NCBI RefSeq assembly: GCF_949769195.1
Contig: NZ_OX458333.1
Span: 930,001-994,000, forward strand
Origin: Methylocaldum szegediense
GTDB lineage: Bacteria > Pseudomonadota > Gammaproteobacteria > Methylococcales > Methylococcaceae
Direction of reading: 5' to 3'
DNA length: 64,000 bases
Position numbers and translations under genes: made by a program. Positions within the stretch are counted from its first letter, which is position 1. Each line of letters starts with the position of its first letter. This document shows, one piece after another, positions 1 through 64,000 of this stretch. Below the pieces are notes generated by a model. The model had not been told where the DNA came from. It saw only the letters and a list, made by a program, of their open reading frames with translations, and searched no databases.

Positions 1-214
1 CTGCACGTCGCCGGCTTGAGCCGGGGCTACACAAGGCACGTTTCTGTGCCTTGTGTAGCCGCAAGCGATCCCGCGTGTCTGGTTCGTAGAAGGTGGTGCG
101 GTACCCCAGCACGCTCAAAGCGCGAATCAGCCCGCGGTAATAAGTGGCTGCGCCGTTCCAGTAGGTCGAGACCAAGCTGGAGCCGAAGAATGCGACGTGG
201 GGTCGATGTTTCAT
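1..214 (-). CDS. CgeB-like glycosyltransferase, N-terminal fragment cut by window edge
   Basis: The reading frame starts at ATG 214-212 behind an AGAGGTGG ribosome-binding site that overlaps the stop of the upstream gene (9 bp gap), so the two are translationally coupled. The visible N-terminus contains FFGSSLVSTYWNG, then YYRGLIRAL and FYEPD, the nucleotide-sugar-transferase-like start seen in CgeB/spore-maturation glycosyltransferases. From about residue 52 the translation no longer looks like the family (low-complexity Ser/Arg/Lys), and this point coincides with a perfect 15-bp inverted repeat at 25-60. The gene may therefore be disrupted here; the rest lies outside the window. Role, by family: transfer of a sugar to a cell-surface or peptide acceptor, acceptor unknown. 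Confidence 0.6.
   Translation of the reverse strand, partial: MKHRPHVAFFGSSLVSTYWNGAATYYRGLIRALSVLGYRTTFYEPDTRDRLRLHKAQKRALCSPGSSRRRA
25..60. repeat. 15-bp perfect inverted repeat (hairpin) inside the truncated glycosyltransferase
   Basis: GGCTACACAAGGCAC at 25-39 is repeated as its exact reverse complement at 46-60, with a 6-nt loop. It falls where the glycosyltransferase translation loses family resemblance, so it could be the edge of an inserted small palindromic element. Confidence 0.6.
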
Positions 215-223
215 AACCACCTC

Positions 224-1360
224 TCACAGGACAGCGGGCTCTTTCCTCGATTTGCGCTTTGCGGAACGGGACAGACGAAGTTCCCGACAGATGTCGAGCA
301 ACTCGTCGACGCGGTGCGCGCAGGTATGCCGTTTCAATATGGCGGCGCGGCCGTGTTCGGCCAGCGTCCGCGCGAAGCTCCGATCGTTGAGGATGGCCGC
401 GATGGCCTCCTCCATTTCACGGCGGGTGTGGGCGACCAGAAAATCCTGTCCCGGCGTGAATAAATGTTCGATGTCGTCCCAAGGGGCACTAACCAAAGGA
501 ATGCCGCAGGCCAACGCCTCGAAGGGGCGTATCGTCGGTATTCCGGGCAAAGCCCGGGCATACGGCCGCCGCGGGACATGGACTGTCACCTTGAAGCGGG
601 CGAACACTCGCGGGACTTCGTAATTCGGCAGCCATCCGCCATATTCGATTCCGGCCTCAGACAAGACTTTGAGCGCCCGTTCCGGATAGCGCACACCGTA
701 AACCCGCGCTTGAAGCCCGAGGGTTTTGGCCGGCTCGAACAGGAATTCCTCGAGTTCACGGGTGCGCTCGTCGTCGCCCCAATTGCCGATCCAAACCAAA
801 TCGCCTTCCTCGGGCTCGCACGGTATCGGCCGGAAGACCTGGGTGTCGGCTGCTTCGTGCCAGGTCCAGGCGCGCGCGGCCCAGCCGCGGTCCAGGTAGA
901 TGTCCCGTAGCACCTTGCCGAATGCCAATACGCCATCGTAGTGTTCGAGGTCGTATCGGGCGATCGACTCCGGATCGGTCACGGCACGATGGTGGGTGTC
1001 GTGGAACAACAAGAGATAGTGTCCCGAACGAGCGCGATGGCGCCCGATCTTCTTGACCAGGGCCGGATCGTTCCACTCGTGCACGATGACGACGTCGGCG
1101 TCGGCCAGGACGGCTCCGGGATCGAGTTGGTCGACGTCGTAGAACCGGCTGAGCAGGTGTGGATAGGCTTCGAAAAAGCCCCTGAGTGAACCGGGTGGCC
1201 TCTCGGCGCGGAGGTTGCGAAGACTCCAACCGTCGGTCGGCTCATACACTTCGACGCAGTGGCCGCGCTGCATCAGCTCGGTGACGATGCCCCGCAAGAA
1301 ATGAGCATTGCCGTGATTCCAGTCGGAAATCAGAGAGTGATAAAAAAGTACAAACTTCAT
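224..1360 (-). CDS. CgeB-family glycosyltransferase (GT-B type)
   Basis: 378 residues. It starts MKFVLFYHSLISDWNHGN and has a GT-B layout: an N-terminal Rossmann half with HEWNDPALV and LLLFHDTHH, and a C-terminal half (from about residue 200) with VWIGNWGDDER, RPFEALACGIPLVSAPW and a final helix, typical of the Glyco_trans_1_2/CgeB group. The RPFEALACG(I/T)P segment is the nucleotide-sugar binding region of such enzymes. It lies immediately upstream of a second CgeB-like gene with a 9 bp gap, so the two probably modify the same acceptor in succession. Cytosolic; no signal peptide or membrane segment is visible. The basic C-terminus (RSAKRKSRKE) may favour membrane or nucleic-acid contact. 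The acceptor cannot be read from the sequence. Confidence 0.75.
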   Translation of the reverse strand: MKFVLFYHSLISDWNHGNAHFLRGIVTELMQRGHCVEVYEPTDGWSLRNLRAERPPGSLRGFFEAYPHLLSRFYDVDQLDPGAVLADADVVIVHEWNDPALVKKIGRHRARSGHYLLLFHDTHHRAVTDPESIARYDLEHYDGVLAFGKVLRDIYLDRGWAARAWTWHEAADTQVFRPIPCEPEEGDLVWIGNWGDDERTRELEEFLFEPAKTLGLQARVYGVRYPERALKVLSEAGIEYGGWLPNYEVPRVFARFKVTVHVPRRPYARALPGIPTIRPFEALACGIPLVSAPWDDIEHLFTPGQDFLVAHTRREMEEAIAAILNDRSFARTLAEHGRAAILKRHTCAHRVDELLDICRELRLSRSAKRKSRKEPAVL

Positions 1361-1815
1361 CCTGGGCTCCCACTTGTTTTGTTGGACGGAAGGGTGGGAC
1401 CCAAATCGGTGTCAGTTTTCTTGCGGTGCGCGGACTCGATCGCTTCAGGGCGATAGTCCCCGGTGCGATGTCGCTCCGGCCGCGGTGCCGGCCCGGCATT
1501 CGGCCGCCCGGTTATCGGTAGTCAACTCCCGGTAGACCTTCCAATACGCCACTGTCATCCGTATTGGGACAGGCTTTTCGGACGCTCGCCGGAGCCTGTC
1601 GAACGGGAATGAACTGAATCCACTCATTCAGTGCTCCCTTAACGCGAGCGGCGGGTTCTCCTTCACTGTGCCACAAGATGCGGTGACCGAGATGGAACAC
1701 AATTGTTCGAAAGCCTAAGTACATTCAGGGAAGTCTTGCGGCATAGGCAGCCTGCAGGACAACCCCGGCGATCAAGCCAATCTGTCGAGACTCCGCAAAT
1801 ATTTGCGGAATGTAC
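1361..1815. other. Intergenic region with a 14-bp inverted repeat and an 18-bp palindrome
   Basis: No convincing gene. GCCTAAGTACATTC at 1713-1726 recurs as its exact reverse complement at 1808-1821. Between them, 1792-1809 is a perfect 18-bp palindrome (TCCGCAAAT and its complement). The right copy overlaps the stop codon of the small ORF at 1816-1974. The arrangement could be a small mobile palindromic element or an operator plus terminator for the small ORF. Confidence 0.5.
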
Positions 1816-1974
1816 TTAGGCGATACTCCAGGCGGTTTTTCCCGGGATCGGCGGAGGCGGGACGATATAGAACGGAAACTCGGTGGATTCGATTGTCTCC
1901 TCGGACTGCTCGGTCGGAGAACGGGGCATTTCCGTTTGATCGGATTCAACTTTCGGGGTGGTTTCACTGTTCAT
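1816..1974 (-). CDS. Small proline-rich acidic peptide, unknown function
   Basis: A 52-codon frame starting at ATG 1974-1972 with AGAGG about 9 nt upstream. The first 33 residues are acidic and Ser/Thr/Glu-rich (MNSETTPKVES...), with no hydrophobic segment. The last 20 residues change character completely: FPFYIVPPPPIPGKTAWSIA, aromatic and proline-rich. I do not recognise it. A hydrophilic leader followed by a distinct tail resembles the shape of peptide precursors, but no modifying enzyme other than the nearby glycosyltransferases is present, so this stays a guess. It could also be an untranslated frame; the ribosome site and normal codon use argue mildly for a gene. Confidence 0.4.
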   Translation of the reverse strand: MNSETTPKVESDQTEMPRSPTEQSEETIESTEFPFYIVPPPPIPGKTAWSIA

Positions 1975-2724
1975 GATTTTCAGCCTCTTTGCTGGGTTTT
2001 TGAGCAACCCGGTTTACCGCGTATTAAGTGAGCTCTGATTAAGTCAGGGATTCGGAGAAGCGACCTGAGCAACTGGTCGATCTCATGCTCTTGCCCAACC
2101 CAATCACTCCCCGCATTCCCTATGCGGAGCCGCACGTGGCGCTCACGCGGGCACCCGTCCGCCGGGAGCGAAGGGGAACGAGCGAACTACCGCCCGAAAG
2201 GCGAGCCAGGGATGAGGCGAGTCAATCGGCCTCGCTATCTGGTCCCGCTTCGCTCCCAAGTACGGCGCAACCATTCCCTGGCTTGCCCGCTCGTTGTGTT
2301 GCGCCTAGCCGTGCCGATGTGGCCCGGAGGGAAAGGGCTTATTCAGAGCTTTCTTAACAACTGACGTGGAAACACGTGTTGTGGAAAGTGATGCGTCATC
2401 GTCATAACTCCTCGCAACCCTCGTGCCACCATCGCTTTCATACCATAAATCCTTGATATTTCTTTTGACTTCAATCAAAGGAAAGGGTCTGATCAAAGCG
2501 GAGTAACGACAACGTGGAGCCGGCTTGTGGGTTTTTCGACAAGCTTGCACGTGCGGAACCGATAGAGCTTCAAGACGCGAAAATTCATCACGAGGATGGT
2601 CGATCACTCTGTGTGCGCAGCTTTGTCGCGCGCGCTCCAAAATAGTGCAACAAAGCCATGGACGAACGGGGCAAAACGGCGCCGATACGAAATAACCATA
2701 CGGTGTTCGGGGCAATAACGAGAG
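1975..2724. other. 750-bp intergenic region upstream of nifL
   Basis: I see no supportable gene. The segment around 2040-2080 faintly resembles one at 9204-9250. Otherwise this is untranslated sequence leading to the nifL promoter. Confidence 0.5.
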
Positions 2725-2741
2725 CTGGCATACATCCTGCA
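2725..2741 (+). promoter_or_regulatory. Sigma54 (-24/-12) promoter of nifLA, predicted
   Basis: CTGGCATACATCCTGCA has the invariant GG and GC dinucleotides separated by exactly 10 nt, plus TGGCA at -24, as expected for RpoN promoters. The transcription start would be near 2752, about 33 nt before the nifL GTG. nifLA operons of enteric type are driven this way by NtrC. I did not find a clear NtrC site upstream. Confidence 0.55.
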
Positions 2742-2784
2742 AAGCTTCAGTGCGAATCCAGGTAAATGCACCGAAGAGGCTCTC

Positions 2785-4380
2785 GTGTCCAAGGACTCTT
2801 TCGACAGCCCGCCGTCAGCATCGTCCTATGAGGCTTCCCTGGCCGACCCCAAGATGCTGGCTCTATTCGCGGAAACCGTAGAGCAGGCGCCGGTCGCCAT
2901 CTCGATCACCGACGAAAACGCCAACATCCTCTATGTCAACAAGGCGTTTACCCGCGTCACGGGCTACACGCCGGAGGAGAGCATCGGTCGCAACGAATCC
3001 ATGCTGTCCGACAAGAAAACGCCGAACTCTGTGTACGAGGAGCTTTGGAGCTGCATCAAGTCACAGCAAGTTTGGCACGGCTATCTGCTCAACCGTCATA
3101 AGGACGGCCGCCGCTACTTGGCCGATCTGACCATCGCTCCGATTCTGAACGACCGTCGCCAGACCACTCACTATATTGGCATGCATCGGGACATCACCGA
3201 GATGTACCGGCTGGAACGGAGGGTCAATCAACAGAAAGTCCTCATCGAAACCGTGGTCGATTCGATTCCGGTGGCGACCGTGCTTTTGGACGAAGCCGAT
3301 CAGGTGGTACTGGACAACAAGATGTACAAGACCTTGTCCGCCGAGCTAGGTCTTAGTGATCCGGCGCGGACTTTCATCGACATCCTACGGGAAGAAATGG
3401 GGGAAGAATGGGAGCGGATTAAGAAGAACAAATCCAGCTTCCAGAACCGTGAAATCCGCTTTGATCGGGGCGGGCACTATGGACCGCGCTGGTATGCCTG
3501 CGCCGGTAGCTGGTTCTGCCAGGGCGACGACCGTGTCGAAGGGTTCTTTCACGAACACAGCCACACCTATCTGTTGCTGACCCTAACCGACGTCACCCAG
3601 CAGAAAAAGCAGGCGGAGGAGATCCGCATTAACGCACTCAAGGCGCTGATGGCGGAAGAAGAAAAGATTCAACGTCTTCGCGAAACGCTTTCGGGAGCCA
3701 TTCATCACATCCAGGGTCCCATCAATCTGCTCAAAGCGGCCAAGACCATGTTGACGCGGCGGGGGCTGGACCCGCGCAACATCGCGCTGATCGAAATGTT
3801 GGATCAGATCCGGCAGGCGGGCGAAGAGTCCGTCGCGCACATGAAAAAGTGCATACCGGAGAACAACGCGTCGGCCATGACCCCGGTCAATCTGAATCAG
3901 CTGCTGCACGAGGTCATCGTGCTGCTAACCGAACGGCTGCTCGCCAGCGGTATCGTCGTCGACTGGAAACCGACCCCGGTGCTGCCTGCCCTGATGGGCC
4001 AAGAGAGCCATCTGCGCACCATGTTCAAGCAGATCATCGAGAATGCCATCGAGGCGATGAACCAGAGCGGGATTGTCACCCGAGAACTGCACATCGCGAC
4101 CTGGTGCGACGATCATTTGCTGCACGTGTCCATCGAGGACACCGGCCCCGGCATTCCGGACGAGTTGCGCATCAAGGTTTTCGAGCCGTTTTTCTCTACC
4201 AAAAACGACAGCCGTGCCGGGCATTCCGGCACCGGCTTGACCATGGCCCAGGAAGTCATCAATCAGCACTTCGGCCTCATCCGTATCGATCCCCACTATC
4301 GGGACGGATGCCGGGTGCGCATTCAGTTCAACATTCACAACACGCTACCCGTACCGGCAAGAGCTTCCGAGCATGGATGA
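2785..4380 (+). CDS. nifL: Nitrogen fixation negative regulator NifL
   Basis: 531 residues; GTG start 5 nt after AGAGG. NifL is a redox- and nitrogen-sensing antagonist that binds and silences NifA in the cytoplasm. PAS1 (about 25-140) carries ETVEQAPVAISITDENANI and GYTPEESIGRNESMLSD, the FAD-binding PAS of Azotobacter-type NifL. PAS2 follows (about 160-280). The segment ALMAEEEKIQRLRETLSGAIHHIQGPINLL matches the H-domain, keeping the histidine equivalent that is not used for phosphotransfer in NifL. A GHKL ATPase-like domain ends the protein (NAIEAMNQSG, DTGPGIPDEL, VFEPFFSTK, GTGLTMAQEVI). It overlaps nifA by 8 bp, consistent with the co-translation needed for stoichiometric NifL:NifA. A PAS-containing histidine kinase is the alternative, but the PAS1 match and the nifA neighbour make NifL firm. 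Confidence 0.93.
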   Translation: MSKDSFDSPPSASSYEASLADPKMLALFAETVEQAPVAISITDENANILYVNKAFTRVTGYTPEESIGRNESMLSDKKTPNSVYEELWSCIKSQQVWHGYLLNRHKDGRRYLADLTIAPILNDRRQTTHYIGMHRDITEMYRLERRVNQQKVLIETVVDSIPVATVLLDEADQVVLDNKMYKTLSAELGLSDPARTFIDILREEMGEEWERIKKNKSSFQNREIRFDRGGHYGPRWYACAGSWFCQGDDRVEGFFHEHSHTYLLLTLTDVTQQKKQAEEIRINALKALMAEEEKIQRLRETLSGAIHHIQGPINLLKAAKTMLTRRGLDPRNIALIEMLDQIRQAGEESVAHMKKCIPENNASAMTPVNLNQLLHEVIVLLTERLLASGIVVDWKPTPVLPALMGQESHLRTMFKQIIENAIEAMNQSGIVTRELHIATWCDDHLLHVSIEDTGPGIPDELRIKVFEPFFSTKNDSRAGHSGTGLTMAQEVINQHFGLIRIDPHYRDGCRVRIQFNIHNTLPVPARASEHG

Positions 4381-5905
4381 ACGTACACAATTGATCGAGC
4401 GGGAGCTGGAAGCCCTCTACCAGGTCTCCCAGGTGCTCAATCGTCCCCTTGGGCTCAAGGCGAAGTTGGAAGGCATTCTGGAAATCTTGCAGGATTGCGC
4501 CGGCATGCGCTCCGGAATGCTGGCCCTGAGGGAACAGGAGGGCGACGCGCTTGAAGTTTGCTCCGTGCTGCGCAGCGACGGCGCCAAGATCGAAAAACCG
4601 GTCCGCTACGAACCCGGCGAAGGACTTATGGGAACGATTCTCGATGCGGGACGCACCATCGTGGTGGAACGCATCGCCGACGAACCGCGCTTTCTGGGCA
4701 AGCTGGGCCTGTACGATCCGGCCCTGCCGTTCATCGGTTCGCCGATCCGCGTCGGTGACCACGACTTGGTCGGCGTACTGGCGGCGCAGCCCGTGGACAG
4801 ACAATGGCTGGACGTTCGAGCGCGATTTTTGGAAATGGTCGCTAACCTGATCGCGCAAAGCATCGATCTTCTGCGTGGTATGGAGCGAAAGCAGCTGGAT
4901 TTGGCTGCGGAACGCGACCAGTTGAAACAGAGCCTTCGCAGGAATTACGGCTTCGACAACATCGTCGGCCGCAGCCCCCCAATGCAGCGGGTCTTCGAAC
5001 TGGTCCGACAAGTCGCGAAATGGAACACAACCGTGCTAATTCGCGGCGAGTCCGGCACCGGCAAGGAGGCGATTGCCAACGCCATTCACTACAATTCAGC
5101 CTGCGCCGGCGGTCCTTTCGTCAAGCTCAATTGCGCGGCGCTTCCCGACAATCTTCTGGAATCGGAACTGTTTGGCCACGAGAAAGGCGCGTTTTCCGGG
5201 GCCATCGCCCAGCGTAAAGGGCGCTTCGAGCTGGCCAATCACGGCACAATCTTCTTGGACGAGATCGGCGAGACGTCTCCTTCCTTCCAGGCCAAGCTGC
5301 TGCGAATCATCCAAGAGGGCGAATTCGACCGGGTCGGGGGCACCCAGACGCTCAAGGTTCAGGTCCGCATCATCGCCGCCACCAACCGCAATCTGGAAGA
5401 AGAAGTCGAGGCGGGCCGGTTTCGGGAGGATCTCTACTATCGTCTCAATGTGATGCCGATTTTCATGCCGCCGTTGCGTGATCGGCTTGAAGACATTCCC
5501 GAGCTCGCGGAATTCCTGCTCAAACGGATTTCCCAGCAGCAGGGCGGAAGGCCGCTGACCATCAAGGAAAGCGCCATCCGGCTCCTGATGCGTCACAACT
5601 GGCCCGGCAACGTCCGCGAACTGGAAAATTGCCTGGAACGGGCTGCAATCCTGAGCCCGGACGGCGTCATCGACCGCGACGTCATTGCCATGACGGGCTT
5701 GGAGGACAGCGACATGGCGATTACGGGACCGGCGGTCAAGAAGCCGGAGATCAACTTCGAGGGCATGGACGAAAGAGAGCAAGTCATCGCCGCCCTGGAG
5801 CAAACCGGCTGGGTGCAAGCCAAAGCCGCCCGTCTCTTGAACATGACCCCGCGTCAGATCGCCTATCGGGTGAGAACGCTCAACATAAAGATGAAAAGAA
5901 TTTGA
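4373..5905 (+). CDS. nifA: Nif-specific sigma54 activator NifA
   Basis: 510 residues, starting inside the end of nifL (8 bp overlap). It activates RpoN promoters of nif genes by ATP-driven remodelling of the closed complex. Domains: N-terminal GAF (about 20-165); AAA+ core (about 200-430) with Walker A GESGTGKE, the sigma54 contact loop GAFSGA, Walker B FLDEIGE and arginine finger region; and a C-terminal Fis-type helix-turn-helix (ALEQTGWVQAKAARLLNMTP). The contact loop has Ser where GAFTGA normally has Thr; serine keeps the hydroxyl and is tolerated in some family members. The interdomain Cys motif of oxygen-sensitive rhizobial NifA is absent, as expected where NifL does the sensing. No nif structural genes are in the window. 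It is followed by a strong terminator. Confidence 0.95.
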   Translation: MDERTQLIERELEALYQVSQVLNRPLGLKAKLEGILEILQDCAGMRSGMLALREQEGDALEVCSVLRSDGAKIEKPVRYEPGEGLMGTILDAGRTIVVERIADEPRFLGKLGLYDPALPFIGSPIRVGDHDLVGVLAAQPVDRQWLDVRARFLEMVANLIAQSIDLLRGMERKQLDLAAERDQLKQSLRRNYGFDNIVGRSPPMQRVFELVRQVAKWNTTVLIRGESGTGKEAIANAIHYNSACAGGPFVKLNCAALPDNLLESELFGHEKGAFSGAIAQRKGRFELANHGTIFLDEIGETSPSFQAKLLRIIQEGEFDRVGGTQTLKVQVRIIAATNRNLEEEVEAGRFREDLYYRLNVMPIFMPPLRDRLEDIPELAEFLLKRISQQQGGRPLTIKESAIRLLMRHNWPGNVRELENCLERAAILSPDGVIDRDVIAMTGLEDSDMAITGPAVKKPEINFEGMDEREQVIAALEQTGWVQAKAARLLNMTPRQIAYRVRTLNIKMKRI

Positions 5906-5948
5906 CCGCATTTGAGACACTAGCAGAACGCGCCGCCGATTCGCTGAC

Positions 5949-5974
5949 AAGCCCCGTTTGTCGGGGTTTTTTTT
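5949..5974 (+). terminator. Rho-independent terminator of nifLA
   Basis: CCCCG, a five-base loop (TTTGT), CGGGG, then eight T residues, 46 bp after the nifA stop. Confidence 0.85.
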
Positions 5975-6212
5975 CGCGGCGTTGCACAAGGTTTCAAACG
6001 TCGTGTGTAGCGACATGGGTACTCCTTTTCTCAACATGACGGAAATTCCGAATAGCTCGTTTGGGGTTCGAAAAATATCTACACGCCGGGCTGAAACCCG
6101 CGCCCGGCGGGTGTTTGAAAATCGAATGAGTGAGACCATGGCGAGACTGAGCGACCTACAAATCAAGAAAACGATCGTGGCAGGCAAGCCGTGCGACGCG
6201 ATTGGCGATCGT

Positions 6213-6490
6213 TACAGGGCGGGTTCTTTGCCACACTTGAAGCTCCAACCGTAGCGGCCATATGCCACTCGAGCGTTGAGCCGGTTTATTGGACTAGACT
6301 GCGTGCTGTAGAAGTATGCGGTATAGGCGACGTTATTGAAGCTGACTTGGACGGTCAGTCTCGTGGGGGCCGACATTGAAACGATAGGCCGCCATCAAGT
6401 CCAAACACGCGCAGCGCTTATCGAAAAAATCGTCCAAGCTGAATGTGGATATGGCGTTGTTGAGTGTATTCCCGTACAACTGGGTGATAG
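6213..6490 (-). pseudogene. TonB-dependent receptor, degraded C-terminal fragment
   Basis: On the minus strand one frame reads LDLMAAYRFNVGP. An extra C in a run of five C residues shifts the frame, and the reading continues as TRLTVQVSFNNVAYTAYFYS..., ending at TAA 6215-6213. The two pieces joined match the C-terminal barrel strands of siderophore receptors; compare LDMMAAYRWFIGPTRLTAQVNVNN in the intact receptor at 9596-12034. The upstream part and the usual terminal Phe/Tyr strand are missing. It is a relic of a second receptor that once lay here. Confidence 0.55.
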
Positions 6491-6747
6491 ACCTCACTTT
6501 TTTCCTCGATTCGACGCGGCAAACAGCGAGGTAGCCGGCAGTTGAGGCATTCGCTGGTTGGCATCAATCCTGCCTATATCTCTTTGTCGCATAACCTCAC
6601 TCACGAATGATTGGCGGATGATTGGGCGTTTGTCCGGTGTACCCGGGTTTCGCTCTTCCATCCGCCGTTTTTTGTAGGGGTTGAGTGCAATTCGGAGGCG
6701 GCGACGTGAGCCTCGCAACAATTCCAAAAACAACCGAAGGAGAGTTT

Positions 6748-7155
6748 ATGAGAAACAATGTTTGGCAAGCTGGGGTAAAGGTCTTGATCGCTGCCGCTAC
6801 GCTTGGAGTTGCGACTTCTATTAGCACGGTCGCTCATGCGGAAACGCCTTACAAAGTCGAAGGGACATCGGTGGACAAAGCGACCTTCAACGGGTGGAAA
6901 CTCTACAAGCGTCAGCGCTGCGAGACCTGCCACGGGCCGACCGCTGAAGGCGGGGCGGCTTTTCCCAGCCTAGTGGCCGCTTTAAAGAACATGAGCGCGG
7001 AAGATTTCAAGGCGACCGTGCTTAACGGTCGCAACAACATGCCGGCGTTCAAAGGTAACAAGGCGGTGGTCGACGGAATCGACGGTCTGTACGCTTACCT
7101 GAAAGGCCGTTCGGACGGGGCCATCCCGCCGGGTGAACTCCAGGAGTTGCCCTAA
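6748..7155 (+). CDS. Periplasmic class I c-type cytochrome
   Basis: 135 residues. The ATG at 6748 is chosen because AAGGAG sits 6 nt upstream and a clean signal peptide follows (MRNNVW..., hydrophobic core, AHA cleavage before ETPYK). One heme-binding CETCH motif (about residues 53-57) and a likely axial Met in NNMPAF (about 95-100) show a monoheme, His/Met-ligated electron carrier exported by Sec and matured by the Ccm system. The pattern GW..Y....CETCHGP...GGAAFPSL resembles small cytochromes associated with PQQ alcohol/methanol dehydrogenases, but no dehydrogenase is nearby, so the partner is unknown. It stands alone, convergent with the gene at 7289. Confidence 0.85.
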   Translation: MRNNVWQAGVKVLIAAATLGVATSISTVAHAETPYKVEGTSVDKATFNGWKLYKRQRCETCHGPTAEGGAAFPSLVAALKNMSAEDFKATVLNGRNNMPAFKGNKAVVDGIDGLYAYLKGRSDGAIPPGELQELP

Positions 7156-7288
7156 TCCCGTCCCGATGAAGGATTGACGCGATCAGTCGGTGGCCCGTAC
7201 GGAGCCGGAGGAATACGGATTTCTATCGGGGGAACCTTCCCGCATTCCGCAGTGGTTCATACGGGCTACGACTCTTTTCTTTTCCGGA

Positions 7289-8515
7289 TTATTGCATCGC
7301 CAGTTCGTTGCCGCCGGCCGTGAGGACGGTCAGCGGCGTTTCGATGAGCCGGACCCGGCGTTCCGAAGCATCGGTCCAGGCGACGTAAATCTGGTCGCCC
7401 GCTTGCGCGAGGCTGAGATGGCGGCTGGGCCACCGTGGGAAGCCGCCGCGGTGCAGGCTGGCTCGAGCGAGTACGGTACCGTCCGGTCTTATCCTCGCCA
7501 AGCGGAGTTCCTCTTCGGGACCGGCGCGCCCCCGCCAAGCCACGACGGTCGAACCATCCTCCAGCAGCAGAGCGTCGACATAGCCGTTGGCGTCTGTGCC
7601 GAGTTCAACCGGTTTGTCGAAATGGGCGCCCTGGTCGGCGGAGAAAGCCGCCTTCACCCGTCCGACGCCGTCCGCTGCGGTGAACCAGGCCACCATCGTG
7701 TACGCGTCTCCCGAAGCCACGACCGGGCCGTTGCTAGGGCAACCTTCGATGACCCAGCCGTCGGCATGCACGATGCGATTCGAATCGATGCCTTTTGAAT
7801 TCCAACGGGTGAGAGCGATGTCGCGGACCTCTCCGGCTAGATGGTCGCGGTAGGTTGTGAATAAGGTATTGCCGTTGGCCGCCGTGCGGGTTTCACAGCA
7901 GGAACAGACGTCCGGATCCAGGGTTTTCTCCGCCGTCGGGCGGCCGTCGGTGCCGATTAGGGCGGCCATCAGCCGATAACGATTGCCATCGCGCCGGTCG
8001 GTCCAAACCAGGGCGAAGCTGCCGTCATCCAGAGGCGCTGCCGACATTTGGGCATCGTAGATGCGGGCGGCGGCGGGGTAGGGACGTCGCGGCTCGCTCC
8101 AGTGGCGCCCACCGTCTTTAGAGAGCGCGATATAGATGTCGGCGGCGTAACGATCTTTTGCGTTTTCCGGATGAACCATCCAAATCGCGGCCAATGATCC
8201 GTCTTTAAGTCCGAGCACGCGCGGCGGCGCTGCGAAAGCATCTCGGGTCGTGACGATCGTATGCGGCTTGGACCAAGCTCCGCCCAGGCGCACGGCAAAC
8301 CGGAAGCTGTTCGACGGCTTTTCGCCTTCGACCCAGCTCAACAAGAGCTTTCCGTTGTCGAGTTGGGTTAAATAGTGTTGCCGACTACCTTGTGGCGCCG
8401 GTGTAGCGATCTCGCGTGCGAGACTGTCCGATGCCGCCGAAGGCGTCGCCGTGAAGCACGTCAGAAGCGGCAGCACGATGCAGATACGTAAGAACAACAA
8501 ATGTTTTACTGTCAT
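7289..8515 (-). CDS. Secreted BNR-repeat (sialidase-fold) protein
   Basis: 408 residues with a Sec signal peptide (hydrophobic 5-23, then TPSAASDS). The body has repeating blades with Asp-box-like segments (SKDGGRHWS, SADQGAHFD), indicating a six-bladed beta-propeller of the sialidase superfamily. The Arg-triad needed for sialic acid hydrolysis is not evident, so an enzymatic sialidase role is doubtful. A CSCCETRT segment in the middle is typical of an environmental subgroup of these propellers and could bind metal or form disulfides. It stands alone, facing the cytochrome gene; a siderophore receptor locus lies behind its promoter. Function unknown; periplasmic or extracellular. Confidence 0.7.
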   Translation of the reverse strand: MTVKHLLFLRICIVLPLLTCFTATPSAASDSLAREIATPAPQGSRQHYLTQLDNGKLLLSWVEGEKPSNSFRFAVRLGGAWSKPHTIVTTRDAFAAPPRVLGLKDGSLAAIWMVHPENAKDRYAADIYIALSKDGGRHWSEPRRPYPAAARIYDAQMSAAPLDDGSFALVWTDRRDGNRYRLMAALIGTDGRPTAEKTLDPDVCSCCETRTAANGNTLFTTYRDHLAGEVRDIALTRWNSKGIDSNRIVHADGWVIEGCPSNGPVVASGDAYTMVAWFTAADGVGRVKAAFSADQGAHFDKPVELGTDANGYVDALLLEDGSTVVAWRGRAGPEEELRLARIRPDGTVLARASLHRGGFPRWPSRHLSLAQAGDQIYVAWTDASERRVRLIETPLTVLTAGGNELAMQ

Positions 8516-8945
8516 AGCAATTACTCTGGGATTGGGCTAGTCCGGTCTGCAGTCCGGAAACGGGCGCCGCGGGCGTTTAGGTTTTTGACGTGGGAGATCC
8601 GAAACTGTCCGGCCGGGATTATTTGGGAAGAAAAGGTTCTTGAAGCATTCCATCCTGTCCCGCTACGGAATCGGACCAGGAAAACGAAAAAGATCGTTGG
8701 AACTTGCGCCTTAGCGGCGAACCGGATAAACCAGCGGAATGGTTGCGGTTGGTCTTTCCAGCAGGTACCCGCAGATACCGGGAAAGACCGACCGCGAGTC
8801 AGCATCGATTTCTTAACAACCTGCATGCCAATTTCTTCAATCTAAATCTCTCAATGACTTACAAAATGCCTGGCTTTTAGACTGATTTATATGGCACAGT
8901 CCATCGAGTGAAATGCCGCATCGGCTATGCGACAAAATGTCCTAT
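8516..8945. other. 430-bp intergenic region, nothing recognised
   Basis: No gene or repeat that I can support between the BNR protein and the small-RNA promoter. Confidence 0.5.
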
Positions 8946-8973
8946 TTGATCAATAAGTTAGAGGTGCTAGCAT
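8946..8973 (+). promoter_or_regulatory. Possible sigma70 promoter for an orphan transcript
   Basis: TTGATC, a 16-nt spacer and TAGCAT lie about 7 nt before the expected start near 8980. The match is moderate. Confidence 0.35.
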
Positions 8974-8979
8974 TACGTC

Positions 8980-9087
8980 AACTCGTTCGTAGTAGCTATT
9001 AGGTTCTCCTCCGGGACTCAACCGTACGAGTGCGTGAGATCTCCTCATTCAATCGGGATGCCGTTCTGTCGGCATCCCGATTTTTTT
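8980..9087 (+). ncRNA. Candidate small regulatory RNA (about 108 nt)
   Basis: A strong terminator sits at 9053-9087 with no protein gene upstream on the + strand, so it must end a non-coding transcript. The predicted RNA contains two pyrimidine stretches complementary to ribosome-binding sites, CTCCTCC near 9007 and ATCTCCTC near 9040. This is a common layout for small RNAs that block translation. It lies in the gap between the BNR protein and the iron receptor. I do not recognise a named family. Confidence 0.4.
9053..9087 (+). terminator. Strong rho-independent terminator
   Basis: TCGGGATGCC at 9053-9062 pairs exactly with GGCATCCCGA at 9071-9080, followed by seven T residues. Confidence 0.85.
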
Positions 9088-9595
9088 ATCTAGACGTCTG
9101 GTTGAGCGGCAGTGTCGAGGCCCTGTTACGAGACCTGGGGATTCTTGCCCGAATCGACCTTTAGGTACTTGCAGACGGGTTCACTCGATCCGCATCGATC
9201 TCGAATAAGTCCCCGATTCGGGGAAGCAACCGGTGCAACGCAGTAATCGGTTCCCACCCGACGCAATTGTTAACCCGGCCTATAAATATCGGCTGGGTTA
9301 ATCCGGGGCGAGGATACCCCGGCGTGGCAACAAGCCGCGTAAGCCCGGCCCGCGCGGCGGCCCGTAAATACCAGGAGGGCATTTACGGGCCTGATTAGAG
9401 CGTTTTCATTTTGTTTATACAGTAGATCTACGTTGCGGAAATCATTTAGCTGTAGTGGAAGTAGGGTGTGGTGAGCGAAGCGAACCGCACCGTTCGCGGA
9501 TGGCTTCCAGTATGGAGTCCAGTTAGTCCTGCCTGACTTCCTTTCCCCTCGGTTGCCTTTCAATGAAGATGAAAACGCTTTAATAATCCGCACAC
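9088..9595. other. 508-bp intergenic region with one palindromic-repeat half
   Basis: No gene seen. At about 9466-9500 there is one arm of the interspersed GTAGGGTGYGGTGAG family that is abundant near the CRISPR loci. Elsewhere I see nothing. Confidence 0.5.
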
Positions 9596-12034
9596 TCAGT
9601 ACTCGAAGCGAAGCGAGCCCAGCACCGTCAGCGGTTGGCCGGGAATTGCGCCGAACCTGGACTCGGTGGAGTGGCTGAAGTACTCCTTGTCCAAGACATT
9701 GTTGACGTTGACCTGGGCGGTCAGGCGGGTTGGTCCGATAAACCAGCGATAGGCAGCCATCATGTCGAGACGCGCATAGCCCGGCAGTTGATAGCTGTTG
9801 GCGGCATCTCCTTCGCGATGTCGGGCGACATAAACGCCTGCGCCCACCGTGAACTGGTCGGTCACATCGTAAGTCATCCATAGGCTACCCGCGTGCAAGG
9901 GTACGTTGGGCAACCGGTTGCCGCGGTCGCCGTCGTACGATTTGGTAATGCGGGTGTCGGTCAAGGCGTAAGAGCCGATGAGGTTTAGCCCTTCGATGAC
10001 CCGACCGACAATCTCGAACTCGATGCCCTGACTGCGAGCTTCGCCGATATTCACCTTAAACGCCGGATTGGTCGGATCGGTGGTCAGAAGGTTCTGTTTT
10101 TCCAGCCGGAAAAATGCCAGAGACGAGGTCAGGCGTCCGTCGAAGAACTCGGTTTTGAACCCGACCTCGTATTGTTCGGCGGTTTGCGGTTCGAAGACTT
10201 TTCCGGTAGCCGAGCGACCACCGTTGTTGGCCCCCAAGGATTCCATGTATTGGAAGTAGGCGGAGAGCCAGGGCAGCGGCTGGTAGACGATGCCGTAACG
10301 TGGACTCAGACGGCCGACATGATTGATCTTCTCTTCCGCCGGGTTGCCGTTGTAATACTCGGTATCGTCGTAGCGCCCGCCCAGCGTCAGGTGTAATTGC
10401 TCGGTCAGATCGATTTGGTCCTGAATGTAAAGGCCGTACCAGCGATTGATCTGCACGTAATCGTCTGCCGGGGTGAGATCGGCCAGCACCTGCCTGCGGG
10501 ACAAGTGCTTCACTTGACCATAGACCGGATTGTAGATGTTGAAAGCTAGGTCGACATCACGCCAGTAATAGGGCCCCTCGAATTTGTCGTTGTTGTAGTC
10601 GAAGCCGAACAGGAATTTATTCCGTATGCCGTAGATGTCGACGTTGCCGACCACGTTCAGGGACGTGAACCACCAGCGGCGGTGGTCGTTGGGTTCCGCC
10701 AGATTGAAGGCATAGGTGGCGTCGCCGGTGGCCTCGTCGAGGCCGCCGATGTTGGTATGATCGATGCCGATCAGTTTCTGATTGGCGTACAAGGCGGTCC
10801 AGCGTAAGGACCAGTCCTCGTTGAAACGGTGTTTCAGATCCACGCTGGCAACGTAGGTTTCCGCTTCCCAATCGGTGCCCGAGGCAGCCCCGTCGCCGAT
10901 GAAACGTTTGAGCGGGATGTTGGCGGGTCTATTGCCCACCGCCGGTATGGCGGTCGGATAATTCCAGCCGGTGTCGCTGTATTCGAACTGAACGTCGATA
11001 CGGGTATCTTCGCTCGGCTTCCAGGTCAGTGAGGGAGCGATGGACAGCAGGTTATTTTCAAGATAATCCCGAAACGAACCTTGTTCGACGTTCTGTAAGT
11101 TGAATCGGTAAAGGAGCGTGCCATCGTCGGTAATCGGACCGGTCGCGTCGACGCTGGTGCGGTACAAGTCGTAGTTGCCGAACTGCTGCTCGAGCATGTA
11201 ATACGGCGTATCCAAGGGCCGCTTGTAAATCGCGTTGACCAGTCCTCCGGGTTCCGCCCGACCGTACAGCACGGACGCCGGGCCTTTGATGAGTTCGAGG
11301 CGGTCCAGGTTAGCGATGGGCAGCGGTATGCCGGACATGCGAAAGCCGTCACGGTAATAGAAACCGCCTAGAGCGCCGAATTCACCAGTGCTGAAGCCGC
11401 GCAGATAAAGTCCGGCATCGAACGGGGTGCGCCCGCCGACGCCGGGATTGACGCCGGCGGTGTACTTGAACGCCTCAGCCACGTCGAACACTTGGCGGTC
11501 GACCAACTGCTTGCGGGTCACCACGTTTACTGTACCTGGCGTTTCCAAGAATGGGGTTTCGGTCTTGGTGGCCGTGGTAGCGGTGGGAGCGGCATAGTTG
11601 TCGTTGTACGGATCGCTTGGATCGTCAATGCCGCTTGCCTGGACGCTTACCATCGGCAAATAGACCGGATCGGCCTGGCTATCAACTAGGATCGCAGGCT
11701 TATCCGCACGAGCGAGGGTGACCGTGCCACTGGGCGTCACGCTGTAGGTCAGTGCCGTGCCGGCCAGCAGCCGATCCAGTGCTTTTTCGGGCGGATACTC
11801 GCCTTTTAGCCCTCCCGTTTTCAAGCCTTCCGTCATTTCGCTGTGGTACAGAAGCTGCCGACCGCTCTGTTTGCCGAATGCGAGCAAAGCGCTTTTCAGA
11901 GGCTGGGGAGGAATGTCGAAACGAATATTTTCCGCGGCACCGGCGGTGATGGCGGAAAGCAAGGGCAGGCCGACCGCCAGTGTGCGGCAAGACTTGCGGC
12001 GCCGATCTTTCCAGGGTCGAGACGGCTGGGACAT
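9596..12034 (-). CDS. TonB-dependent siderophore receptor with STN signalling domain
   Basis: 812 residues. An outer-membrane ferric-siderophore importer that also signals. After a basic N-terminus and signal peptide (to about 34, AGAAE), an STN domain (about 36-110, FDIPPQPLKSALLAFGKQSG) is present, the part that contacts the FecR anti-sigma. The plug follows (about 155-270; GVGGRTPFDAGLYLRGF, RLELIKGPASVLYGRAEPGGLVN), then a 22-strand barrel ending in LGSLRFEY with the terminal aromatic needed for outer-membrane insertion. It is the last gene of a fecI-fecR-receptor set on the same strand, with 411 bp before it that should hold the FecI-dependent promoter. The siderophore cannot be named from sequence; resemblance is to FpvA/FoxA-type receptors. 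Confidence 0.93.
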   Translation of the reverse strand: MSQPSRPWKDRRRKSCRTLAVGLPLLSAITAGAAENIRFDIPPQPLKSALLAFGKQSGRQLLYHSEMTEGLKTGGLKGEYPPEKALDRLLAGTALTYSVTPSGTVTLARADKPAILVDSQADPVYLPMVSVQASGIDDPSDPYNDNYAAPTATTATKTETPFLETPGTVNVVTRKQLVDRQVFDVAEAFKYTAGVNPGVGGRTPFDAGLYLRGFSTGEFGALGGFYYRDGFRMSGIPLPIANLDRLELIKGPASVLYGRAEPGGLVNAIYKRPLDTPYYMLEQQFGNYDLYRTSVDATGPITDDGTLLYRFNLQNVEQGSFRDYLENNLLSIAPSLTWKPSEDTRIDVQFEYSDTGWNYPTAIPAVGNRPANIPLKRFIGDGAASGTDWEAETYVASVDLKHRFNEDWSLRWTALYANQKLIGIDHTNIGGLDEATGDATYAFNLAEPNDHRRWWFTSLNVVGNVDIYGIRNKFLFGFDYNNDKFEGPYYWRDVDLAFNIYNPVYGQVKHLSRRQVLADLTPADDYVQINRWYGLYIQDQIDLTEQLHLTLGGRYDDTEYYNGNPAEEKINHVGRLSPRYGIVYQPLPWLSAYFQYMESLGANNGGRSATGKVFEPQTAEQYEVGFKTEFFDGRLTSSLAFFRLEKQNLLTTDPTNPAFKVNIGEARSQGIEFEIVGRVIEGLNLIGSYALTDTRITKSYDGDRGNRLPNVPLHAGSLWMTYDVTDQFTVGAGVYVARHREGDAANSYQLPGYARLDMMAAYRWFIGPTRLTAQVNVNNVLDKEYFSHSTESRFGAIPGQPLTVLGSLRFEY

Positions 12035-12445
12035 GCGGTTTTTCTCCTGTTTTCTTCTCGATTTTTTGGCGGGCGGGACGGTCCGCCCACGAGAGGAATG
12101 ACGGAGCCCGAGAGAAAAACCACATGGTGTAACCGAGGGTGGATATGCCCGTGTCGCGCATTACGGTTTGTTACGGTTTGGAGCCCAGCCCTGTGGCGAG
12201 AAAGCCAGAATTCCTTCGTTGGGGTTGCCAACCTTACCGGTCGTCCTGATCCCTTCGACTCGGTTCATGACTTATTCAGAGGTTCCTCTAAGGTGTAAGG
12301 GGCGAATGAATGCGCCTTGGCACACGAATTGATAGTGCCCTGATGTTCTTGTCGTGCCCAACGGGAGAGAAGCGAGACACGGGATACGGCTTCGCTCGTC
12401 CCGGATTCGTTTCACGTCATCCGGGCTATCAGCCTTGCGAGTTGT
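12035..12445. other. 411-bp region between fecR and the receptor
   Basis: No gene. Expected to contain the FecI-type promoter of the receptor; I could not fix the -35/-10 elements with confidence. Confidence 0.4.
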
Positions 12446-13531
12446 TCAGTGCAAGATCACCCAGTATTCCGTCAGGCGGGTGATGCGCAGCGGCGTGGTT
12501 TCGGCGATGGCGGCGATGACCGCGTCGGTGTCGGCGAGACGGAAGAGTCCACTTAGGCGTCTGTCAGCGAAGGATTCGTCGAGCAGGGTCACTCGTCCCT
12601 TCCGGTAGCGGTTGAGGGTGGCGACTACCTCCGCCAGCGGGGTTTGATCGAAGATCAGGTAGCCTTCGCGCCAGGCGGCGGCATGTTCGACTCCGCTTTT
12701 CCGCGGGACGATCCGACCGTCCGCCTCGAGGCTGGCGCCTTGACCGGCTTTCAGCGAGACGCGCTGGCGGAACGTGCTGGCTTCGACTACGCCCTCCAGC
12801 ATGGCGACTTCGGTCTTATCTTCCGACTGCCGGACAGTGAAGGCCGTGCCCACGGCCTTGACTTCGCCGTGGCGGCTCGCGGCGACGAACGGGCGCGTCG
12901 GGTCCTTGGCCACTTCGAAGAACGCTTCGCCCCGAAGCACCTCGATCCGCCGCGTCGACTGTTCGAAATGAACCGCGACGGCGCTGTCGGAATTCAAACT
13001 CGCGCGGGAACCGTCGGGCAGCAGTACCTCCTGGATCTCGCCCTTGGCGGTTCGATAATCGGCCTTGAGTGCGAGCATGGGGTCGAAAAAAGTGAGGCCC
13101 GCGATCAGAACGAAAAGGCAGGCAAAAGCCCAGGCGGGACGTACGGTACGACGTGGAATGGGGATGTCGTGGACGTTGCTTTGGGCAGGATCGATTTCGG
13201 GGCGTGATCGTTGCGGTCTCTCTGTCGCTTCCGTACGGTTCGCGCGAGCTGCTTCCGAGGGCAGGGGTGACGATCCGGGCAGCGGCCGATCGCGCAGCGG
13301 TTCCAGCCCTTCCCAGAGCGAGAGCGCGTTGCGCCAGGCGGCTTCATGCTGCGGGCTCTGCGCGCGCCAGCGCTCGAGTCGCCGTTTCTCGGCGGCTGTC
13401 GACGCGCGGGTCTTTAGAGCGATCAGCAGCTCAATCGCCTCGTTCAGTAAACGGTCGGGATCGTGGGAGGGTGGGGATTCGGGCATAAAGTGGCCGTTAT
13501 CTTGGGAGCCTCGTGAAGATAGACGAGCCAC
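12446..13531 (-). CDS. FecR-family anti-sigma/sigma-regulator protein
   Basis: 361 residues from a GTG at 13531. An ATG at 13486 would give 346 residues and also include the whole first domain. The layout is classic FecR: an N-terminal cytoplasmic DUF4880 helical domain that binds the sigma factor (LLNEAIELLIALKTRAST...W..QSPQHEAAWRNA); one transmembrane helix near residues 135-155 (AWAFACLFVLIAGLTFF); a periplasmic FecR domain (VLLPDGSRASLNSDSAVAVHF); and a C-terminal domain that meets the receptor's STN domain. It relays siderophore occupancy from the outer membrane to the sigma factor encoded 26 bp upstream. Confidence 0.9.
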   Translation of the reverse strand: MARLSSRGSQDNGHFMPESPPSHDPDRLLNEAIELLIALKTRASTAAEKRRLERWRAQSPQHEAAWRNALSLWEGLEPLRDRPLPGSSPLPSEAARANRTEATERPQRSRPEIDPAQSNVHDIPIPRRTVRPAWAFACLFVLIAGLTFFDPMLALKADYRTAKGEIQEVLLPDGSRASLNSDSAVAVHFEQSTRRIEVLRGEAFFEVAKDPTRPFVAASRHGEVKAVGTAFTVRQSEDKTEVAMLEGVVEASTFRQRVSLKAGQGASLEADGRIVPRKSGVEHAAAWREGYLIFDQTPLAEVVATLNRYRKGRVTLLDESFADRRLSGLFRLADTDAVIAAIAETTPLRITRLTEYWVILH

Positions 13532-13557
13532 TACAAAAAAACCACACCCGATACTCG

Positions 13558-14073
13558 CTAATCGTCGAATACGCGGCGCTTCAAATGCAACAGCGTGCGC
13601 TTGAGATGCTCCTCCACCGTGCGCAGGGAAACGCCGAGCCGTTCCGCGATTTCCCGTTGTTTCACTCCTTCGAACCGGCTCAGATAAAAAATGCGTTGGC
13701 TCAGCGGCGGAAGTTCTTCGAGCGCCGCCGCCGCGCGGTCGAGTTGGTCCGACGCGAGCGTCGCCGCCTCGCCGGTCCGTTCCTCGGTCGGAAATGTGTT
13801 GGAATCGGCTTCTTCCAAATCGGGGAAAAAGCTCGGCCGGTTTTTGCTGGAGCGGTGGTAGTCCGTAACGAGATTCAGAGCCGTCCTGAACAAATAAGCG
13901 CGGGGATTGGCGATGCGGCTTAAATCACCGCTTCGCGAGAGCCGCAAGAAGGATTCCTGGCAAAGATCGTCCGCGGTTTGGGCGCAGCCCAGCCGGCCGA
14001 ATAGGAACGCGAGAAGTTCCTGGCGGCAATCCCGGAAAAGTTCGGCAAGCAGTTGACGGTCGGACGGCGACAT
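13558..14073 (-). CDS. ECF sigma factor, FecI type
   Basis: 171 residues. Region 2 (about 10-75: LFRDCRQELLAFLFGRLGCAQTADDLCQESFLRL) and region 4 (about 115-165: LPPLSQRIFYLSRFEGVKQREIAERLGVSLRTVEEHLKRTL, a helix-turn-helix reading -35) are both present, with no C-terminal extension. Together with the FecR partner and STN-bearing receptor downstream it forms a cell-surface signalling cascade for iron. It probably directs RNA polymerase to the receptor promoter. The 96-bp tandem repeat just upstream may hold its iron-responsive control. Confidence 0.92.
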   Translation of the reverse strand: MSPSDRQLLAELFRDCRQELLAFLFGRLGCAQTADDLCQESFLRLSRSGDLSRIANPRAYLFRTALNLVTDYHRSSKNRPSFFPDLEEADSNTFPTEERTGEAATLASDQLDRAAAALEELPPLSQRIFYLSRFEGVKQREIAERLGVSLRTVEEHLKRTLLHLKRRVFDD

Positions 14074-14112
14074 AAGTATCGAGCACTTAGGACACAGCGG
14101 CCAGGCACGACG

Positions 14113-14304
14113 TATGCCAAAACATGTAAGCGAATGATTGCGAAGGAAAATATCAGCGAGCTCGGTGTTTTTACCGTCCCGGACTGCGGCAAATCACACA
14201 GTGCTTTGTATGCCAACCCATGTAAGCGAATGAATACAAAAGAAAATATCAGGAAGCGCGGTAATTTCGCCGTCCGCAACTGCGGCAAATCACACAGTGC
14301 TTTT
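14113..14304. repeat. Two tandem 96-bp repeats upstream of the fecI-type gene
   Basis: Positions 14113-14208 and 14209-14304 are diverged copies of the same 96-bp unit. Both start TATGCCAA, contain ATGTAAGCGAATGA and GAAAATATCAG, and end AAATCACACAGTGCTTT. Their AT-rich core is in the expected place for a Fur operator of the fecI-type gene, but no standard Fur box is obvious. Confidence 0.8.
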
Positions 14305-14311
14305 CCGCTGC

Positions 14312-15544
14312 TCAGATTTCATTCCCTTGCGGTTGATCGTGAAGCCGTCGGTTCGCTACGTCGGTCGTGCGTCGTGCGGCTTTCCGTTTTTGCAGCCAAC
14401 GGATCACCCCCGTTACATAAAGGACCGGACAGGCAAGGCCGGTGAGAAATACCAGAATGCGTCCGGTCATGCCGAAAGCCTGGCCTGAATGCAGCGGCCA
14501 TTGCCAATGGGTGAATACCTCGCCCGCGGTGCCGGTAGCCGGATCGTCCACATCCAGGATGGCTCCGGTGTAACGGTCCATTACCACGCAGCGGCGATCG
14601 AGAAGGCTGCCGGGGTCGGCCACGTCGTGCTTGCACACGGTATAGGTGCTGGTCGCCTCCGGCGCGCCGTAGAGCCAGTCCGGGCGGCCGCTGGGGTAGA
14701 GGCCGTCGGCGATGGCAACGGCCTGCGCCATGCCGATGGGCTGCGAATCGGGGATCGGATTGGAGCGGAACCAATAGCGGTAGGTGACCGGCGAGAACAG
14801 TTCCAGGACCGGCACCACATGCTCCGGCAGGTTCATGTAGACGCCGGAGAACAGCACGGGAATCATGATGAGCGTGGTGTAGAAGCCGAAGGTCTTGTGC
14901 AGATCGAAATTGAGGCGTTCGGCGCTGGCTCGGCGCTTGATCGTGAGCGCTTGCAGCCACTTGCCGGTCAGCGGCCACCACACGATGAGGCCGGTCAGCA
15001 CCGAGATGATGAGCGCGGCGCCGAGTATGCCCACAAGCGCATAGCCGATCCTTTCGCCGAGAAAAAAGGCGTAATGCAGCTCGAATATGAATCCGATGAA
15101 GGTCCTCGGAAAAGCGCTGTCCGGGCGCTTCATCAGGCGCTGGCCGCTCACTTCGGCGGTGTAGGGATTGACCGCCACTTCCCAGATCTCCGACTCGCCT
15201 TCCGGCAGTGCGGGCACCCGGAAGCGCATGCGAAACGCCGCCGCATCGTTGCGCGGGTAATTGGCGAAGGTCAATGTGGCGTCGGCCGGCATGGCCCGGA
15301 CGCCCGCCTCGAAGATATCTTCCAGGGAACGGTAAGCCGATCTTCCTTCGGGTCGAGGCGTGACCGTCAGCAATTTGGGGTTCAACCATTCGTCGATTTC
15401 CAGGTGAAACACCAGAATGCTGCCGGTAATGCCGAATATGACCAGCGCCGCCCCGGCCACGAGCCCCAGCCAGAGGTGGACCTCCAACCAGAGCTTGCGA
15501 CGAGCTTTGAGAGCGGCCAGGCGCTTGGATTTTTCGAGAGACAT
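14312..15544 (-). CDS. PepSY-associated transmembrane protein (iron-uptake linked)
   Basis: 410 residues when started at ATG 15544 (MSLEKSKRL), which leaves the usual short cytoplasmic tail before the first membrane helix; longer frames upstream begin in unrelated sequence. Membrane helices lie near 25-48 (LWLGLVAGAALVIFGITGSILVF), 170-220, 250-270 and 355-380. PepSY domains sit in the periplasmic loops (IDEWLNPKLL; DVDDPATGTAGEVFTHWQWPLHSGQAFG). The His-rich HWQWPLHSG and the first-helix HLWLG motif are family features likely to bind heme. Members encoded beside ferric-siderophore receptors are thought to reduce siderophore iron in the periplasm, as FoxB or PiuB-like proteins do. It is co-directional with the fecI-type gene, 238 bp downstream. 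Confidence 0.85.
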   Translation of the reverse strand: MSLEKSKRLAALKARRKLWLEVHLWLGLVAGAALVIFGITGSILVFHLEIDEWLNPKLLTVTPRPEGRSAYRSLEDIFEAGVRAMPADATLTFANYPRNDAAAFRMRFRVPALPEGESEIWEVAVNPYTAEVSGQRLMKRPDSAFPRTFIGFIFELHYAFFLGERIGYALVGILGAALIISVLTGLIVWWPLTGKWLQALTIKRRASAERLNFDLHKTFGFYTTLIMIPVLFSGVYMNLPEHVVPVLELFSPVTYRYWFRSNPIPDSQPIGMAQAVAIADGLYPSGRPDWLYGAPEATSTYTVCKHDVADPGSLLDRRCVVMDRYTGAILDVDDPATGTAGEVFTHWQWPLHSGQAFGMTGRILVFLTGLACPVLYVTGVIRWLQKRKAARRTTDVANRRLHDQPQGNEI

Positions 15545-16018
15545 GGCGAATTCCGAGTGGTAATCGTCGAGTGCGGGCTTGTAGTGGATGCTATCGGGCG
15601 ATGTGCTTGGACCTACGTTTCGGTGGAGCCGGAACGACGTTCGGGGCTCCATACATCTAAGACGAATGAGAAGGGAAAAACCGCACCTCAGGATGGCAGG
15701 GCGTGGGAACTGGACCCATCGGCAGGACAGCCGAATGACTTGCCCCATCCTGAAAGTCGTCCTGCGGGCCGCGACTCGCTTTATCCAAAAAAACGCAGTT
15801 GAACTTCCGAAATGCCTCTAATGTCCGATTGCCGCCGTATTCCCTCACCCCAACCCCCTCTTTCGGAGAGTGGCGCAACTCCCTTCTCCCTCTGGGAGAA
15901 GGGCCGGGGATGAGGGCCTAGCGTTTTTCAGCTTGTTTCCAACAGCCAGACTTAGGTTTACTGGCACAAAAACCGTTTCCGAAAGACGGAATCGGAAGCG
16001 GGTAGATGGGATAGTCGC
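15545..16018. other. Intergenic region between PepSY gene and cas2
   Basis: No gene seen. It includes the palindromic element at 15841-15919. Confidence 0.5.
15841..15919. repeat. CCCTCACCCC-type palindromic repeat
   Basis: Begins CCCTCACCCCAACCCCC and ends GGGGATGAGGGCC, so the ends are inverted copies around GAGAAGGG/CCCTTCTC segments. This is a very common intergenic repeat type in proteobacteria. Confidence 0.7.
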
Positions 16019-16333
16019 CTACCGTAGCGGTCGCAGCAAATCCTTGCCTTTTTCAATCAGCAGAACTCCATCCGGGAAATATTGAAGCCCGAGACTGGTG
16101 TTTTCCGAACGGCTCGCCAAAGGATAGACCCGCACGTCGTCCACACGCTCGTCGATCCGCTCTATGAGTCCCGCTAGGATTCGGTCGAGCTCCTTGGCCG
16201 TCAGCCGGGCCGTGAACACTGAATATTGAACCGGGATGCCCTGTTCCCGGAGAAAGCGATGAACCCGGCTCAGCCGCTTGGGATCGGCGATGTCGTAGCA
16301 CACCAGATAGGTGTGAGCTTGATTCTGCGCCAT
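16019..16333 (-). CDS. cas2: CRISPR-associated endoribonuclease Cas2 (second copy)
   Basis: 104 residues from ATG 16333, whose first base overlaps the stop of the Cas1-like gene (TGATG); a GTG one codon earlier is an alternative. A ferredoxin-like fold is shown by TYLVCYDIADPKRLSRVHRFLREQG (first strand with the metal-binding Asp, and first helix), QYSVFTARLTAKELDRIL, and DVRVYPL near the end. Cas2 dimers bridge two Cas1 dimers during spacer acquisition. It is the last gene of a four-gene adaptation cluster that contains another, different Cas2 at 18046-18330. The two share little sequence, so they are not a recent duplication. Confidence 0.88.
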   Translation of the reverse strand: MAQNQAHTYLVCYDIADPKRLSRVHRFLREQGIPVQYSVFTARLTAKELDRILAGLIERIDERVDDVRVYPLASRSENTSLGLQYFPDGVLLIEKGKDLLRPLR

Positions 16334-17100
16334 CACTCAAGCTCGATCAGCCAGCGGTGCAGCCGGTTGAGGAGACCGCGGGTCAAATGTACGGTGCGCT
16401 TCCGCCGAGCCTCGAAGAAGCTGACGATTTCGAGGCGCTCGGGAATGCCGAGCTGATTCTCGCGAAGACGGTCTTCGAGCCAGGCCAACCGCGCCAGCTG
16501 GAAATCCCAGAACAGAATGGAACTCAAGGTGGTCACCGGATTGAGCTCGCCCATGAGCTCCGTCTCGGTGGTGATCCCGGCGTCGGCCAGATGCTTCGTC
16601 ACGACGCCCGTCAGCAGTCCGAACACCTCCCTTCCAATGCGCTCGTAGGCGGGAAGCTGCCCCATGCCCCTCGCGCCATCCTGGAACAACTGCCGCAAAG
16701 CCTTCGCCTCCGGCGGCTGATCGAAAGCCAGACCGGTGCGGCGGATCACGCTGCGCAACGCCATGCGCTCCATGGCCGTGGTCCATTGCTCGTATTGTTC
16801 GCGCCAATCCGGGCGCAGCAGAAAATCCAGCAGGCGCTGGCGAAGCTCGCAGCGATTCCCGGGTTTGCCTATCAATCTCGCGAGTACCGTACCTTCCTCG
16901 TCGATAAAGCTGACCGTGATGCGGCTTTCCGCGCAGGCGAGCAAGGCCTCGATAGACCAGTCAATATGCGCGGCTGAAACCACTTGCGAGATCCGGCGCA
17001 AAGGAAACCAGCGTTCAGCGGCACCGGAGCGGGCGACGCGCAGGGCCGGACCGTCGCGCCGGACCACGGTTCCGGGGCCTTGGAGATAAAGCGGTCTCAC
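16333..17100 (-). CDS. Cas1-like protein lacking catalytic residues
   Basis: 255 residues. The GTG at 17100 is chosen because it forms a GTGA overlap with the stop of cas1 and yields a Cas1-type first strand (RPLYLQGPGTVVRRDGPALRV). The N-terminal beta-domain continues in Cas1 fashion (WFPLRRISQVVSAAHIDWSIEALLACAESRITVSFIDEEGTVLARLIGKPG). The C-terminal part is all helical but I cannot find the Glu, His and Asp/Glu of the Cas1 metal site; no EG-A, HEP or DLxEPLRP equivalents are present. Inference: a divergent, catalytically dead partner of the true Cas1 next to it, perhaps shaping substrate choice in a mixed integrase. Alternatively it belongs to an unrelated family with a similar N-terminus. 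Confidence 0.65.
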   Translation of the reverse strand: MRPLYLQGPGTVVRRDGPALRVARSGAAERWFPLRRISQVVSAAHIDWSIEALLACAESRITVSFIDEEGTVLARLIGKPGNRCELRQRLLDFLLRPDWREQYEQWTTAMERMALRSVIRRTGLAFDQPPEAKALRQLFQDGARGMGQLPAYERIGREVFGLLTGVVTKHLADAGITTETELMGELNPVTTLSSILFWDFQLARLAWLEDRLRENQLGIPERLEIVSFFEARRKRTVHLTRGLLNRLHRWLIELE

Positions 17101-18038
17101 GGCGTCTCCTCGGTCAGACGGCGTGCGATCAACAGGCAATAGCGACGCAACAGTCCGCGCAGAGGACGAACGAAATGTTCGTAGCGGCCATAGAACATCT
17201 CCCGGCCGCTCTTTTTCAAGAGACAGCGGTCGGCCTCGGTCGCGAACGAGTCGGCACGCAGGTTTCGTTCGGCGAACAGCCGCCACACCCAGCGATCCAC
17301 CCTGGGCCGCAGCGGCTCGATCAGATCGGCCGCAAGCGACTCGCGCGAGTAGGCCGGCTCGTGATAGAAGCCGACGCAAGGGTCCAGCCCCGCCGCATGG
17401 CAGGCATTGACAGCTTCGAAATGGAGCAGCGTGTAGGCGAGCGATAGGGCCGCGTTGACCGGATCTTTCGGGGGCCGGCGTTTGCGTCCGGTAAACCCGA
17501 GACTGGCCGGAAAGAGCTGCGTAAACCCGGCGAAATAGGCCGCCGCAGCAGCGCCTTCGATGCCCTGCAGCCGTTCCGGCCGCGCCGCGTCATCAACGGT
17601 AGTCAACGCGCGTTCGAGGCGTGCGATGGCGTCGGAAAGCGGCTTGCGGCAATCGGGCCGGACTTGTAGCGCTAACCGCAGCAGGCGAGTTTGTGCCTTC
17701 AGTTTGAGCGCCACCAGCCGGCGCGCCCAGGGCAGCCGAAACTCATCGTCATGGTGCCAACGGTATTGCGCGATGCGCCGCGCGGTGTCGCCATGTTTTT
17801 TTCCGTGCAGAATCGCCGCGGCGCGGCCTTGCCGGCCAGCCAAAACCAGAAGGCCGACGCCTTCCTCAGCGAGCAGGCCCAACACGCCCGTGCTGAGCGT
17901 CGCCTGCCCACGAATAACTACCCGTTCGACCACGTTCAGGGGAATCGTCGCGCTCCGGCTCCCCGCTTCATAAAGGCAGAGATGGCGGCCCTCGCGGCGC
18001 AATTCGATGTCTTTTCTATCGAGGTAAAGCGTGCCCAT
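17097..18038 (-). CDS. cas1: CRISPR-associated endonuclease/integrase Cas1
   Basis: 313 residues. The start MGTLYLDRKD at 18038 is preferred over an ATG 18 bp upstream because GAGGA lies 4 nt before it and it matches the family N-terminus. Cas1 cuts the leader-repeat junction and integrates new spacers. The metal-binding triad is intact: E161 (in GIEGAAAAAYF), H226 (GFYHEP) and D238/E241 (DLIEPLRPRVD). It sits between cas2 (7 bp upstream) and the Cas1-like gene (4 bp overlap). It is the only catalytically competent Cas1 in the window, so it probably serves all three arrays. Confidence 0.95.
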   Translation of the reverse strand: MGTLYLDRKDIELRREGRHLCLYEAGSRSATIPLNVVERVVIRGQATLSTGVLGLLAEEGVGLLVLAGRQGRAAAILHGKKHGDTARRIAQYRWHHDDEFRLPWARRLVALKLKAQTRLLRLALQVRPDCRKPLSDAIARLERALTTVDDAARPERLQGIEGAAAAAYFAGFTQLFPASLGFTGRKRRPPKDPVNAALSLAYTLLHFEAVNACHAAGLDPCVGFYHEPAYSRESLAADLIEPLRPRVDRWVWRLFAERNLRADSFATEADRCLLKKSGREMFYGRYEHFVRPLRGLLRRYCLLIARRLTEETP

Positions 18039-18045
18039 TCGATCC

Positions 18046-18330
18046 TCAGCCGACATAGAAGAATTCTGGATCCGCCGGTGGAACTGCGATGCCCAGCACG
18101 CGAACCTTCATCCGGGGATCCAGCCGCAGGAGCAGAAAGCGGTCGGCCTCCTCGTCGATGACCTCCCGGACCTCGGCGATCAATTGGCGTTTCTCAGCTT
18201 CGGTCAGAAAACACTCGAACACCGATTTCTGGCCGCCCGTGGAATAGTTGCGCAAAACGAACAGTGCCTTGCGCAGGCGGGTTTGGTCGGAGATGTCGTA
18301 AGCGGCGATGTAAAGCGACCGTTTGCTCAT
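18046..18330 (-). CDS. cas2: CRISPR-associated endoribonuclease Cas2 (first copy)
   Basis: 94 residues from ATG 18330 (MSKRSLYIAAYDISDQTRLRK...). It has the Cas2 first strand with Asp (AAYDIS), LFVLRNYSTGGQKSVFECFLTEAEKRQLIAEV and a C-terminal strand VRVLGIAV. It heads the adaptation cluster and partners the catalytic Cas1 encoded 7 bp downstream. It belongs to a different Cas2 subgroup (YSTGGQKSVFEC) from the one at 16019-16333. Confidence 0.92.
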   Translation of the reverse strand: MSKRSLYIAAYDISDQTRLRKALFVLRNYSTGGQKSVFECFLTEAEKRQLIAEVREVIDEEADRFLLLRLDPRMKVRVLGIAVPPADPEFFYVG

Positions 18331-19152
18331 GGCCGCTAACTGTAATGGCGCGCAGGGAAGTCGGGGCGTTTCGCAAGCTTGCCGGCAGTTGGCCAACTAG
18401 CTCGCGGTGTCCGTACCGCGGCAAGTTAGTCAACGGAGCAGAGGACATTGCTTAGGGTACGGTGAGGCACGAACCGCACCGATGACATCCGCGAACGATG
18501 CGCTTCGCTCACCACATCCTACAACCGACGTATCGTAGGGTGCGGTGAGGGACGAACCGCACCAATCGCGTCTTCGACCAGTGGTGCGGTACCCTCCGGT
18601 CACCGTGTCTGACATTGTCGGGTGTGTTGAGGCACGAAGCGCATCAATTGTGTCCGCGAATGATGCGGTTCGCTTCGCTCACCACATCCTACGTCGTAGG
18701 GTTCGGCGAGGAACGACAAACCGGCTGCTCCGCGAATCAAACCGCGATTCTTTCGAGCGAGTAATGCCGGTCCCGCCGGTTATTACATCCGATAATCGTG
18801 GACAATTCGTAGGGTGCGGTGAGGCACGAACCGCACCGATAGCGTCCTCGAATGGTGCCCGTCCTGAACCTGGTCGAAGGGCGGTTCCCTTCGGTCACGC
18901 CATCTTCCTACCACGTGGGGTGCGGTGAACTATAAGCGACAACGATGCGTCGCGAACGATGCGGTTCGCTTCGCTCACCACATCCTACAACCGGCGTATC
19001 GTAGGGTGCGGTGAGGGATGAACCGCACCAATCGCCCCGCGAACTGCACCGGTCGTGTCCGCGAACGATACGGTTCGCTTCGCTTACCACATCCTACAAC
19101 CGGCGTATCGTAGGGTGCGGTGAGGAACGAACCGCACCGATCATGCCTCAAC
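18331..19152. repeat. Cluster of palindromic GTAGGRTGCGGTGAG repeats between cas2 and cad1
   Basis: About eight tandem or nested copies of a palindromic unit. Each left arm reads GTAGGGTGCGGTGAGG, followed by ACGAACCGCACC. Each right arm reads GCGGTTCGCTTCGCTCACC, then ACATCCTAC, the inverted form. Copies start near 18453, 18535, 18615, 18695, 18810, 18913, 19001 and 19108. The linker AACCGRCGTATC recurs. No gene is present. The same family flanks the distal ends of all three arrays and recurs at 22436, 57193 and 63070. Confidence 0.8.
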
Positions 19153-21261
19153 TCAAACCCCAAACTGCTTGAGCACCTGCCGGTAAATCGCGTCATCCAC
19201 GCGTTTAATCAGGATTTCCTTTTCCTGGCTTGGGAGGAAGGCGTGGACGAAGGCCTGCTTGATCATGGCCAAGGCATCCCAGCAATTGAATTTTTCCTCG
19301 CCAACCATACGCGCGGCGGCCAGGTATTCACCGGTCAGCGTGGTGCGGCTGATGCCGGGGTTGTCCGTGCATAGCGTCAGAGGGAGGCCGGCTTGCCAGA
19401 GTTTCCAGAGCGGGTATTCGCGACATTCCGCCGTTTCCGGATAAGCCGGATCACGGTAACCCACCACCTCTCGATTCGAACTGGGACAAAGCTCCAGGCA
19501 GATGCTTCGGTCGCGGAAGCGCTGGGCGAGAGGGGCATGATCGCCGATGGTCAGGCCGTGACCGATTCGGTCGGCATGAAAGTGATAAGCCGCCTTCCAG
19601 ATTTGTTCCGCGGTTTCGCCCTCGCCGGCGTGGATGGTCAGCGGCAGGCAGATCTCGAAGGCGCGGGCAAAGGCGTTCGCGGCATCGGGAGGCAGCGCTT
19701 GCGCCTCGTCACCCGCCATGTCGAGCCCGACCACGAAGTCCGGCAGACACTCTTTCGCCCGAACCGCGAGGTCGATCACGTCTGAGAGCTTCTCGTGTTG
19801 GCGCCGGTCGGCGATGAGGATGAACCGGAACACGGGGCGCGGATCGTGCGGCAAGCTTGCCATCGCGGCTTGCAAGGCGGCGGCCAGGCGCTCCAGGAAC
19901 AGCAGTCCGTCGCCATATTTGTGCGGGCTCCCGCGCAGCTCGACATAGGCGAGACCCTCGGCCTGTGCCTGACGAACAAGGCAAGCGGCGTAGGGGTCGA
20001 TTGCGGCGGGATGCGACAGGATCGCCGAGCCGGACAGTTCGCCCGGCCGCTCGTAGGCCGCGAAGCCGAGCGGATGGCGCGATTTGAGCGCGACCCGCGG
20101 TTCCGTGACGTCGAATAGATTCGCGATCAGGCGGTCGGTGTCGGCATGGACGAGCAGGGCGGCGGTCCAATGCGGTCTCGGGATGTCGGATGTCACCCAT
20201 CGCCTCGGCCAGTCGGAGGGCCAGAGGGTTTGTTCGAGCAGAGGCGCGACATGGTCGAGAGCACGCCCGCGCTCGGAAGGTGTCAACGTGTCCCATACCG
20301 CTCGGCCAACCGTGCGCTGGTCGTCGAGACCGAGGCAGCCGCCAATGTGCCGGTGCAAATCCCCCTTGGGCAGCGCTCGAAGCCAATCGGCGAGTCCCGG
20401 GTCCAACGGTCGCCTCCGCAGGTTTTCGATGACGCGCGGGGGTAGGCGATAAAGGCTACGCCAATTCTCGTGGTGTTCAGCCTCGCCGAGCGCTCTCAGA
20501 TAATTACCGAGCAACTGGCTTCCGGCCGCTTCGCGCCTACGGATTTCATCGCGAAGCGAGTGGCCTTCCGTGTGTGCCCAGGGCAGCGGCGTGCCGGGCT
20601 CGGCGAGAGGCAAGGGAAAACCTCGGCTGGAGACTACGCCACGGCCGTCCAGTTCGACATCCAACAGCTCGCTGCGCCGGCCGACTCCCGCCACTAACGG
20701 TACCACCGCAGGGACGATCTCGGCCGGCAGCTCGCGGGTGAAAAATTCGACGGTCGGTTCCCTAAGCAGTTTCGGCAACGGTTCTTGGCCGACCACATGA
20801 ATCAGCGCATCGCAGCCAAGCACGGAACCCGCCCATTGCAGATCGGCGCTCATGGTTTTGCGTCCGCCTGCGAGCGAAAACACGACCTGGCCGTCTCCGG
20901 CGCGCTCATGCGCCAAAAGGCAAAGGCGCAACAGCACTTCGCGGAACCGCTCGCACTCGGTCTGGCTCGCGAGCTGGTCGGTTCTTTCGGCCTGCCAGAT
21001 CCTAAGCATTGGCGGGTGTTCCAGCCGAGCATGCCAATCGAGCAAGGCCGCGATACCTTCCTCGGGTTTATCGCCTTGCGTCGTGCAGACCCAGATTTCG
21101 TCCGGCGGTTCGAGCCGATATTCATGGCGCTGGCGTTCGAAGTCGGCGCGTTGAGGATGGCTGCGGTAGAGCGGCAAGCGGTCTGGGGAGAGAAAGCCAT
21201 AAACTTCGGGAATCACCGCCCAGGACGCGCCGAGCGTGCACAGAAGAATGTTGGTTTTCAT
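19153..21261 (-). CDS. cad1: Cad1: CARF-domain adenosine deaminase, type III CRISPR effector
   Basis: 702 residues from ATG 21261, an ATGA overlap with the Nudix gene. Residues 1-180 form a CARF sensor (ILLCTLGASWAVIPE; DEIWVCTTQG; SLAGGRKTMSA at 129-139, the cyclic-oligoadenylate pocket). A linker follows, then an adenosine-deaminase TIM barrel from about 298. Zinc ligands H303 and H305 (DLHRHIGG), H544 and D633 are present, with catalytic E547 (HAGEGET) and H568 (RIGHG). The usual second Asp of the TDD motif is Asn (TDNP). Family knowledge, as I recall it: Cad1 proteins bind cA4/cA6 and deaminate ATP to ITP, halting infected-cell growth. It lies last in csx16-nudix-cad1. The CARF plus complete active site make the identification strong; substrate is by homology. 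Confidence 0.93.
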   Translation of the reverse strand: MKTNILLCTLGASWAVIPEVYGFLSPDRLPLYRSHPQRADFERQRHEYRLEPPDEIWVCTTQGDKPEEGIAALLDWHARLEHPPMLRIWQAERTDQLASQTECERFREVLLRLCLLAHERAGDGQVVFSLAGGRKTMSADLQWAGSVLGCDALIHVVGQEPLPKLLREPTVEFFTRELPAEIVPAVVPLVAGVGRRSELLDVELDGRGVVSSRGFPLPLAEPGTPLPWAHTEGHSLRDEIRRREAAGSQLLGNYLRALGEAEHHENWRSLYRLPPRVIENLRRRPLDPGLADWLRALPKGDLHRHIGGCLGLDDQRTVGRAVWDTLTPSERGRALDHVAPLLEQTLWPSDWPRRWVTSDIPRPHWTAALLVHADTDRLIANLFDVTEPRVALKSRHPLGFAAYERPGELSGSAILSHPAAIDPYAACLVRQAQAEGLAYVELRGSPHKYGDGLLFLERLAAALQAAMASLPHDPRPVFRFILIADRRQHEKLSDVIDLAVRAKECLPDFVVGLDMAGDEAQALPPDAANAFARAFEICLPLTIHAGEGETAEQIWKAAYHFHADRIGHGLTIGDHAPLAQRFRDRSICLELCPSSNREVVGYRDPAYPETAECREYPLWKLWQAGLPLTLCTDNPGISRTTLTGEYLAAARMVGEEKFNCWDALAMIKQAFVHAFLPSQEKEILIKRVDDAIYRQVLKQFGV

Positions 21262-21842
21262 ACGGAATTTCGGATCAGAAAGTCGGCCGCGAAGCGGCTC
21301 CACAACTCGAAGCGTAAATCGTCCATGATCCGTTCGGCCGGAACGAAGCCGATGCCCTTCAATCCTTGGCCTTCGACCGGTTGCGGCGGGCCATCCTCGC
21401 GCCAGCAGAGAACGTAAAGCAAACCGATGTGTACTCGTCCGACCGCTGAGAGTTCCTCGTAGATCCAGGCGGCCGGCTCCGGGACGTCGATTTTCGACTG
21501 CAACTGAAGCTCCTCTCGCAACTCGCGGAGAAGCGCTCGCTCGGCCATCGTACCGATCGATTCCGCCGCGTCAGTTTCGTCGATATGCCCGCCGACGCCG
21601 GCGCTGAACCGGTCCTGCAGTCGGGCATCGCCGCCGTTTCGCGCATAGCACCAGATGTCGCCCGAACGATTTCGGAGCAGCGCGTACGGAATGATTTGCA
21701 GAAAACGCTCGTCGGTTTCGGCGTCGGAACGCGGCCGCCAGGTCCACTCACTGGGGTAAGGCCAGTCGGATAGACGCCATGCACCGGTTCCTGGCAAAGG
21801 CAGCCAAGCGGCGCGGGGAACCACCAGGATGCGCGGGCTCAA
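21258..21842 (-). CDS. Nudix hydrolase coupled to Cad1
   Basis: 194 residues; ATGA overlaps with csx16 upstream and with cad1 downstream, so all three are co-translated. The Nudix region is GGHIDETD, a short insertion, then RELREEL; the Glu cluster that holds Mg is intact though the classic box is stretched and its last Gly is Gln. Nudix enzymes cut pyrophosphate bonds of nucleoside diphosphate derivatives. Its position makes an action on the Cad1 product (ITP/IDP to IMP) or on oligoadenylate signals attractive, but that is inference. No CARF domain, signal peptide or membrane segment is present, so it is cytosolic and not itself ligand-gated. Confidence 0.85.
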   Translation of the reverse strand: MSPRILVVPRAAWLPLPGTGAWRLSDWPYPSEWTWRPRSDAETDERFLQIIPYALLRNRSGDIWCYARNGGDARLQDRFSAGVGGHIDETDAAESIGTMAERALLRELREELQLQSKIDVPEPAAWIYEELSAVGRVHIGLLYVLCWREDGPPQPVEGQGLKGIGFVPAERIMDDLRFELWSRFAADFLIRNSV

Positions 21843-22144
21843 GGGGTTTCCTTTCCGGCCTCGACCACGCGATATTCGACAATGCGGGCGCCGAATCGCC
21901 TAAGATCCTCGGCCGAGAGCTCGCGCCCTCGCCATCCCGGCGGTATTTCCAGAGCTAGATGAAAATAACGCGCACCGAGCGCGCACACCTCCGCCGCCAG
22001 ATGGACGGGCAGGGTACCGATCACCCAATCCCCGGATTTCACCTCCGCGATGTCCAGATGCGCCAATTGCCGGTCGACAGAAATTCCGCTCTCGCGCGCC
22101 CAATCAACGGCGCCGGGATGGCGGGTTACGAAGTAAGTCGTCAT
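21839..22144 (-). CDS. csx16: Csx16 family protein (predicted cA4 ring nuclease)
   Basis: 101 residues, starting TTYFVTRHPGAVDWA, the hallmark of the Csx16 (VVA1548) family, and continuing with HLDIAEVKSGDWVIGTLPVHLAAEVCALGARYFHL. Single CARF-like domain, full family length. The family is reported to degrade cyclic tetra-adenylate and so reset type III signalling. It is the first gene of the csx16-nudix-cad1 operon (ATGA overlap), placing the off-switch before the toxic deaminase. This hints that the relevant signal here is cA4, though cA6 sensing by the other CARF proteins is not excluded. Confidence 0.9.
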   Translation of the reverse strand: MTTYFVTRHPGAVDWARESGISVDRQLAHLDIAEVKSGDWVIGTLPVHLAAEVCALGARYFHLALEIPPGWRGRELSAEDLRRFGARIVEYRVVEAGKETP

Positions 22145-22579
22145 AGGTCATACATACTCAGTGGGAATATCCAAGGAATTCGGTCTTAATTTATGGTTTC
22201 AGGGATTTGATAACCCTTGGAGGGTATGCCGATAAACAGGCGCATCTTTCACGAATGATGCCTGTCCTGAGCCCGGTCGAAGGGCCTGTCCCGAGTTCGG
22301 TTGAAGATCGGTTTTTCTGAGGTCCCCGCATTCTACGCTATGAATATTCCCCGGCTTCCGGTGTTTTTCATGGCCTCTTCCGCAGAAGGCTTTTCGATAT
22401 GTGATCTCGATTCAAATCCGCTATGACAAGCAGACCGTAGGATGCGGTGAGGCACGAACCGCATCTTTCGGTTTTCTGCGCTCCCAGGACGACGGTTTGC
22501 GATTGAAAACGCATGGTCGAGAACGCGAACGATGCGGTTCCCTCCGGTCACTGCATCCTACGGCCTTTTCAGGTTTTTT
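22145..22579. other. Spacer between csx16 and array 1 with palindromic repeats
   Basis: No gene. A full palindromic unit of the GTAGGRTGCGGTGAG family lies at 22436-22563. A CCTGAGCCCGGTCGAAGGG-type repeat lies near 22263. The unit abuts the distal end of array 1 and may act as its terminator, as transcription runs leftward. Confidence 0.55.
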
Positions 22580-25500
22580 ATGGATACCCCTTCTTAATCA
22601 GGTCTCGATTCAAACTTTTAACGATGCGGAAAGACAAAATTGCTGAGGCGTCTTAATCCCTTCTTGATCAGGTCTCGATTCAAACGGATGCGGTATGACA
22701 AATAAAAAAAACTCGCCCGGTCTTAATCCCTTCTTGATCAGGTCTCGATTCAAACCAAACGACCAAGCCAATCACCGCTACAGCGAGCGTCTTAATCCCT
22801 TCTTGATCAGGTCTCGATTCAAACAAAGTGGCGGAACTCAATAACGCTTTCATGGATTTGGTCTTAATCCCTTCTTGATCAGGTCTCGATTCAAACAAAG
22901 TGGCGGAACTCAATAACGCTTTCATGGATTTGGTCTTAATCCCTTCTTGATCAGGTCTCGATTCAAACAATCACGCGGATCGAATGACCGAAAAGGCACA
23001 AGGTCTTAATCCCTTCTTGATCAGGTCTCGATTCAAACTCCGTTAAAGCTCTAGTTGAGATTTCTCGACTCAAGTCTTAATCCCTTCTTGATCAGGTCTC
23101 GATTCAAACGCGTTCTGGCGCCGATTCGCGCGCGCGGCGAGAAGTCTTAATCCCTTCTTGATCAGGTCTCGATTCAAACAGATAAGCCATGATTATTGAA
23201 GAGTTGAAAAAACAGTCTTAATCCCTTCTTGATCAGGTCTCGATTCAAACGCAGGAATTGGATGCGATAGCGATGGAGCGCGGAGGTCTTAATCCCTTCT
23301 TGATCAGGTCTCGATTCAAACCCAACGCCCGCGCCAATGCCGCCTTCATCGCCGGTCTTAATCCCTTCTTGATCAGGTCTCGATTCAAACTCTTGGGAAA
23401 GCTTAAAGATTGATGGCATGAAAGATGTCTTAATCCCTTCTTGATCAGGTCTCGATTCAAACCACTTTGAAAGAGTGGACCATGCCCTCATTCCTGTCTT
23501 AATCCCTTCTTGATCAGGTCTCGATTCAAACCACCGACCTGTCCACGCTCATCACCAGCAAGTGGGGTCTTAATCCCTTCTTGATCAGGTCTCGATTCAA
23601 ACATCGAGTGGATTGAAAGTCTGAAGTTGTCTCCCGGTCTTAATCCCTTCTTGATCAGGTCTCGATTCAAACCCGATGCGCCAGCATCAGCTGCGCAAGA
23701 ACGGGTCGTCTTAATCCCTTCTTGATCAGGTCTCGATTCAAACTATGGTCCGCCGCACGGACCAAAAAGGACGCGAAGTCTTAATCCCTTCTTGATCAGG
23801 TCTCGATTCAAACAATCAGTCATCGGTGGATATGCGATGACTAACCCGTCTTAATCCCTTCTTGATCAGGTCTCGATTCAAACGGAACGAGGACGCCTCT
23901 TATCCCTTCGGCCAGCCGTCTTAATCCCTTCTTGATCAGGTCTCGATTCAAACGTCTGAAGCCTACAAAAAAGCGGTGAAAATGTGTCTTAATCCCTTCT
24001 TGATCAGGTCTCGATTCAAACCCACTCGTGACTAACCAAACCACCGCCCAAGGATGGGTCTTAATCCCTTCTTGATCAGGTCTCGATTCAAACGATAAAG
24101 AAATGAAGGCCCTAGTCGACGCGTGTCCGTCTTAATCCCTTCTTGATCAGGTCTCGATTCAAACAAAGTCTGCATACTTAACCATGCTGTACCCTTTAGT
24201 CTTAATCCCTTCTTGATCAGGTCTCGATTCAAACAGTGGATATTCGAAAACAAGGTCCAATTGCCGGGTCTTAATCCCTTCTTGATCAGGTCTCGATTCA
24301 AACATATGCCGATACTTTATTATGAGTTTGAGGATGGTCTTAATCCCTTCTTGATCAGGTCTCGATTCAAACATGAGGTATTTCGCAGTGAGCTTTGGGG
24401 ATCTGGTCTTAATCCCTTCTTGATCAGGTCTCGATTCAAACTGGCTGACCGACCTAAAAGATCGGCAGGCACGCGTCTTAATCCCTTCTTGATCAGGTCT
24501 CGATTCAAACTATTACGACATCCACATTGCTTATGGCGGTGATCGTCTTAATCCCTTCTTGATCAGGTCTCGATTCAAACTAAAGAGAGGAGAAAAACAC
24601 ATGAAAAACCAAGTCTTAATCCCTTCTTGATCAGGTCTCGATTCAAACACGAAATCGAATCCATCATTCCCGCTGAGTTGTGGTCTTAATCCCTTCTTGA
24701 TCAGGTCTCGATTCAAACGAAGGAGGATGCCATGAATAAGAAATGTGATCATGTCTTAATCCCTTCTTGATCAGGTCTCGATTCAAACTAAGTCATGATC
24801 AAAAATTTTAAAGGAGGCGGAAGTCTTAATCCCTTCTTGATCAGGTCTCGATTCAAACCCCAAGACGGCACGGAAATCACGATCCCGCCCTGTCTTAATC
24901 CCTTCTTGATCAGGTCTCGATTCAAACTATTACGACATCCACATTGCTTATGGCGGTGATCGTCTTAATCCCTTCTTGATCAGGTCTCGATTCAAACCAA
25001 TTCATGCCTACAATGGCATGAAAAGAGCTTCGGTCTTAATCCCTTCTTGATCAGGTCTCGATTCAAACATGCCAAAAGTCTTCTTAGGATGCGACAAGTC
25101 GCGTCTTAATCCCTTCTTGATCAGGTCTCGATTCAAACCTGAGGTGAAAAATGACTAAAAAGCAAGCATCTGTCTTAATCCCTTCTTGATCAGGTCTCGA
25201 TTCAAACTTATTGACGCACTAGAAGAAAGCTTGGATTCCAAGTCTTAATCCCTTCTTGATCAGGTCTCGATTCAAACAAAAATGAAAAAACAAGCATCTA
25301 ATATTCTTAAAGTCTTAATCCCTTCTTGATCAGGTCTCGATTCAAACATATATGTTTGTAGAGAGTGGTGTGATCATCTGTCTTAATCCCTTCTTGATCA
25401 GGTCTCGATTCAAACGGAGCACCAATTTGATGATGTTAAACTTTTAAGGTCTTAATCCCTTCTTGATCAGGTCTCGATTCAAACGATCACAACAGATTAA

Positions 25501-27673
25501 TAGTAGACGGCGGATCTAGTCTTAATCCCTTCTTGATCAGGTCTCGATTCAAACATTCGCCTGTGGATAACTTGCGCCGCTTCCTGGAGTCTTAATCCCT
25601 TCTTGATCAGGTCTCGATTCAAACAACAACTGGAGAATAAAATGAAATTAAGCGAAGCGTCTTAATCCCTTCTTGATCAGGTCTCGATTCAAACGTAATC
25701 CGGAGGCCTCACGTTCATGAAGCTAAATGAAGTCTTAATCCCTTCTTGATCAGGTCTCGATTCAAACGCCCGTTTGGGTAGCCAACACCCGCGGGATTGG
25801 AGGGTCTTAATCCCTTCTTGATCAGGTCTCGATTCAAACCCCAGATGGCTCGTGTGTGTTGCCGGATCGGTTCCGTCTTAATCCCTTCTTGATCAGGTCT
25901 CGATTCAAACAACGGAGGACTGGGAATTGCCGTAATCAGTGTTCGTCTTAATCCCTTCTTGATCAGGTCTCGATTCAAACAGGTAAGCCATGATTAATCT
26001 GACTCCACACGCCATGTCTTAATCCCTTCTTGATCAGGTCTCGATTCAAACGAAACCCTGGAAGGCATCATGTCTTTGGCGGTTGCTGTCTTAATCCCTT
26101 CTTGATCAGGTCTCGATTCAAACAATCTGACTCCTCACCCAATTGTTATCCGCGGCCAGGTCTTAATCCCTTCTTGATCAGGTCTCGATTCAAACACGGT
26201 CGGTCTATCGGGTGCATCAATACCGTAGGGGTCTTAATCCCTTCTTGATCAGGTCTCGATTCAAACGAAAATGGGACTAAAACAAGCGATTGAGCAGGCA
26301 GTCTTAATCCCTTCTTGATCAGGTCTCGATTCAAACTACGAAAAAGACGTTTATGCCGCGATTGCAAAGGCGTCTTAATCCCTTCTTGATCAGGTCTCGA
26401 TTCAAACGATCGAGACCAACGGGACCTTGTTCGTCCCGGACCGTCTTAATCCCTTCTTGATCAGGTCTCGATTCAAACTGCCGGTACTTAATGGATTCTA
26501 CCTAGGGGCCTTGTCTTAATCCCTTCTTGATCAGGTCTCGATTCAAACCCACACTACTAAAAACTATCAATCAGAAGATCGTCTTAATCCCTTCTTGATC
26601 AGGTCTCGATTCAAACTTCTTGCTGCGCTATCAAAGCGCGGCAGGAGTATCAGTCTTAATCCCTTCTTGATCAGGTCTCGATTCAAACACGGTCGCCGAA
26701 TACTACGCAACTCGGGTGGAACACGGTCTTAATCCCTTCTTGATCAGGTCTCGATTCAAACATTGCGTCGTGGTAAAACACGACGCGACGGAGCGGGTCT
26801 TAATCCCTTCTTGATCAGGTCTCGATTCAAACAAAAGGGGACATAATCGGGATCGAGGGGATACTCGTCTTAATCCCTTCTTGATCAGGTCTCGATTCAA
26901 ACCAAGCGCGGCGAAGGCTATATATCACAGGTCTCCGTCTTAATCCCTTCTTGATCAGGTCTCGATTCAAACCAATGAGATTTGCGTTTATCAGCCGTCA
27001 CACTCCCGTCTTAATCCCTTCTTGATCAGGTCTCGATTCAAACCGCTTGCATACGAGCAAAATGCCGACCAAGTGGTAGTCTTAATCCCTTCTTGATCAG
27101 GTCTCGATTCAAACGAAGCGATTAAACAGGCAGCAAATCTTGCTTATGGTCTTAATCCCTTCTTGATCAGGTCTCGATTCAAACAACCCAGGCGCGCTTA
27201 CTCCCCGCGCCATCGTGTCTTAATCCCTTCTTGATCAGGTCTCGATTCAAACGAAACAACAGGTTTCAAACCTACAGGCTGAAATCGGTCTTAATCCCTT
27301 CTTGATCAGGTCTCGATTCAAACGGAGAATAGAGATGAAATTAAGCGAAGTAATTAAGTCTTAATCCCTTCTTGATCAGGTCTCGATTCAAACAGAAATC
27401 AATGAAGAAAACTTCCCAACCTACTTTGGTCTTAATCCCTTCTTGATCAGGTCTCGATTCAAACCTTTGGCCGCACTTGGCCATGGCGACAAAGTTGTGT
27501 CTTAATCCCTTCTTGATCAGGTCTCGATTCAAACGGGCAAGTCAACCTAACCCGGAAGAGCGGGAAAAGTCTTAATCCCTTCTTGATCAGGTCTCGATTC
27601 AAACTTAACCCACCACAAGCTATCTAACGTCGCTTAAGTCTTAATCCCTTCTTGATCAGGTCTCGATTCAAAC
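22580..27673 (-). CRISPR. CRISPR array 1 (73 repeats, 72 spacers), beside type III-B genes
   Basis: Counted by hand. The 36-bp repeat begins GTCTTAATCC and ends GATTCAAAC on the + strand, with TTGATCAGG in the middle; spacers are mostly 33-37 bp. The leader is on the right (27674-27777) and the degenerate repeat is at the left end (22580-22615), so transcription is leftward and the mature repeat ends in GATTAAGAC, as in type III 5' handles. The left-end repeat carries TTAATCA, the array 2/3 variant, while ending GATTCAAAC. Identical spacers occur at 22825-22860 and 22897-22932, and at 24511-24544 and 24928-24961. Confidence 0.97.
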
Positions 27674-27777
27674 GGCTCTCGTCTAAAACACCTCCATAAT
27701 CAATAGGTTACAAAGGGGATTGCAGAAAATTTGGCTTGCCGAAAAGTTAGCATCAAACAAGCGCGAATTTCGGGGTG
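27674..27777 (-). promoter_or_regulatory. Leader of array 1
   Basis: About 104 bp directly to the right of the last perfect repeat. It is nearly identical to the segments at 46725 and 61933: CTAAAACACCTCCATA, GGTTACAAAGGGG, TTGCAGAAAA and CCGAAAAGTTAGCATC recur in order. It is bounded by the cmr6 stop. It should contain the promoter for leftward transcription and the Cas1-Cas2 docking site. Confidence 0.85.
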
Positions 27778-28857
27778 TCATTCCGGTAGAACCTCCAGCA
27801 ATTCAGCAGTTCCGTTTTGCAAACGGACTCTAACTCGCGCTATCAGCTCCTTATTTTTCGCTTTCTCCTGTCGGCGCTTTGATCTCAAGGCATCGAACAA
27901 CTCTTTGGCTTCCCGCCGGATGGCTTTCTGGGTTGTCACTTCGGCAACCATCTCCCGCGTATTCACACTATAGGATACTCGCGCGTTTTCCCAAATCACG
28001 TCTCCGGCTTCGGTAAGTTCTGGCTCGCCGGTTTTCGCCGAACTTTTCAGTGCACCATAACCGACTGCGGTCTTGGCGCCGAAACCCAGCCAGTCGAAGG
28101 CGTGGGCGAAGGCGGCGCGGAGCAGGTCTTGCCAGTGTCCCTCGGGCCAATCGGCCGGCAAGCGAGATATATCGCACACAACATGAAAAGTGAAAGGGGT
28201 TTTAGCCGGTACGGTGAGGAAGAAAATCGGTTTGGGACTATAGCAGTCCGCCGGTGTTTTACCTTCCTGATAGTAAGGACCGTAATGGGGATTCATGATA
28301 TCGGCGGCGAGTGAATCGCATCGCGGAAAGACGTCCCAGAAGCTCAAGGCGCCGCGGGTATGGTCATCCTTCCGGTCTTCGGTTTCCTTTCCGAACAGGC
28401 AGTCTATGGCAGCCTGGTTCCAGCCTTGCGTGCCCTCGCCGAACAGATCGTCTCTCAGTTCTTCGGCGGCCTTGCGGAGAACGCCCTTGACACCCGAGCC
28501 CGGCAGATACGGAAGGCCATAGGGATTCAGAAAGGCCATGCCGTTTTCCAAAGGGTGTTCGATGCCGGTGCCCGTGACGAAAGGGGAAACGCTTTCTGTC
28601 TCCATGGTGAGAACGCGTTCCCCGAACTGTCGCGCGTGTTGGTATTGGCGTTCGATCACGGCATCGCGGAGACGCAGCGTGCTGTCCGGGAGCTTCCGGA
28701 ACATGCGGTTCAAGGCTTCGGGCTTGACGTTTTCCACGCGCTTCCAGTCCCGTTCCGGCTCCCAGAACGCGCCGTAGAGCGTGTACCGATGTCCCGGCGG
28801 GCAGTCGGAAAACTCGGTGTTGCGTGTGAGATAGTCGGGTACTGCGGGTTGTGCCAT
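27778..28857 (-). CDS. cmr6: Type III-B RAMP protein Cmr6
   Basis: 359 residues with AGGAGG 5 nt before the ATG. RAMP/RRM fold with the glycine-rich signature region: FVTGTGIEHPLENGMAFLNPYGLPYLPGSGVKGVLR in the N-terminal half and WLGFGAKTAVGYG near 270-283. Cmr6 caps the Cmr4/Cmr5 filament near the 3' end of the crRNA, next to Cmr1. Its C-terminal 60 residues are a charged helix (RREAKELFDALRSKRRQEKAKNKEL). It is the last gene of the operon; the array 1 leader starts 1 bp after its stop codon. Confidence 0.92.
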   Translation of the reverse strand: MAQPAVPDYLTRNTEFSDCPPGHRYTLYGAFWEPERDWKRVENVKPEALNRMFRKLPDSTLRLRDAVIERQYQHARQFGERVLTMETESVSPFVTGTGIEHPLENGMAFLNPYGLPYLPGSGVKGVLRKAAEELRDDLFGEGTQGWNQAAIDCLFGKETEDRKDDHTRGALSFWDVFPRCDSLAADIMNPHYGPYYQEGKTPADCYSPKPIFFLTVPAKTPFTFHVVCDISRLPADWPEGHWQDLLRAAFAHAFDWLGFGAKTAVGYGALKSSAKTGEPELTEAGDVIWENARVSYSVNTREMVAEVTTQKAIRREAKELFDALRSKRRQEKAKNKELIARVRVRLQNGTAELLEVLPE

Positions 28858-28866
28858 GCTTGCCTC

Positions 28867-29208
28867 CTAGGCTACCGCTGCCGCAAACTGGCGTATCCAT
28901 TTCAGAACCGCCAGGACTTCTTCGGTCGCAAGGCGGTAAGTCGCAGAATCGGCCTGCTGCAATTCTTTCATGGCGTCCTTGAAAGACGCTTCGCGGATGA
29001 TCGACCGCCGCTGGAGCCATTCGCAAAGATGTCGGTTCAAAAGGAAATGATGATCCTTTTCCTTGCTTTGATAAAACGCCATAGCTTGCATTAGCCCGTT
29101 GTTCATGATGAACGCAGGGGCGCCCTTGACCAGGTTCTTGTATTCGTCGGTGCAGGGTTGAACTTTTTCCCACGCGAATGCCGCGCGCTGCTGTTCGAGG
29201 GTTGGCAT
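28867..29208 (-). CDS. cmr5: Type III-B small subunit Cmr5
   Basis: 113 residues, all helical, the usual Cmr5 length. EQQRAAFAWEKV at the start and the GLMQAMAFYQSK core are characteristic. Cmr5 lines the target RNA channel alongside Cmr4. It is 9 bp upstream of cmr6 and 85 bp downstream of cmr4, without its own evident promoter. Confidence 0.92.
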   Translation of the reverse strand: MPTLEQQRAAFAWEKVQPCTDEYKNLVKGAPAFIMNNGLMQAMAFYQSKEKDHHFLLNRHLCEWLQRRSIIREASFKDAMKELQQADSATYRLATEEVLAVLKWIRQFAAAVA

Positions 29209-29293
29209 ATTTTCAGTTTCCGTATCGAGTCTCTTGTTCGGTTGGATACATCATCTCGAACGGTGCGCTTCACTTCGTTCAGCGCATCCTGTT

Positions 29294-30214
29294 TTACGAG
29301 ACGGTGGTGACGACGACATGGCCGCGGCCGGTGGTGGCGTCACCGCCCACTTGCAGCACTTGTCCGTCGAGCCCTGGAATGCCTTCGCCGCCCTGGAGCA
29401 CGATCTTCATCACGTCCTCCGCCCGCAGGCTGCCCTTGCCGCTGCGTTCGGGCGAAGCCATGACAGGAGCGATCAGCAGCGATTCGGGCGGTAGGTTTTC
29501 GGTGTAGAAAAGACCGCCATCCTCCGCTGTGCCTTTTTCGTTGTGGATGCGCACATGCGGTTCGACGACGGTGGCGTTCTTGACGTAGTAGCCGAAATCT
29601 CCGTCCGGCAGCAGCACCAGGTCATGTTTGAGCTTTTCCCGGAAGAACGCGTAAGCCTCGCTCGAAGGCAGGGCGTGTCCGGCCAGCCAGTCGGCGATGG
29701 CATTCATCTCCGGAGCGGCCACGGCGACATGCTCGAACGACTCCAAATGGAGCGGCTTACCGCTTTCGACCGGCGCTCCGTCGGTGACGATGCGGCAAAA
29801 GTTGTCTTTCACCTCCGGGATTTCCCAGGGGACTTCGATGCCGAGCAGGTTCAAGGTTCTTACCGTTCTCGCCAGGGCCGTCGGCGAAGTCGCATAGACG
29901 TAGGCACGCCGGGTGCAGCGTACCGGGAAGGCGACCAACTGGGCGTCGCCGAAGCTGATCGCACCGGCATGCAGCTCGGTGTTGCCTGCATCTGGACCGA
30001 ACAAGCGGTCGAGCAGGCCGTTGTCGTTCGCGCCGTTCAGCGCCGTCCAGGCGCGATGACGGACTGCGCCCTTGAGCCCGGACCCTGCGAACAAGGGGTA
30101 GTCGGTATGGCGCTCGCGCTGGATGGGATTGTCGATCAAGCCGACCGCGGTGCCGGCACCCATGTGGACCGGACTGATGCAATACAGGAACAAGGCTTTT
30201 GCGGTTTGGAACAT
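29294..30214 (-). CDS. cmr4: Type III-B backbone RAMP nuclease Cmr4
   Basis: 306 residues with AAGGAG 6 nt before ATG. It starts LFLYCISPVHMGAGTAVGLIDNPIQRERHTDYPLFAGSGLKGAVRHRAW. The Asp in GLIDNPIQRE corresponds to the catalytic Asp that cuts target RNA every 6 nt, and the loop GSGLKGAVR contacts crRNA. The C-terminus has the Cmr4 pattern VQVGGDATTGRGHV (here LQVGGDATTGRGHVVV). It forms the repeated backbone of the Cmr complex. Confidence 0.94.
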   Translation of the reverse strand: MFQTAKALFLYCISPVHMGAGTAVGLIDNPIQRERHTDYPLFAGSGLKGAVRHRAWTALNGANDNGLLDRLFGPDAGNTELHAGAISFGDAQLVAFPVRCTRRAYVYATSPTALARTVRTLNLLGIEVPWEIPEVKDNFCRIVTDGAPVESGKPLHLESFEHVAVAAPEMNAIADWLAGHALPSSEAYAFFREKLKHDLVLLPDGDFGYYVKNATVVEPHVRIHNEKGTAEDGGLFYTENLPPESLLIAPVMASPERSGKGSLRAEDVMKIVLQGGEGIPGLDGQVLQVGGDATTGRGHVVVTTVS

Positions 30215-30348
30215 AGAGGCTCCTTAGAGTGAAAAACGGGTTCGGGACAAGTGGGCGAACGCCCGGGAAGGGATCGGTGATGGACCGAAGAGCGGAGTCG
30301 CTCCCACTTGCCGATTCCGAGCACTAACCGGATACAAAGCGTACATCC

Positions 30349-31500
30349 TCAGTTCTTTCGGTGCGGCCAAGCGGCCAGGGCGGCATTGTTGAACCCTTCT
30401 GCCTTGCGTTGCCGGTCAGGATACTCGGACAGGCACCAAAATCCGCTTTCCGCAAGCTTGCGGAGGTCCTCGGCTTTACCCTCGAACTCGTCCAACCAAT
30501 ACACCGAGCCGACCGGTACGGCGCGAAGCGCTTGTTTCGGCTGCCCTCGGGCCAGGTCCCAGCCGCTCACCACGGTATGGCGGCTGATCGCCGCGGATAC
30601 CAGGCGAGCCGAACAGCCGCCGGGACCTCGCCAGCGATTGTTTCCATCGGTGCCGGGCAAGCGCCAGCCGTCCTCGAACAGTCCCGGCGACGTCAGCACG
30701 AGGCGAAAGCGCCGGTCGCGGAGGATGCCTTCCCAGTCTGGTTCCGGCCAGTCGATATCTGCCGGCCGTACTGCGGCGGCGCGTCCGTCTCCGCCGAGCC
30801 GTACCAATCCGCTGGAAGGCAGAAGGCTGTCAGCACCGGCGATGCGAACCAAGAATCCCACGTTCTCGCAAAGGCTCACGGTCTCGGCGGTATACAGCCG
30901 CCCCTCGGCGGCGACGGCCCGTTCCGGTTCCAGGGCGATGCCGAGGCGCGGATCGTGTTTCCAGAGCGTCGCGCTCGACACGAAATGGTCCTTCCCAAGG
31001 AGATCCCCTCGGAGGTATGCCTGCCATCCAGTCTGATTTAGCCAAAATCCGCCCTTGGGTTTTGCGGGGCCGTCGGTACACAGCGCAGGCAAGCGGGGCA
31101 GGGGATAGCCGGAGCGGACTCCGGGCGGCGGTTCCTTGGGTTCCAGGTATGCGGCATCGCTCGCATCGTCCTGGGTTATCACGACATCCGCCGGCAGGGG
31201 ATGGAAGGGTTCCAGTCTTCCGTCGGTCGACCGCGCCAAGGTGAAGGACGCGATGCGGAAAGAACCGGGTGCGGTCGGCGTCCCTAAGGCTTCACGCAAG
31301 GCCGGATCGGCCAGGGAATCGCCGTTCGCGAACGAATTGGGATCGCTGCCTGCGTCGGCCAGCATGCGCGAGCGGATGGCGCCTGCCGCGAGCGACGGCC
31401 AGGGCGGCATCAGCGCTTCGCCGTGCGCGCCGGCGCCGTCGAACAGTTTGTTGCCGCGCAGATAAAGCACGTCCAGAGGTTCGAGAAACAGATCATTCAT
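30349..31500 (-). CDS. cmr3: Type III-B RAMP protein Cmr3
   Basis: 383 residues. Starts LFLEPLDVLYLRGNKLFDGAGAHGEALMPPWPSLAAGAIRSRML, the Cmr3 start with the crRNA 5'-handle binding loop. Cmr3 pairs with Cmr2/Cas10 and holds the 5' handle (here GATTAAGAC-type). The C-terminal RRM includes VPVGSVYWLDEFEG. Located 30 bp after cmr2 and 134 bp before cmr4. Confidence 0.92.
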   Translation of the reverse strand: MNDLFLEPLDVLYLRGNKLFDGAGAHGEALMPPWPSLAAGAIRSRMLADAGSDPNSFANGDSLADPALREALGTPTAPGSFRIASFTLARSTDGRLEPFHPLPADVVITQDDASDAAYLEPKEPPPGVRSGYPLPRLPALCTDGPAKPKGGFWLNQTGWQAYLRGDLLGKDHFVSSATLWKHDPRLGIALEPERAVAAEGRLYTAETVSLCENVGFLVRIAGADSLLPSSGLVRLGGDGRAAAVRPADIDWPEPDWEGILRDRRFRLVLTSPGLFEDGWRLPGTDGNNRWRGPGGCSARLVSAAISRHTVVSGWDLARGQPKQALRAVPVGSVYWLDEFEGKAEDLRKLAESGFWCLSEYPDRQRKAEGFNNAALAAWPHRKN

Positions 31501-31530
31501 GCCAGTCGCCTTTCGTAGAACGTTTCAAGT

Positions 31531-34500
31531 TCAGCGTCGATCCTGCGCCGTGTCAGCTTGGAAACGCCCCTCACGGGCGAGAAATTCCGCCACGGCGAGA
31601 AAGTCGCGGATAAACCCTTCGGGATCGCCAGGCTTGACGGTATATGCCAACCCGGCCAGACGTCGCCCATATGTTTCCAATACCTCATCGCCGCCGCTCT
31701 GCCGGGCGAACTGATAGGCCAACATGCTGGCCAGCGATTCAGGATTGGCAGGTATGTTTTCCAGCCAGCCGTGGGTCAGGTAGGCGGCTCGACGCGAAAA
31801 ACCTTCCCCCGCGAAGCTGTTGCGTAAACGGATGAGTTGACCCATGGGTGTGGTTTCGACGTCGCTGCCGCTCAGCGTTTCCCAATTCGAGCGGGCGCGG
31901 GGCTCCCTTTCCAGCCAGGGGCAGGTGAGATGGATCGCGCCGCCCGAACGCTTGAGCAGCGAGATCGAGAACGCATCGCGCCCGCCTTCGGACTTGGCGC
32001 GTCTTTCCGCTTCGCGCAGCTGGCGCAACACGTAACCGAGCGGTGCCTGATGATGGGCGATCACGGCGCCCATCGATGCCGTGGCCTTGTGGCCCATGAC
32101 CCGGTACAGGCGGTCGTTGTAGAGCACATGGCCCCGCCTGAGGTCGAATCCAGACGCTCCGAGCCCGAGCAGTTTCCAGGCCTTGTTCGCGCAGTCGGGA
32201 AACACGCCGCTGTACGCGAGCCGCAACAGAAGCATCACCGACAGCAGATCGTCTACCGACACCATGGCCAGAACGTCGTCGCCGCCGGCGTAAATCAGCT
32301 TGCCCTTACCCAGGTCTTCGACGATATGACGAGCCAGGTGCAAGGCGTAGCCGTTCAGCGCGGCGGAAATCGCCATGTGACGGGCGGGAGACACCGGACG
32401 CCGCGCTTTGCGGTAGTCGGCCAAATCGCCGGACGGATGGCGCTGGCCGATCACTTCGCGAATGCGTGGATGCCAGGTGGTTTCGAACGGCAGCAGATAG
32501 GCTTTGCCTTCCTCCCCCTGGCCTGACAGCCATACCCCCATGCGGTCGCCATCCATGAGGATGAATGCGTAATAAGCCTCGGGTTTATGGCCGAAGACGG
32601 TTTCCTTGAGTTCTTTCTCGATGCTGTCGAGCAATTCGCGGGACTGTTCGCGCTCGTTCGGATCGTCGCTGGCGAGATTTTCCTTGCGCCGTTCCATGAA
32701 CAACGGCAAGCCTCGCAACATCAGAAGTTCCTCGTGTCTTGCTTTGTGTAGGCGCAGGGCGAGCTTGCGCGGCAATGCGACCGTGTCTTCCTCGATCAAC
32801 TGCTCCAATTGGCTGGCGAGAGGGATCGGGAGCGGTACCGGATTGTCGAGCCAGCGCTCGAGACTGGTCCCGAGTGCCATGGTATGCGTCGAAACGACAT
32901 ACCGCGTCAGTTTGAGGCCCAAGACATCCCTCATGTCGTCGGCAAACAGGTTCGGCCAGAACCGCTTGAGCGTACACGGTGCGCACAGGTGCTCACCCTT
33001 GCGGGCGAGGCTGGTTCCCTGTACCGCTGCCCAGAGGCTGCCCGATTCCTGCCGCCGGCCAGGCGGCAGATCTAAGAGCTTGCGCTCGTCGCTCAGCCAC
33101 TCCCGTTCCCCGCAAAGGGAGCAGCGGTAACCTTCCTGCGGGGATTGAGCGAACGTGCGTACCGCTTTCGCGGCGGCCTGGGTGCGATCCAGAACATCGT
33201 ACACGGCCGGATACAGCACGCCGGGATTGGGCGCGAAAAAGGTTTGGCCTTCCACTTTCAGTTCCCTGCTCAACAGCTTCCAGGCTTCGCTGCCGAGAAA
33301 ACCCGGTTTGCCGTTTCCATTCGGATGGAATAACCGCATGGCTTCTTCCAATTTTTCCGTCGCCGGCGGCTGTCCGCTCCGTTCCTCGATCAGAGCGCCC
33401 CATTCCACGGCGGCCCAGTGAATCTCCGGGAAGCCTTCAAGTTGTTGCGCGATTTGGGTTTCCGCCGCTTCCGGACGCGCGGGGCGGTCCGCCCTTCGGC
33501 ACAAGAGATCGAGCGCGCGTCTCGCTTGAGTCTTGACGCATTCGCGCACCCTTTGCCGGATGTCATCCGCCAGTTTCTCGACTTGCGCAGCCGGGACCAG
33601 CGCGACGAAACGGTTGGGAAGAGCGGCGGCGAACAGCGGATTGGCATCGGTTTTATGCTTGACCCAGTCGCAGTCCGCGAACCGTTCGGGCGGCAAGCCC
33701 ATGTCGTCCCGCAGCCAGAGATCGACCAAAGGGACGCCGCGGAGTTGCGGGAACAGTACGGCATCCGGTCCGAGACGCTCGCAGACGACCCGGATCGCTT
33801 CCCAGGCGAGCCGCGATAGCAAGTGCGAACCAGCCCACAAGTCCGAGGTGGTCCGCGCTTGGGCGATGAAATCCTGAACCGGACCGAGGCTCACCGTGAA
33901 CAGGGCGGGATTCCGGTTGGGATCGGCGTAAAAAGCCGAGGCATAGGCCGAGGTGAGATCGAGATGCGCCCAGATGGTGTGATCCGGCACGCGGGTGTCG
34001 GCAGGGAGGAGATCCCATAGCTTGGCGAGCTCCGGTGCCGGCGATTCCGGCCCGAAACGCCAGAAGGCGAGCGCCGTTTTTCGGGCGTCGACCGGCTCGC
34101 CGTTTCCCGGTTGGATCAAACTTTTGAAATGGGCGGTGCTAACCTCCTTGATCTGCCCGGGATCGATCTCGGTCAGCTTCGACAAGTCGTACTGTTCGCC
34201 TGAAAGAGGATGAATGAGTACCGCGCTTTCATCGAACCGAATCTGTGCCCAACTGGGATACCGGCCGTCCCGTTCGTCGCGCGGCCATTGAGGACGGTCG
34301 CCCGCGGACGCCCACCGGTCCGCTTTCGCGACGATATCCCTAAGCTCGGCCGGAATGCCGGGGTGCCCGAAGATGGCTTCTTGCAATACCGCGGCAGTAC
34401 CGCCCTCGTGGCCGGCAGGGTCGCGCAGGAGGACCAGGGCTTTCTCGGCTGGATCATGGGTCCAGGCGGCCAGTTTGGCGTGCCAATGCGTAAGTGCCAT
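31531..34500 (-). CDS. cmr2: Cas10/Cmr2, type III-B large subunit and cyclase
   Basis: 989 residues from ATG 34500 (GAAGGAA 9 nt upstream; a start further upstream would run into cmr1). It senses target RNA and makes cyclic oligoadenylate. The N-terminal HD domain has H15-D16 (WTHDPAEKAL), so DNase activity may be kept. A zinc ribbon lies in the middle (CSLC ... CAPC). The Palm cyclase motif GGDD is at 739-742 (LIYAGGDDVLAMV), intact. DGDRMGVWLSG in the first Palm-like domain is also family-typical. Between cmr1 (13 bp) and cmr3 (30 bp). Confidence 0.95.
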   Translation of the reverse strand: MALTHWHAKLAAWTHDPAEKALVLLRDPAGHEGGTAAVLQEAIFGHPGIPAELRDIVAKADRWASAGDRPQWPRDERDGRYPSWAQIRFDESAVLIHPLSGEQYDLSKLTEIDPGQIKEVSTAHFKSLIQPGNGEPVDARKTALAFWRFGPESPAPELAKLWDLLPADTRVPDHTIWAHLDLTSAYASAFYADPNRNPALFTVSLGPVQDFIAQARTTSDLWAGSHLLSRLAWEAIRVVCERLGPDAVLFPQLRGVPLVDLWLRDDMGLPPERFADCDWVKHKTDANPLFAAALPNRFVALVPAAQVEKLADDIRQRVRECVKTQARRALDLLCRRADRPARPEAAETQIAQQLEGFPEIHWAAVEWGALIEERSGQPPATEKLEEAMRLFHPNGNGKPGFLGSEAWKLLSRELKVEGQTFFAPNPGVLYPAVYDVLDRTQAAAKAVRTFAQSPQEGYRCSLCGEREWLSDERKLLDLPPGRRQESGSLWAAVQGTSLARKGEHLCAPCTLKRFWPNLFADDMRDVLGLKLTRYVVSTHTMALGTSLERWLDNPVPLPIPLASQLEQLIEEDTVALPRKLALRLHKARHEELLMLRGLPLFMERRKENLASDDPNEREQSRELLDSIEKELKETVFGHKPEAYYAFILMDGDRMGVWLSGQGEEGKAYLLPFETTWHPRIREVIGQRHPSGDLADYRKARRPVSPARHMAISAALNGYALHLARHIVEDLGKGKLIYAGGDDVLAMVSVDDLLSVMLLLRLAYSGVFPDCANKAWKLLGLGASGFDLRRGHVLYNDRLYRVMGHKATASMGAVIAHHQAPLGYVLRQLREAERRAKSEGGRDAFSISLLKRSGGAIHLTCPWLEREPRARSNWETLSGSDVETTPMGQLIRLRNSFAGEGFSRRAAYLTHGWLENIPANPESLASMLAYQFARQSGGDEVLETYGRRLAGLAYTVKPGDPEGFIRDFLAVAEFLAREGRFQADTAQDRR

Positions 34501-34513
34501 GTATCGCGTTCCT

Positions 34514-35620
34514 TCAGATGCGTTGAAAAACAGAAGCAGATGAGTCGAGCCAAGCGTGAACGCGTGACCATACCTCGGCCTGCTTATCGACATTCGGTTT
34601 GTTCGGGCCGAGTTTTTGCGCGAGTTCGTACGGCAGCGCGCACGGGAGATGAAAGATCATCGAAACGAATTTACCGTTCGCGGTTTTCGCGACTTTGAAA
34701 CGAAGCTGGTTGGCAAGACGTGCCTCTCGGGGAAGCTTTTCCACGTTATGGTTTGTCACTGGATAGGCAAGAAGATGACGATCCTCGAATGGTCCATTTC
34801 TACCGTGAGTAAACTTAAGGTGGGTGCGAAACCCGATTTTCGCCTTTGCCAATGTGGTCATTGCGTCCCGCCAAGTCGGGAATTCTTGCTTCGATTTCCA
34901 GAACAAGACTCCACGCGCATCCTTACCGAGAGCGTGTGGCCAGTCCTGTCTTAAGCATTGGTCGAGCGGAAGAGCTATTTCGGCAATCAGCGGATCGGAT
35001 GCTGCCGGTATCGCCACGCTTTGAATGTCACCGCCAGTTAAAGCGAGTGAACCCCAGCCATTTCGCGATCTGCCCCCGATCGTGCCGAACCAATGAATGA
35101 GTTGCAGCGCCTCAGGCAAGGCCGCAGCAGCTTGAGAGATCGCACGGTCTGTCAACCCAGAAACCAAGGCACCATTCGTGTGAGTCGGAAAAGCGACATG
35201 AAGTCGGGCATGGTGGCCAGCTTGAATAGCGGCATTCGCTTTCAGTACGGTTTTCCCCTGTGCGAATGTAAGCGGGCCATATCCCAGATAGAGTTGTGCA
35301 CCGATATTGCGTCCACCTCGCACCTCTCGGTGAAAAACCTGAGTGTCTTGCTCCCATGACCGCAGAACGCCATGATCCCACCGATCCAACCGCATCCGTA
35401 CCGCGCTCTGCCGCGATTGGTTTTCGCCGGCCGTTCCGAACAGCAAGCCCTCAGCCTCCCGCAACCTTTCGCTGTCGTAGCCGAAGCCGTTAGCCGCCGC
35501 AATCCGCCACCACTGCCGTAATAGCGCCTTAAATGGCGGTGTGCGCCATTGGCTGCTCTGCTCGGCATTACCCAGAAATGCGGGCGTATTGAAGCGCACG
35601 GTCAGTTCCAGTTTTCTCAT
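34514..35620 (-). CDS. cmr1: Type III-B RAMP protein Cmr1
   Basis: 368 residues; AGGGGGATAT precedes the ATG. N-terminal MRKLELTVRFNTPAFLGNAEQSSQWRTPPF is split here into its key parts: a first RRM strand, a FLGNA turn and a W-R-TPPFKALLRQWWR crRNA-binding segment. GTIGGRSRNGWGS near 190 is the RAMP G-loop. Cmr1 caps the 3' end of the complex and captures target RNA. It heads the cmr structural genes; a 297-bp gap with no gene separates it from the CARF-HEPN gene upstream. Confidence 0.92.
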   Translation of the reverse strand: MRKLELTVRFNTPAFLGNAEQSSQWRTPPFKALLRQWWRIAAANGFGYDSERLREAEGLLFGTAGENQSRQSAVRMRLDRWDHGVLRSWEQDTQVFHREVRGGRNIGAQLYLGYGPLTFAQGKTVLKANAAIQAGHHARLHVAFPTHTNGALVSGLTDRAISQAAAALPEALQLIHWFGTIGGRSRNGWGSLALTGGDIQSVAIPAASDPLIAEIALPLDQCLRQDWPHALGKDARGVLFWKSKQEFPTWRDAMTTLAKAKIGFRTHLKFTHGRNGPFEDRHLLAYPVTNHNVEKLPREARLANQLRFKVAKTANGKFVSMIFHLPCALPYELAQKLGPNKPNVDKQAEVWSRVHAWLDSSASVFQRI

Positions 35621-35917
35621 ATCGATATCCCCCTTGCCGCGTTCAGCGCTGAGACTGAGCCAGCGCGCATGTGGTTATGGAAGCTAGAAAAATCCGGCTG
35701 GCGCTAGAGCAAAACAAATCCTCGACAGGCGCTAACCGCATAATGGTCGTGGTACGTCGATTCTGGTTAGGCGCGCTTCGAGTCACGCATGACCGATCTC
35801 GCTTTCTAGGCCGGAAGAATGAGGGTGCTATGAGCCGATCATCGAACACAGCGGATCGATTAGGACGCGTCGTTCCCGGGGCAGGGTAGTCGGATCGTAA
35901 TTTTCTAGGGTCCATGA

Positions 35918-37204
35918 TCACGATAAGTCGAACGGGTAAACACTCGGTAGTTGTGGGGGAAGGCAGCGGATGCCGGATTTTCGGCTCTCGGCAAGCAGCA
36001 TGGGCAGGAATCGCTCACTGAGCCAATCGTGAAGCGCTTGCCAGTGCTCCCGACCGATCGGGGTGAAACCGTGGGCCAGTATGGAGTTATTCCGCGCATG
36101 TACATGATGTCGCAGACTCTCCCGTTCTTCCCGGATGAAATGGGCGGCTTCGCTGTCGAGCTTGGTACCCACGAGTTCCCAGGCCGCGAAAAGACCGGCT
36201 TGGAGCTTACCGTCTCGGGTACGGGACAGCTCGAGACCAGGCGGAACGAAATCTTCCGGAACCGCACTCGTGTCGACGCCGAAATCGCGCCGCAGTAGCC
36301 ACTGCGCCGTCCACTCCAATAGCCGGTAAATTCGGGCGACCGCGTCGTCATAACGGCCCTGTGCGGCACGCCGCTCCGCGTTTCGATAGAGATCGAGCAA
36401 CCGAGCGGGCTCGTTCTTGACATCGCCTTCCTTGCCGCATAAACGCAGCAGCACGCCGATATGGGACTTGAGTTCGTCCGGTAGTGCCGCCGCGTAAAGC
36501 TGCAATTTGGCCAGAGCCTCGCCATGCTCGAAGCGGTCCCAGGCGGCGTAGGCTTGGCTCAAGACGCGCGCACGATCCAGCCGAGCGGCCAACGATCCCC
36601 TGGGGCGCGGCAAGCTGGCCAGGCCAAGCGCTGCCTCGTCGTAAGCGTAGCGCGTCCAAGCCGCGAGATACGGACTCATGCGGCGCGTCAGCTTCAGCTC
36701 GTCCGCACTGGCTTCCCCTACCGACTGCCAGCCATCGTGCACTTTGATCAGATCGGCGCGGTTGCCAGTGACCAGTTGCAGTTCAACACCGTCGACTTCC
36801 AGAGCGGCGGCCACCAACCCGGCGCTCATGGTCTTCGTCCCACCGGTATAGTCGGCTATCACCCGCGCTTCTGCATCGCTGGTGCGAAGCTCCCGTAGAG
36901 CCTCGTAACAAACGCGAAACACGGCATCCAAATCGTCCGCCGGGCACAGCCTCACCTCGTAGCGGTCCGCATCCAGTCCAGTCTGAGTGGGGATATTCGG
37001 CAAGCTGGGGCGTTCGTCGTTGAAGTTCGCCTTTATACAGAAATCTTTTCCGGTGATCTGGATCTCGGACCCCGGCCGCCCGGTGCCCGGGTCTCTACCG
37101 GTACAGATGAAGCAGACGAAATCCGGTTTCAAAATTTCGATAGCGGAAACAATCGGTTGATGGGATCCACCTACAGTGCAGACGAGCAGAATCGGTTGTG
37201 GCAT
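35918..37204 (-). CDS. CARF-HEPN ribonuclease of the TIGR02710/Csm6-like group
   Basis: 428 residues. N-terminal CARF (1-165) has LLVCTVGGSHQPIVSAI and IADYTGGTKTMSAGL (GGTKT at 121-125), the ligand-binding loops. The C-terminal helical domain contains R371-NNSILA-H378 preceded by RHHVHA, the Rx(4-6)H catalytic signature of HEPN RNases. Once cyclic oligoadenylate binds, such proteins cut RNA without sequence specificity. It is the first gene of the cmr operon, so the III-B complex carries its own ancillary RNase. The exact family name (Csm6, Csx1 or TIGR02710) is less sure than the architecture. Confidence 0.88.
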   Translation of the reverse strand: MPQPILLVCTVGGSHQPIVSAIEILKPDFVCFICTGRDPGTGRPGSEIQITGKDFCIKANFNDERPSLPNIPTQTGLDADRYEVRLCPADDLDAVFRVCYEALRELRTSDAEARVIADYTGGTKTMSAGLVAAALEVDGVELQLVTGNRADLIKVHDGWQSVGEASADELKLTRRMSPYLAAWTRYAYDEAALGLASLPRPRGSLAARLDRARVLSQAYAAWDRFEHGEALAKLQLYAAALPDELKSHIGVLLRLCGKEGDVKNEPARLLDLYRNAERRAAQGRYDDAVARIYRLLEWTAQWLLRRDFGVDTSAVPEDFVPPGLELSRTRDGKLQAGLFAAWELVGTKLDSEAAHFIREERESLRHHVHARNNSILAHGFTPIGREHWQALHDWLSERFLPMLLAESRKSGIRCLPPQLPSVYPFDLS

Positions 37205-37417
37205 GGGAATGTCAACCTTTGGTTTAGGGAGATCGTTTCAGTTTAGGTGAAGACAGCAGCGGACGCAGTCGCGACTGGGCTATATGTCGAGAAAGTAACG
37301 TTGATAACTCGTTCGACAGGCCTGTTCTGAGCGTAGTCGAAGGGCCTGTCCTGAGCCTGGTCGAAGGGCGGTTCCCTCCGGTCACCGCATCCTGCGGCCT
37401 TTTGTTCATGTTTTTCT
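37205..37417. repeat. Palindromic/Alu-like short repeats at the distal end of array 2
   Basis: Contains two CCTGTYCTGAGC-GTCGAAGGG units and GCGGTTCCCTCCGGTCACC, then GCATCCTGCGGCCTTTT, which is the same element found at the distal ends of arrays 1 and 3. Confidence 0.65.
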
Positions 37418-40218
37418 GGATATCCCTTCTTTATTAGAGGTAGCGATTCAAACTCAGCAGATGGCTGTAAACATGGACTCATCGTAAATCTTAATCCCTT
37501 CTTAATCAGGTCTCGTTTCAAACGCAACAAGCCCACCAAAATGGGCATTACCGGGGAGTCTTAATCCCTTCTTAATCAGGTCTCGTTTCAAACACATGAC
37601 TGACAAAAACATGACGGCTGTTAATGGTCTTAATCCCTTCTTAATCAGGTCTCGTTTCAAACTGGCCTTCTTTCATCAATAAGAAGATAAACGAGTCTTA
37701 ATCCCTTCTTAATCAGGTCTCGTTTCAAACCAATCTTCGGCAGCAAATCAGCCGGACGTAGCTGGGTCTTAATCCCTTCTTAATCAGGTCTCGTTTCAAA
37801 CACGGAGGACAAGGGACTGGCTAAGAAGTTTCATGGTCTTAATCCCTTCTTAATCAGGTCTCGTTTCAAACGCACATTCAACCGATCAACAATCAATAGG
37901 AGATAAGGTCTTAATCCCTTCTTAATCAGGTCTCGTTTCAAACTACTTAAACCCGTAAACGTAATCAAGAGGAGTAAAGTCTTAATCCCTTCTTAATCAG
38001 GTCTCGTTTCAAACGTCATGTCGTAGAGATTTACCGTTCTGGTAAGTAGTCTTAATCCCTTCTTAATCAGGTCTCGTTTCAAACGGTTGCAACGCTTCAT
38101 GTGCAGATAAAGCCGTGAGGTCTTAATCCCTTCTTAATCAGGTCTCGTTTCAAACAAACTAGCCGCCGTAAAGGAGGAAATGCAGGTCTGTCTTAATCCC
38201 TTCTTAATCAGGTCTCGTTTCAAACCGGGCGACAACGGCGAGCCGGTCATCACCATCATGTCTTAATCCCTTCTTAATCAGGTCTCGTTTCAAACCCAGG
38301 CGGTCGCTGCAAAAGCTCGGGACCGTCGAGTGTCTTAATCCCTTCTTAATCAGGTCTCGTTTCAAACGATAAGAGGAGATATGTTTATGAAATTCGCATT
38401 CAGTCTTAATCCCTTCTTAATCAGGTCTCGTTTCAAACTCAACGAACTCTTCACCATGGACGAGGAAAACGGGGTCTTAATCCCTTCTTAATCAGGTCTC
38501 GTTTCAAACGACACGTCTGGGCGGTATTTCATCTCGATTCTTGTGGTCTTAATCCCTTCTTAATCAGGTCTCGTTTCAAACCGGAGCCTGGATTTTATTT
38601 GGTTCAATTATTCGAGTCTTAATCCCTTCTTAATCAGGTCTCGTTTCAAACCAATTATTGAGAGACATAGTACATTTTACATTAAGGTCTTAATCCCTTC
38701 TTAATCAGGTCTCGTTTCAAACGGAGGTCAGGATGAAGAGAGAACAATTCGAAGCGGTGTCTTAATCCCTTCTTAATCAGGTCTCGTTTCAAACTTCCTG
38801 ACGACTAATGCTGAGCTCGTTGCTGCGTCTTAATCCCTTCTTAATCAGGTCTCGTTTCAAACTCAGCTGAACGAAGAAGCCGCTCAGGCCATCGAGGTCT
38901 TAATCCCTTCTTAATCAGGTCTCGTTTCAAACATACCATGTATCGGGCATTCATCGACGGCCTCAAGTCTTAATCCCTTCTTAATCAGGTCTCGTTTCAA
39001 ACCGAGCGCCCGACGAAGGCCGTCTGGCACATCGGTCTTAATCCCTTCTTAATCAGGTCTCGTTTCAAACCGCGGCCTGGCATCAGGCGCGGGCCGTCGC
39101 CAGGGTCTTAATCCCTTCTTAATCAGGTCTCGTTTCAAACGAAAGCCCGGTGGCAATGGAAGTTGAGAATATCTCGTCTTAATCCCTTCTTAATCAGGTC
39201 TCGTTTCAAACCGTTACGGCCTGACGAACTTGCGCGCTCACATAAGTCTTAATCCCTTCTTAATCAGGTCTCGTTTCAAACGCCACCAACGTCGAGGCGA
39301 TTCGTAGGCTTGCGGGTCTTAATCCCTTCTTAATCAGGTCTCGTTTCAAACGGGATTCCATGAGCATGATCAATCTGACTCCCCAGTCTTAATCCCTTCT
39401 TAATCAGGTCTCGTTTCAAACAGCATAGAGCGCATTAAAGTGTGGCGACAAGCAAGTCTTAATCCCTTCTTAATCAGGTCTCGTTTCAAACAGGCGAAAC
39501 AAGAGGAGACATAACGATGATTCAAGTCTTAATCCCTTCTTAATCAGGTCTCGTTTCAAACGGGTCGCTTACGCTCTATGTGCCGATGCCGGATGGGTCT
39601 TAATCCCTTCTTAATCAGGTCTCGTTTCAAACAGTTAGCGGCTGCGCAGGTAGAGAGAGCCGAGTTAGTCTTAATCCCTTCTTAATCAGGTCTCGTTTCA
39701 AACGCGTTCGAGGCGGGGCAAGTGACGGTTAGTCTTGGTCTTAATCCCTTCTTAATCAGGTCTCGTTTCAAACTGAACAGATTTTATGATACTGATATGG
39801 GCCTGCGCGTCTTAATCCCTTCTTAATCAGGTCTCGTTTCAAACTGAACAGATTTTATGATACTGATATGGGCCTGCGCGTCTTAATCCCTTCTTAATCA
39901 GGTCTCGTTTCAAACACAGGCGCGGAATACTACGCCTTGACTCACGGCGAGTCTTAATCCCTTCTTAATCAGGTCTCGTTTCAAACGGAATGAATGAGCA
40001 GATTTTATGAGACGGATTTGGTCTTAATCCCTTCTTAATCAGGTCTCGTTTCAAACAACGACAGCTTTCCAATTGTTGAGGTCCGGGGATTGTCTTAATC
40101 CCTTCTTAATCAGGTCTCGTTTCAAACCGTGCAAACACAAGGACCTTTTTATGGCCCTTGACGTCTTAATCCCTTCTTAATCAGGTCTCGTTTCAAACGA
40201 AATATGAGCAAATTTTAT

Positions 40219-41263
40219 CCTGATTAGTGATGAATTTCAGCTAAGCGAAGTTGCCACTCGGGGCGAGGTGGAGTGAATACGGCAGCGTGCGCTAGCCGGC
40301 GAAGCAGCGTTTTGAGATCGAAACGCCGATTGAAACGGTATTGGAACTCGGTCAGATACCGCTTGGCGTATTTCTCGAATTTGAACGCGTGATAGGTACC
40401 GGAAATCGCGGTCTTCAGGTTACTCAACAACGTGTTAACCCAACGAAACTCAGGATGTTGTGCCGACTGCCGCCCAGAGCCCAGAATCAGGCATTCGTGG
40501 CGAGCGACGACGTGCTGCAAGCTCCGAAACCCGCTCAAACCATCGGTGAGTGCATAAGTCGACGGAGCTAAGGCGCGTTGAGCCCACTCCGCAATCGCCT
40601 GCTGGGTGAACGGCAGGGGATCGATACGCACAAATAACGGACGTCCGTCATCCGTGGTTTGCACCGCCATCACGAAGGCGACTTTGTTTTCCGACCCTCG
40701 TCCCCGTTTCCCCGAGCGCTCACCGCCCAGGTAAGCATCATCGATCTCGACCCGCCCGCTCAACTGCCGATCCGCCTCCCGCTCCGCCATCACCTGAATC
40801 AACTTGTGCTTTATCAGCCAGGCGGTGCGATAACACACGCCGAGATGACGCATCAACTCCAAGGCTGAGACATTGTTCTTGGCCTGGGTTAGGAGATACA
40901 TCGCCAGAAACCAGGTGGTGAGCGGCAGCTTGGTCGCTTCGAAGAGCGTCCCGGCGGTTAACGTCGTTTGCTTTCGGCAGTGTCCGCATTGCCAGTAGGT
41001 TCGCTCATTTCGTTTGAATACCGTATGCCGTGCCTCGCCACAGGCTGGGCAACGGAAACCGTCCGGCCAACGCAGAGCTTGTAAGGCCGCTTCGCACTGT
41101 GCTTCGGTGCCGTATTGGGTCAGAAACTCGGCCAACGACAATCCCTTTTGAAATTGCACTTGGTTCATTGACATGGGACACCTCTCTTGTGATCGATGTC
41201 CATAGTCTAAAGCCTCTACTCGCTCACCACGTGAGCCTGTGCTGAACTTTCTCGCTAATCAGG
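40219..41263 (-). mobile_element. IS1595-family (ISXO2-like) insertion sequence
   Basis: 1045 bp. The imperfect inverted ends start CCTGATTAG and finish GTTCAGC or TTTCAGC inward (about 23 bp). An 8-bp target duplication AATTTTAT is at 40211-40218 and 41264-41271, the length usual for this family. It carries a single transposase gene and is inserted in an array 2 spacer. Both ends and the duplication are intact, so the insertion is recent. Confidence 0.93.
40224..41174 (-). CDS. IS1595-family transposase
   Basis: 316 residues; AGAGGTG lies 5 nt before ATG 41174. N-terminal zinc ribbon (FRCPACGE ... YWQCGHCRKQ), helix-turn-helix region (LMRHLGVCYRTAWLIKHKL), then the ISXO2-like DDE-type nuclease: VEIDDAYLGGERSGKRG (first Asp), ALTDGLSGF (second Asp) and the HPEFRWVNTLLSNLKTAISGTYH segment typical of the family. 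No frameshift is visible, so it is probably active. Mediates cut-and-paste or copy-type transposition of its own element. Confidence 0.94.
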   Translation of the reverse strand: MSMNQVQFQKGLSLAEFLTQYGTEAQCEAALQALRWPDGFRCPACGEARHTVFKRNERTYWQCGHCRKQTTLTAGTLFEATKLPLTTWFLAMYLLTQAKNNVSALELMRHLGVCYRTAWLIKHKLIQVMAEREADRQLSGRVEIDDAYLGGERSGKRGRGSENKVAFVMAVQTTDDGRPLFVRIDPLPFTQQAIAEWAQRALAPSTYALTDGLSGFRSLQHVVARHECLILGSGRQSAQHPEFRWVNTLLSNLKTAISGTYHAFKFEKYAKRYLTEFQYRFNRRFDLKTLLRRLAHAAVFTPPRPEWQLRLAEIHH

Positions 41264-44200
41264 AATTTTATTACACCGATATGTCTTAATCCCTTCTTAA
41301 TCAGGTCTCGTTTCAAACGAATAGGCTCTACGCTAGAGCCTGTGCCCACAAGGGGTCTTAATCCCTTCTTAATCAGGTCTCGTTTCAAACACTATGAGAG
41401 CGATTAATATTTCAGACCTAGAGTCTTAATCCCTTCTTAATCAGGTCTCGTTTCAAACGCGGGGGTGGTGTGGGGTACGACTTCTCCGCCATGTCTTAAT
41501 CCCTTCTTAATCAGGTCTCGTTTCAAACGAAGTTGTCGGCACGTGTCCCATCACCGGTGCACGTCTTAATCCCTTCTTAATCAGGTCTCGTTTCAAACGT
41601 ATGGCGCACGTGAACAGCATATCGGGTCTCCGTCTTAATCCCTTCTTAATCAGGTCTCGTTTCAAACTTTCTCGGTCAACGTCAGCGACATTGACGAAGT
41701 CGGTCTTAATCCCTTCTTAATCAGGTCTCGTTTCAAACTGGAGAATAGAGATGAAATTACAGCAAGCAATTTGTCTTAATCCCTTCTTAATCAGGTCTCG
41801 TTTCAAACATAGCGCGAACCGCTTGTATGCTAGAGCCTGTGTCTTAATCCCTTCTTAATCAGGTCTCGTTTCAAACGCGGCTTCCACGACAACGGCGACT
41901 ACGGGAAAAGTCTTAATCCCTTCTTAATCAGGTCTCGTTTCAAACTCAAAGTGCAGCAAATATATCGATCACCACGCCGTCTTAATCCCTTCTTAATCAG
42001 GTCTCGTTTCAAACGCGGCTTCCACGACAACGGCGACTACGGGAAAAGTCTTAATCCCTTCTTAATCAGGTCTCGTTTCAAACCCTACTGCTATTCGCAA
42101 TGAGGCCGGCCAAATCGGTCTTAATCCCTTCTTAATCAGGTCTCGTTTCAAACATTGTCGCTATGGCAAAGCTCGGTGGACTGTGCGTCTTAATCCCTTC
42201 TTAATCAGGTCTCGTTTCAAACATCAAATGAAGATTACATTGACAACGGCGAACGGTCTTAATCCCTTCTTAATCAGGTCTCGTTTCAAACGATTCGGAC
42301 GGCAGCAAAAGCGTTCGCTACGAGCAGTCTTAATCCCTTCTTAATCAGGTCTCGTTTCAAACCAAATTTGTTAGGCAAGACAATTACGCCGACATCGGTC
42401 TTAATCCCTTCTTAATCAGGTCTCGTTTCAAACCGGCCGAAATCGTTGAGGTTGAAGGCGGATGGATGTCTTAATCCCTTCTTAATCAGGTCTCGTTTCA
42501 AACTAATGAGCGAGAACACTGTGTCCACCAAGGACAGTCTTAATCCCTTCTTAATCAGGTCTCGTTTCAAACAGGCGCATGATCCTGTCTACATTGTGAC
42601 AGTGGGTCTTAATCCCTTCTTAATCAGGTCTCGTTTCAAACGGGTGCAGATCGCGGCAAACGGGAATATACTAGTTCGTCTTAATCCCTTCTTAATCAGG
42701 TCTCGTTTCAAACGCCTGAGAACGGCGTATTGTGGGCAGAACTCAGTCTTAATCCCTTCTTAATCAGGTCTCGTTTCAAACGAAGGCCGATGGCAAATGA
42801 GGAGCGCCCGCGCTGGTCTTAATCCCTTCTTAATCAGGTCTCGTTTCAAACATGCGAGGACGGCGCAAATGCTCATCAATTTCCTGTCTTAATCCCTTCT
42901 TAATCAGGTCTCGTTTCAAACAGATTTAGGCTTGAGCGGGATGACCGCTCAAGAACTGTCTTAATCCCTTCTTAATCAGGTCTCGTTTCAAACGAATATT
43001 TACGCACAAATAGCACAAACGTTGACGGTCTTAATCCCTTCTTAATCAGGTCTCGTTTCAAACTCCTCGTGCCGCAGGATTCCCGCACGCGCGCAAGTCT
43101 TAATCCCTTCTTAATCAGGTCTCGTTTCAAACATGGGAAAATTTTACGACACAGATCTTGGCTTGAGGTCTTAATCCCTTCTTAATCAGGTCTCGTTTCA
43201 AACCGAAAACGGAACACGTAACCAATCAAGGAACCGTCTTAATCCCTTCTTAATCAGGTCTCGTTTCAAACAGGTGAAACCATGAAAACCGGTCTTAATC
43301 CCTTCGTCTTAATCCCTTCTTAATCAGGTCTCGTTTCAAACCCGTTACCCGACTCCAAAACGAAAACTGACGAGGTGTCTTAATCCCTTCTTAATCAGGT
43401 CTCGTTTCAAACAAGAGTCGACCGAGTCTTCGTTCCTCGGAACGAGGTCTTAATCCCTTCTTAATCAGGTCTCGTTTCAAACAGAGCTGTTACTGCAATA
43501 TGCAGTAACAGATAAGTCTTAATCCCTTCTTAATCAGGTCTCGTTTCAAACGGATGGGCCAGAGCACAATTAACCAAAGGGGAAAAGTCTTAATCCCTTC
43601 TTAATCAGGTCTCGTTTCAAACCTCGCTAGCGTTCTGTCCTGCAAAGCCCAGACCTGTCTTAATCCCTTCTTAATCAGGTCTCGTTTCAAACAGGACTTG
43701 CGTCGGGGGTTCGCGGAATGCTTCCGGTCTTAATCCCTTCTTAATCAGGTCTCGTTTCAAACACCATGATCGAACAATTAAAACAGCAATTTCCGTCTTA
43801 ATCCCTTCTTAATCAGGTCTCGTTTCAAACAATTTCCTCTGGTTAACTTTTTTAAAGTTGACCAGTCTTAATCCCTTCTTAATCAGGTCTCGTTTCAAAC
43901 GAGGCTAGGAGGTAAGCCATGCAATGTGATCACGTCTTAATCCCTTCTTAATCAGGTCTCGTTTCAAACGCCAATACGGAGACAGTACTAGATACAAAGG
44001 GCAGTGTCTTAATCCCTTCTTAATCAGGTCTCGTTTCAAACAACCTAGCATGCAAAATCGCGCTAGAGGATTACCGGTCTTAATCCCTTCTTAATCAGGT
44101 CTCGTTTCAAACACTATGTCAACTTATAACTATGCCAACCTATAAAGGTCTTAATCCCTTCTTAATCAGGTCTCGTTTCAAACGCTGGCTTCGAAAAGGG

Positions 44201-46724
44201 TCAGTACGAGATCGTCGGTCTTAATCCCTTCTTAATCAGGTCTCGTTTCAAACACAAGATACCTAGCGGGGTATCTGTAGATACTAACGGTCTTAATCCC
44301 TTCTTAATCAGGTCTCGTTTCAAACTTAGACGCTTTTGAAGAGTGACATGGCTTACGGTCTTAATCCCTTCTTAATCAGGTCTCGTTTCAAACTTGCCTG
44401 CGATTCATGCCTACAATGGCATGAAACGCGTCTTAATCCCTTCTTAATCAGGTCTCGTTTCAAACAGCATGGAGGCAAGCAAATCAGCAAGCTGGCGGGG
44501 TCTTAATCCCTTCTTAATCAGGTCTCGTTTCAAACGATCAAAGAGAAACGAGTTAAGGGATCACTCAAGTCTTAATCCCTTCTTAATCAGGTCTCGTTTC
44601 AAACGGAGGCAAGCAAATCAGCAAGCTGGCGGGAAAGCGTCTTAATCCCTTCTTAATCAGGTCTCGTTTCAAACCGCCAATGGAAACGAAGACGGCGCGG
44701 CGTTCTTGGAGTCTTAATCCCTTCTTAATCAGGTCTCGTTTCAAACATCTATCGAAGGTGATGTATGAAGCTATTGGAGAGTCTTAATCCCTTCTTAATC
44801 AGGTCTCGTTTCAAACGTATATTCCTTCAGGATGTTGTTACCGTTAACGATGTCTTAATCCCTTCTTAATCAGGTCTCGTTTCAAACGAGCACGGCATTG
44901 AGCTAGTGCACATTGGTGACCGTCTTAATCCCTTCTTAATCAGGTCTCGTTTCAAACGAAAATGAACGTATTTGATACACACCAGGCTGAAAGTCTTAAT
45001 CCCTTCTTAATCAGGTCTCGTTTCAAACGAAACGAAGACGGCGCGGCGTTCTTGGAGCAAAAAGTCTTAATCCCTTCTTAATCAGGTCTCGTTTCAAACG
45101 ACGACCGCGATGGACATGAACAAGCTGCATCCGTCTTAATCCCTTCTTAATCAGGTCTCGTTTCAAACCAACGCAACGTTTTTAACTGGAGAACAGAATG
45201 ATGTCTTAATCCCTTCTTAATCAGGTCTCGTTTCAAACAAATGAACGAAAACAAGCAGTATGAACTAGTAAAGGTCTTAATCCCTTCTTAATCAGGTCTC
45301 GTTTCAAACCAAACGCCCCCATAGAAGCGCGCGCGGGGCGCATCGTCTTAATCCCTTCTTAATCAGGTCTCGTTTCAAACAAAAAGCGCTTGGCTAGTTT
45401 GCGGTCCTAGTCAAGTCTTAATCCCTTCTTAATCAGGTCTCGTTTCAAACGCGATGCATACCAGAAAATCGCTCCTTTCGGCGGGTCCTAGTCAAGTCTT
45501 AATCCCTTCTTAATCAGGTCTCGTTTCAAACTAAAACACGGGCCAATACCTCCTAATTTCTGAGTCTTAATCCCTTCTTAATCAGGTCTCGTTTCAAACC
45601 AATACAGAACTTGAAGATGATAAGAGACGAAAAGTCTTAATCCCTTCTTAATCAGGTCTCGTTTCAAACCTGCCACCGTCGCGGATGCGCCCGAGTATCG
45701 ACGTCTTAATCCCTTCTTAATCAGGTCTCGTTTCAAACTGCTGAAGGAAAAAGGCTTTGTCTTCGGCACTGAAGTCTTAATCCCTTCTTAATCAGGTCTC
45801 GTTTCAAACGGGTAGGTTTTACGAAACCGATTTAGGACTGCGGTCTTAATCCCTTCTTAATCAGGTCTCGTTTCAAACTCGATACAAGTTCGAGCTTCTG
45901 CCCGTCCTCGCGTCTTAATCCCTTCTTAATCAGGTCTCGTTTCAAACACTAGTCCCCATCGGTGACCGGGACGCTTTCTCGGGTCTTAATCCCTTCTTAA
46001 TCAGGTCTCGTTTCAAACAATTGGAAAGTCATAGAGGAGATACTCGGGGGAAAGTCTTAATCCCTTCTTAATCAGGTCTCGTTTCAAACTAAGGCCCGCG
46101 AAGAACTCCGCGACATCGCGGAGGTCTTAATCCCTTCTTAATCAGGTCTCGTTTCAAACCGGCTTTGGTCGAAGAATCCGGCAGTTTATTTGCGTCTTAA
46201 TCCCTTCTTAATCAGGTCTCGTTTCAAACTCGTCGAATTCATCGAGGATATCACCGATGCGGATTGTCTTAATCCCTTCTTAATCAGGTCTCGTTTCAAA
46301 CAGCCTTTACGTCCAAATAGCACAAACTTTAGAAGGTCTTAATCCCTTCTTAATCAGGTCTCGTTTCAAACCACAACGCAAGCAAGAAGGAGGAAAAATG
46401 CTTAAAGTCTTAATCCCTTCTTAATCAGGTCTCGTTTCAAACATCAAAGCAGGTAAGCTCGATCCAGAACGGACCTGTCTTAATCCCTTCTTAATCAGGT
46501 CTCGTTTCAAACGGCACCTTTGCATATGAATACATTGCAGTGCCGAAGGTCTTAATCCCTTCTTAATCAGGTCTCGTTTCAAACTTTCCCCCATGCCGAT
46601 TTATGGCCATCACGGGAGTCTTAATCCCTTCTTAATCAGGTCTCGTTTCAAACTTAAGGAAAACAAGCAACTTCGTGATCAGGTTGCGGTCTTAATCCCT
46701 TCTTAATCAGGTCTCGTTTCAAAC

Positions 46725-46828
46725 GGCTCGTGTCTAAAACACCTCCATATTCAAAGGGTTACAAAGGGGGTTGCAGAAAAATCGACTTGCCGAAAAGTTA
46801 GCATCGAGCGAAGGCGATTTTCGGGGCA
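46725..46828 (-). promoter_or_regulatory. Leader of array 2
   Basis: Same conserved blocks as the leaders of arrays 1 and 3 (CTAAAACACCTCCATA, GGTTACAAAGGGGG, TTGCAGAAAAAT, CCGAAAAGTTAGCATC). It ends at the uma2 stop codon. Confidence 0.85.
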
Positions 46829-47311
46829 TCATACGGGTAATTCAATGTGGATCGGAAAGTTGGGCGCAAGGGAGCTGCGTTCGAGCCTGGCATGGTTGTT
46901 GTAGAACAGCATCTTGCCGTCGTCCTGGCACACCCAGAATTCGCGTGCGCCGCGAGCGAAATAAAGCTCCTTCTTTTCTTCCATTTCGGCTAAGCCGTTT
47001 GAGGGTGAAAGTACTTCGATCACGATCTCTGGGGCTTCCGGGTATGGATGGGTCAGACCATGCCGTTCAAAGAACTCGGGGCTTGCCCAAACTACGTCGG
47101 CTACTTTCACGCCGTCGGAGGTCTGTATGCTGCACTCAGGCAACACCCGCCCATTAGGCAGATGTTGCCTGAGTAGGCCCAAAATCTCGCCTTGTAGCCA
47201 GGAGCGCTTGTTCGTGGCGGGACTCATGACGATATGCCCCCAGCGGTCGGTTTCGAATTTGAAAGGAAGGTCCTTGAACAACGGATTGTCGCAGATGTCT
47301 TGCCAGTTCAT
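46829..47311 (-). CDS. Uma2-family (DUF820) putative endonuclease
   Basis: 160 residues from ATG 47311, with GGAGG 7 nt upstream; a longer frame would overlap the csm5 stop. PD-(D/E)XK fold shown by VADVVWASPEFF (Asp) and PEIVIEVLSPSNGLAEMEEKKELYFARGAREFWV, i.e. E-V-LSPS with downstream Glu/Lys, the DUF820 core. Cellular role of the family is unclear; it is widespread in cyanobacteria and methanotrophs. It sits between csm5 and the array 2 leader, and a mutated copy holds the identical position next to the array 3 leader. That suggests it travels with the leader-array unit. Confidence 0.85.
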   Translation of the reverse strand: MNWQDICDNPLFKDLPFKFETDRWGHIVMSPATNKRSWLQGEILGLLRQHLPNGRVLPECSIQTSDGVKVADVVWASPEFFERHGLTHPYPEAPEIVIEVLSPSNGLAEMEEKKELYFARGAREFWVCQDDGKMLFYNNHARLERSSLAPNFPIHIELPV

Positions 47312-47364
47312 GTCAGCCTCCGGCGACCGGGATGCAAGTCGCTTCGCCATTTCAGCACGAATCA

Positions 47365-49101
47365 TCAGTGGAGGTCCACCCAGTTTGAGCTATTCTCCAA
47401 TTGTTCCAGCCACCCCCTCAGTTCGGCTTTGCGTTCCTTCTTATTGGGCCAGTCGGTCCATTCCTTGACGGTTTGGCGAAGCAGCGTCGCCAAGGCACGG
47501 CGGGCGTCGCTGTCTTGCCATTGCAAGGCGCAGGTAACGATAGCCCGGCGTTTTTCGTCGAATAGACCACCGGGTTGGTAGCGTCCTTTTGCTTTTTGTT
47601 CCAGGTAGAACGTCCGAAATGCTTCCACGGCTTGCATGTCTGCCGACATGGCGGCCAATCGCGCCTGCCGCTCCGCTTTTTCTTGAGCGAGACGAGCCTC
47701 TTCCTCCGCCTTGCGGCGTTCTTTTTCCTCTTCCTCCTGCCGCTTCGCCTCGGCTTCGGCGCGCGCTTTCGCCATGGCTTCCGCCTGCTCCCTGCGTTTC
47801 GCGGCGAACTCGCGGGCCGTATTCAAATGGGTTTCGCAAAGCTCTCGCAGTTCGGGCCATTCATGTTCCGGCGCATCCAGCGGCTGGACTTCCACCAGCA
47901 GCCAGCCGAAGGGCAGCAGGCCGGATCGCTGATCCTTTGTATCGGCGGCGAGCCAGAACGTTTTCGGAGTTTCGGCATAGCTGAACTGCTGTTTACCGGT
48001 TATAGGATCTTTGCCTTCCATGATCCTTATGTTTCTCGTCCCACTGACAGTGACAGATTCAGCTCCGGAGTGGCGGCCCACGCGAAGAAGGAAGGCCTCG
48101 CCGCGCCGAAGCTTGTCTTTGGCCACTTCGAATACGCGCAGTACACCCTGCGCCCAATGTGTGGACAGATAGCCTCGCTCGTTCAACTGCTTTATTTCCG
48201 CAGTAAGGATGTCTTGGTAAAAGGCGTTGCAACTGCCGGCTATCGTTTGCATGGAGTAGCGCAGGTTCCGATTGGGTAGGTTTTGTAAATCGCCGAGGCT
48301 GTTTACGTCTCGAAGGTTTATTTGCGCGGTGAAAGCCCGGTAATACCAAGCAGGAACACATTCGAGTATCTGATAAAGCTGTTTCTTCTCCGCCATCGAT
48401 TCCCGGAGCTGGCCTTTTTCGTCGACAACTGCGGCTCTTTTGCGATTGACGGCTAGATGTATCTGAGCGGCGGGTAAATCGGGTTCCTGTTTCCAATGAG
48501 CGTCGGATATCTGGAATAGGCGCATCGGATCGCGTTCCAAGTAAAGCTTTCCGTTCTCAGCGTCGTAATAACGAAACAGCCTCCCCTGGAATGGATGTAA
48601 GCCTTTTTTCTCCGCAGCGGGTTGTTCGTTATTTTCTCGATTCAACAACGCTGTTCGAATCGCGCCTTTCAGCGATGATCCGAACAGAATCGGCTTGCGG
48701 GTAATGGGGTTGTATCCGGTACGGTCGATTTCCAGCCGGTTCAGTACCTGTTTGCCGTTGGCCTCTCGGTTGGCAGTCTGCCCGACCCGCGCCGCGTACA
48801 ATTGCGCTACTCCGGGCAGTACGGGGATGGCATTCACCGCCCAAGCTTTCAGAATGTTCCTGCGTTGGTAGAAGAAACTCTGAAGACTCTTGATCATGTC
48901 TTCGTTGGGCTTGCGATTGGCTATCGTGAGCAATTCCTTCCGATCCTCGGCGGAAAACGCAGCCATCGCGGCGCCGGTATCGAATTCATGAAGAACGCCG
49001 TCGTCGATCACATAATTGGTGGGTTCGTAGCTTTCCCCGGTGCCGATGTGGACGGGCGACAAAGGTGTGATGTGCAATCTATAACTGGCGAAGGTGCTCA
49101 T
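47365..49101 (-). CDS. csm5: Type III-A RAMP protein Csm5 with C-terminal coiled-coil extension
   Basis: 578 residues from ATG 49101 (ATGA overlap with csm4). The N-terminal RAMP region is Csm5-like: YRLHITPLSPVHIGTGESYEPTNYVIDDG, then FGSSLKGAIRTALL near 180. Csm5 normally has about 350-400 residues. Here residues 429-490 form a long highly charged helix rich in Glu, Lys, Arg and Ala, and 490-578 form a further small helical domain (RRALATLLRQTVKEWTDW). Csm5 binds the crRNA 3' end and recruits trimming nucleases, so the tail could be a docking arm. The frame is open throughout and codon use is uniform, so the tail looks real. Confidence 0.9.
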   Translation of the reverse strand: MSTFASYRLHITPLSPVHIGTGESYEPTNYVIDDGVLHEFDTGAAMAAFSAEDRKELLTIANRKPNEDMIKSLQSFFYQRRNILKAWAVNAIPVLPGVAQLYAARVGQTANREANGKQVLNRLEIDRTGYNPITRKPILFGSSLKGAIRTALLNRENNEQPAAEKKGLHPFQGRLFRYYDAENGKLYLERDPMRLFQISDAHWKQEPDLPAAQIHLAVNRKRAAVVDEKGQLRESMAEKKQLYQILECVPAWYYRAFTAQINLRDVNSLGDLQNLPNRNLRYSMQTIAGSCNAFYQDILTAEIKQLNERGYLSTHWAQGVLRVFEVAKDKLRRGEAFLLRVGRHSGAESVTVSGTRNIRIMEGKDPITGKQQFSYAETPKTFWLAADTKDQRSGLLPFGWLLVEVQPLDAPEHEWPELRELCETHLNTAREFAAKRREQAEAMAKARAEAEAKRQEEEEKERRKAEEEARLAQEKAERQARLAAMSADMQAVEAFRTFYLEQKAKGRYQPGGLFDEKRRAIVTCALQWQDSDARRALATLLRQTVKEWTDWPNKKERKAELRGWLEQLENSSNWVDLH

Positions 49102-50072
49102 CTTGCATTCCTTTCCGGTAGCCGAATACCTACGGCGGGTGCGTAGCCTTGATGTACGGTACCCTGTAGGGAGCGGATCTTGGTCAACTGGCCGTTGCCT
49201 CCTAGCCCCTGGCCGACGAACGGGGCCGGATGAAATCGTTTCGGCGTCAGTACCGCTCCGGTTTGCGCCAACAACACGGGCGTTTTGAACGGATTTCCAA
49301 GGTGTACGCCGATGTCGCCATGACGGCCGAAGCGGGTGAAGGTTTGATAGAAGCTTCGTTCCGCGTCGAGTTCCAAGCCTTGGGGTGCGCTGGGGGCGAG
49401 CGTCAACCACGCGTTGGCATCCGCCTGGTCGGGTAGGGCATCCGGCTCGATTCCGGCTAGCTCGAACTTGCCGAGACCGATGGTTGCGTCACGGCCGAAT
49501 CCGAATTCACCCATGTCCTGGAACAAGCGCTTCAGCTCTTCCCGTGACAATCGGGTTTCGTCGAGCACGACATAGATGTCTAGGTTTGGCTGAACATTGC
49601 TTTCAGATTTTTTTGTGCCGTACCAGAGCTGACTCATGGAATAGGGAGCGAACTGTCCGGTTCCGGTGGTGCCCGTGGCTCGGTTGATACTGTTGTGAGG
49701 TTGCGGCCGGCTGTGAGGTTCGGCCCCGGGAATGTCCGCAGCGGTCTTGCAGACGTTCAGCCAGTTTTCGACCGGCGTGGACAGATCTTCTTTGGGTAGC
49801 CAAACCCGTTTCTTTACTTGTTTGCGATCGGCGCTTTCGACTGCCGCAAACCAGTGGTTCGGCAATGTGGGGCGAGGTAAGTGGCCGCCCGGAAAGGCAT
49901 CCGAAACGACGGCGTAGGGGCGGCCTTCAGTATAGCCCTGAAGGCATTCGACCAGTCGGTCTTCGCCATGGCGATTGCGCAAGGCCCAGCACAACTGGCC
50001 GAAAAGGGTGTCGCCCATAGGCCGCGTACCAAACGCGGTCCGGGGCGTGATCGTCAAGCGGATGAGGTTCAT
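49098..50072 (-). CDS. csm4: Type III-A RAMP protein Csm4
   Basis: 324 residues from ATG 50072 (MNLIRLTITPRTAFGTRPMGDTLFGQLCWALRNR cut into its recognisable parts: a first RRM strand, then GDTLFGQLCWA, a Csm4 signature). FGFGRDATIGLGKFEL near 205-220 is the RAMP glycine loop. Csm4 pairs with Csm1 and anchors the crRNA 5' handle, like Cmr3 in the other system. It overlaps csm5 by 4 bp and follows csm3 by 71 bp. Confidence 0.92.
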   Translation of the reverse strand: MNLIRLTITPRTAFGTRPMGDTLFGQLCWALRNRHGEDRLVECLQGYTEGRPYAVVSDAFPGGHLPRPTLPNHWFAAVESADRKQVKKRVWLPKEDLSTPVENWLNVCKTAADIPGAEPHSRPQPHNSINRATGTTGTGQFAPYSMSQLWYGTKKSESNVQPNLDIYVVLDETRLSREELKRLFQDMGEFGFGRDATIGLGKFELAGIEPDALPDQADANAWLTLAPSAPQGLELDAERSFYQTFTRFGRHGDIGVHLGNPFKTPVLLAQTGAVLTPKRFHPAPFVGQGLGGNGQLTKIRSLQGTVHQGYAPAVGIRLPERNAR

Positions 50073-50143
50073 GCGGATGTTCCGTTTCTCCAATCGATGA
50101 TGACAGCGCGTGAAGAGAGGCGAATGTCGCCGGCGGGTACGCG

Positions 50144-50866
50144 TCATGCGACCTGACTGAATTTGATCTCGCTGAGCTTTTTCAGGACGTCCTGGTCTTC
50201 CAATTCCAGCCGCGTGAACTTGATCTTGCCGTAGCCCCTCGAGCCGGAACCGCCGAGTCCGGTGAGTTCGAGCAACTTGAGCCCGCGCCACACGGTCGGC
50301 AGCAGATCCTCGTCGTCATGGACGCGGATTGTCAGATTGAAATCGAAGCGCGCCTGTGCGGGGACCCGTTCGGTATTGCGAGGATGTTCCGCCACGCCGC
50401 GGATGCGGTCGATCATGTTTTCCATTTTGGTTTCGGTCAGGAGCAGGTTGCTGCTGCCCATTTCCTCAACCCAAGTTCTGTCTAGAGCACAGTCCCAGAA
50501 CGATAACCGGGTCGGACCGATTTCACGCACCAGGTCGTCGTTGTGGTTAGCGCCTTCAGGTGCGCCGCCGAACAGGCGAAGTATGTTTTTGGCTTGAACC
50601 TGCTGGGCTCCGGATAGTTGGGCAATATGTCTAAAGCTCAGTGGCTCGCCATTCGTGATTCCTACAACCCCAAGTTCCCATTCCAAAAGGCTACGGATTT
50701 TCCCTTTGATGCTGGAGCCGGGGATATAGGGCTCGAGCGTGAGAGGATGCTTCAACACCGGGTTATCGGTGCCGCCGATGCGCATTTCGTTATTCCCGGA
50801 ACCGATATGGAGGCCGGAAATGAGTTCAAGGGTGCCAGTGAGTTTTTGGATAGCGGTGAGTTTCAT
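50144..50866 (-). CDS. csm3: Type III-A backbone RAMP nuclease Csm3
   Basis: 240 residues from ATG 50866 (MKLTAIQKLTGTLE). The catalytic Asp lies in MRIGGTDNPV (residue about 33, the position used for target RNA cutting every 6 nt). YIPGSSIKGKIRSLLEWE is the crRNA-contacting helix and TGLGGSGSRGYGKIKF the C-terminal G-loop. Full family length. The gene is separated from csm2 by an inserted GIY-YIG cassette, so co-transcription of the two halves of the csm operon may depend on read-through or on a new promoter. Confidence 0.94.
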   Translation of the reverse strand: MKLTAIQKLTGTLELISGLHIGSGNNEMRIGGTDNPVLKHPLTLEPYIPGSSIKGKIRSLLEWELGVVGITNGEPLSFRHIAQLSGAQQVQAKNILRLFGGAPEGANHNDDLVREIGPTRLSFWDCALDRTWVEEMGSSNLLLTETKMENMIDRIRGVAEHPRNTERVPAQARFDFNLTIRVHDDEDLLPTVWRGLKLLELTGLGGSGSRGYGKIKFTRLELEDQDVLKKLSEIKFSQVA

Positions 50867-50939
50867 AGTCGGTATTTCTCGAATTATTAAGTAAGCAGTT
50901 GGATAAACACGCAAAACCGATTTGATGTCCGTATTGCCG

Positions 50940-51060
50940 CAGCTCGCGTCATTCCGGCAGGGATGCCGGAATCCAGGCCATGGACGGTAACCGAGAAGTA
51001 GCCACAGACCGTTCCTTCCTGTGTCCTTGATGCCGGCATTCCCTGCCGGCATGACGGTCG
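50940..51060. repeat. CATTCCGGC inverted repeats on one side of the GIY-YIG gene
   Basis: CATTCCGGCAGGGATGCCGG, then AATCCAG at 50951-50976, and a second inverted unit TGCCGGCATTCCCTGCCGGC at 51031-51050. Matching units lie at 51463-51493 on the other side of the gene. This repeat family commonly accompanies GIY-YIG genes in proteobacteria. Confidence 0.75.
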
Positions 51061-51094
51061 ATACCCGGCCGAATTAAGCGTAGGTAGTTGTCTG

Positions 51095-51394
51095 TCAGGA
51101 ACCGCCAGTTAAATCTGTCCATAAATCGCGCCATTCCGGATTACTCGCTTCAATCAATCCGATCTTCGCTGCCCGAGGCCATTTCTTGATCCGCTTTTCC
51201 CGGAGAATGGCGCTTTCCATTCGTTCGTGCAGCTCGAACCATACCAACATGTGAACCCCGTATTTCTTGGTAAAGCCTTCCACAAGGCCGTTTCGATGTT
51301 GGAAAACTCGTCCGACAAGGTTCGAAGTTACGCCAACATACAGGGTTCCGTTGCGACGGCTCGCGAGCATGTAAACGCAAGGTTGTTTGTCCAT
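51095..51394 (-). CDS. GIY-YIG nuclease family protein (UPF0213-like), inserted in the csm operon
   Basis: 99 residues from ATG 51394. VYMLASRRNGTLYVGVTSNLVGRVFQHRNG carries the GIY-YIG equivalents, with the catalytic Arg region in NLVGRVFQH; the Glu lies in FELHERMESA. The short stand-alone form is found across proteobacteria, often flanked by CATTCCGGC palindromes, as here on both sides (50951-51050 and 51463-51493). The cassette therefore looks like a small mobile unit that landed between csm2 and csm3. It has no known CRISPR role. Confidence 0.88.
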   Translation of the reverse strand: MDKQPCVYMLASRRNGTLYVGVTSNLVGRVFQHRNGLVEGFTKKYGVHMLVWFELHERMESAILREKRIKKWPRAAKIGLIEASNPEWRDLWTDLTGGS

Positions 51395-51462
51395 ATCAAG
51401 GCCATTTGTTCCGAGAAATCGCGTATTCGACGTCGATGCCGTATCGGGCCTGCCATCCTGGA

Positions 51463-51493
51463 CGCTGGATTCCGGCATCCTTGCCGGAATGAC
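51463..51493. repeat. CATTCCGGC inverted repeat, other side of the GIY-YIG gene
   Basis: GGATTCCGGCATCCTTGCCGG and then AATGACG, the inverse of the units at 50951-51050, which brackets the cassette. Confidence 0.75.
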
Positions 51494-51513
51494 GTTCAAA
51501 TCGGTTTCAGAAC

Positions 51514-51993
51514 CTAATTTGGCCGGGCTTGTTTAAAGAACCCGAGAAACGCTTCGAAGTGCGTACGAAAATTTCGGAATGCCGATAGTCCGGCCTCGCT
51601 CGAATCCTTGATTTGATCCATGCAAGTGGAAAACCACGTAACAAATTTGTCGTCTACCAATTCTCGACCTCTGGCATAGGCAACTTTGGCGTTCATCATT
51701 TTGATAAACGGCAGCATTTTTCCGAAGCTTTCGACGTCGCGCGCTTTTTGTTCCCACATGCAAAGCTCGTCATAAAATTTCCTGAGCTGAGTGGGTTTAT
51801 TCGCCTTGTCGTCTCGCTTTACCCGCCATTGCCGGGATTTCTTGTCCTCGGTGAGAAGTTCCGGATCCTTCAACTCTTCCGCAAGCTGCCGAGCGGTTTT
51901 GTCGTACAGGTCGATACTCGGGTTGCAGATGTCGAACGGCTCCGTCTGGCAAGTGCATCTTGGTGGAGTGGTGCTGAATGCAAAAAGACCCAT
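51514..51993 (-). CDS. csm2: Type III-A small subunit Csm2
   Basis: 159 residues from ATG 51993, chosen for AAGGAGG 5 nt upstream (an ATG 18 bp earlier overlaps csm1). All-helical C-terminal half with LRKFYDELCMWEQKA, FGKMLPFIKMMNAKVAYARGR and FRTHFEAFLGFFK, the Csm2 pattern. The N-terminal 35 residues carry three Cys (PPRCTCQTEPFDIC) that are not needed in the family and might bind metal. Csm2 lines the target RNA along Csm3. It is downstream of csm1, before the inserted GIY-YIG cassette. Confidence 0.9.
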   Translation of the reverse strand: MGLFAFSTTPPRCTCQTEPFDICNPSIDLYDKTARQLAEELKDPELLTEDKKSRQWRVKRDDKANKPTQLRKFYDELCMWEQKARDVESFGKMLPFIKMMNAKVAYARGRELVDDKFVTWFSTCMDQIKDSSEAGLSAFRNFRTHFEAFLGFFKQARPN

Positions 51994-52003
51994 AGTTACC
52001 TCC

Positions 52004-54778
52004 TTAGTCACGTTGCTGATACAAATGGGTAAAGAGGGCGATCTTGTAGGCTGCCCCGTGTTGCTCTATGCCTAAGCGTGCGATTTCTTCGGCTAACAAT
52101 CCCTGCCAGGCGCGGCGTTTGCGTTCGGTCTCCTGACGGTCGTCGCCGCCCCGGATGCGGCTTTCCGCCTGACGGCGGGTGCGATAAGCGAAGTAGGCGT
52201 GCCAAAGGGCGTTCTCCGGTTTCTCTCCGACTTTCGCCGCCATGTCCGTGAGGTGCAGCAGTCCGTAGAGGTAGCCTGTCGACAATGCCTCGTCTTTCGC
52301 CAGGCGCGTGAGCCCCGCTTCCCGTTCCATGAGGCTGTCGAAGTGCACCCACGAGACCGTATGCCCGAAGCAGGTGACGGCATTCTTGGGCGGCGACTTC
52401 CGATTGTCGGGATTGGACGATTTGGCGTCGTCCAGCGCTTCCTCGGCCAGCCGAGCCAGATGACGGATGGGCAAACCGGGTTTCGTCATGGATAGCCCGG
52501 CCGAAAAGTGAATATCCGGGTTTCCGGCCACATAATCGGCAAAATCCGCTTTCATGCGTTGGGCCAGTTTCAAGGTCGAGTGCCAAGGGCCGATGAGAAA
52601 GAAATCGTCTCCGCCCGCGAAGACGGTGTAGGTGTTGCGGTAACGCCGGACACCATTCTCCGTACCCTGCGCGCACAGCCAGGGCAGATAGACGGCGAAG
52701 AAAGCATTCATCTGCCGCGACAATCCCGCCATTTTGGCGAATGTGGGCCGTTCCAGCCCTTTCTGGAAAATCGTGCCGAGGTTGTCCACATCGCCTTTCA
52801 GCGTCATCAGGGCCTCCGCGCCGATCCAGTTCCCGTCTTGATCCAGGCGGCGGTCGTCACGCGCCAGGTGGTTCAGGGTCTTGATCTCTTCCGGATGGGG
52901 ATCGAAGTCCTCCGGATTTTCGATGCCTTCGTAACGCTCCGCTTCCCAGGCATTGGTTTCGTCGAAGCGCGGCACATAGGCATTGATGTAGCGCCGGGCA
53001 TAGCCGTCCCACAACGGCGCGTCGGCCGATTCGGGCAGAGAGAAGTCCCAGGCGCGCGCCAGGTTGCCGGACCGTGCCTCCCCGCCGAAATCTCCGGTGG
53101 CCTCTTTCGAGCGGGTGAACAGGATGTGATAGCCGAAAATGGAAAGTTCCAGGCGGTTCAGTTTCTGCCCCGGTCGCAGCGGCTCGATCGGCCGGCGAGT
53201 GACGAGCAAGCGATCCTGGGTGGCCAGGTAATGACCGGTCATGATCTGATCGTAGGCGAGAGCCGAGACATGGACATCCTTGCCTTCCTCCAGCGGACGA
53301 CATGCCGGCGAACGGCCGTCGATCGCGCAAGCGCCTTTGTTGATGTCGAAAGCATTAAGAAATCCGGCGAAGACAGCCGGCGCAGGTGTGTCTCCGCATA
53401 GTCCGAAGCGGCGCAGCTTGGCTTCGTCCAGCTGCTCGAACAGGCGTTTCATCAGGTCTCGGAACGGGCTGTCCTGTCCGGCGCCATGTCGAAAATCTCG
53501 GCTCGCCGCGGGCAGCCAGGCCAGCCCGGCGCCGGATTGACCGTAGGTATGGGCCAGAAACCAGTCGTCAAGTTCGGTCTGGACGACCTTGAGTTTCTCG
53601 ACGATCTCCGGCGTGTTCGGGGCCACGATGAGACACTTGCCGGCGGCATTGACGACTTGGCTCGTGGAGGGAAGGTCGAGCGCTTCCAGCACTTTCAAGG
53701 CCGCCAGTTCGTTGAGCAGCGAGACGTAGAAAGACCTTCCGCGCAAGAGCTTCGCGGCGCGCTTCTGGGTTTCGCCGCCGGTGGCGAAGATGAAATCCTG
53801 GATGCCGAAGAAATCCCCCTGAATGAGGAGGAATTTGGGCTCGTCCCAAGCTTTGCGGGCTTCTTCGCTCTCCGCCCGTTGCCTATCCCACATGGCGGCC
53901 AGTTCGCGTCGCGTGGCTCCGCCGCCGTGTTTTTGGTCGTCATGGTAGCGCCAGAGTGCGACTGCCAGGGCCGCGGTGGTTTTGGAATGGTCGTAAAGCG
54001 ATACATCCGGTCGGACCTTGCCCACGGTCGCTGACGGAATCGCATGGGTGAAAGCGAGCCAGAGGCTATCGAAATGATCCAGCCAGAGCGGAAGGCTGTT
54101 CCGGTGCGCCTCCGGTATCTCCTCCATGGCGGCCTTGAATTGATCCCAAAGCTTTTGGTATTCGCCTTGCGCGGCGGCATTGTCGTCTTTTTCGTAGTCC
54201 GCCGCCTGCACGGGGAAAATGCCTTTCGGTGAAAGCGGCTTCAAGGGATAGCGCCAGCGCGGCAGTTTTTCCGGCGCGGTTTCGTCCAGACGGATCTGTT
54301 CCAAGAGCGTCCATTGCCGGGCGGTATAGTGGTTTTTGCGGTATTCGGTCTCATCCGACGAGGCGTTGTAGTTGTCGAACTCATCCCGCTCGAAACCAGA
54401 AGCAAGACGATCTGCCGTAGCGATGATCCATTGCAAAAGGCTGTCCGGCCTATGATGGCGCGCGGCGGCGTTGATCAGCGAATCGTCCGCGTTCTCTTCG
54501 CTCCAGGACGCGAACGGCGTCATATCCCGACCGACCAGCGCCGGCATGTGGCGCTCCAGCAAATCGAAGGCGATCGCGGTATAGGCCGCGTGGATATGGG
54601 TCGCACGGTTTTGGAAGTGAGGACAATAAAGCTGAACGTTGATGTCGCGGCGCGTACTGTCTTTATCGGTTTTCTGCATCGCTTCAGGAATGCGGGCACG
54701 CTCCGCGAATTTCCCCAAGTCGTGCAGAAACGCTGCCAGGGCCACACGGGCCGAGGCTTCCAGTCGTTCGGAATTCAT
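52004..54778 (-). CDS. csm1: Cas10/Csm1, type III-A large subunit and cyclase
   Basis: 924 residues from ATG 54778, AGGAG 8 nt upstream. HD nuclease motif H19-D20 (AAFLHDLGKFAERA) with a further RHHRP segment, Palm cyclase motif GGDD at 722-725 (VFAGGDDFFLIGP), and a first Palm-like domain starting FLLIQGDFFGIQDFIF. Both catalytic centres are intact, so target binding should trigger ssDNA cutting and cyclic oligoadenylate synthesis. It is longer than the roughly 750-850 residues common for Csm1. It lies 16 bp downstream of the CARF-wHTH gene and slightly before csm2. Confidence 0.95.
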   Translation of the reverse strand: MNSERLEASARVALAAFLHDLGKFAERARIPEAMQKTDKDSTRRDINVQLYCPHFQNRATHIHAAYTAIAFDLLERHMPALVGRDMTPFASWSEENADDSLINAAARHHRPDSLLQWIIATADRLASGFERDEFDNYNASSDETEYRKNHYTARQWTLLEQIRLDETAPEKLPRWRYPLKPLSPKGIFPVQAADYEKDDNAAAQGEYQKLWDQFKAAMEEIPEAHRNSLPLWLDHFDSLWLAFTHAIPSATVGKVRPDVSLYDHSKTTAALAVALWRYHDDQKHGGGATRRELAAMWDRQRAESEEARKAWDEPKFLLIQGDFFGIQDFIFATGGETQKRAAKLLRGRSFYVSLLNELAALKVLEALDLPSTSQVVNAAGKCLIVAPNTPEIVEKLKVVQTELDDWFLAHTYGQSGAGLAWLPAASRDFRHGAGQDSPFRDLMKRLFEQLDEAKLRRFGLCGDTPAPAVFAGFLNAFDINKGACAIDGRSPACRPLEEGKDVHVSALAYDQIMTGHYLATQDRLLVTRRPIEPLRPGQKLNRLELSIFGYHILFTRSKEATGDFGGEARSGNLARAWDFSLPESADAPLWDGYARRYINAYVPRFDETNAWEAERYEGIENPEDFDPHPEEIKTLNHLARDDRRLDQDGNWIGAEALMTLKGDVDNLGTIFQKGLERPTFAKMAGLSRQMNAFFAVYLPWLCAQGTENGVRRYRNTYTVFAGGDDFFLIGPWHSTLKLAQRMKADFADYVAGNPDIHFSAGLSMTKPGLPIRHLARLAEEALDDAKSSNPDNRKSPPKNAVTCFGHTVSWVHFDSLMEREAGLTRLAKDEALSTGYLYGLLHLTDMAAKVGEKPENALWHAYFAYRTRRQAESRIRGGDDRQETERKRRAWQGLLAEEIARLGIEQHGAAYKIALFTHLYQQRD

Positions 54779-54794
54779 CCGGGTCTCCTCTGAA

Positions 54795-55913
54795 TCAAGC
54801 ACAAAAGTCAATCTGGTGGGCCGACAGGCTCAGACCATACGTCGTCCTGGGGCGTCGACCGAAACCTTTGATCTCATAAGCGGCAGCTGCCGCCCCCAGA
54901 GCATCCCGCAGCATCCGGTTCACCCGGCTTTTGCGGCGCTCGAAATAATTCTTGTCCATCCCGTAGCGGAGCCCTTCCACCACGCGGTCAGCATCGCCGA
55001 GCTCGCCGAGGATAGTGTGGTATTCCCGGCGATATTCTTCGGCGTAGGCCTGGTTCGGATAATCCGGTAGGGAAGGCGATGGACACGGAATCGGATCGAG
55101 GCCTTGCTGCGCGCGCCGGGCGAGCCAGGCGTAGAAAGCGAGCTCAGCGGGTGGAAAGGGAATCTCGATGCCGCCGGCGGTCACGGTGCGCGCGGAGAGA
55201 TCGATGTCGAGGCGCGCGGGTCCCAGGGCGGTTTGGGCAGCGCGCACGGTCGCCGAGAAACTGCTGCGGCCTTTGAGCAGCGCCTCGGGCAGGCCGTGGC
55301 GGAGGCGCACGAAAGGGATGTTGGCCAGGGTGACGACGGCGTTTTGGGTGTCGAGCGGCTTTTGATCGGGCGGCGAGGCGTAGATCACGTGGGAATACGG
55401 CGTGGGGTAGAAAAAACCGGGGTGCGACTCGAACGGCGCGTCGACCAGGACGTGGGAGAGCCGATCCTGCGGGCGTCCGTACAGCGAGAGGGCGTAGCCC
55501 GCGAAGAACCCGAGGGTTTTTCGGCCGCCGGCGAGCGACACGTGCAACTGGGTATCGTCGTCCTCGGTGAGGCGGCGCACCCATTCGGTGATGCCGTCTG
55601 CGGCCGCGGTGTTATCCGCGCCGCTGCGGATATCGGTCAGCGGATGGCCGTCAGCATCGGTTAAGGTGTGCAAGCTATCCACGCTGAACCGAATCGGCGG
55701 CAGCCGGTAATCCTTGCACAAGCGATGAAACCAGCCGGGTTCGTCGCTGAACAGCATCAGGCGCGCTCGCTCCACGCCTTCGGCGGTAGAGAGGACGTGA
55801 ATCTCGGTGGGAAGCGATTCGGGCTCCTCCTGCGAGAGGGCAAACAGGGTTTCAGTCACAACTTGGGGCGTCAAGCCGGTAATGACGAGCAAAATTCGTC
55901 GAGGGTAGCTCAT
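54795..55913 (-). CDS. CARF protein of the TIGR02584/NE0113 group with winged-helix tail
   Basis: 372 residues. N-terminal CARF (1-190): RILLVITGLTPQVVTETLFAL and HVSLAGGRKTLGFFAGYALSLYG, which match the NE0113 (TIGR02584) family often annotated as 'Csm6 ring nuclease'. No HEPN R-x(4-6)-H motif is visible. The C-terminal part (about 235-365: PPAELAFYAWLARRA ... KSRVNRMLRDAL ... GFGRRPRTTYGLSL) looks like a winged helix, so DNA binding or dimer contacts are possible. It could be a cyclic-oligoadenylate-responsive regulator or a ring nuclease. It follows cas6 by 78 bp and precedes csm1 by 16 bp. Confidence 0.85.
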   Translation of the reverse strand: MSYPRRILLVITGLTPQVVTETLFALSQEEPESLPTEIHVLSTAEGVERARLMLFSDEPGWFHRLCKDYRLPPIRFSVDSLHTLTDADGHPLTDIRSGADNTAAADGITEWVRRLTEDDDTQLHVSLAGGRKTLGFFAGYALSLYGRPQDRLSHVLVDAPFESHPGFFYPTPYSHVIYASPPDQKPLDTQNAVVTLANIPFVRLRHGLPEALLKGRSSFSATVRAAQTALGPARLDIDLSARTVTAGGIEIPFPPAELAFYAWLARRAQQGLDPIPCPSPSLPDYPNQAYAEEYRREYHTILGELGDADRVVEGLRYGMDKNYFERRKSRVNRMLRDALGAAAAAYEIKGFGRRPRTTYGLSLSAHQIDFCA

Positions 55914-55991
55914 TCGTGTCGCAGTCGGTCAGATGAACGGTTGGGTTGCCGTCCCTGGCGGTCCTGTCCGTTGCGCGATAGTGTGCCTTCG

Positions 55992-56954
55992 CTAGTAGTC
56001 GGTCAGGGGTTCCGGCAAGCTTGCGGCGTGGATGCGGTAGCGGCCGAGTCCCATGGTGGCGCCCTTGCCTACGTGAGTCCATTGACCCAGCCAGAGGTAG
56101 GGCCAGAACGGCTCGACCTCCTCGCCGCGCAGTTCGAAGCGGCCGAGAAGCCCACCCATCTGCATGGTGGTTTGCTGGCGCGAGGAATAGCGCGTCCAGT
56201 CGTGCCAGCGGAGCTTGGGCTCATGCACCGGCACGTTGCGCGCGCTTTGGGCGAGGGCAGCGAAGTCGACCTCCAGCGGGGTATCGGTGTGGAAGTAGGT
56301 CAGCATGGACAGCCTCCGCAGCAGAGGGCCGAATAGATCACCGAAACGGAATTGCGCGGGCGTGACGAGGTGGTCCTCCCGTTTCAGTCGCAACGGGGTT
56401 TCGAGGCGGATTTCGAAACGTTCGGGGAGGGCAGGTATAGCCGGTGTTCGGGCGGGTGTCATCCGCAAGGGCTGGCCGGGCTCGTAGACGATCGGATTTT
56501 CCGTTGCCTCGGCCTGCTCCACCTTGATCAGTTCGAAGGCTTGCGAAGCGCGGCCGAGGCCCGTTTTGCCGGCCTGGTCCAGGGCATGGATGAAGTAGGG
56601 AAGATGGCGGTCGGCGCGTCCGAACAAAGTCAACCCGAGGCGGTAGGGCAAGCCATTGGGTCGCGGGTCGATGCGCAGCGCGAAGGGGTGCGGTGCCGTA
56701 GCGTAGCGCCGCATTTTTTCGCTGTCGGGCGGCGGCGGGGTTTCGAACACGTAGGGGAAGACGCAGCTTCGGTACAGTAGACAGGACGGACAGTCCGTGC
56801 CCCGCACCACGCACACCGTGCGCTTGAGCGCATGGCCGAGGGCACCGCGCCAGGCGGACCCGGGATAGGCGGGGAGGCGGAGCGGTTCGGTGGTTTCGAA
56901 ATGGCAGCGGAACACCGCCAGGGGCAGGATCGGTAAGCGGGAGGCTGAGGACAT
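55992..56954 (-). CDS. cas6: CRISPR precrRNA endoribonuclease Cas6
   Basis: 320 residues. First gene of the III-A operon. N-terminal RRM (AVFRCHFETTEPLRLPAYPGSAWRGALGHALKR), a Cys cluster (DCPSCLLYRSC), and the C-terminal glycine loop WTHVGKGATMGLGRYRI that binds the repeat hairpin. It belongs to the PF10040 group of Cas6 proteins. No other Cas6 occurs in the window and the cmr operon has none. It should therefore process repeats from all three arrays, which are nearly identical in sequence. A fragment of a second copy is at 62791-62955. Confidence 0.92.
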   Translation of the reverse strand: MSSASRLPILPLAVFRCHFETTEPLRLPAYPGSAWRGALGHALKRTVCVVRGTDCPSCLLYRSCVFPYVFETPPPPDSEKMRRYATAPHPFALRIDPRPNGLPYRLGLTLFGRADRHLPYFIHALDQAGKTGLGRASQAFELIKVEQAEATENPIVYEPGQPLRMTPARTPAIPALPERFEIRLETPLRLKREDHLVTPAQFRFGDLFGPLLRRLSMLTYFHTDTPLEVDFAALAQSARNVPVHEPKLRWHDWTRYSSRQQTTMQMGGLLGRFELRGEEVEPFWPYLWLGQWTHVGKGATMGLGRYRIHAASLPEPLTDY

Positions 56955-57336
56955 GAAAACCTTTCTTCTACTCGGTAGCGGGAAAATCCATTACAAACCG
57001 AGAGGAAGTTTAGGAGAGATTCGGCAAGCTTGCGAAGCGATCGACAGCTTCCAGGGTATCGAATCGACTCAGCAGGCGCGGGGAAGGTCGGTTCGAACAG
57101 AGCCTTTTCATAGGTCCGCGTGATTCCGTTCCCCAGGCGGTCCACCCTTTGAATTCCCCCCTGATACTACTCGGTAAGTTTCCGGAACTATTTAGGATGT
57201 GGTGAGGTAAAAACCGAATCTTTCGAATTTCGGTGTTCCCGAAGACACCGTTTGCCGCTGGAGATACATCGGTCGATAACGGGAATGATGCGGTTCCCTC
57301 CGGTCACCGCATCCTACGGCCTTTTTATTCATGTCT
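56955..57336. other. Region between cas6 and distal end of array 3 with palindromic repeat
   Basis: No gene. The first 110 bp upstream of cas6 are duplicated next to the cas6 fragment at 62870-62955. A palindromic unit at 57193-57320 (AGGATGTGGTGAGG ... GCATCCTACGGCC) abuts the array. Confidence 0.6.
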
Positions 57337-60300
57337 TTTAATTCCCCTTCTTAATCAGGTCTCGTTTCAAACCTTAGACAAAAATCAGATTGAATCCGGC
57401 ATTAAGTATTAATCACTTCTTAATCAGGTCTCGTTTCAAACCTCAACGCAACGCAACGTTTTTACGCCGCCGTGTGTCTTAATCCCTTCTTAATCAGGTC
57501 TCGTTTCAAACTGAACTGGCTCAGGAATTACAACGCCGGGCCGAGGTCTTAATCCCTTCTTAATCAGGTCTCGTTTCAAACGAGGGCGGCTGGATGGTGT
57601 TTGACACCGTGACGGGTCTTAATCCCTTCTTAATCAGGTCTCGTTTCAAACAGAATTAAAGAAGCAATATCCTTTGGTCGACTTTGTCTTAATCCCTTCT
57701 TAATCAGGTCTCGTTTCAAACGAGGACTTGCGTCGAGGGTTTGCGGAATGCTTCCGGTCTTAATCCCTTCTTAATCAGGTCTCGTTTCAAACTGAGCACG
57801 GACACGGAATTTGAGATCCTCAACGGGTCTTAATCCCTTCTTAATCAGGTCTCGTTTCAAACCCAAGTCCAGGACAAGTTGGACGCGGAAACCCGTCTTA
57901 ATCCCTTCTTAATCAGGTCTCGTTTCAAACCAGCAGTCAGCGATACCTTGACGACGAGACTGTTGTCTTAATCCCTTCTTAATCAGGTCTCGTTTCAAAC
58001 GCCGACGCGCTGGCAAAAGCAGCTTCCGACATCGTGTCTTAATCCCTTCTTAATCAGGTCTCGTTTCAAACCGTCCAAATAGCGCAAATTTTAGAAGCTC
58101 TTAAGGTCTTAATCCCTTCTTAATCAGGTCTCGTTTCAAACTGGGGTGGACAGAAAGTTCCGCGGCTTGACCGGTGTCTTAATCCCTTCTTAATCAGGTC
58201 TCGTTTCAAACGTACAAGTTCGAGCTTTTGCCCATTCTTGTTCAAGTCTTAATCCCTTCTTAATCAGGTCTCGTTTCAAACCTTTCCATACAGTTAGACT
58301 AGCATTAAGGGGGTGGTCTTAATCCCTTCTTAATCAGGTCTCGTTTCAAACAAAGACTTCAAACAAAACGATTGGCGCACGTTTGGTCTTAATCCCTTCT
58401 TAATCAGGTCTCGTTTCAAACGCCGCATTGCAAGCAAGCTTGGAACGTATCAAGGTCTTAATCCCTTCTTAATCAGGTCTCGTTTCAAACAGCTTGCCTG
58501 TTGCATTGCAGGCAAGCTTGGGTCTTAATCCCTTCTTAATCAGGTCTCGTTTCAAACATGACGATGAGTAAAATCACGATAACTGCCCAAATGTCTTAAT
58601 CCCTTCTTAATCAGGTCTCGTTTCAAACAGTACGAACTCACCAACGATTCATTTCCAATCGTGTCTTAATCCCTTCTTAATCAGGTCTCGTTTCAAACTA
58701 CGCAACAACTCCGAGAATGAAAGAATACTTGGGTCTTAATCCCTTCTTAATCAGGTCTCGTTTCAAACAAGACCCGCCTCAATGAGATGGGCATTTCGTT
58801 GCGGTCTTAATCCCTTCTTAATCAGGTCTCGTTTCAAACCAATAAACTAGCTATCATTTTGTCGAAGTAAGGAAGTCTTAATCCCTTCTTAATCAGGTCT
58901 CGTTTCAAACTTCCGTTGCGAGACGTAATCAATCAACCTATAAGAGTCTTAATCCCTTCTTAATCAGGTCTCGTTTCAAACCGTAGCGTTGTGGATAAAC
59001 AGCGTCGAAGGATTGTGTCTTAATCCCTTCTTAATCAGGTCTCGTTTCAAACAAGGACGTGCCTTATCAGTTAGTCAATAATCAACTGTCTTAATCCCTT
59101 CTTAATCAGGTCTCGTTTCAAACGGGCACAATTGATCAACCGATAAAGAGAGGAGAAGTCTTAATCCCTTCTTAATCAGGTCTCGTTTCAAACAACAGCG
59201 AGGATCTTAGTCGACAGGCGGAAATGGTCTTAATCCCTTCTTAATCAGGTCTCGTTTCAAACGGCACAATCAGTCAAGCAACAACTGGAGAATAGAGTCT
59301 TAATCCCTTCTTAATCAGGTCTCGTTTCAAACACCTAATGAGGCACTACAATGCGCAAGATAAAGTCTTAATCCCTTCTTAATCAGGTCTCGTTTCAAAC
59401 CGTTCATGAAGCTAAATGAAGCAATAAAGCAAGGTCTTAATCCCTTCTTAATCAGGTCTCGTTTCAAACTGCGATCTCGCCATCTTGTCGTGCGTCCCTC
59501 GTCTGTCTTAATCCCTTCTTAATCAGGTCTCGTTTCAAACGGTTACCCTTACGAATATTCAGGGATACAAGCTGTCTTAATCCCTTCTTAATCAGGTCTC
59601 GTTTCAAACCCTTCGCGAGTTCGATCAATCGCTTGAGAGGAATAGTCTTAATCCCTTCTTAATCAGGTCTCGTTTCAAACAGAACATGCTGCCAATATGG
59701 CTTATGAAGAGGAGTCTTAATCCCTTCTTAATCAGGTCTCGTTTCAAACGCCTACTCACTGGCTAAATAACGCGGGTCGAGTGGTCTTAATCCCTTCTTA
59801 ATCAGGTCTCGTTTCAAACCTCTCTGACCTGGCGGTATTCTCCGAATACGCCGTCTTAATCCCTTCTTAATCAGGTCTCGTTTCAAACAATGCTAAGTGA
59901 GGTAATAGAATACGCTGCCTATTGTCTTAATCCCTTCTTAATCAGGTCTCGTTTCAAACGAAATTACGCGAAGCAATTCAAGAGGCAGCAAACGTCTTAA
60001 TCCCTTCTTAATCAGGTCTCGTTTCAAACAATGCTAAGTGAGGTAATAGAATACGCTGCCTATTGTCTTAATCCCTTCTTAATCAGGTCTCGTTTCAAAC
60101 GTAAACGTAATGAAATAAGGGGAGATACAATGGGTCTTAATCCCTTCTTAATCAGGTCTCGTTTCAAACCCCGCCAATCTGATCCACGACGGCAGCGACG
60201 AGGTTGTCTTAATCCCTTCTTAATCAGGTCTCGTTTCAAACAATGAATACGAGTGAAGAGTTGAGCCTTGACGAGGTCTTAATCCCTTCTTAATCAGGTC

Positions 60301-61932
60301 TCGTTTCAAACGGACGGCTGGCGGGACATTTTCATTCAGGCCGGGGTCTTAATCCCTTCTTAATCAGGTCTCGTTTCAAACCTCTTGTGGGCGGATACGT
60401 TCGCGTATCCGCTGCGTCTTAATCCCTTCTTAATCAGGTCTCGTTTCAAACTTGTTTTAATCAATCCAGCAAGCAAGAACCGATAGGTCTTAATCCCTTC
60501 TTAATCAGGTCTCGTTTCAAACGGCGCATTAACAGAAAGATTCGCATAATTCCGAAGTCTTAATCCCTTCTTAATCAGGTCTCGTTTCAAACTGCTCGAA
60601 CATTTGAATATTTCCACGAAATATGGTCTTAATCCCTTCTTAATCAGGTCTCGTTTCAAACACAGGAATTGCTTAAGGAAAACAGGCAACTTCGTGATGT
60701 CTTAATCCCTTCTTAATCAGGTCTCGTTTCAAACACGGCGCACCCCGTCGAGCTGGTTCTGACCGGCACGGTCTTAATCCCTTCTTAATCAGGTCTCGTT
60801 TCAAACGCAGGCTATGACCGCAGCTGAGGCGGCACAGTTCGGTCTTAATCCCTTCTTAATCAGGTCTCGTTTCAAACCCGTTAAGGACATGTCCTTAAGC
60901 AAGCTTGAGGACAGTCTTAATCCCTTCTTAATCAGGTCTCGTTTCAAACGAAGGTAAAGCGGGTGTTGTCGCTGGGCGTGCAAGTCTTAATCCCTTCTTA
61001 ATCAGGTCTCGTTTCAAACGAAACACTGGTCGCACTTTGATAGGGGGATACGGTCTTAATCCCTTCTTAATCAGGTCTCGTTTCAAACCCCGCGTACTGG
61101 ACAAGGATGGTAACCCGTCGGGTCTTAATCCCTTCTTAATCAGGTCTCGTTTCAAACGGCTAGAACGTCTCAAGTATCAAGAGAAGTCTTCGTCTTAATC
61201 CCTTCTTAATCAGGTCTCGTTTCAAACGTAACCGAGAGAGGATATGTCTCGCAGGCAAGTCTTAATCCCTTCTTAATCAGGTCTCGTTTCAAACCGATCC
61301 CAGCAACGCAAAGTCGTTGCTTAGAATGCGTCTTAATCCCTTCTTAATCAGGTCTCGTTTCAAACAAGCTTTCGCGGCGTGACTTTTGAATTGACTGAAG
61401 TCTTAATCCCTTCTTAATCAGGTCTCGTTTCAAACTTGCTCAGCAAGTACCATGCCAAGCAAGCTGGCGTCTTAATCCCTTCTTAATCAGGTCTCGTTTC
61501 AAACGACACTATTGAAAACAATCAATCAAAAAATCGTCTGTCTTAATCCCTTCTTAATCAGGTCTCGTTTCAAACACATAGCTACAACATAGAAAACGCA
61601 GCGCGCGACCTGTCTTAATCCCTTCTTAATCAGGTCTCGTTTCAAACCGCTTATGCAGCCTTAACTTGCTTGGTCACGCGCTCGTCTTAATCCCTTCTTA
61701 ATCAGGTCTCGTTTCAAACGTTCCGTTGCAAGGCAACCTAAGGAGGTAAGCCATGTCTTAATCCCTTCTTAATCAGGTCTCGTTTCAAACAGAAGAATTA
61801 TCCGCTAAAGCGGACGACATCATTAGTCTTAATCCCTTCTTAATCAGGTCTCGTTTCAAACGCTTTGACGACTTGCAAGCATTGACAGTCGATGAGGTCT
61901 TAATCCCTTCTTAATCAGGTCTCGTTTCAAAC
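57337..61932 (-). CRISPR. CRISPR array 3 (66 repeats, 65 spacers)
   Basis: Hand-counted. Same 36-bp repeat as array 2 (begins GTCTTAATCC, ends GTTTCAAAC). The first two repeats at the left end are degenerate (57337-57372 and 57406-57441), and the leader is on the right (61933-62036). No csm or cmr genes follow the leader, only a uma2 pseudogene and a cas6 remnant, so the array depends on Cas proteins encoded elsewhere in the window. One spacer is present twice (59889-59923 and 60030-60064) with a single different spacer between. Confidence 0.97.
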
Positions 61933-62036
61933 AGCTCGCGTCTAAAACACCTCCATATTCAATAGGTTACAAAGGGGGTTGCAGAAAAATTGACTTCCCG
62001 AAAAGTTAGCGTCGAGCGAGGGCGATTTTTGGGGCC
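61933..62036 (-). promoter_or_regulatory. Leader of array 3
   Basis: Conserved with the other two leaders block by block (CTAAAACACCTCCATA, GGTTACAAAGGGGG, CCGAAAAGTTAGCGTC). It ends at the uma2 pseudogene stop. Confidence 0.85.
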
Positions 62037-62516
62037 TCATGCGGGTAACTCGACACGGGTTGGAAAGTCGGGCCCGAGGGTGCTGCGTTCGAGCCGGGTG
62101 TGGTTATTGTAGAACAGCATTTCACCTTCTTGGCACACCCAGAATTCGCGCGCGCCACGGGCGAAATAAAGTTCCTTCTTTTCTTCCATTTCGGCCAGGC
62201 CGTTCGATGGCGAAAGCACTTCGACCACGATTTCACGGGCCTCGAGATAGGGACTGGCATCGCCGTTGCGAGCCAGAAAGTCCCGGCTCGCCCAAACAAC
62301 GTCGGCGACTTTTATACCGTTGGCGGTTTGCACACTGCACTTCGGAAAGGCCTCTCAGTTTGTCAGGAAGCGTTCCAGCAAGCCGACAATCCGTACGTGA
62401 TAGCGGGAATCGCGGTTGCCTGCCGGCCTCATGACGATATGGCCCCAGCGATCGGTTTCGAACTTGAAGGGAAAGTCCTTGAATAATGGGTTGTCACAGA
62501 TGTCTTGCCAGTTCAT
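62037..62516 (-). pseudogene. Uma2-family gene broken by an in-frame stop
   Basis: A copy of the gene at 46829-47311 in the same place relative to a leader. It starts MNWQDICDNPLFKDFPFKFE at 62516 and aligns without gaps, but a TGA at 62357-62355 replaces the Gly codon of LPNGR. The frame then continues with KCSVQTANGIKVADVVWASRDF and the full PD-(D/E)XK core. Only this nonsense change is seen, so loss of function is recent; the C-terminal part could be expressed from the GTG at 62333. Confidence 0.85.
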
Positions 62517-62742
62517 GAACAGTCCTCCGAATCGTAGATAGCTCTTGCCGTCTTGGCGGCCTTGCCCGGCGGTTGATTTCAAAAGCCTTTTGTCCGCCAC
62601 GCGTCATGATGTCTTCTAAGGCATGCCGCTTTAGATTGGGGCCGGTTAACACCTGCCACGCTTCGGCCAGGGTTTTTTCACGCACGGCTTTGTCCTCTTT
62701 GGAGCGATTGATGGAGATGATTTTAGCGAGTGCTTCATCCAC
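62494..62742 (-). CDS. Small hypothetical protein upstream of the uma2 pseudogene
   Basis: 82 residues (MDEALAKIISINRSKEDKAV...), charged and helical, overlapping the start of the uma2 pseudogene by 23 bp. The core KTLAEAWQVLTGPNLKRHALEDIMTRGGQKAFEINRRA looks like real protein sequence rather than a shadow frame. The last 20 residues are Arg-rich and may be out of the original frame. I do not recognise a family. It has no counterpart next to the intact uma2, where csm5 occupies that position. Confidence 0.4.
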   Translation of the reverse strand: MDEALAKIISINRSKEDKAVREKTLAEAWQVLTGPNLKRHALEDIMTRGGQKAFEINRRARPPRRQELSTIRRTVHELARHL

Positions 62743-62790
62743 TCAGCCGCAATGCTCTACGTTTGCTTTTTCGGTCTTGCCTTATGCGCG

Positions 62791-62955
62791 GCGACAGGCG
62801 GATTCAGTGTAGGCGGGGAGGCGGAGCGGTTCGGCGATTTCGAAATAGCAGCGGAATAATGCCAGGGGGAGAAAACCTTCTTTTTGGTGAAAGCGGGGCG
62901 TCCATTACATACCGAGAGGAATTTTTAAGAAAGGTCCGGCAAGCTTGCGAAATTC
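62791..62955 (-). pseudogene. Fragment of cas6 5' end plus its upstream region
   Basis: The minus strand reads LPLALFRCYFEIAEPLRLPAY, matching residues about 10-30 of the intact Cas6 (LPLAVFRCHFETTEPLRLPAY). The 80 bp to the right match the region upstream of cas6 (CCATTACA..CCGAGAGGAA, GGCAAGCTTGCGAA). About 30 bp including the start codon are missing. This is a remnant of a second cas6-csm operon that once served array 3. Confidence 0.85.
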
Positions 62956-62960
62956 ACGAA

Positions 62961-63457
62961 CGAAGCGCCGGATGCGTCCGCGAGTGATGCCTGCCCTGAG
63001 CGTAGTCGAAGGGCCTGTCCTGAGCCTGGTCGAAGGGCGGTTCGCTTCGCTCACCACATCCTACCGTTTGCAGGGTGCGGTGAGGGACGAACCGCACCGA
63101 TGGTGTCCGCGAACGATGCCTGTCCTGAGCGTAGCCGAAGGGCCTGTCCTGAGCCGGGTGGAAGGGCGGTTCCCTTCGGTCACCGCATCCTACGGTTTGT
63201 AGGGCGTGGTGAGGCACGACAAACCGGCAGGATTGATGAAAAACATCCTTGTTTTTCACCCTCGCGGGCGCTTCGCATCCCAATCCTCTCCCGGAGGATT
63301 GGTGCCGGTTTACTCGTCTCTTCCCTGAGACTCGCCCTTCGGGCCGCGCTCCGCACGTTCCCGTTCGTTCCGACGAACGGGTGCACGGCAAAGCCGCCCG
63401 TAGGGTGCCGGACCAGGATGGTCCGGCATGAGCCGCACTGGTGTGCGCGGATTCGCT
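62961..63457. repeat. Interspersed repeats between the cas6 remnant and aconitase
   Basis: Contains units of the GTAGGGTGCGGTGAG palindrome family (near 63070-63200) and CCTGTCCTGAGC-GTCGAAGGG repeats (62996, 63013, 63118, 63144). No gene seen. Confidence 0.65.

Positions 63458-64000
<543 letters not shown>

Follow-up and report, generated by a model that had tools for sequence, protein, structure and literature searches.

Background

The canonical CRISPR integrase is a hexamer built from four copies of one Cas1 and two copies of one Cas2, in which Cas1a cuts and joins and Cas1b merely holds DNA and Cas2. To our knowledge, all characterised Cas1-Cas2 integrases are made from one Cas1 and one Cas2. 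In the solved integrases each Cas1 dimer pairs Cas1a, which is catalytic, with Cas1b, which is not, the Cas2 tail contacting Cas1b (PMC8102632). Contact of a non-catalytic Cas1 with the repeat has also been reported (PMC6895254).

We analysed a stretch of 64,000 nucleotides (hereafter the window) from the 4.9 Mb genome of Methylocaldum szegediense (contig NZ_OX458333.1, positions 930,001 to 994,000), which holds a four-gene adaptation cassette, besides which the genome contains two further cas1 loci. The cassette shares with the canonical heterohexamer (E. coli, 5ds5; Cas6-RT-Cas1-Cas2, 7kft) the Cas1 fold, the Cas2 proteins and, on our reading, a catalytic and a non-catalytic Cas1 position per dimer. 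However, in the canonical complex one protein fills both Cas1 positions, whereas the cassette has a separate gene for a Cas1 without an active site, together with two different Cas2 genes. Modules containing RT-Cas1 (Marinomonas RT-Cas1, Cas6-RT-Cas1) are, like the cassette, type III adaptation operons, yet they carry a reverse transcriptase (RT), whereas we detected no RVT_1 match in the M. szegediense genome and the cassette does not class as an RT-associated module.

A Cas1 paralogue without an active site

The cassette occupies 16019-18330 on the minus strand in the order cas2a-cas1-cas1L-cas2b, and its genes overlap their successors by 11, 4 and 1 nt, respectively. Pfam and NCBIfam identify both small proteins as Cas2 and the 319-residue protein as Cas1. 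The first Cas2, encoded by cas2a (18046-18330, minus strand; 94 aa), is assigned by PF09827 (2.8e-14) and by family alignments, in which its C-terminal tail (...DPEFFYVG) is conserved across the cassette family. The second, encoded by cas2b (16019-16333, minus strand; 104 aa; PF09827, 7.8e-17), is dissimilar and of the QYSVF / DDVRVYPL type. Both retain the conserved N-terminal Asp (YD motif), and their tails differ strongly. Between them lie cas1 (17097-18056, minus strand; 319 aa), which matches PF01867 over its full length (3.3e-78), and the GTG-initiated cas1L (16333-17100, minus strand), which encodes a Cas1 paralogue of 255 aa. With csm and cmr genes and an array linked to it, the cassette passes as a type III adaptation module.

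By sequence, the resemblance of Cas1L to Cas1 is confined to residues 4-126, in its N-terminal half (PF01867, 5.3e-12). Structure prediction, which a preliminary description of the locus had named as a possible refutation of its Cas1-like protein, nevertheless returned a Cas1 fold: a single-chain AlphaFold2 model built from the 22-member family alignment (pLDDT 92.9, pTM 0.89) superposes on the solved Cas1 4xtk_B over 249 of 255 residues (Z 21.6, rmsd 2.9), and thus along the whole length. A second family member, only 20% identical to the window protein, is likewise predicted to adopt a Cas1 fold (pLDDT 88.9; Z 17.7), and comparison of the Cas1L and partner Cas1 family profiles gives a probability of 97 (E 5e-11). 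The C-terminal half has diverged, its tie to Cas1 being mainly structural.

The partner Cas1 keeps its triad (E167/H232/D244) without exception in the alignment of 22 loci, bearing out the preliminary claim of a single catalytic Cas1. In Cas1L, the segment carrying the catalytic Glu has been deleted together with the RRPP loop in all 22 homologues, and 21 or all 22 of them, depending on which of two alignments is used, lack the His. At the third position 13 of the 22 retain Asp, and the window protein has Ser. The absence of the Glu-His-Asp metal-binding triad expected of an integrase enzyme, which had been noted from the window protein, therefore extends to the family as regards Glu and His, but Asp is retained in more than half of its members. 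Cas1L is a Cas1 fold without an active site.

The family has been seen before, as all 22 members match the PADLOC profile PDLC01185 (best 1.2e-75), annotated in one line as 'Cas1, diverged variant, second in the loci', and cas1L adjoins cas1 in all 22 loci, as that annotation would have it. PDLC01185 and Cas1L are thus the same family. The statement that such a module had not been characterised is borne out in the open-licence literature, where we found no paper on the family, its inactivation, its two Cas2 proteins or its mechanism, but a profile already covers it.

Distribution, selection and origin

Of 369 genomes sampled from the class, 23 gave a match to the Cas1L sequence, with ordinary Cas1 at the weakest end of these matches. 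In a phylum-wide sample the PADLOC diverged-Cas1 profile was matched in 8 of 398 genomes, and a search of plasmids with Cas1L returned ordinary Cas1 only. Our set of 22 loci comprises the window, 19 loci from the sampled genomes, and two close relatives, Methylocaldum sp. 14B (L031) and a metagenome-assembled genome named Methyloversatilis (L030), whose cas1L genes are 85% and 91% identical to that of the window, respectively. The order cas2a-cas1-cas1L is kept in all 22, cas2b comes next in all 20 loci whose contig continues, and the gap between cas1 and cas1L falls between -29 and +35 nt in 21 of the 22. Such recurrence of one four-gene order across some twenty bacteria that are only distant relatives suggests a dedicated integrase of mixed composition.

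Among close relatives, dN/dS is 0.13-0.16 for cas1L, compared with 0.12 for cas1 and 0.07-0.21 for the cas2 genes, such that Cas1L is under purifying selection, like the catalytic Cas1. The missing active site, and the loss of the gene in one relative (see below), might suggest that Cas1L is a functionless duplicate in decay. However, this is hardly credible given the dN/dS values, which contradict a pseudogene, the retention of gene order in 22 loci, and the single, old clade that Cas1L forms (support 100/100). The preliminary proposal of a mixed module of Cas1, inactive Cas1 and two Cas2 genes hence describes a real and conserved arrangement. Cas2a and Cas2b also form separate single clades (98/95), as does the partner Cas1 (97/90; 98/99 with L169-L171 added). 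Pairwise distances among the four proteins correlate at 0.80-0.90 (mirror-tree; Mantel p 0.001), and the four proteins co-evolve.

The nearest relatives of the partner Cas1 belong to modules with the order cas2a-cas2b-cas1 (L124-L126) or cas2a-cas2b-cas1-RT (L173-L176), none of which has Cas1L. These modules of type III loci resemble the cassette in their two Cas2 families, related Cas1 and similar repeat ends, but differ in gene order, in the absence of Cas1L and, in some, in the presence of an RT. In the type III-like L173-L176 the RT is a separate gene directly after cas1, making these relatives that combine two Cas2 genes with a reverse transcriptase. Since the sister modules have two Cas2 genes and one Cas1, the most parsimonious history starts from the pair of Cas2 genes, with Cas1L as a later addition, which suggests a partnership of Cas2a and Cas2b that predates Cas1L.

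The sister modules also bear on the hypothesis that the cassette encodes two complexes, one in which Cas1 and Cas2a integrate, and another in which Cas1L and Cas2b form a non-integrating DNA binder for choosing or shielding prespacers, or for occupying the array. The presence of two Cas1 and two Cas2 genes in one operon, and the strongly different Cas2 tails, would fit such a division. We nonetheless consider it quite unlikely, because those modules combine both Cas2 proteins with only one Cas1, and Cas2b therefore does not need Cas1L.

A natural loss of the inactive Cas1 is found in L169, a locus inside the Cas1L-bearing clade, where only a remnant of about 23 N-terminal codons of cas1L persists between cas1 and cas2b (6469-6630), and the reading frames of cas2a, cas1 and cas2b are still open. 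Consequently, either Cas1L may be dispensable, or the L169 module may itself be decaying. The former would suit a protein that stands outside the integrase core in an accessory or regulatory role, like that of Csn2 or Cas4, and helps prespacer capture or trimming, and the invariable position of cas1L beside the integrase genes is equally compatible with this. However, an unrelated accessory would have no need of a whole Cas1 fold with a recognisable N-terminal half, and we regard such a role as unlikely.

A proposed heteromeric integrase

We think it probable, if by no means assured, that the four genes form one type III adaptation module with a heteromeric integrase in which Cas1L is a dedicated Cas1b. 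The two Cas1 jobs would then be divided between two genes, with the active site staying in Cas1 and Cas1L serving as the structural partner. The likeliest architecture would be a Cas2a-Cas2b pair flanked by two Cas1-Cas1L heterodimers, and the benefit would probably be a fixed, asymmetric complex in which the reaction is possible for the correct subunit only. We infer heterodimer formation, subunit placement, stoichiometry and benefit from the Cas1 fold, the lost active site, purifying selection, linkage, co-evolution, and the two-Cas2 sister modules without Cas1L. Of these, linkage and co-evolution would equally arise were Cas1L a loosely associated accessory. The cassette is a real, conserved and uncharacterised variant of the CRISPR integrase, and a heteromer is its likely explanation.

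Four different subunits would give the complex a built-in polarity, and this could fix the orientation of incoming spacers. Spacer insertion in one fixed orientation, independent of PAM and Cas4, is decidedly doubtful as a property of the cassette, but if real would meet the need of type III systems for crRNAs antisense to transcripts. The cassette also bears on spacer orientation in PAM-free type III systems. Separate catalytic and structural Cas1 genes with two Cas2s would furthermore allow the role of each position to be dissected gene by gene, and a natural heteromer would show a route from symmetric to asymmetric integrases.

Arrays and spacer bias

Three minus-strand CRISPR arrays lie in the window: array 1 (22580-27673; 72 spacers), array 2 (37488-46725; 115 spacers, with a transposase-like ORF inserted at 40224-41174) and array 3 (57337-61932; 65 spacers). 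They share a leader, found at their right ends, and have degenerate repeats at their left ends, indicating that crRNA is read on the minus strand. Wherever an array was detected near a Cas1L locus (12 loci: the window, L031, L032, L033, L036, L039-L042, L047, L049 and L050), the repeats measure 36-37 nt and end in GGGATTAAGAC (crRNA sense), with spacers of 33-34 nt. This repeat end also occurs in most sister modules, and many other arrays have GAAAC-type ends.

The preliminary description suggested that a mixed integrase could explain unusual spacer choice, namely a start-codon bias, strand orientation or RNA-related capture. The 247 unique window spacers are strongly oriented: a motif combining a ribosome site with ATG is present 24 times on their target strand versus 4 times on the opposite strand, and overlapping spacer pairs share the same orientation in 41 cases versus 4 in opposite orientation (about 4 expected by chance, by our own estimate). 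Other Cas1L arrays give 17 and 2 for the same motif. A baseline drawn from T7 gives 15.0 +/- 3.7 and 4.3, and the observed 24 is thus 1.6 times the expectation. This excess is weak (P about 0.01-0.015), and with a stricter motif it falls short of significance. We therefore rejected start-codon bias as a trait of the cassette.

Strand orientation fares no better as a cassette signature. Another array of the same genome gives 3 and 5, yet its repeat resembles type I-C, and the ordinary type III arrays used as controls (Synechocystis pSYSA, Thermus pTT27 and L188; about 150 spacers), which are served by ordinary Cas1 and whose target strand was taken from repeat orientation, lean the same way as the window (6 versus 1). 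A purine excess on the target strand is likewise present in most of these controls. In Thermus, such spacer strand bias has been attributed to selection (PMC7515739). Given that ordinary type III arrays lean likewise, we ascribe this bias to the function of type III systems and to selection rather than to the cassette.

These comparisons also weigh on the view that the cassette is an RNA-capturing or start-codon-seeking integrase. In its favour are the crRNAs antisense to gene starts (24 versus 4), the weak excess over T7, and the RT gene in some sister modules. However, with no RT match in the M. szegediense genome, on which account capture of RNA by the cassette was rejected, with the same strand tendency in ordinary type III arrays, with an excess that loses significance under the stricter motif, and with selection as the published cause of such bias, this explanation is very improbable.

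Several spacers of arrays 1-3 resemble versions of a single gene start that occurs repeatedly (GGAGAATA.A.ATGAAATTA); a protospacer search of viral contigs with this pattern gave no match. A spacer at 43272-43305 ends with a piece of CRISPR repeat (GGTCTTAATCCCTTC), perhaps a product of faulty integration.

Neighbouring genes

The effector and ancillary genes of the window listed below lie on the minus strand. Type III-B (Cmr) effector genes occupy 27778-35620 (NCBIfam Cmr6, Cmr4, Cmr3, Cmr2), and type III-A (Csm) effector genes 47365-56954 (NCBIfam Csm1, Csm3, Csm4); the ORF at 55992-56954 is probably Cas6, an assignment of our own made without an NCBIfam match. Upstream of the cassette, a tight operon (19153-22144) encodes Csx16 (21839-22144; PF09652, 1.7e-38), of a family with ring nuclease activity (PMC12409355), a Nudix-like protein (21258-21842; PF00293, 0.002, below the cut-off) coupled to Cad1, and Cad1 itself, a CARF-adenosine deaminase and Cad1-type ancillary effector (19153-21303; PADLOC CARF5--CARF_ADA, 1.8e-245). 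The trio recurs in L030, L031 and L038, where the Nudix-like homologues are also adjacent to Cad1. The Cad1 literature that we found does not mention Nudix, and the pairing of a Nudix protein with an ATP-to-ITP deaminase may therefore merit attention. Short, dispersed, imperfect repeats of the GTAGGGTGCGGTGAGGCACGAACCGCACC type lie between the CRISPR genes of the window, at 18436-19143 and 22421-22561.

Follow-up and report, generated by a model that had tools for sequence, protein, structure and literature searches.

The CRISPR arrays of Methylocaldum szegediense hold at least six separate captures of the opening codons of a single uncharacterised phage gene, represented by six distinct spacers that start within 10 nt of each other. 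We consider it probable (about three chances in four) that these spacers are independent memories of that gene's first codons, taken from several lineages of one phage family, and that they constitute DNA-derived type III memory which has been filtered by selection. The stretch analysed, here called the window, comprises 64,000 nucleotides (positions 930,001 to 994,000 of contig NZ_OX458333.1), and its relevant features are collected in Table 1. The genome contains two AMO/pMMO family matches, so that the host is likely a methanotroph, which agrees with the guess made in the sequence-only reading.

Table 1. Positions in the window of the CRISPR arrays, associated genes and spacers of the FYxTDLGL family (spacer starts relative to the ATG of the phage gene; ranks counted from the A2 leader)
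Feature	Position	Strand	Remark
Two Cas2 (16019-16336, 18046-18396), one Cas1 (17097-18056), divergent Cas1-like ORF (16333-17379)	16019-18396	-	
CARF-adenosine deaminase effector	19153-21303	-	
CRISPR array A1	22650-27673	-	72 repeats, 71 spacers; strand judged from leader at right end
A1 spacer QELDAIAMERG	23251-23285	+	starts +48; score 46 against L001, null top 42
Type III-B genes	27778-35620	-	Cas10/Cmr2 31531-34593, Cmr3 30349-31500, RAMP proteins
Csx1/Csm6-type CARF-HEPN protein	35918-37204	-	
CRISPR array A2	37558-46724	-	116 perfect repeats, 115 spacers (one IS-split, one of 45 nt)
Spacer (M)NRFYDTDMGLR	39774-39808	+	starts +2; rank 84/115
Identical second copy of spacer 39774	39845-39879	+	
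Spacer MSRFYETDL	39987-40020	+	starts -7; rank 81/115
Spacer MSKFYYTDM, left part, IS-cut	40199-40218	+	starts -5; last 8 bases AATTTTAT = target duplication
IS1595-type insertion sequence, 1045 bp	40219-41263	-	transposase ORF 40224-41174; PF12762 E 6.6e-33, PF12760 E 4.3e-15
Spacer MSKFYYTDM, right part	41272-41282	+	
Spacer DLGLSGMTAQEL (DLGLSGMTAQE)	42922-42957	+	starts +21; rank 54/115
Spacer MGKFYDTDLGL	43133-43167	+	starts +1; rank 51/115
Spacer (M)GRFYETDLGL	45810-45842	+	starts +3; rank 13/115
A2 leader	46725-46860	-	conserved right of A1, A2, A3; outer end approximate
Type III-A genes: Csm5, Csm4, Csm3, Csm2, Cas10/Csm1	47365-54811	-	Cas10a 52004-54811
CARF protein (54795-55913) and Cas6 (55992-56954)	54795-56954	-	
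CRISPR array A3	57476-61932	-	64 repeats, 63 spacers

Repeated capture of a phage gene start

Five distinct A2 spacers (one occurs twice, without any difference) encode the peptide start M-x-x-F-Y-x-T-D-L/M and begin at -7, -5, +1, +2 and +3 relative to the ATG (the A being counted as +1, with no zero; the alignment script itself counts a position 0). All positions given in the sequence-only reading were correct, and its description of one peptide start encoded by differing DNA holds for these five spacers, which are in a single frame. With the spacer at 42922, located deeper in the gene, six A2 spacers, one in two identical copies, share one frame of one gene. Two members are absent from the sequence-only reading: the A1 spacer at 23251-23285 (QELDAIAMERG), also from deeper in the gene, and an eighth member outside the window, L151:2301 on contig C2 of the same genome, which reads MGSYYETDLGLR and starts exactly at the ATG (+1). 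Counted from the leader, the A2 members hold ranks 13, 51, 54, 78, 81, 83 and 84 of 115 (83 and 84 being the identical pair); this spread, together with the members in A1 and L151, indicates that sampling recurred over the whole history of the array.

When 296 distinct spacers, those of the window arrays and of two other arrays of the genome, were clustered by peptide without supervision, the FYxTDLGL family came out as the largest, with 6 members. Under a null of 296 spacers and one 40-kb phage, which is generous because the spacers clearly derive from several phages, six starts within 10 nt did not occur in 40,000 simulations and five were reached in 0.035% of them. Over codons 4-12, pairwise differences between spacers amount to 23/88, 0/88 and 39/82 at codon positions 1, 2 and 3, respectively, the associated p value being only indicative because spacer pairs are not independent. 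Such avoidance of position 2 and concentration at position 3 is the pattern of protein-coding genes that diverge in phages, and not that of spacers drifting within an array.

When 2.9 million viral contigs were scanned with a degenerate DNA pattern for M-x-x-F-Y-x-T-D-x-G-L, in which the third residue was limited to some codons, a single sequence matched exactly. The match is at the end of IMGVR_UViG_3300010221_000005 (IMG/VR; hereafter L001), where the ATG lies 87 bases before the contig end and only 29 codons of the gene are known. The gene start reads MASFYDTDLGLSGMSTQELDTIALERGGE and overlaps all eight family spacers; those at 42922 and 23251 match its continuation with a score of 46 each (null top 42), and one contig consequently joins the start, middle and downstream spacers. 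The sequence-only reading had placed the spacer peptide at the start of a viral protein, and such a start was found in this one contig; its further claim, that one site was sampled repeatedly in diverging phages, is supported by the independent contig, the codon-position pattern and the simulation. The essential role that it assigns to the gene would be a supposition.

Among five pattern scans (2.9 million viral contigs), L001 was the only match with an agreeing downstream protein. Three of these scans returned, besides L001, 2, 11 and 7 loci (L041 being common to the latter two), none of which continues like the gene, and a scan of genome contigs gave 14 loci with continuations unlike it. No match was obtained by tblastn of 28-29 aa of the gene against phages and plasmids, nor in PHROGs for the 29-aa L001 start; a 27-aa composite hit only phrog_3281 (E 0.049, in the model interior), which was not accepted. 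The long pattern was present in 0 of 38 genomes of the host's own family and order. A spacer-tolerant pattern matched 8 of 201 genomes, the matches in the own genome being the spacers described here and those in the other seven not being gene starts of the family. None of 112 spacers from four related genomes belongs to the family, and five phage sequences scanned for the gene start (NP1 and AN14 up to base 50,000) gave no convincing match. The terminase of L001 is 29% identical to that of Vibrio phages and is encoded on the strand opposite to the FYxTDLGL gene, whose direction on this contig is away from the virion genes. The idea that a strong promoter precedes the gene on L001 was given up, as a consensus scan found none.

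Type III loci and orientation of the spacers

The window encodes two Cas10 proteins with RAMP proteins, and three CARF proteins (CARF-HEPN, CARF-ADA and CARF), as expected of type III systems. The Cas1-like ORF at 16333-17379, which adjoins its own Cas2, aligns with the Cas1 model over positions 1-122 only. No RVT_1 (PF00078) match was found in the genome, while 3 of 14 control genomes have one, and the RNA route of RT-Cas1 is for this reason not supported. The conserved right flanks of A1-A3 and the minus-strand location of the cas genes indicate that the arrays are read from right to left; since a consensus sigma-70 promoter was not found in the A2 leader, it is on these two features that the direction rests. 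With this direction, which the sequence-only reading had left unmentioned, plus-strand sense spacers yield crRNAs antisense to the phage mRNA.

The IS1595-type element that splits one spacer has the ends CCTGATTAG/CTAATCAGG and sits between two copies of AATTTTAT, an 8-bp target duplication. The 45-nt spacer at 45451-45495 shares its last 12 bases with its neighbour at 45381-45414, a sign of array recombination. Two further spacers, 43272-43305 and L150:3249 (reverse strand), which belong to two arrays and differ at their left ends, terminate with the 14 bases that open the repeat (GTCTTAATCCCTTC); perhaps they were captured from the spacer-repeat junction of an array, or from a phage sequence mimicking the repeat.

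A codon mixture model trained on lambda, T7 and P22 assigned a sense fraction of 0.876 (0.81-0.93) to the 244 distinct window spacers, with a log-likelihood gain of 35 over a 50:50 mixture. Applied to all-sense phage DNA, the same model returned 0.90 for lambda, 0.93 for P22, 0.97 for T7 and 0.82-0.93 for four other phages, and the window spacers are in this respect like pure sense phage DNA. The fraction was 0.99 (0.89-0.99) for 53 spacers outside the window and 0.78 (0.65-0.89) for 112 spacers of relatives.

Searching the arrays against 50,697 phage records, followed by mapping, tied 12 window spacers and four of the L150 array to named phages, namely Bhz54-like queuosine phages (with VPv64 and Baskent_P4_1), Nipunavirus NP1 and Yuavirus AN14. 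Fifteen of these 16 spacers are sense to an annotated gene (p = 0.0005), the sole antisense one being A2_42573, in the primase of phage AN14; A2_42573 and A2_41459 were mapped by peptide similarity only. The orientation count leaves out A2_38296, A3_58769 and A1_23532 (peptide scores 44-49, null top 43), which were judged to be in non-gene frames, the corresponding antisense rows other than A2_42573, and A2_43693 and A3_57722 (sense matches to viral loci with no annotated record). Judging from the right-hand leader, the sense fraction and the mapped spacers, the crRNAs would be antisense to their target mRNA. As is typical for type III, a shared motif (PAM) was not seen by eye in 14 protospacer flanks, and the flanks are not complementary to the crRNA tag, with one deviation: the anti-tag GTCTTAAT is matched at no more than 3 of 8 positions by 13 of the 14 flanks and at 6 of 8 by that of L150_2473, for which weak immunity would be predicted.

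Spacers 26408, 42642, 46090, 38795 and L150:2473 touch on DNA modification: the groups to which the named phages belong carry DNA-modification genes, for queuosine/deazaguanine (Bhz54, NP1) or thymine pyrophosphorylases (AN14), and spacers strike queE and the queuine transferase gene. Modification of the phage DNA would make no difference to a system that targets RNA. Spacers 43693 and 57722, from two arrays, cover the same conserved stretch EDLRRGFAECF with an offset of one base, in a widespread viral protein (found at 65 viral loci) that resembles a methyltransferase.

Selection, acquisition and competing explanations

In the mechanism proposed here, Cas1-Cas2 would capture pieces of phage DNA, in keeping with the negative search of the genome for a reverse transcriptase domain. 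The arrays would be transcribed from the right-hand leader, as the conserved flanks suggest, into crRNAs (expected mature tag ATTAAGAC) that are antisense, as III-A and III-B complexes need. A cell would survive if its newly gained spacer is directed against a transcript that appears early enough to rescue it, which is established for Thermus, and this selection would remove other-strand spacers. As the phage drifts, mostly synonymously, older spacers would lose their match, and selection would again favour a fresh capture at this site, which is conserved and transcribed; early expression of the FYxTDLGL gene is a guess. In Thermus thermophilus, type III spacers are taken from both strands and the bias in position and strand arises by survivor selection (Artamonova et al. 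2020, PMC7515739). The two cases are alike in that neither shows a reverse transcriptase, that the spacers which survive are directed against phage transcripts, and that a hot spot, in Thermus in the early region, is ascribed to selection. They differ in that the hot region described there spans ~6.6 kb and comes from one experiment, whereas here a 10-nt site was re-sampled across diverged phages during the arrays' life. Selection of this kind would cover both the strand bias and the recurrence, but by itself predicts a hot region and does not explain a 10-nt hot spot, such precision at a start codon being unusual.

This precision could instead reflect acquisition, with Cas1-Cas2 preferring this piece of DNA on account of sequence, structure or the presence of free ends, while selection contributes no more than the strand bias. 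Six distinct spacers do start within 10 nt (p 0.004-0.014 if the eight members were uniform over the known stretch), and perfect hairpins are enriched: arms of at least 8 occur in 9 of the 244 spacers, where shuffled sequences give 0.3 (at most 2) and five phage genomes predict 0 to 1.2, the corresponding counts being 0/52 in the other arrays of the genome and 2/112 in relatives. Hairpin-rich spacers are found in A1-A3 (e.g. 26617, 58491, 26762, 43483 and 60382). However, the 12 most structured spacers listed include no start-codon spacer, the 14 mapped protospacers lack a visible shared flanking motif, and the biases in Thermus, as reported in PMC7515739, came from selection, so that we regard a preference of the acquisition machinery as unlikely. 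A single acquisition followed by array duplication and mutation would leave identical duplicates such as 39774/39845, but is very improbable, being contradicted by the avoidance of second codon positions and by the differing spacer boundaries, and as many as about ten of 33 bases distinguish one variant from another (43133 versus 45810, counted by eye). Chance resemblance of short peptides from unrelated genes is hardly credible, for although 11-aa matches can be weak (39774 and 45810 score 38-39 versus a null top of 42), the family was recovered by unsupervised clustering and L001 holds start, middle and downstream spacers in one frame.

Other re-sampled gene starts and the place of the finding

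The sequence-only reading had assigned the arms-race record to one gene; the re-sampling of the FYxTDLGL start stands, but the restriction to one gene is too narrow, as the second-largest family from the unsupervised clustering, INLTPH (5 spacers), and IEQLKKQFPLV (3 spacers) are also located at gene starts. The MKLxEAI and LKKQFPLV genes were also scanned for, and neither yielded a convincing homologue. The spacers MKFAF, MRFAFISRHTP, GIELVHIGD and IGDRDAF (38368, 26973, 44888, 45948 and L150:1913) read as one small protein, although clustering grouped only the last pair and the rest were grouped by eye. Since the two largest families both lie at gene starts, type III memory might be focused on translation-initiation sites, spacers from the start regions of a few small phage genes being preferentially kept or captured, perhaps because the mRNA is accessible there or because pairing also blocks translation; we hold this extension to be doubtful. 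A Shine-Dalgarno sequence followed by ATG (SD-ATG) occurs in 31 of 244 spacers on the plus strand and in 7 on the other. The former share, 12.7%, compares with 6.3% (lambda), 7.4% (P22) and 9.5% (T7) in random sense windows, giving p values of 0.006 against 7.7% and 0.10 against T7; given the latter value, the global test is equivocal and a general start-codon enrichment was rejected as an established result. A narrow full-text search for papers that combine type III CRISPR, spacer acquisition, protospacers, start codon and ribosome binding site returned none.

The sequence-only reading was correct in its observation and for the most part in its interpretation. The finding belongs to established type III biology apart from one oddity, the exact recurrence at a start codon. 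Coding-strand bias is general in type III, and PAMs are rare where type III loci own cas1-cas2 (Vink et al. 2021, PMC8482600); the preference seen here is like that of this survey, and repeated capture of one gene start is not described in the sections of it drawn on here. In the RT-Cas1 type III-B system of Marinomonas mediterranea, interference needs antisense crRNAs and RNA can serve RT-Cas1 as a source of spacers (Silas et al. 2017, PMC5576922); the antisense requirement is alike, whereas an RT domain was not detected in M. szegediense. What the arrays preserve is a prolonged arms race at a single site, with phage DNA that has changed and a protein that has largely kept its sequence. Together the spacers make up an ordered allele series of a phage gene start otherwise known from 29 codons only. 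With it one can ask what degree of phage divergence defeats type III immunity and what leads to renewed capture of these ten bases, and the spacers can serve as bait for the phage family attacking this likely methanotroph.
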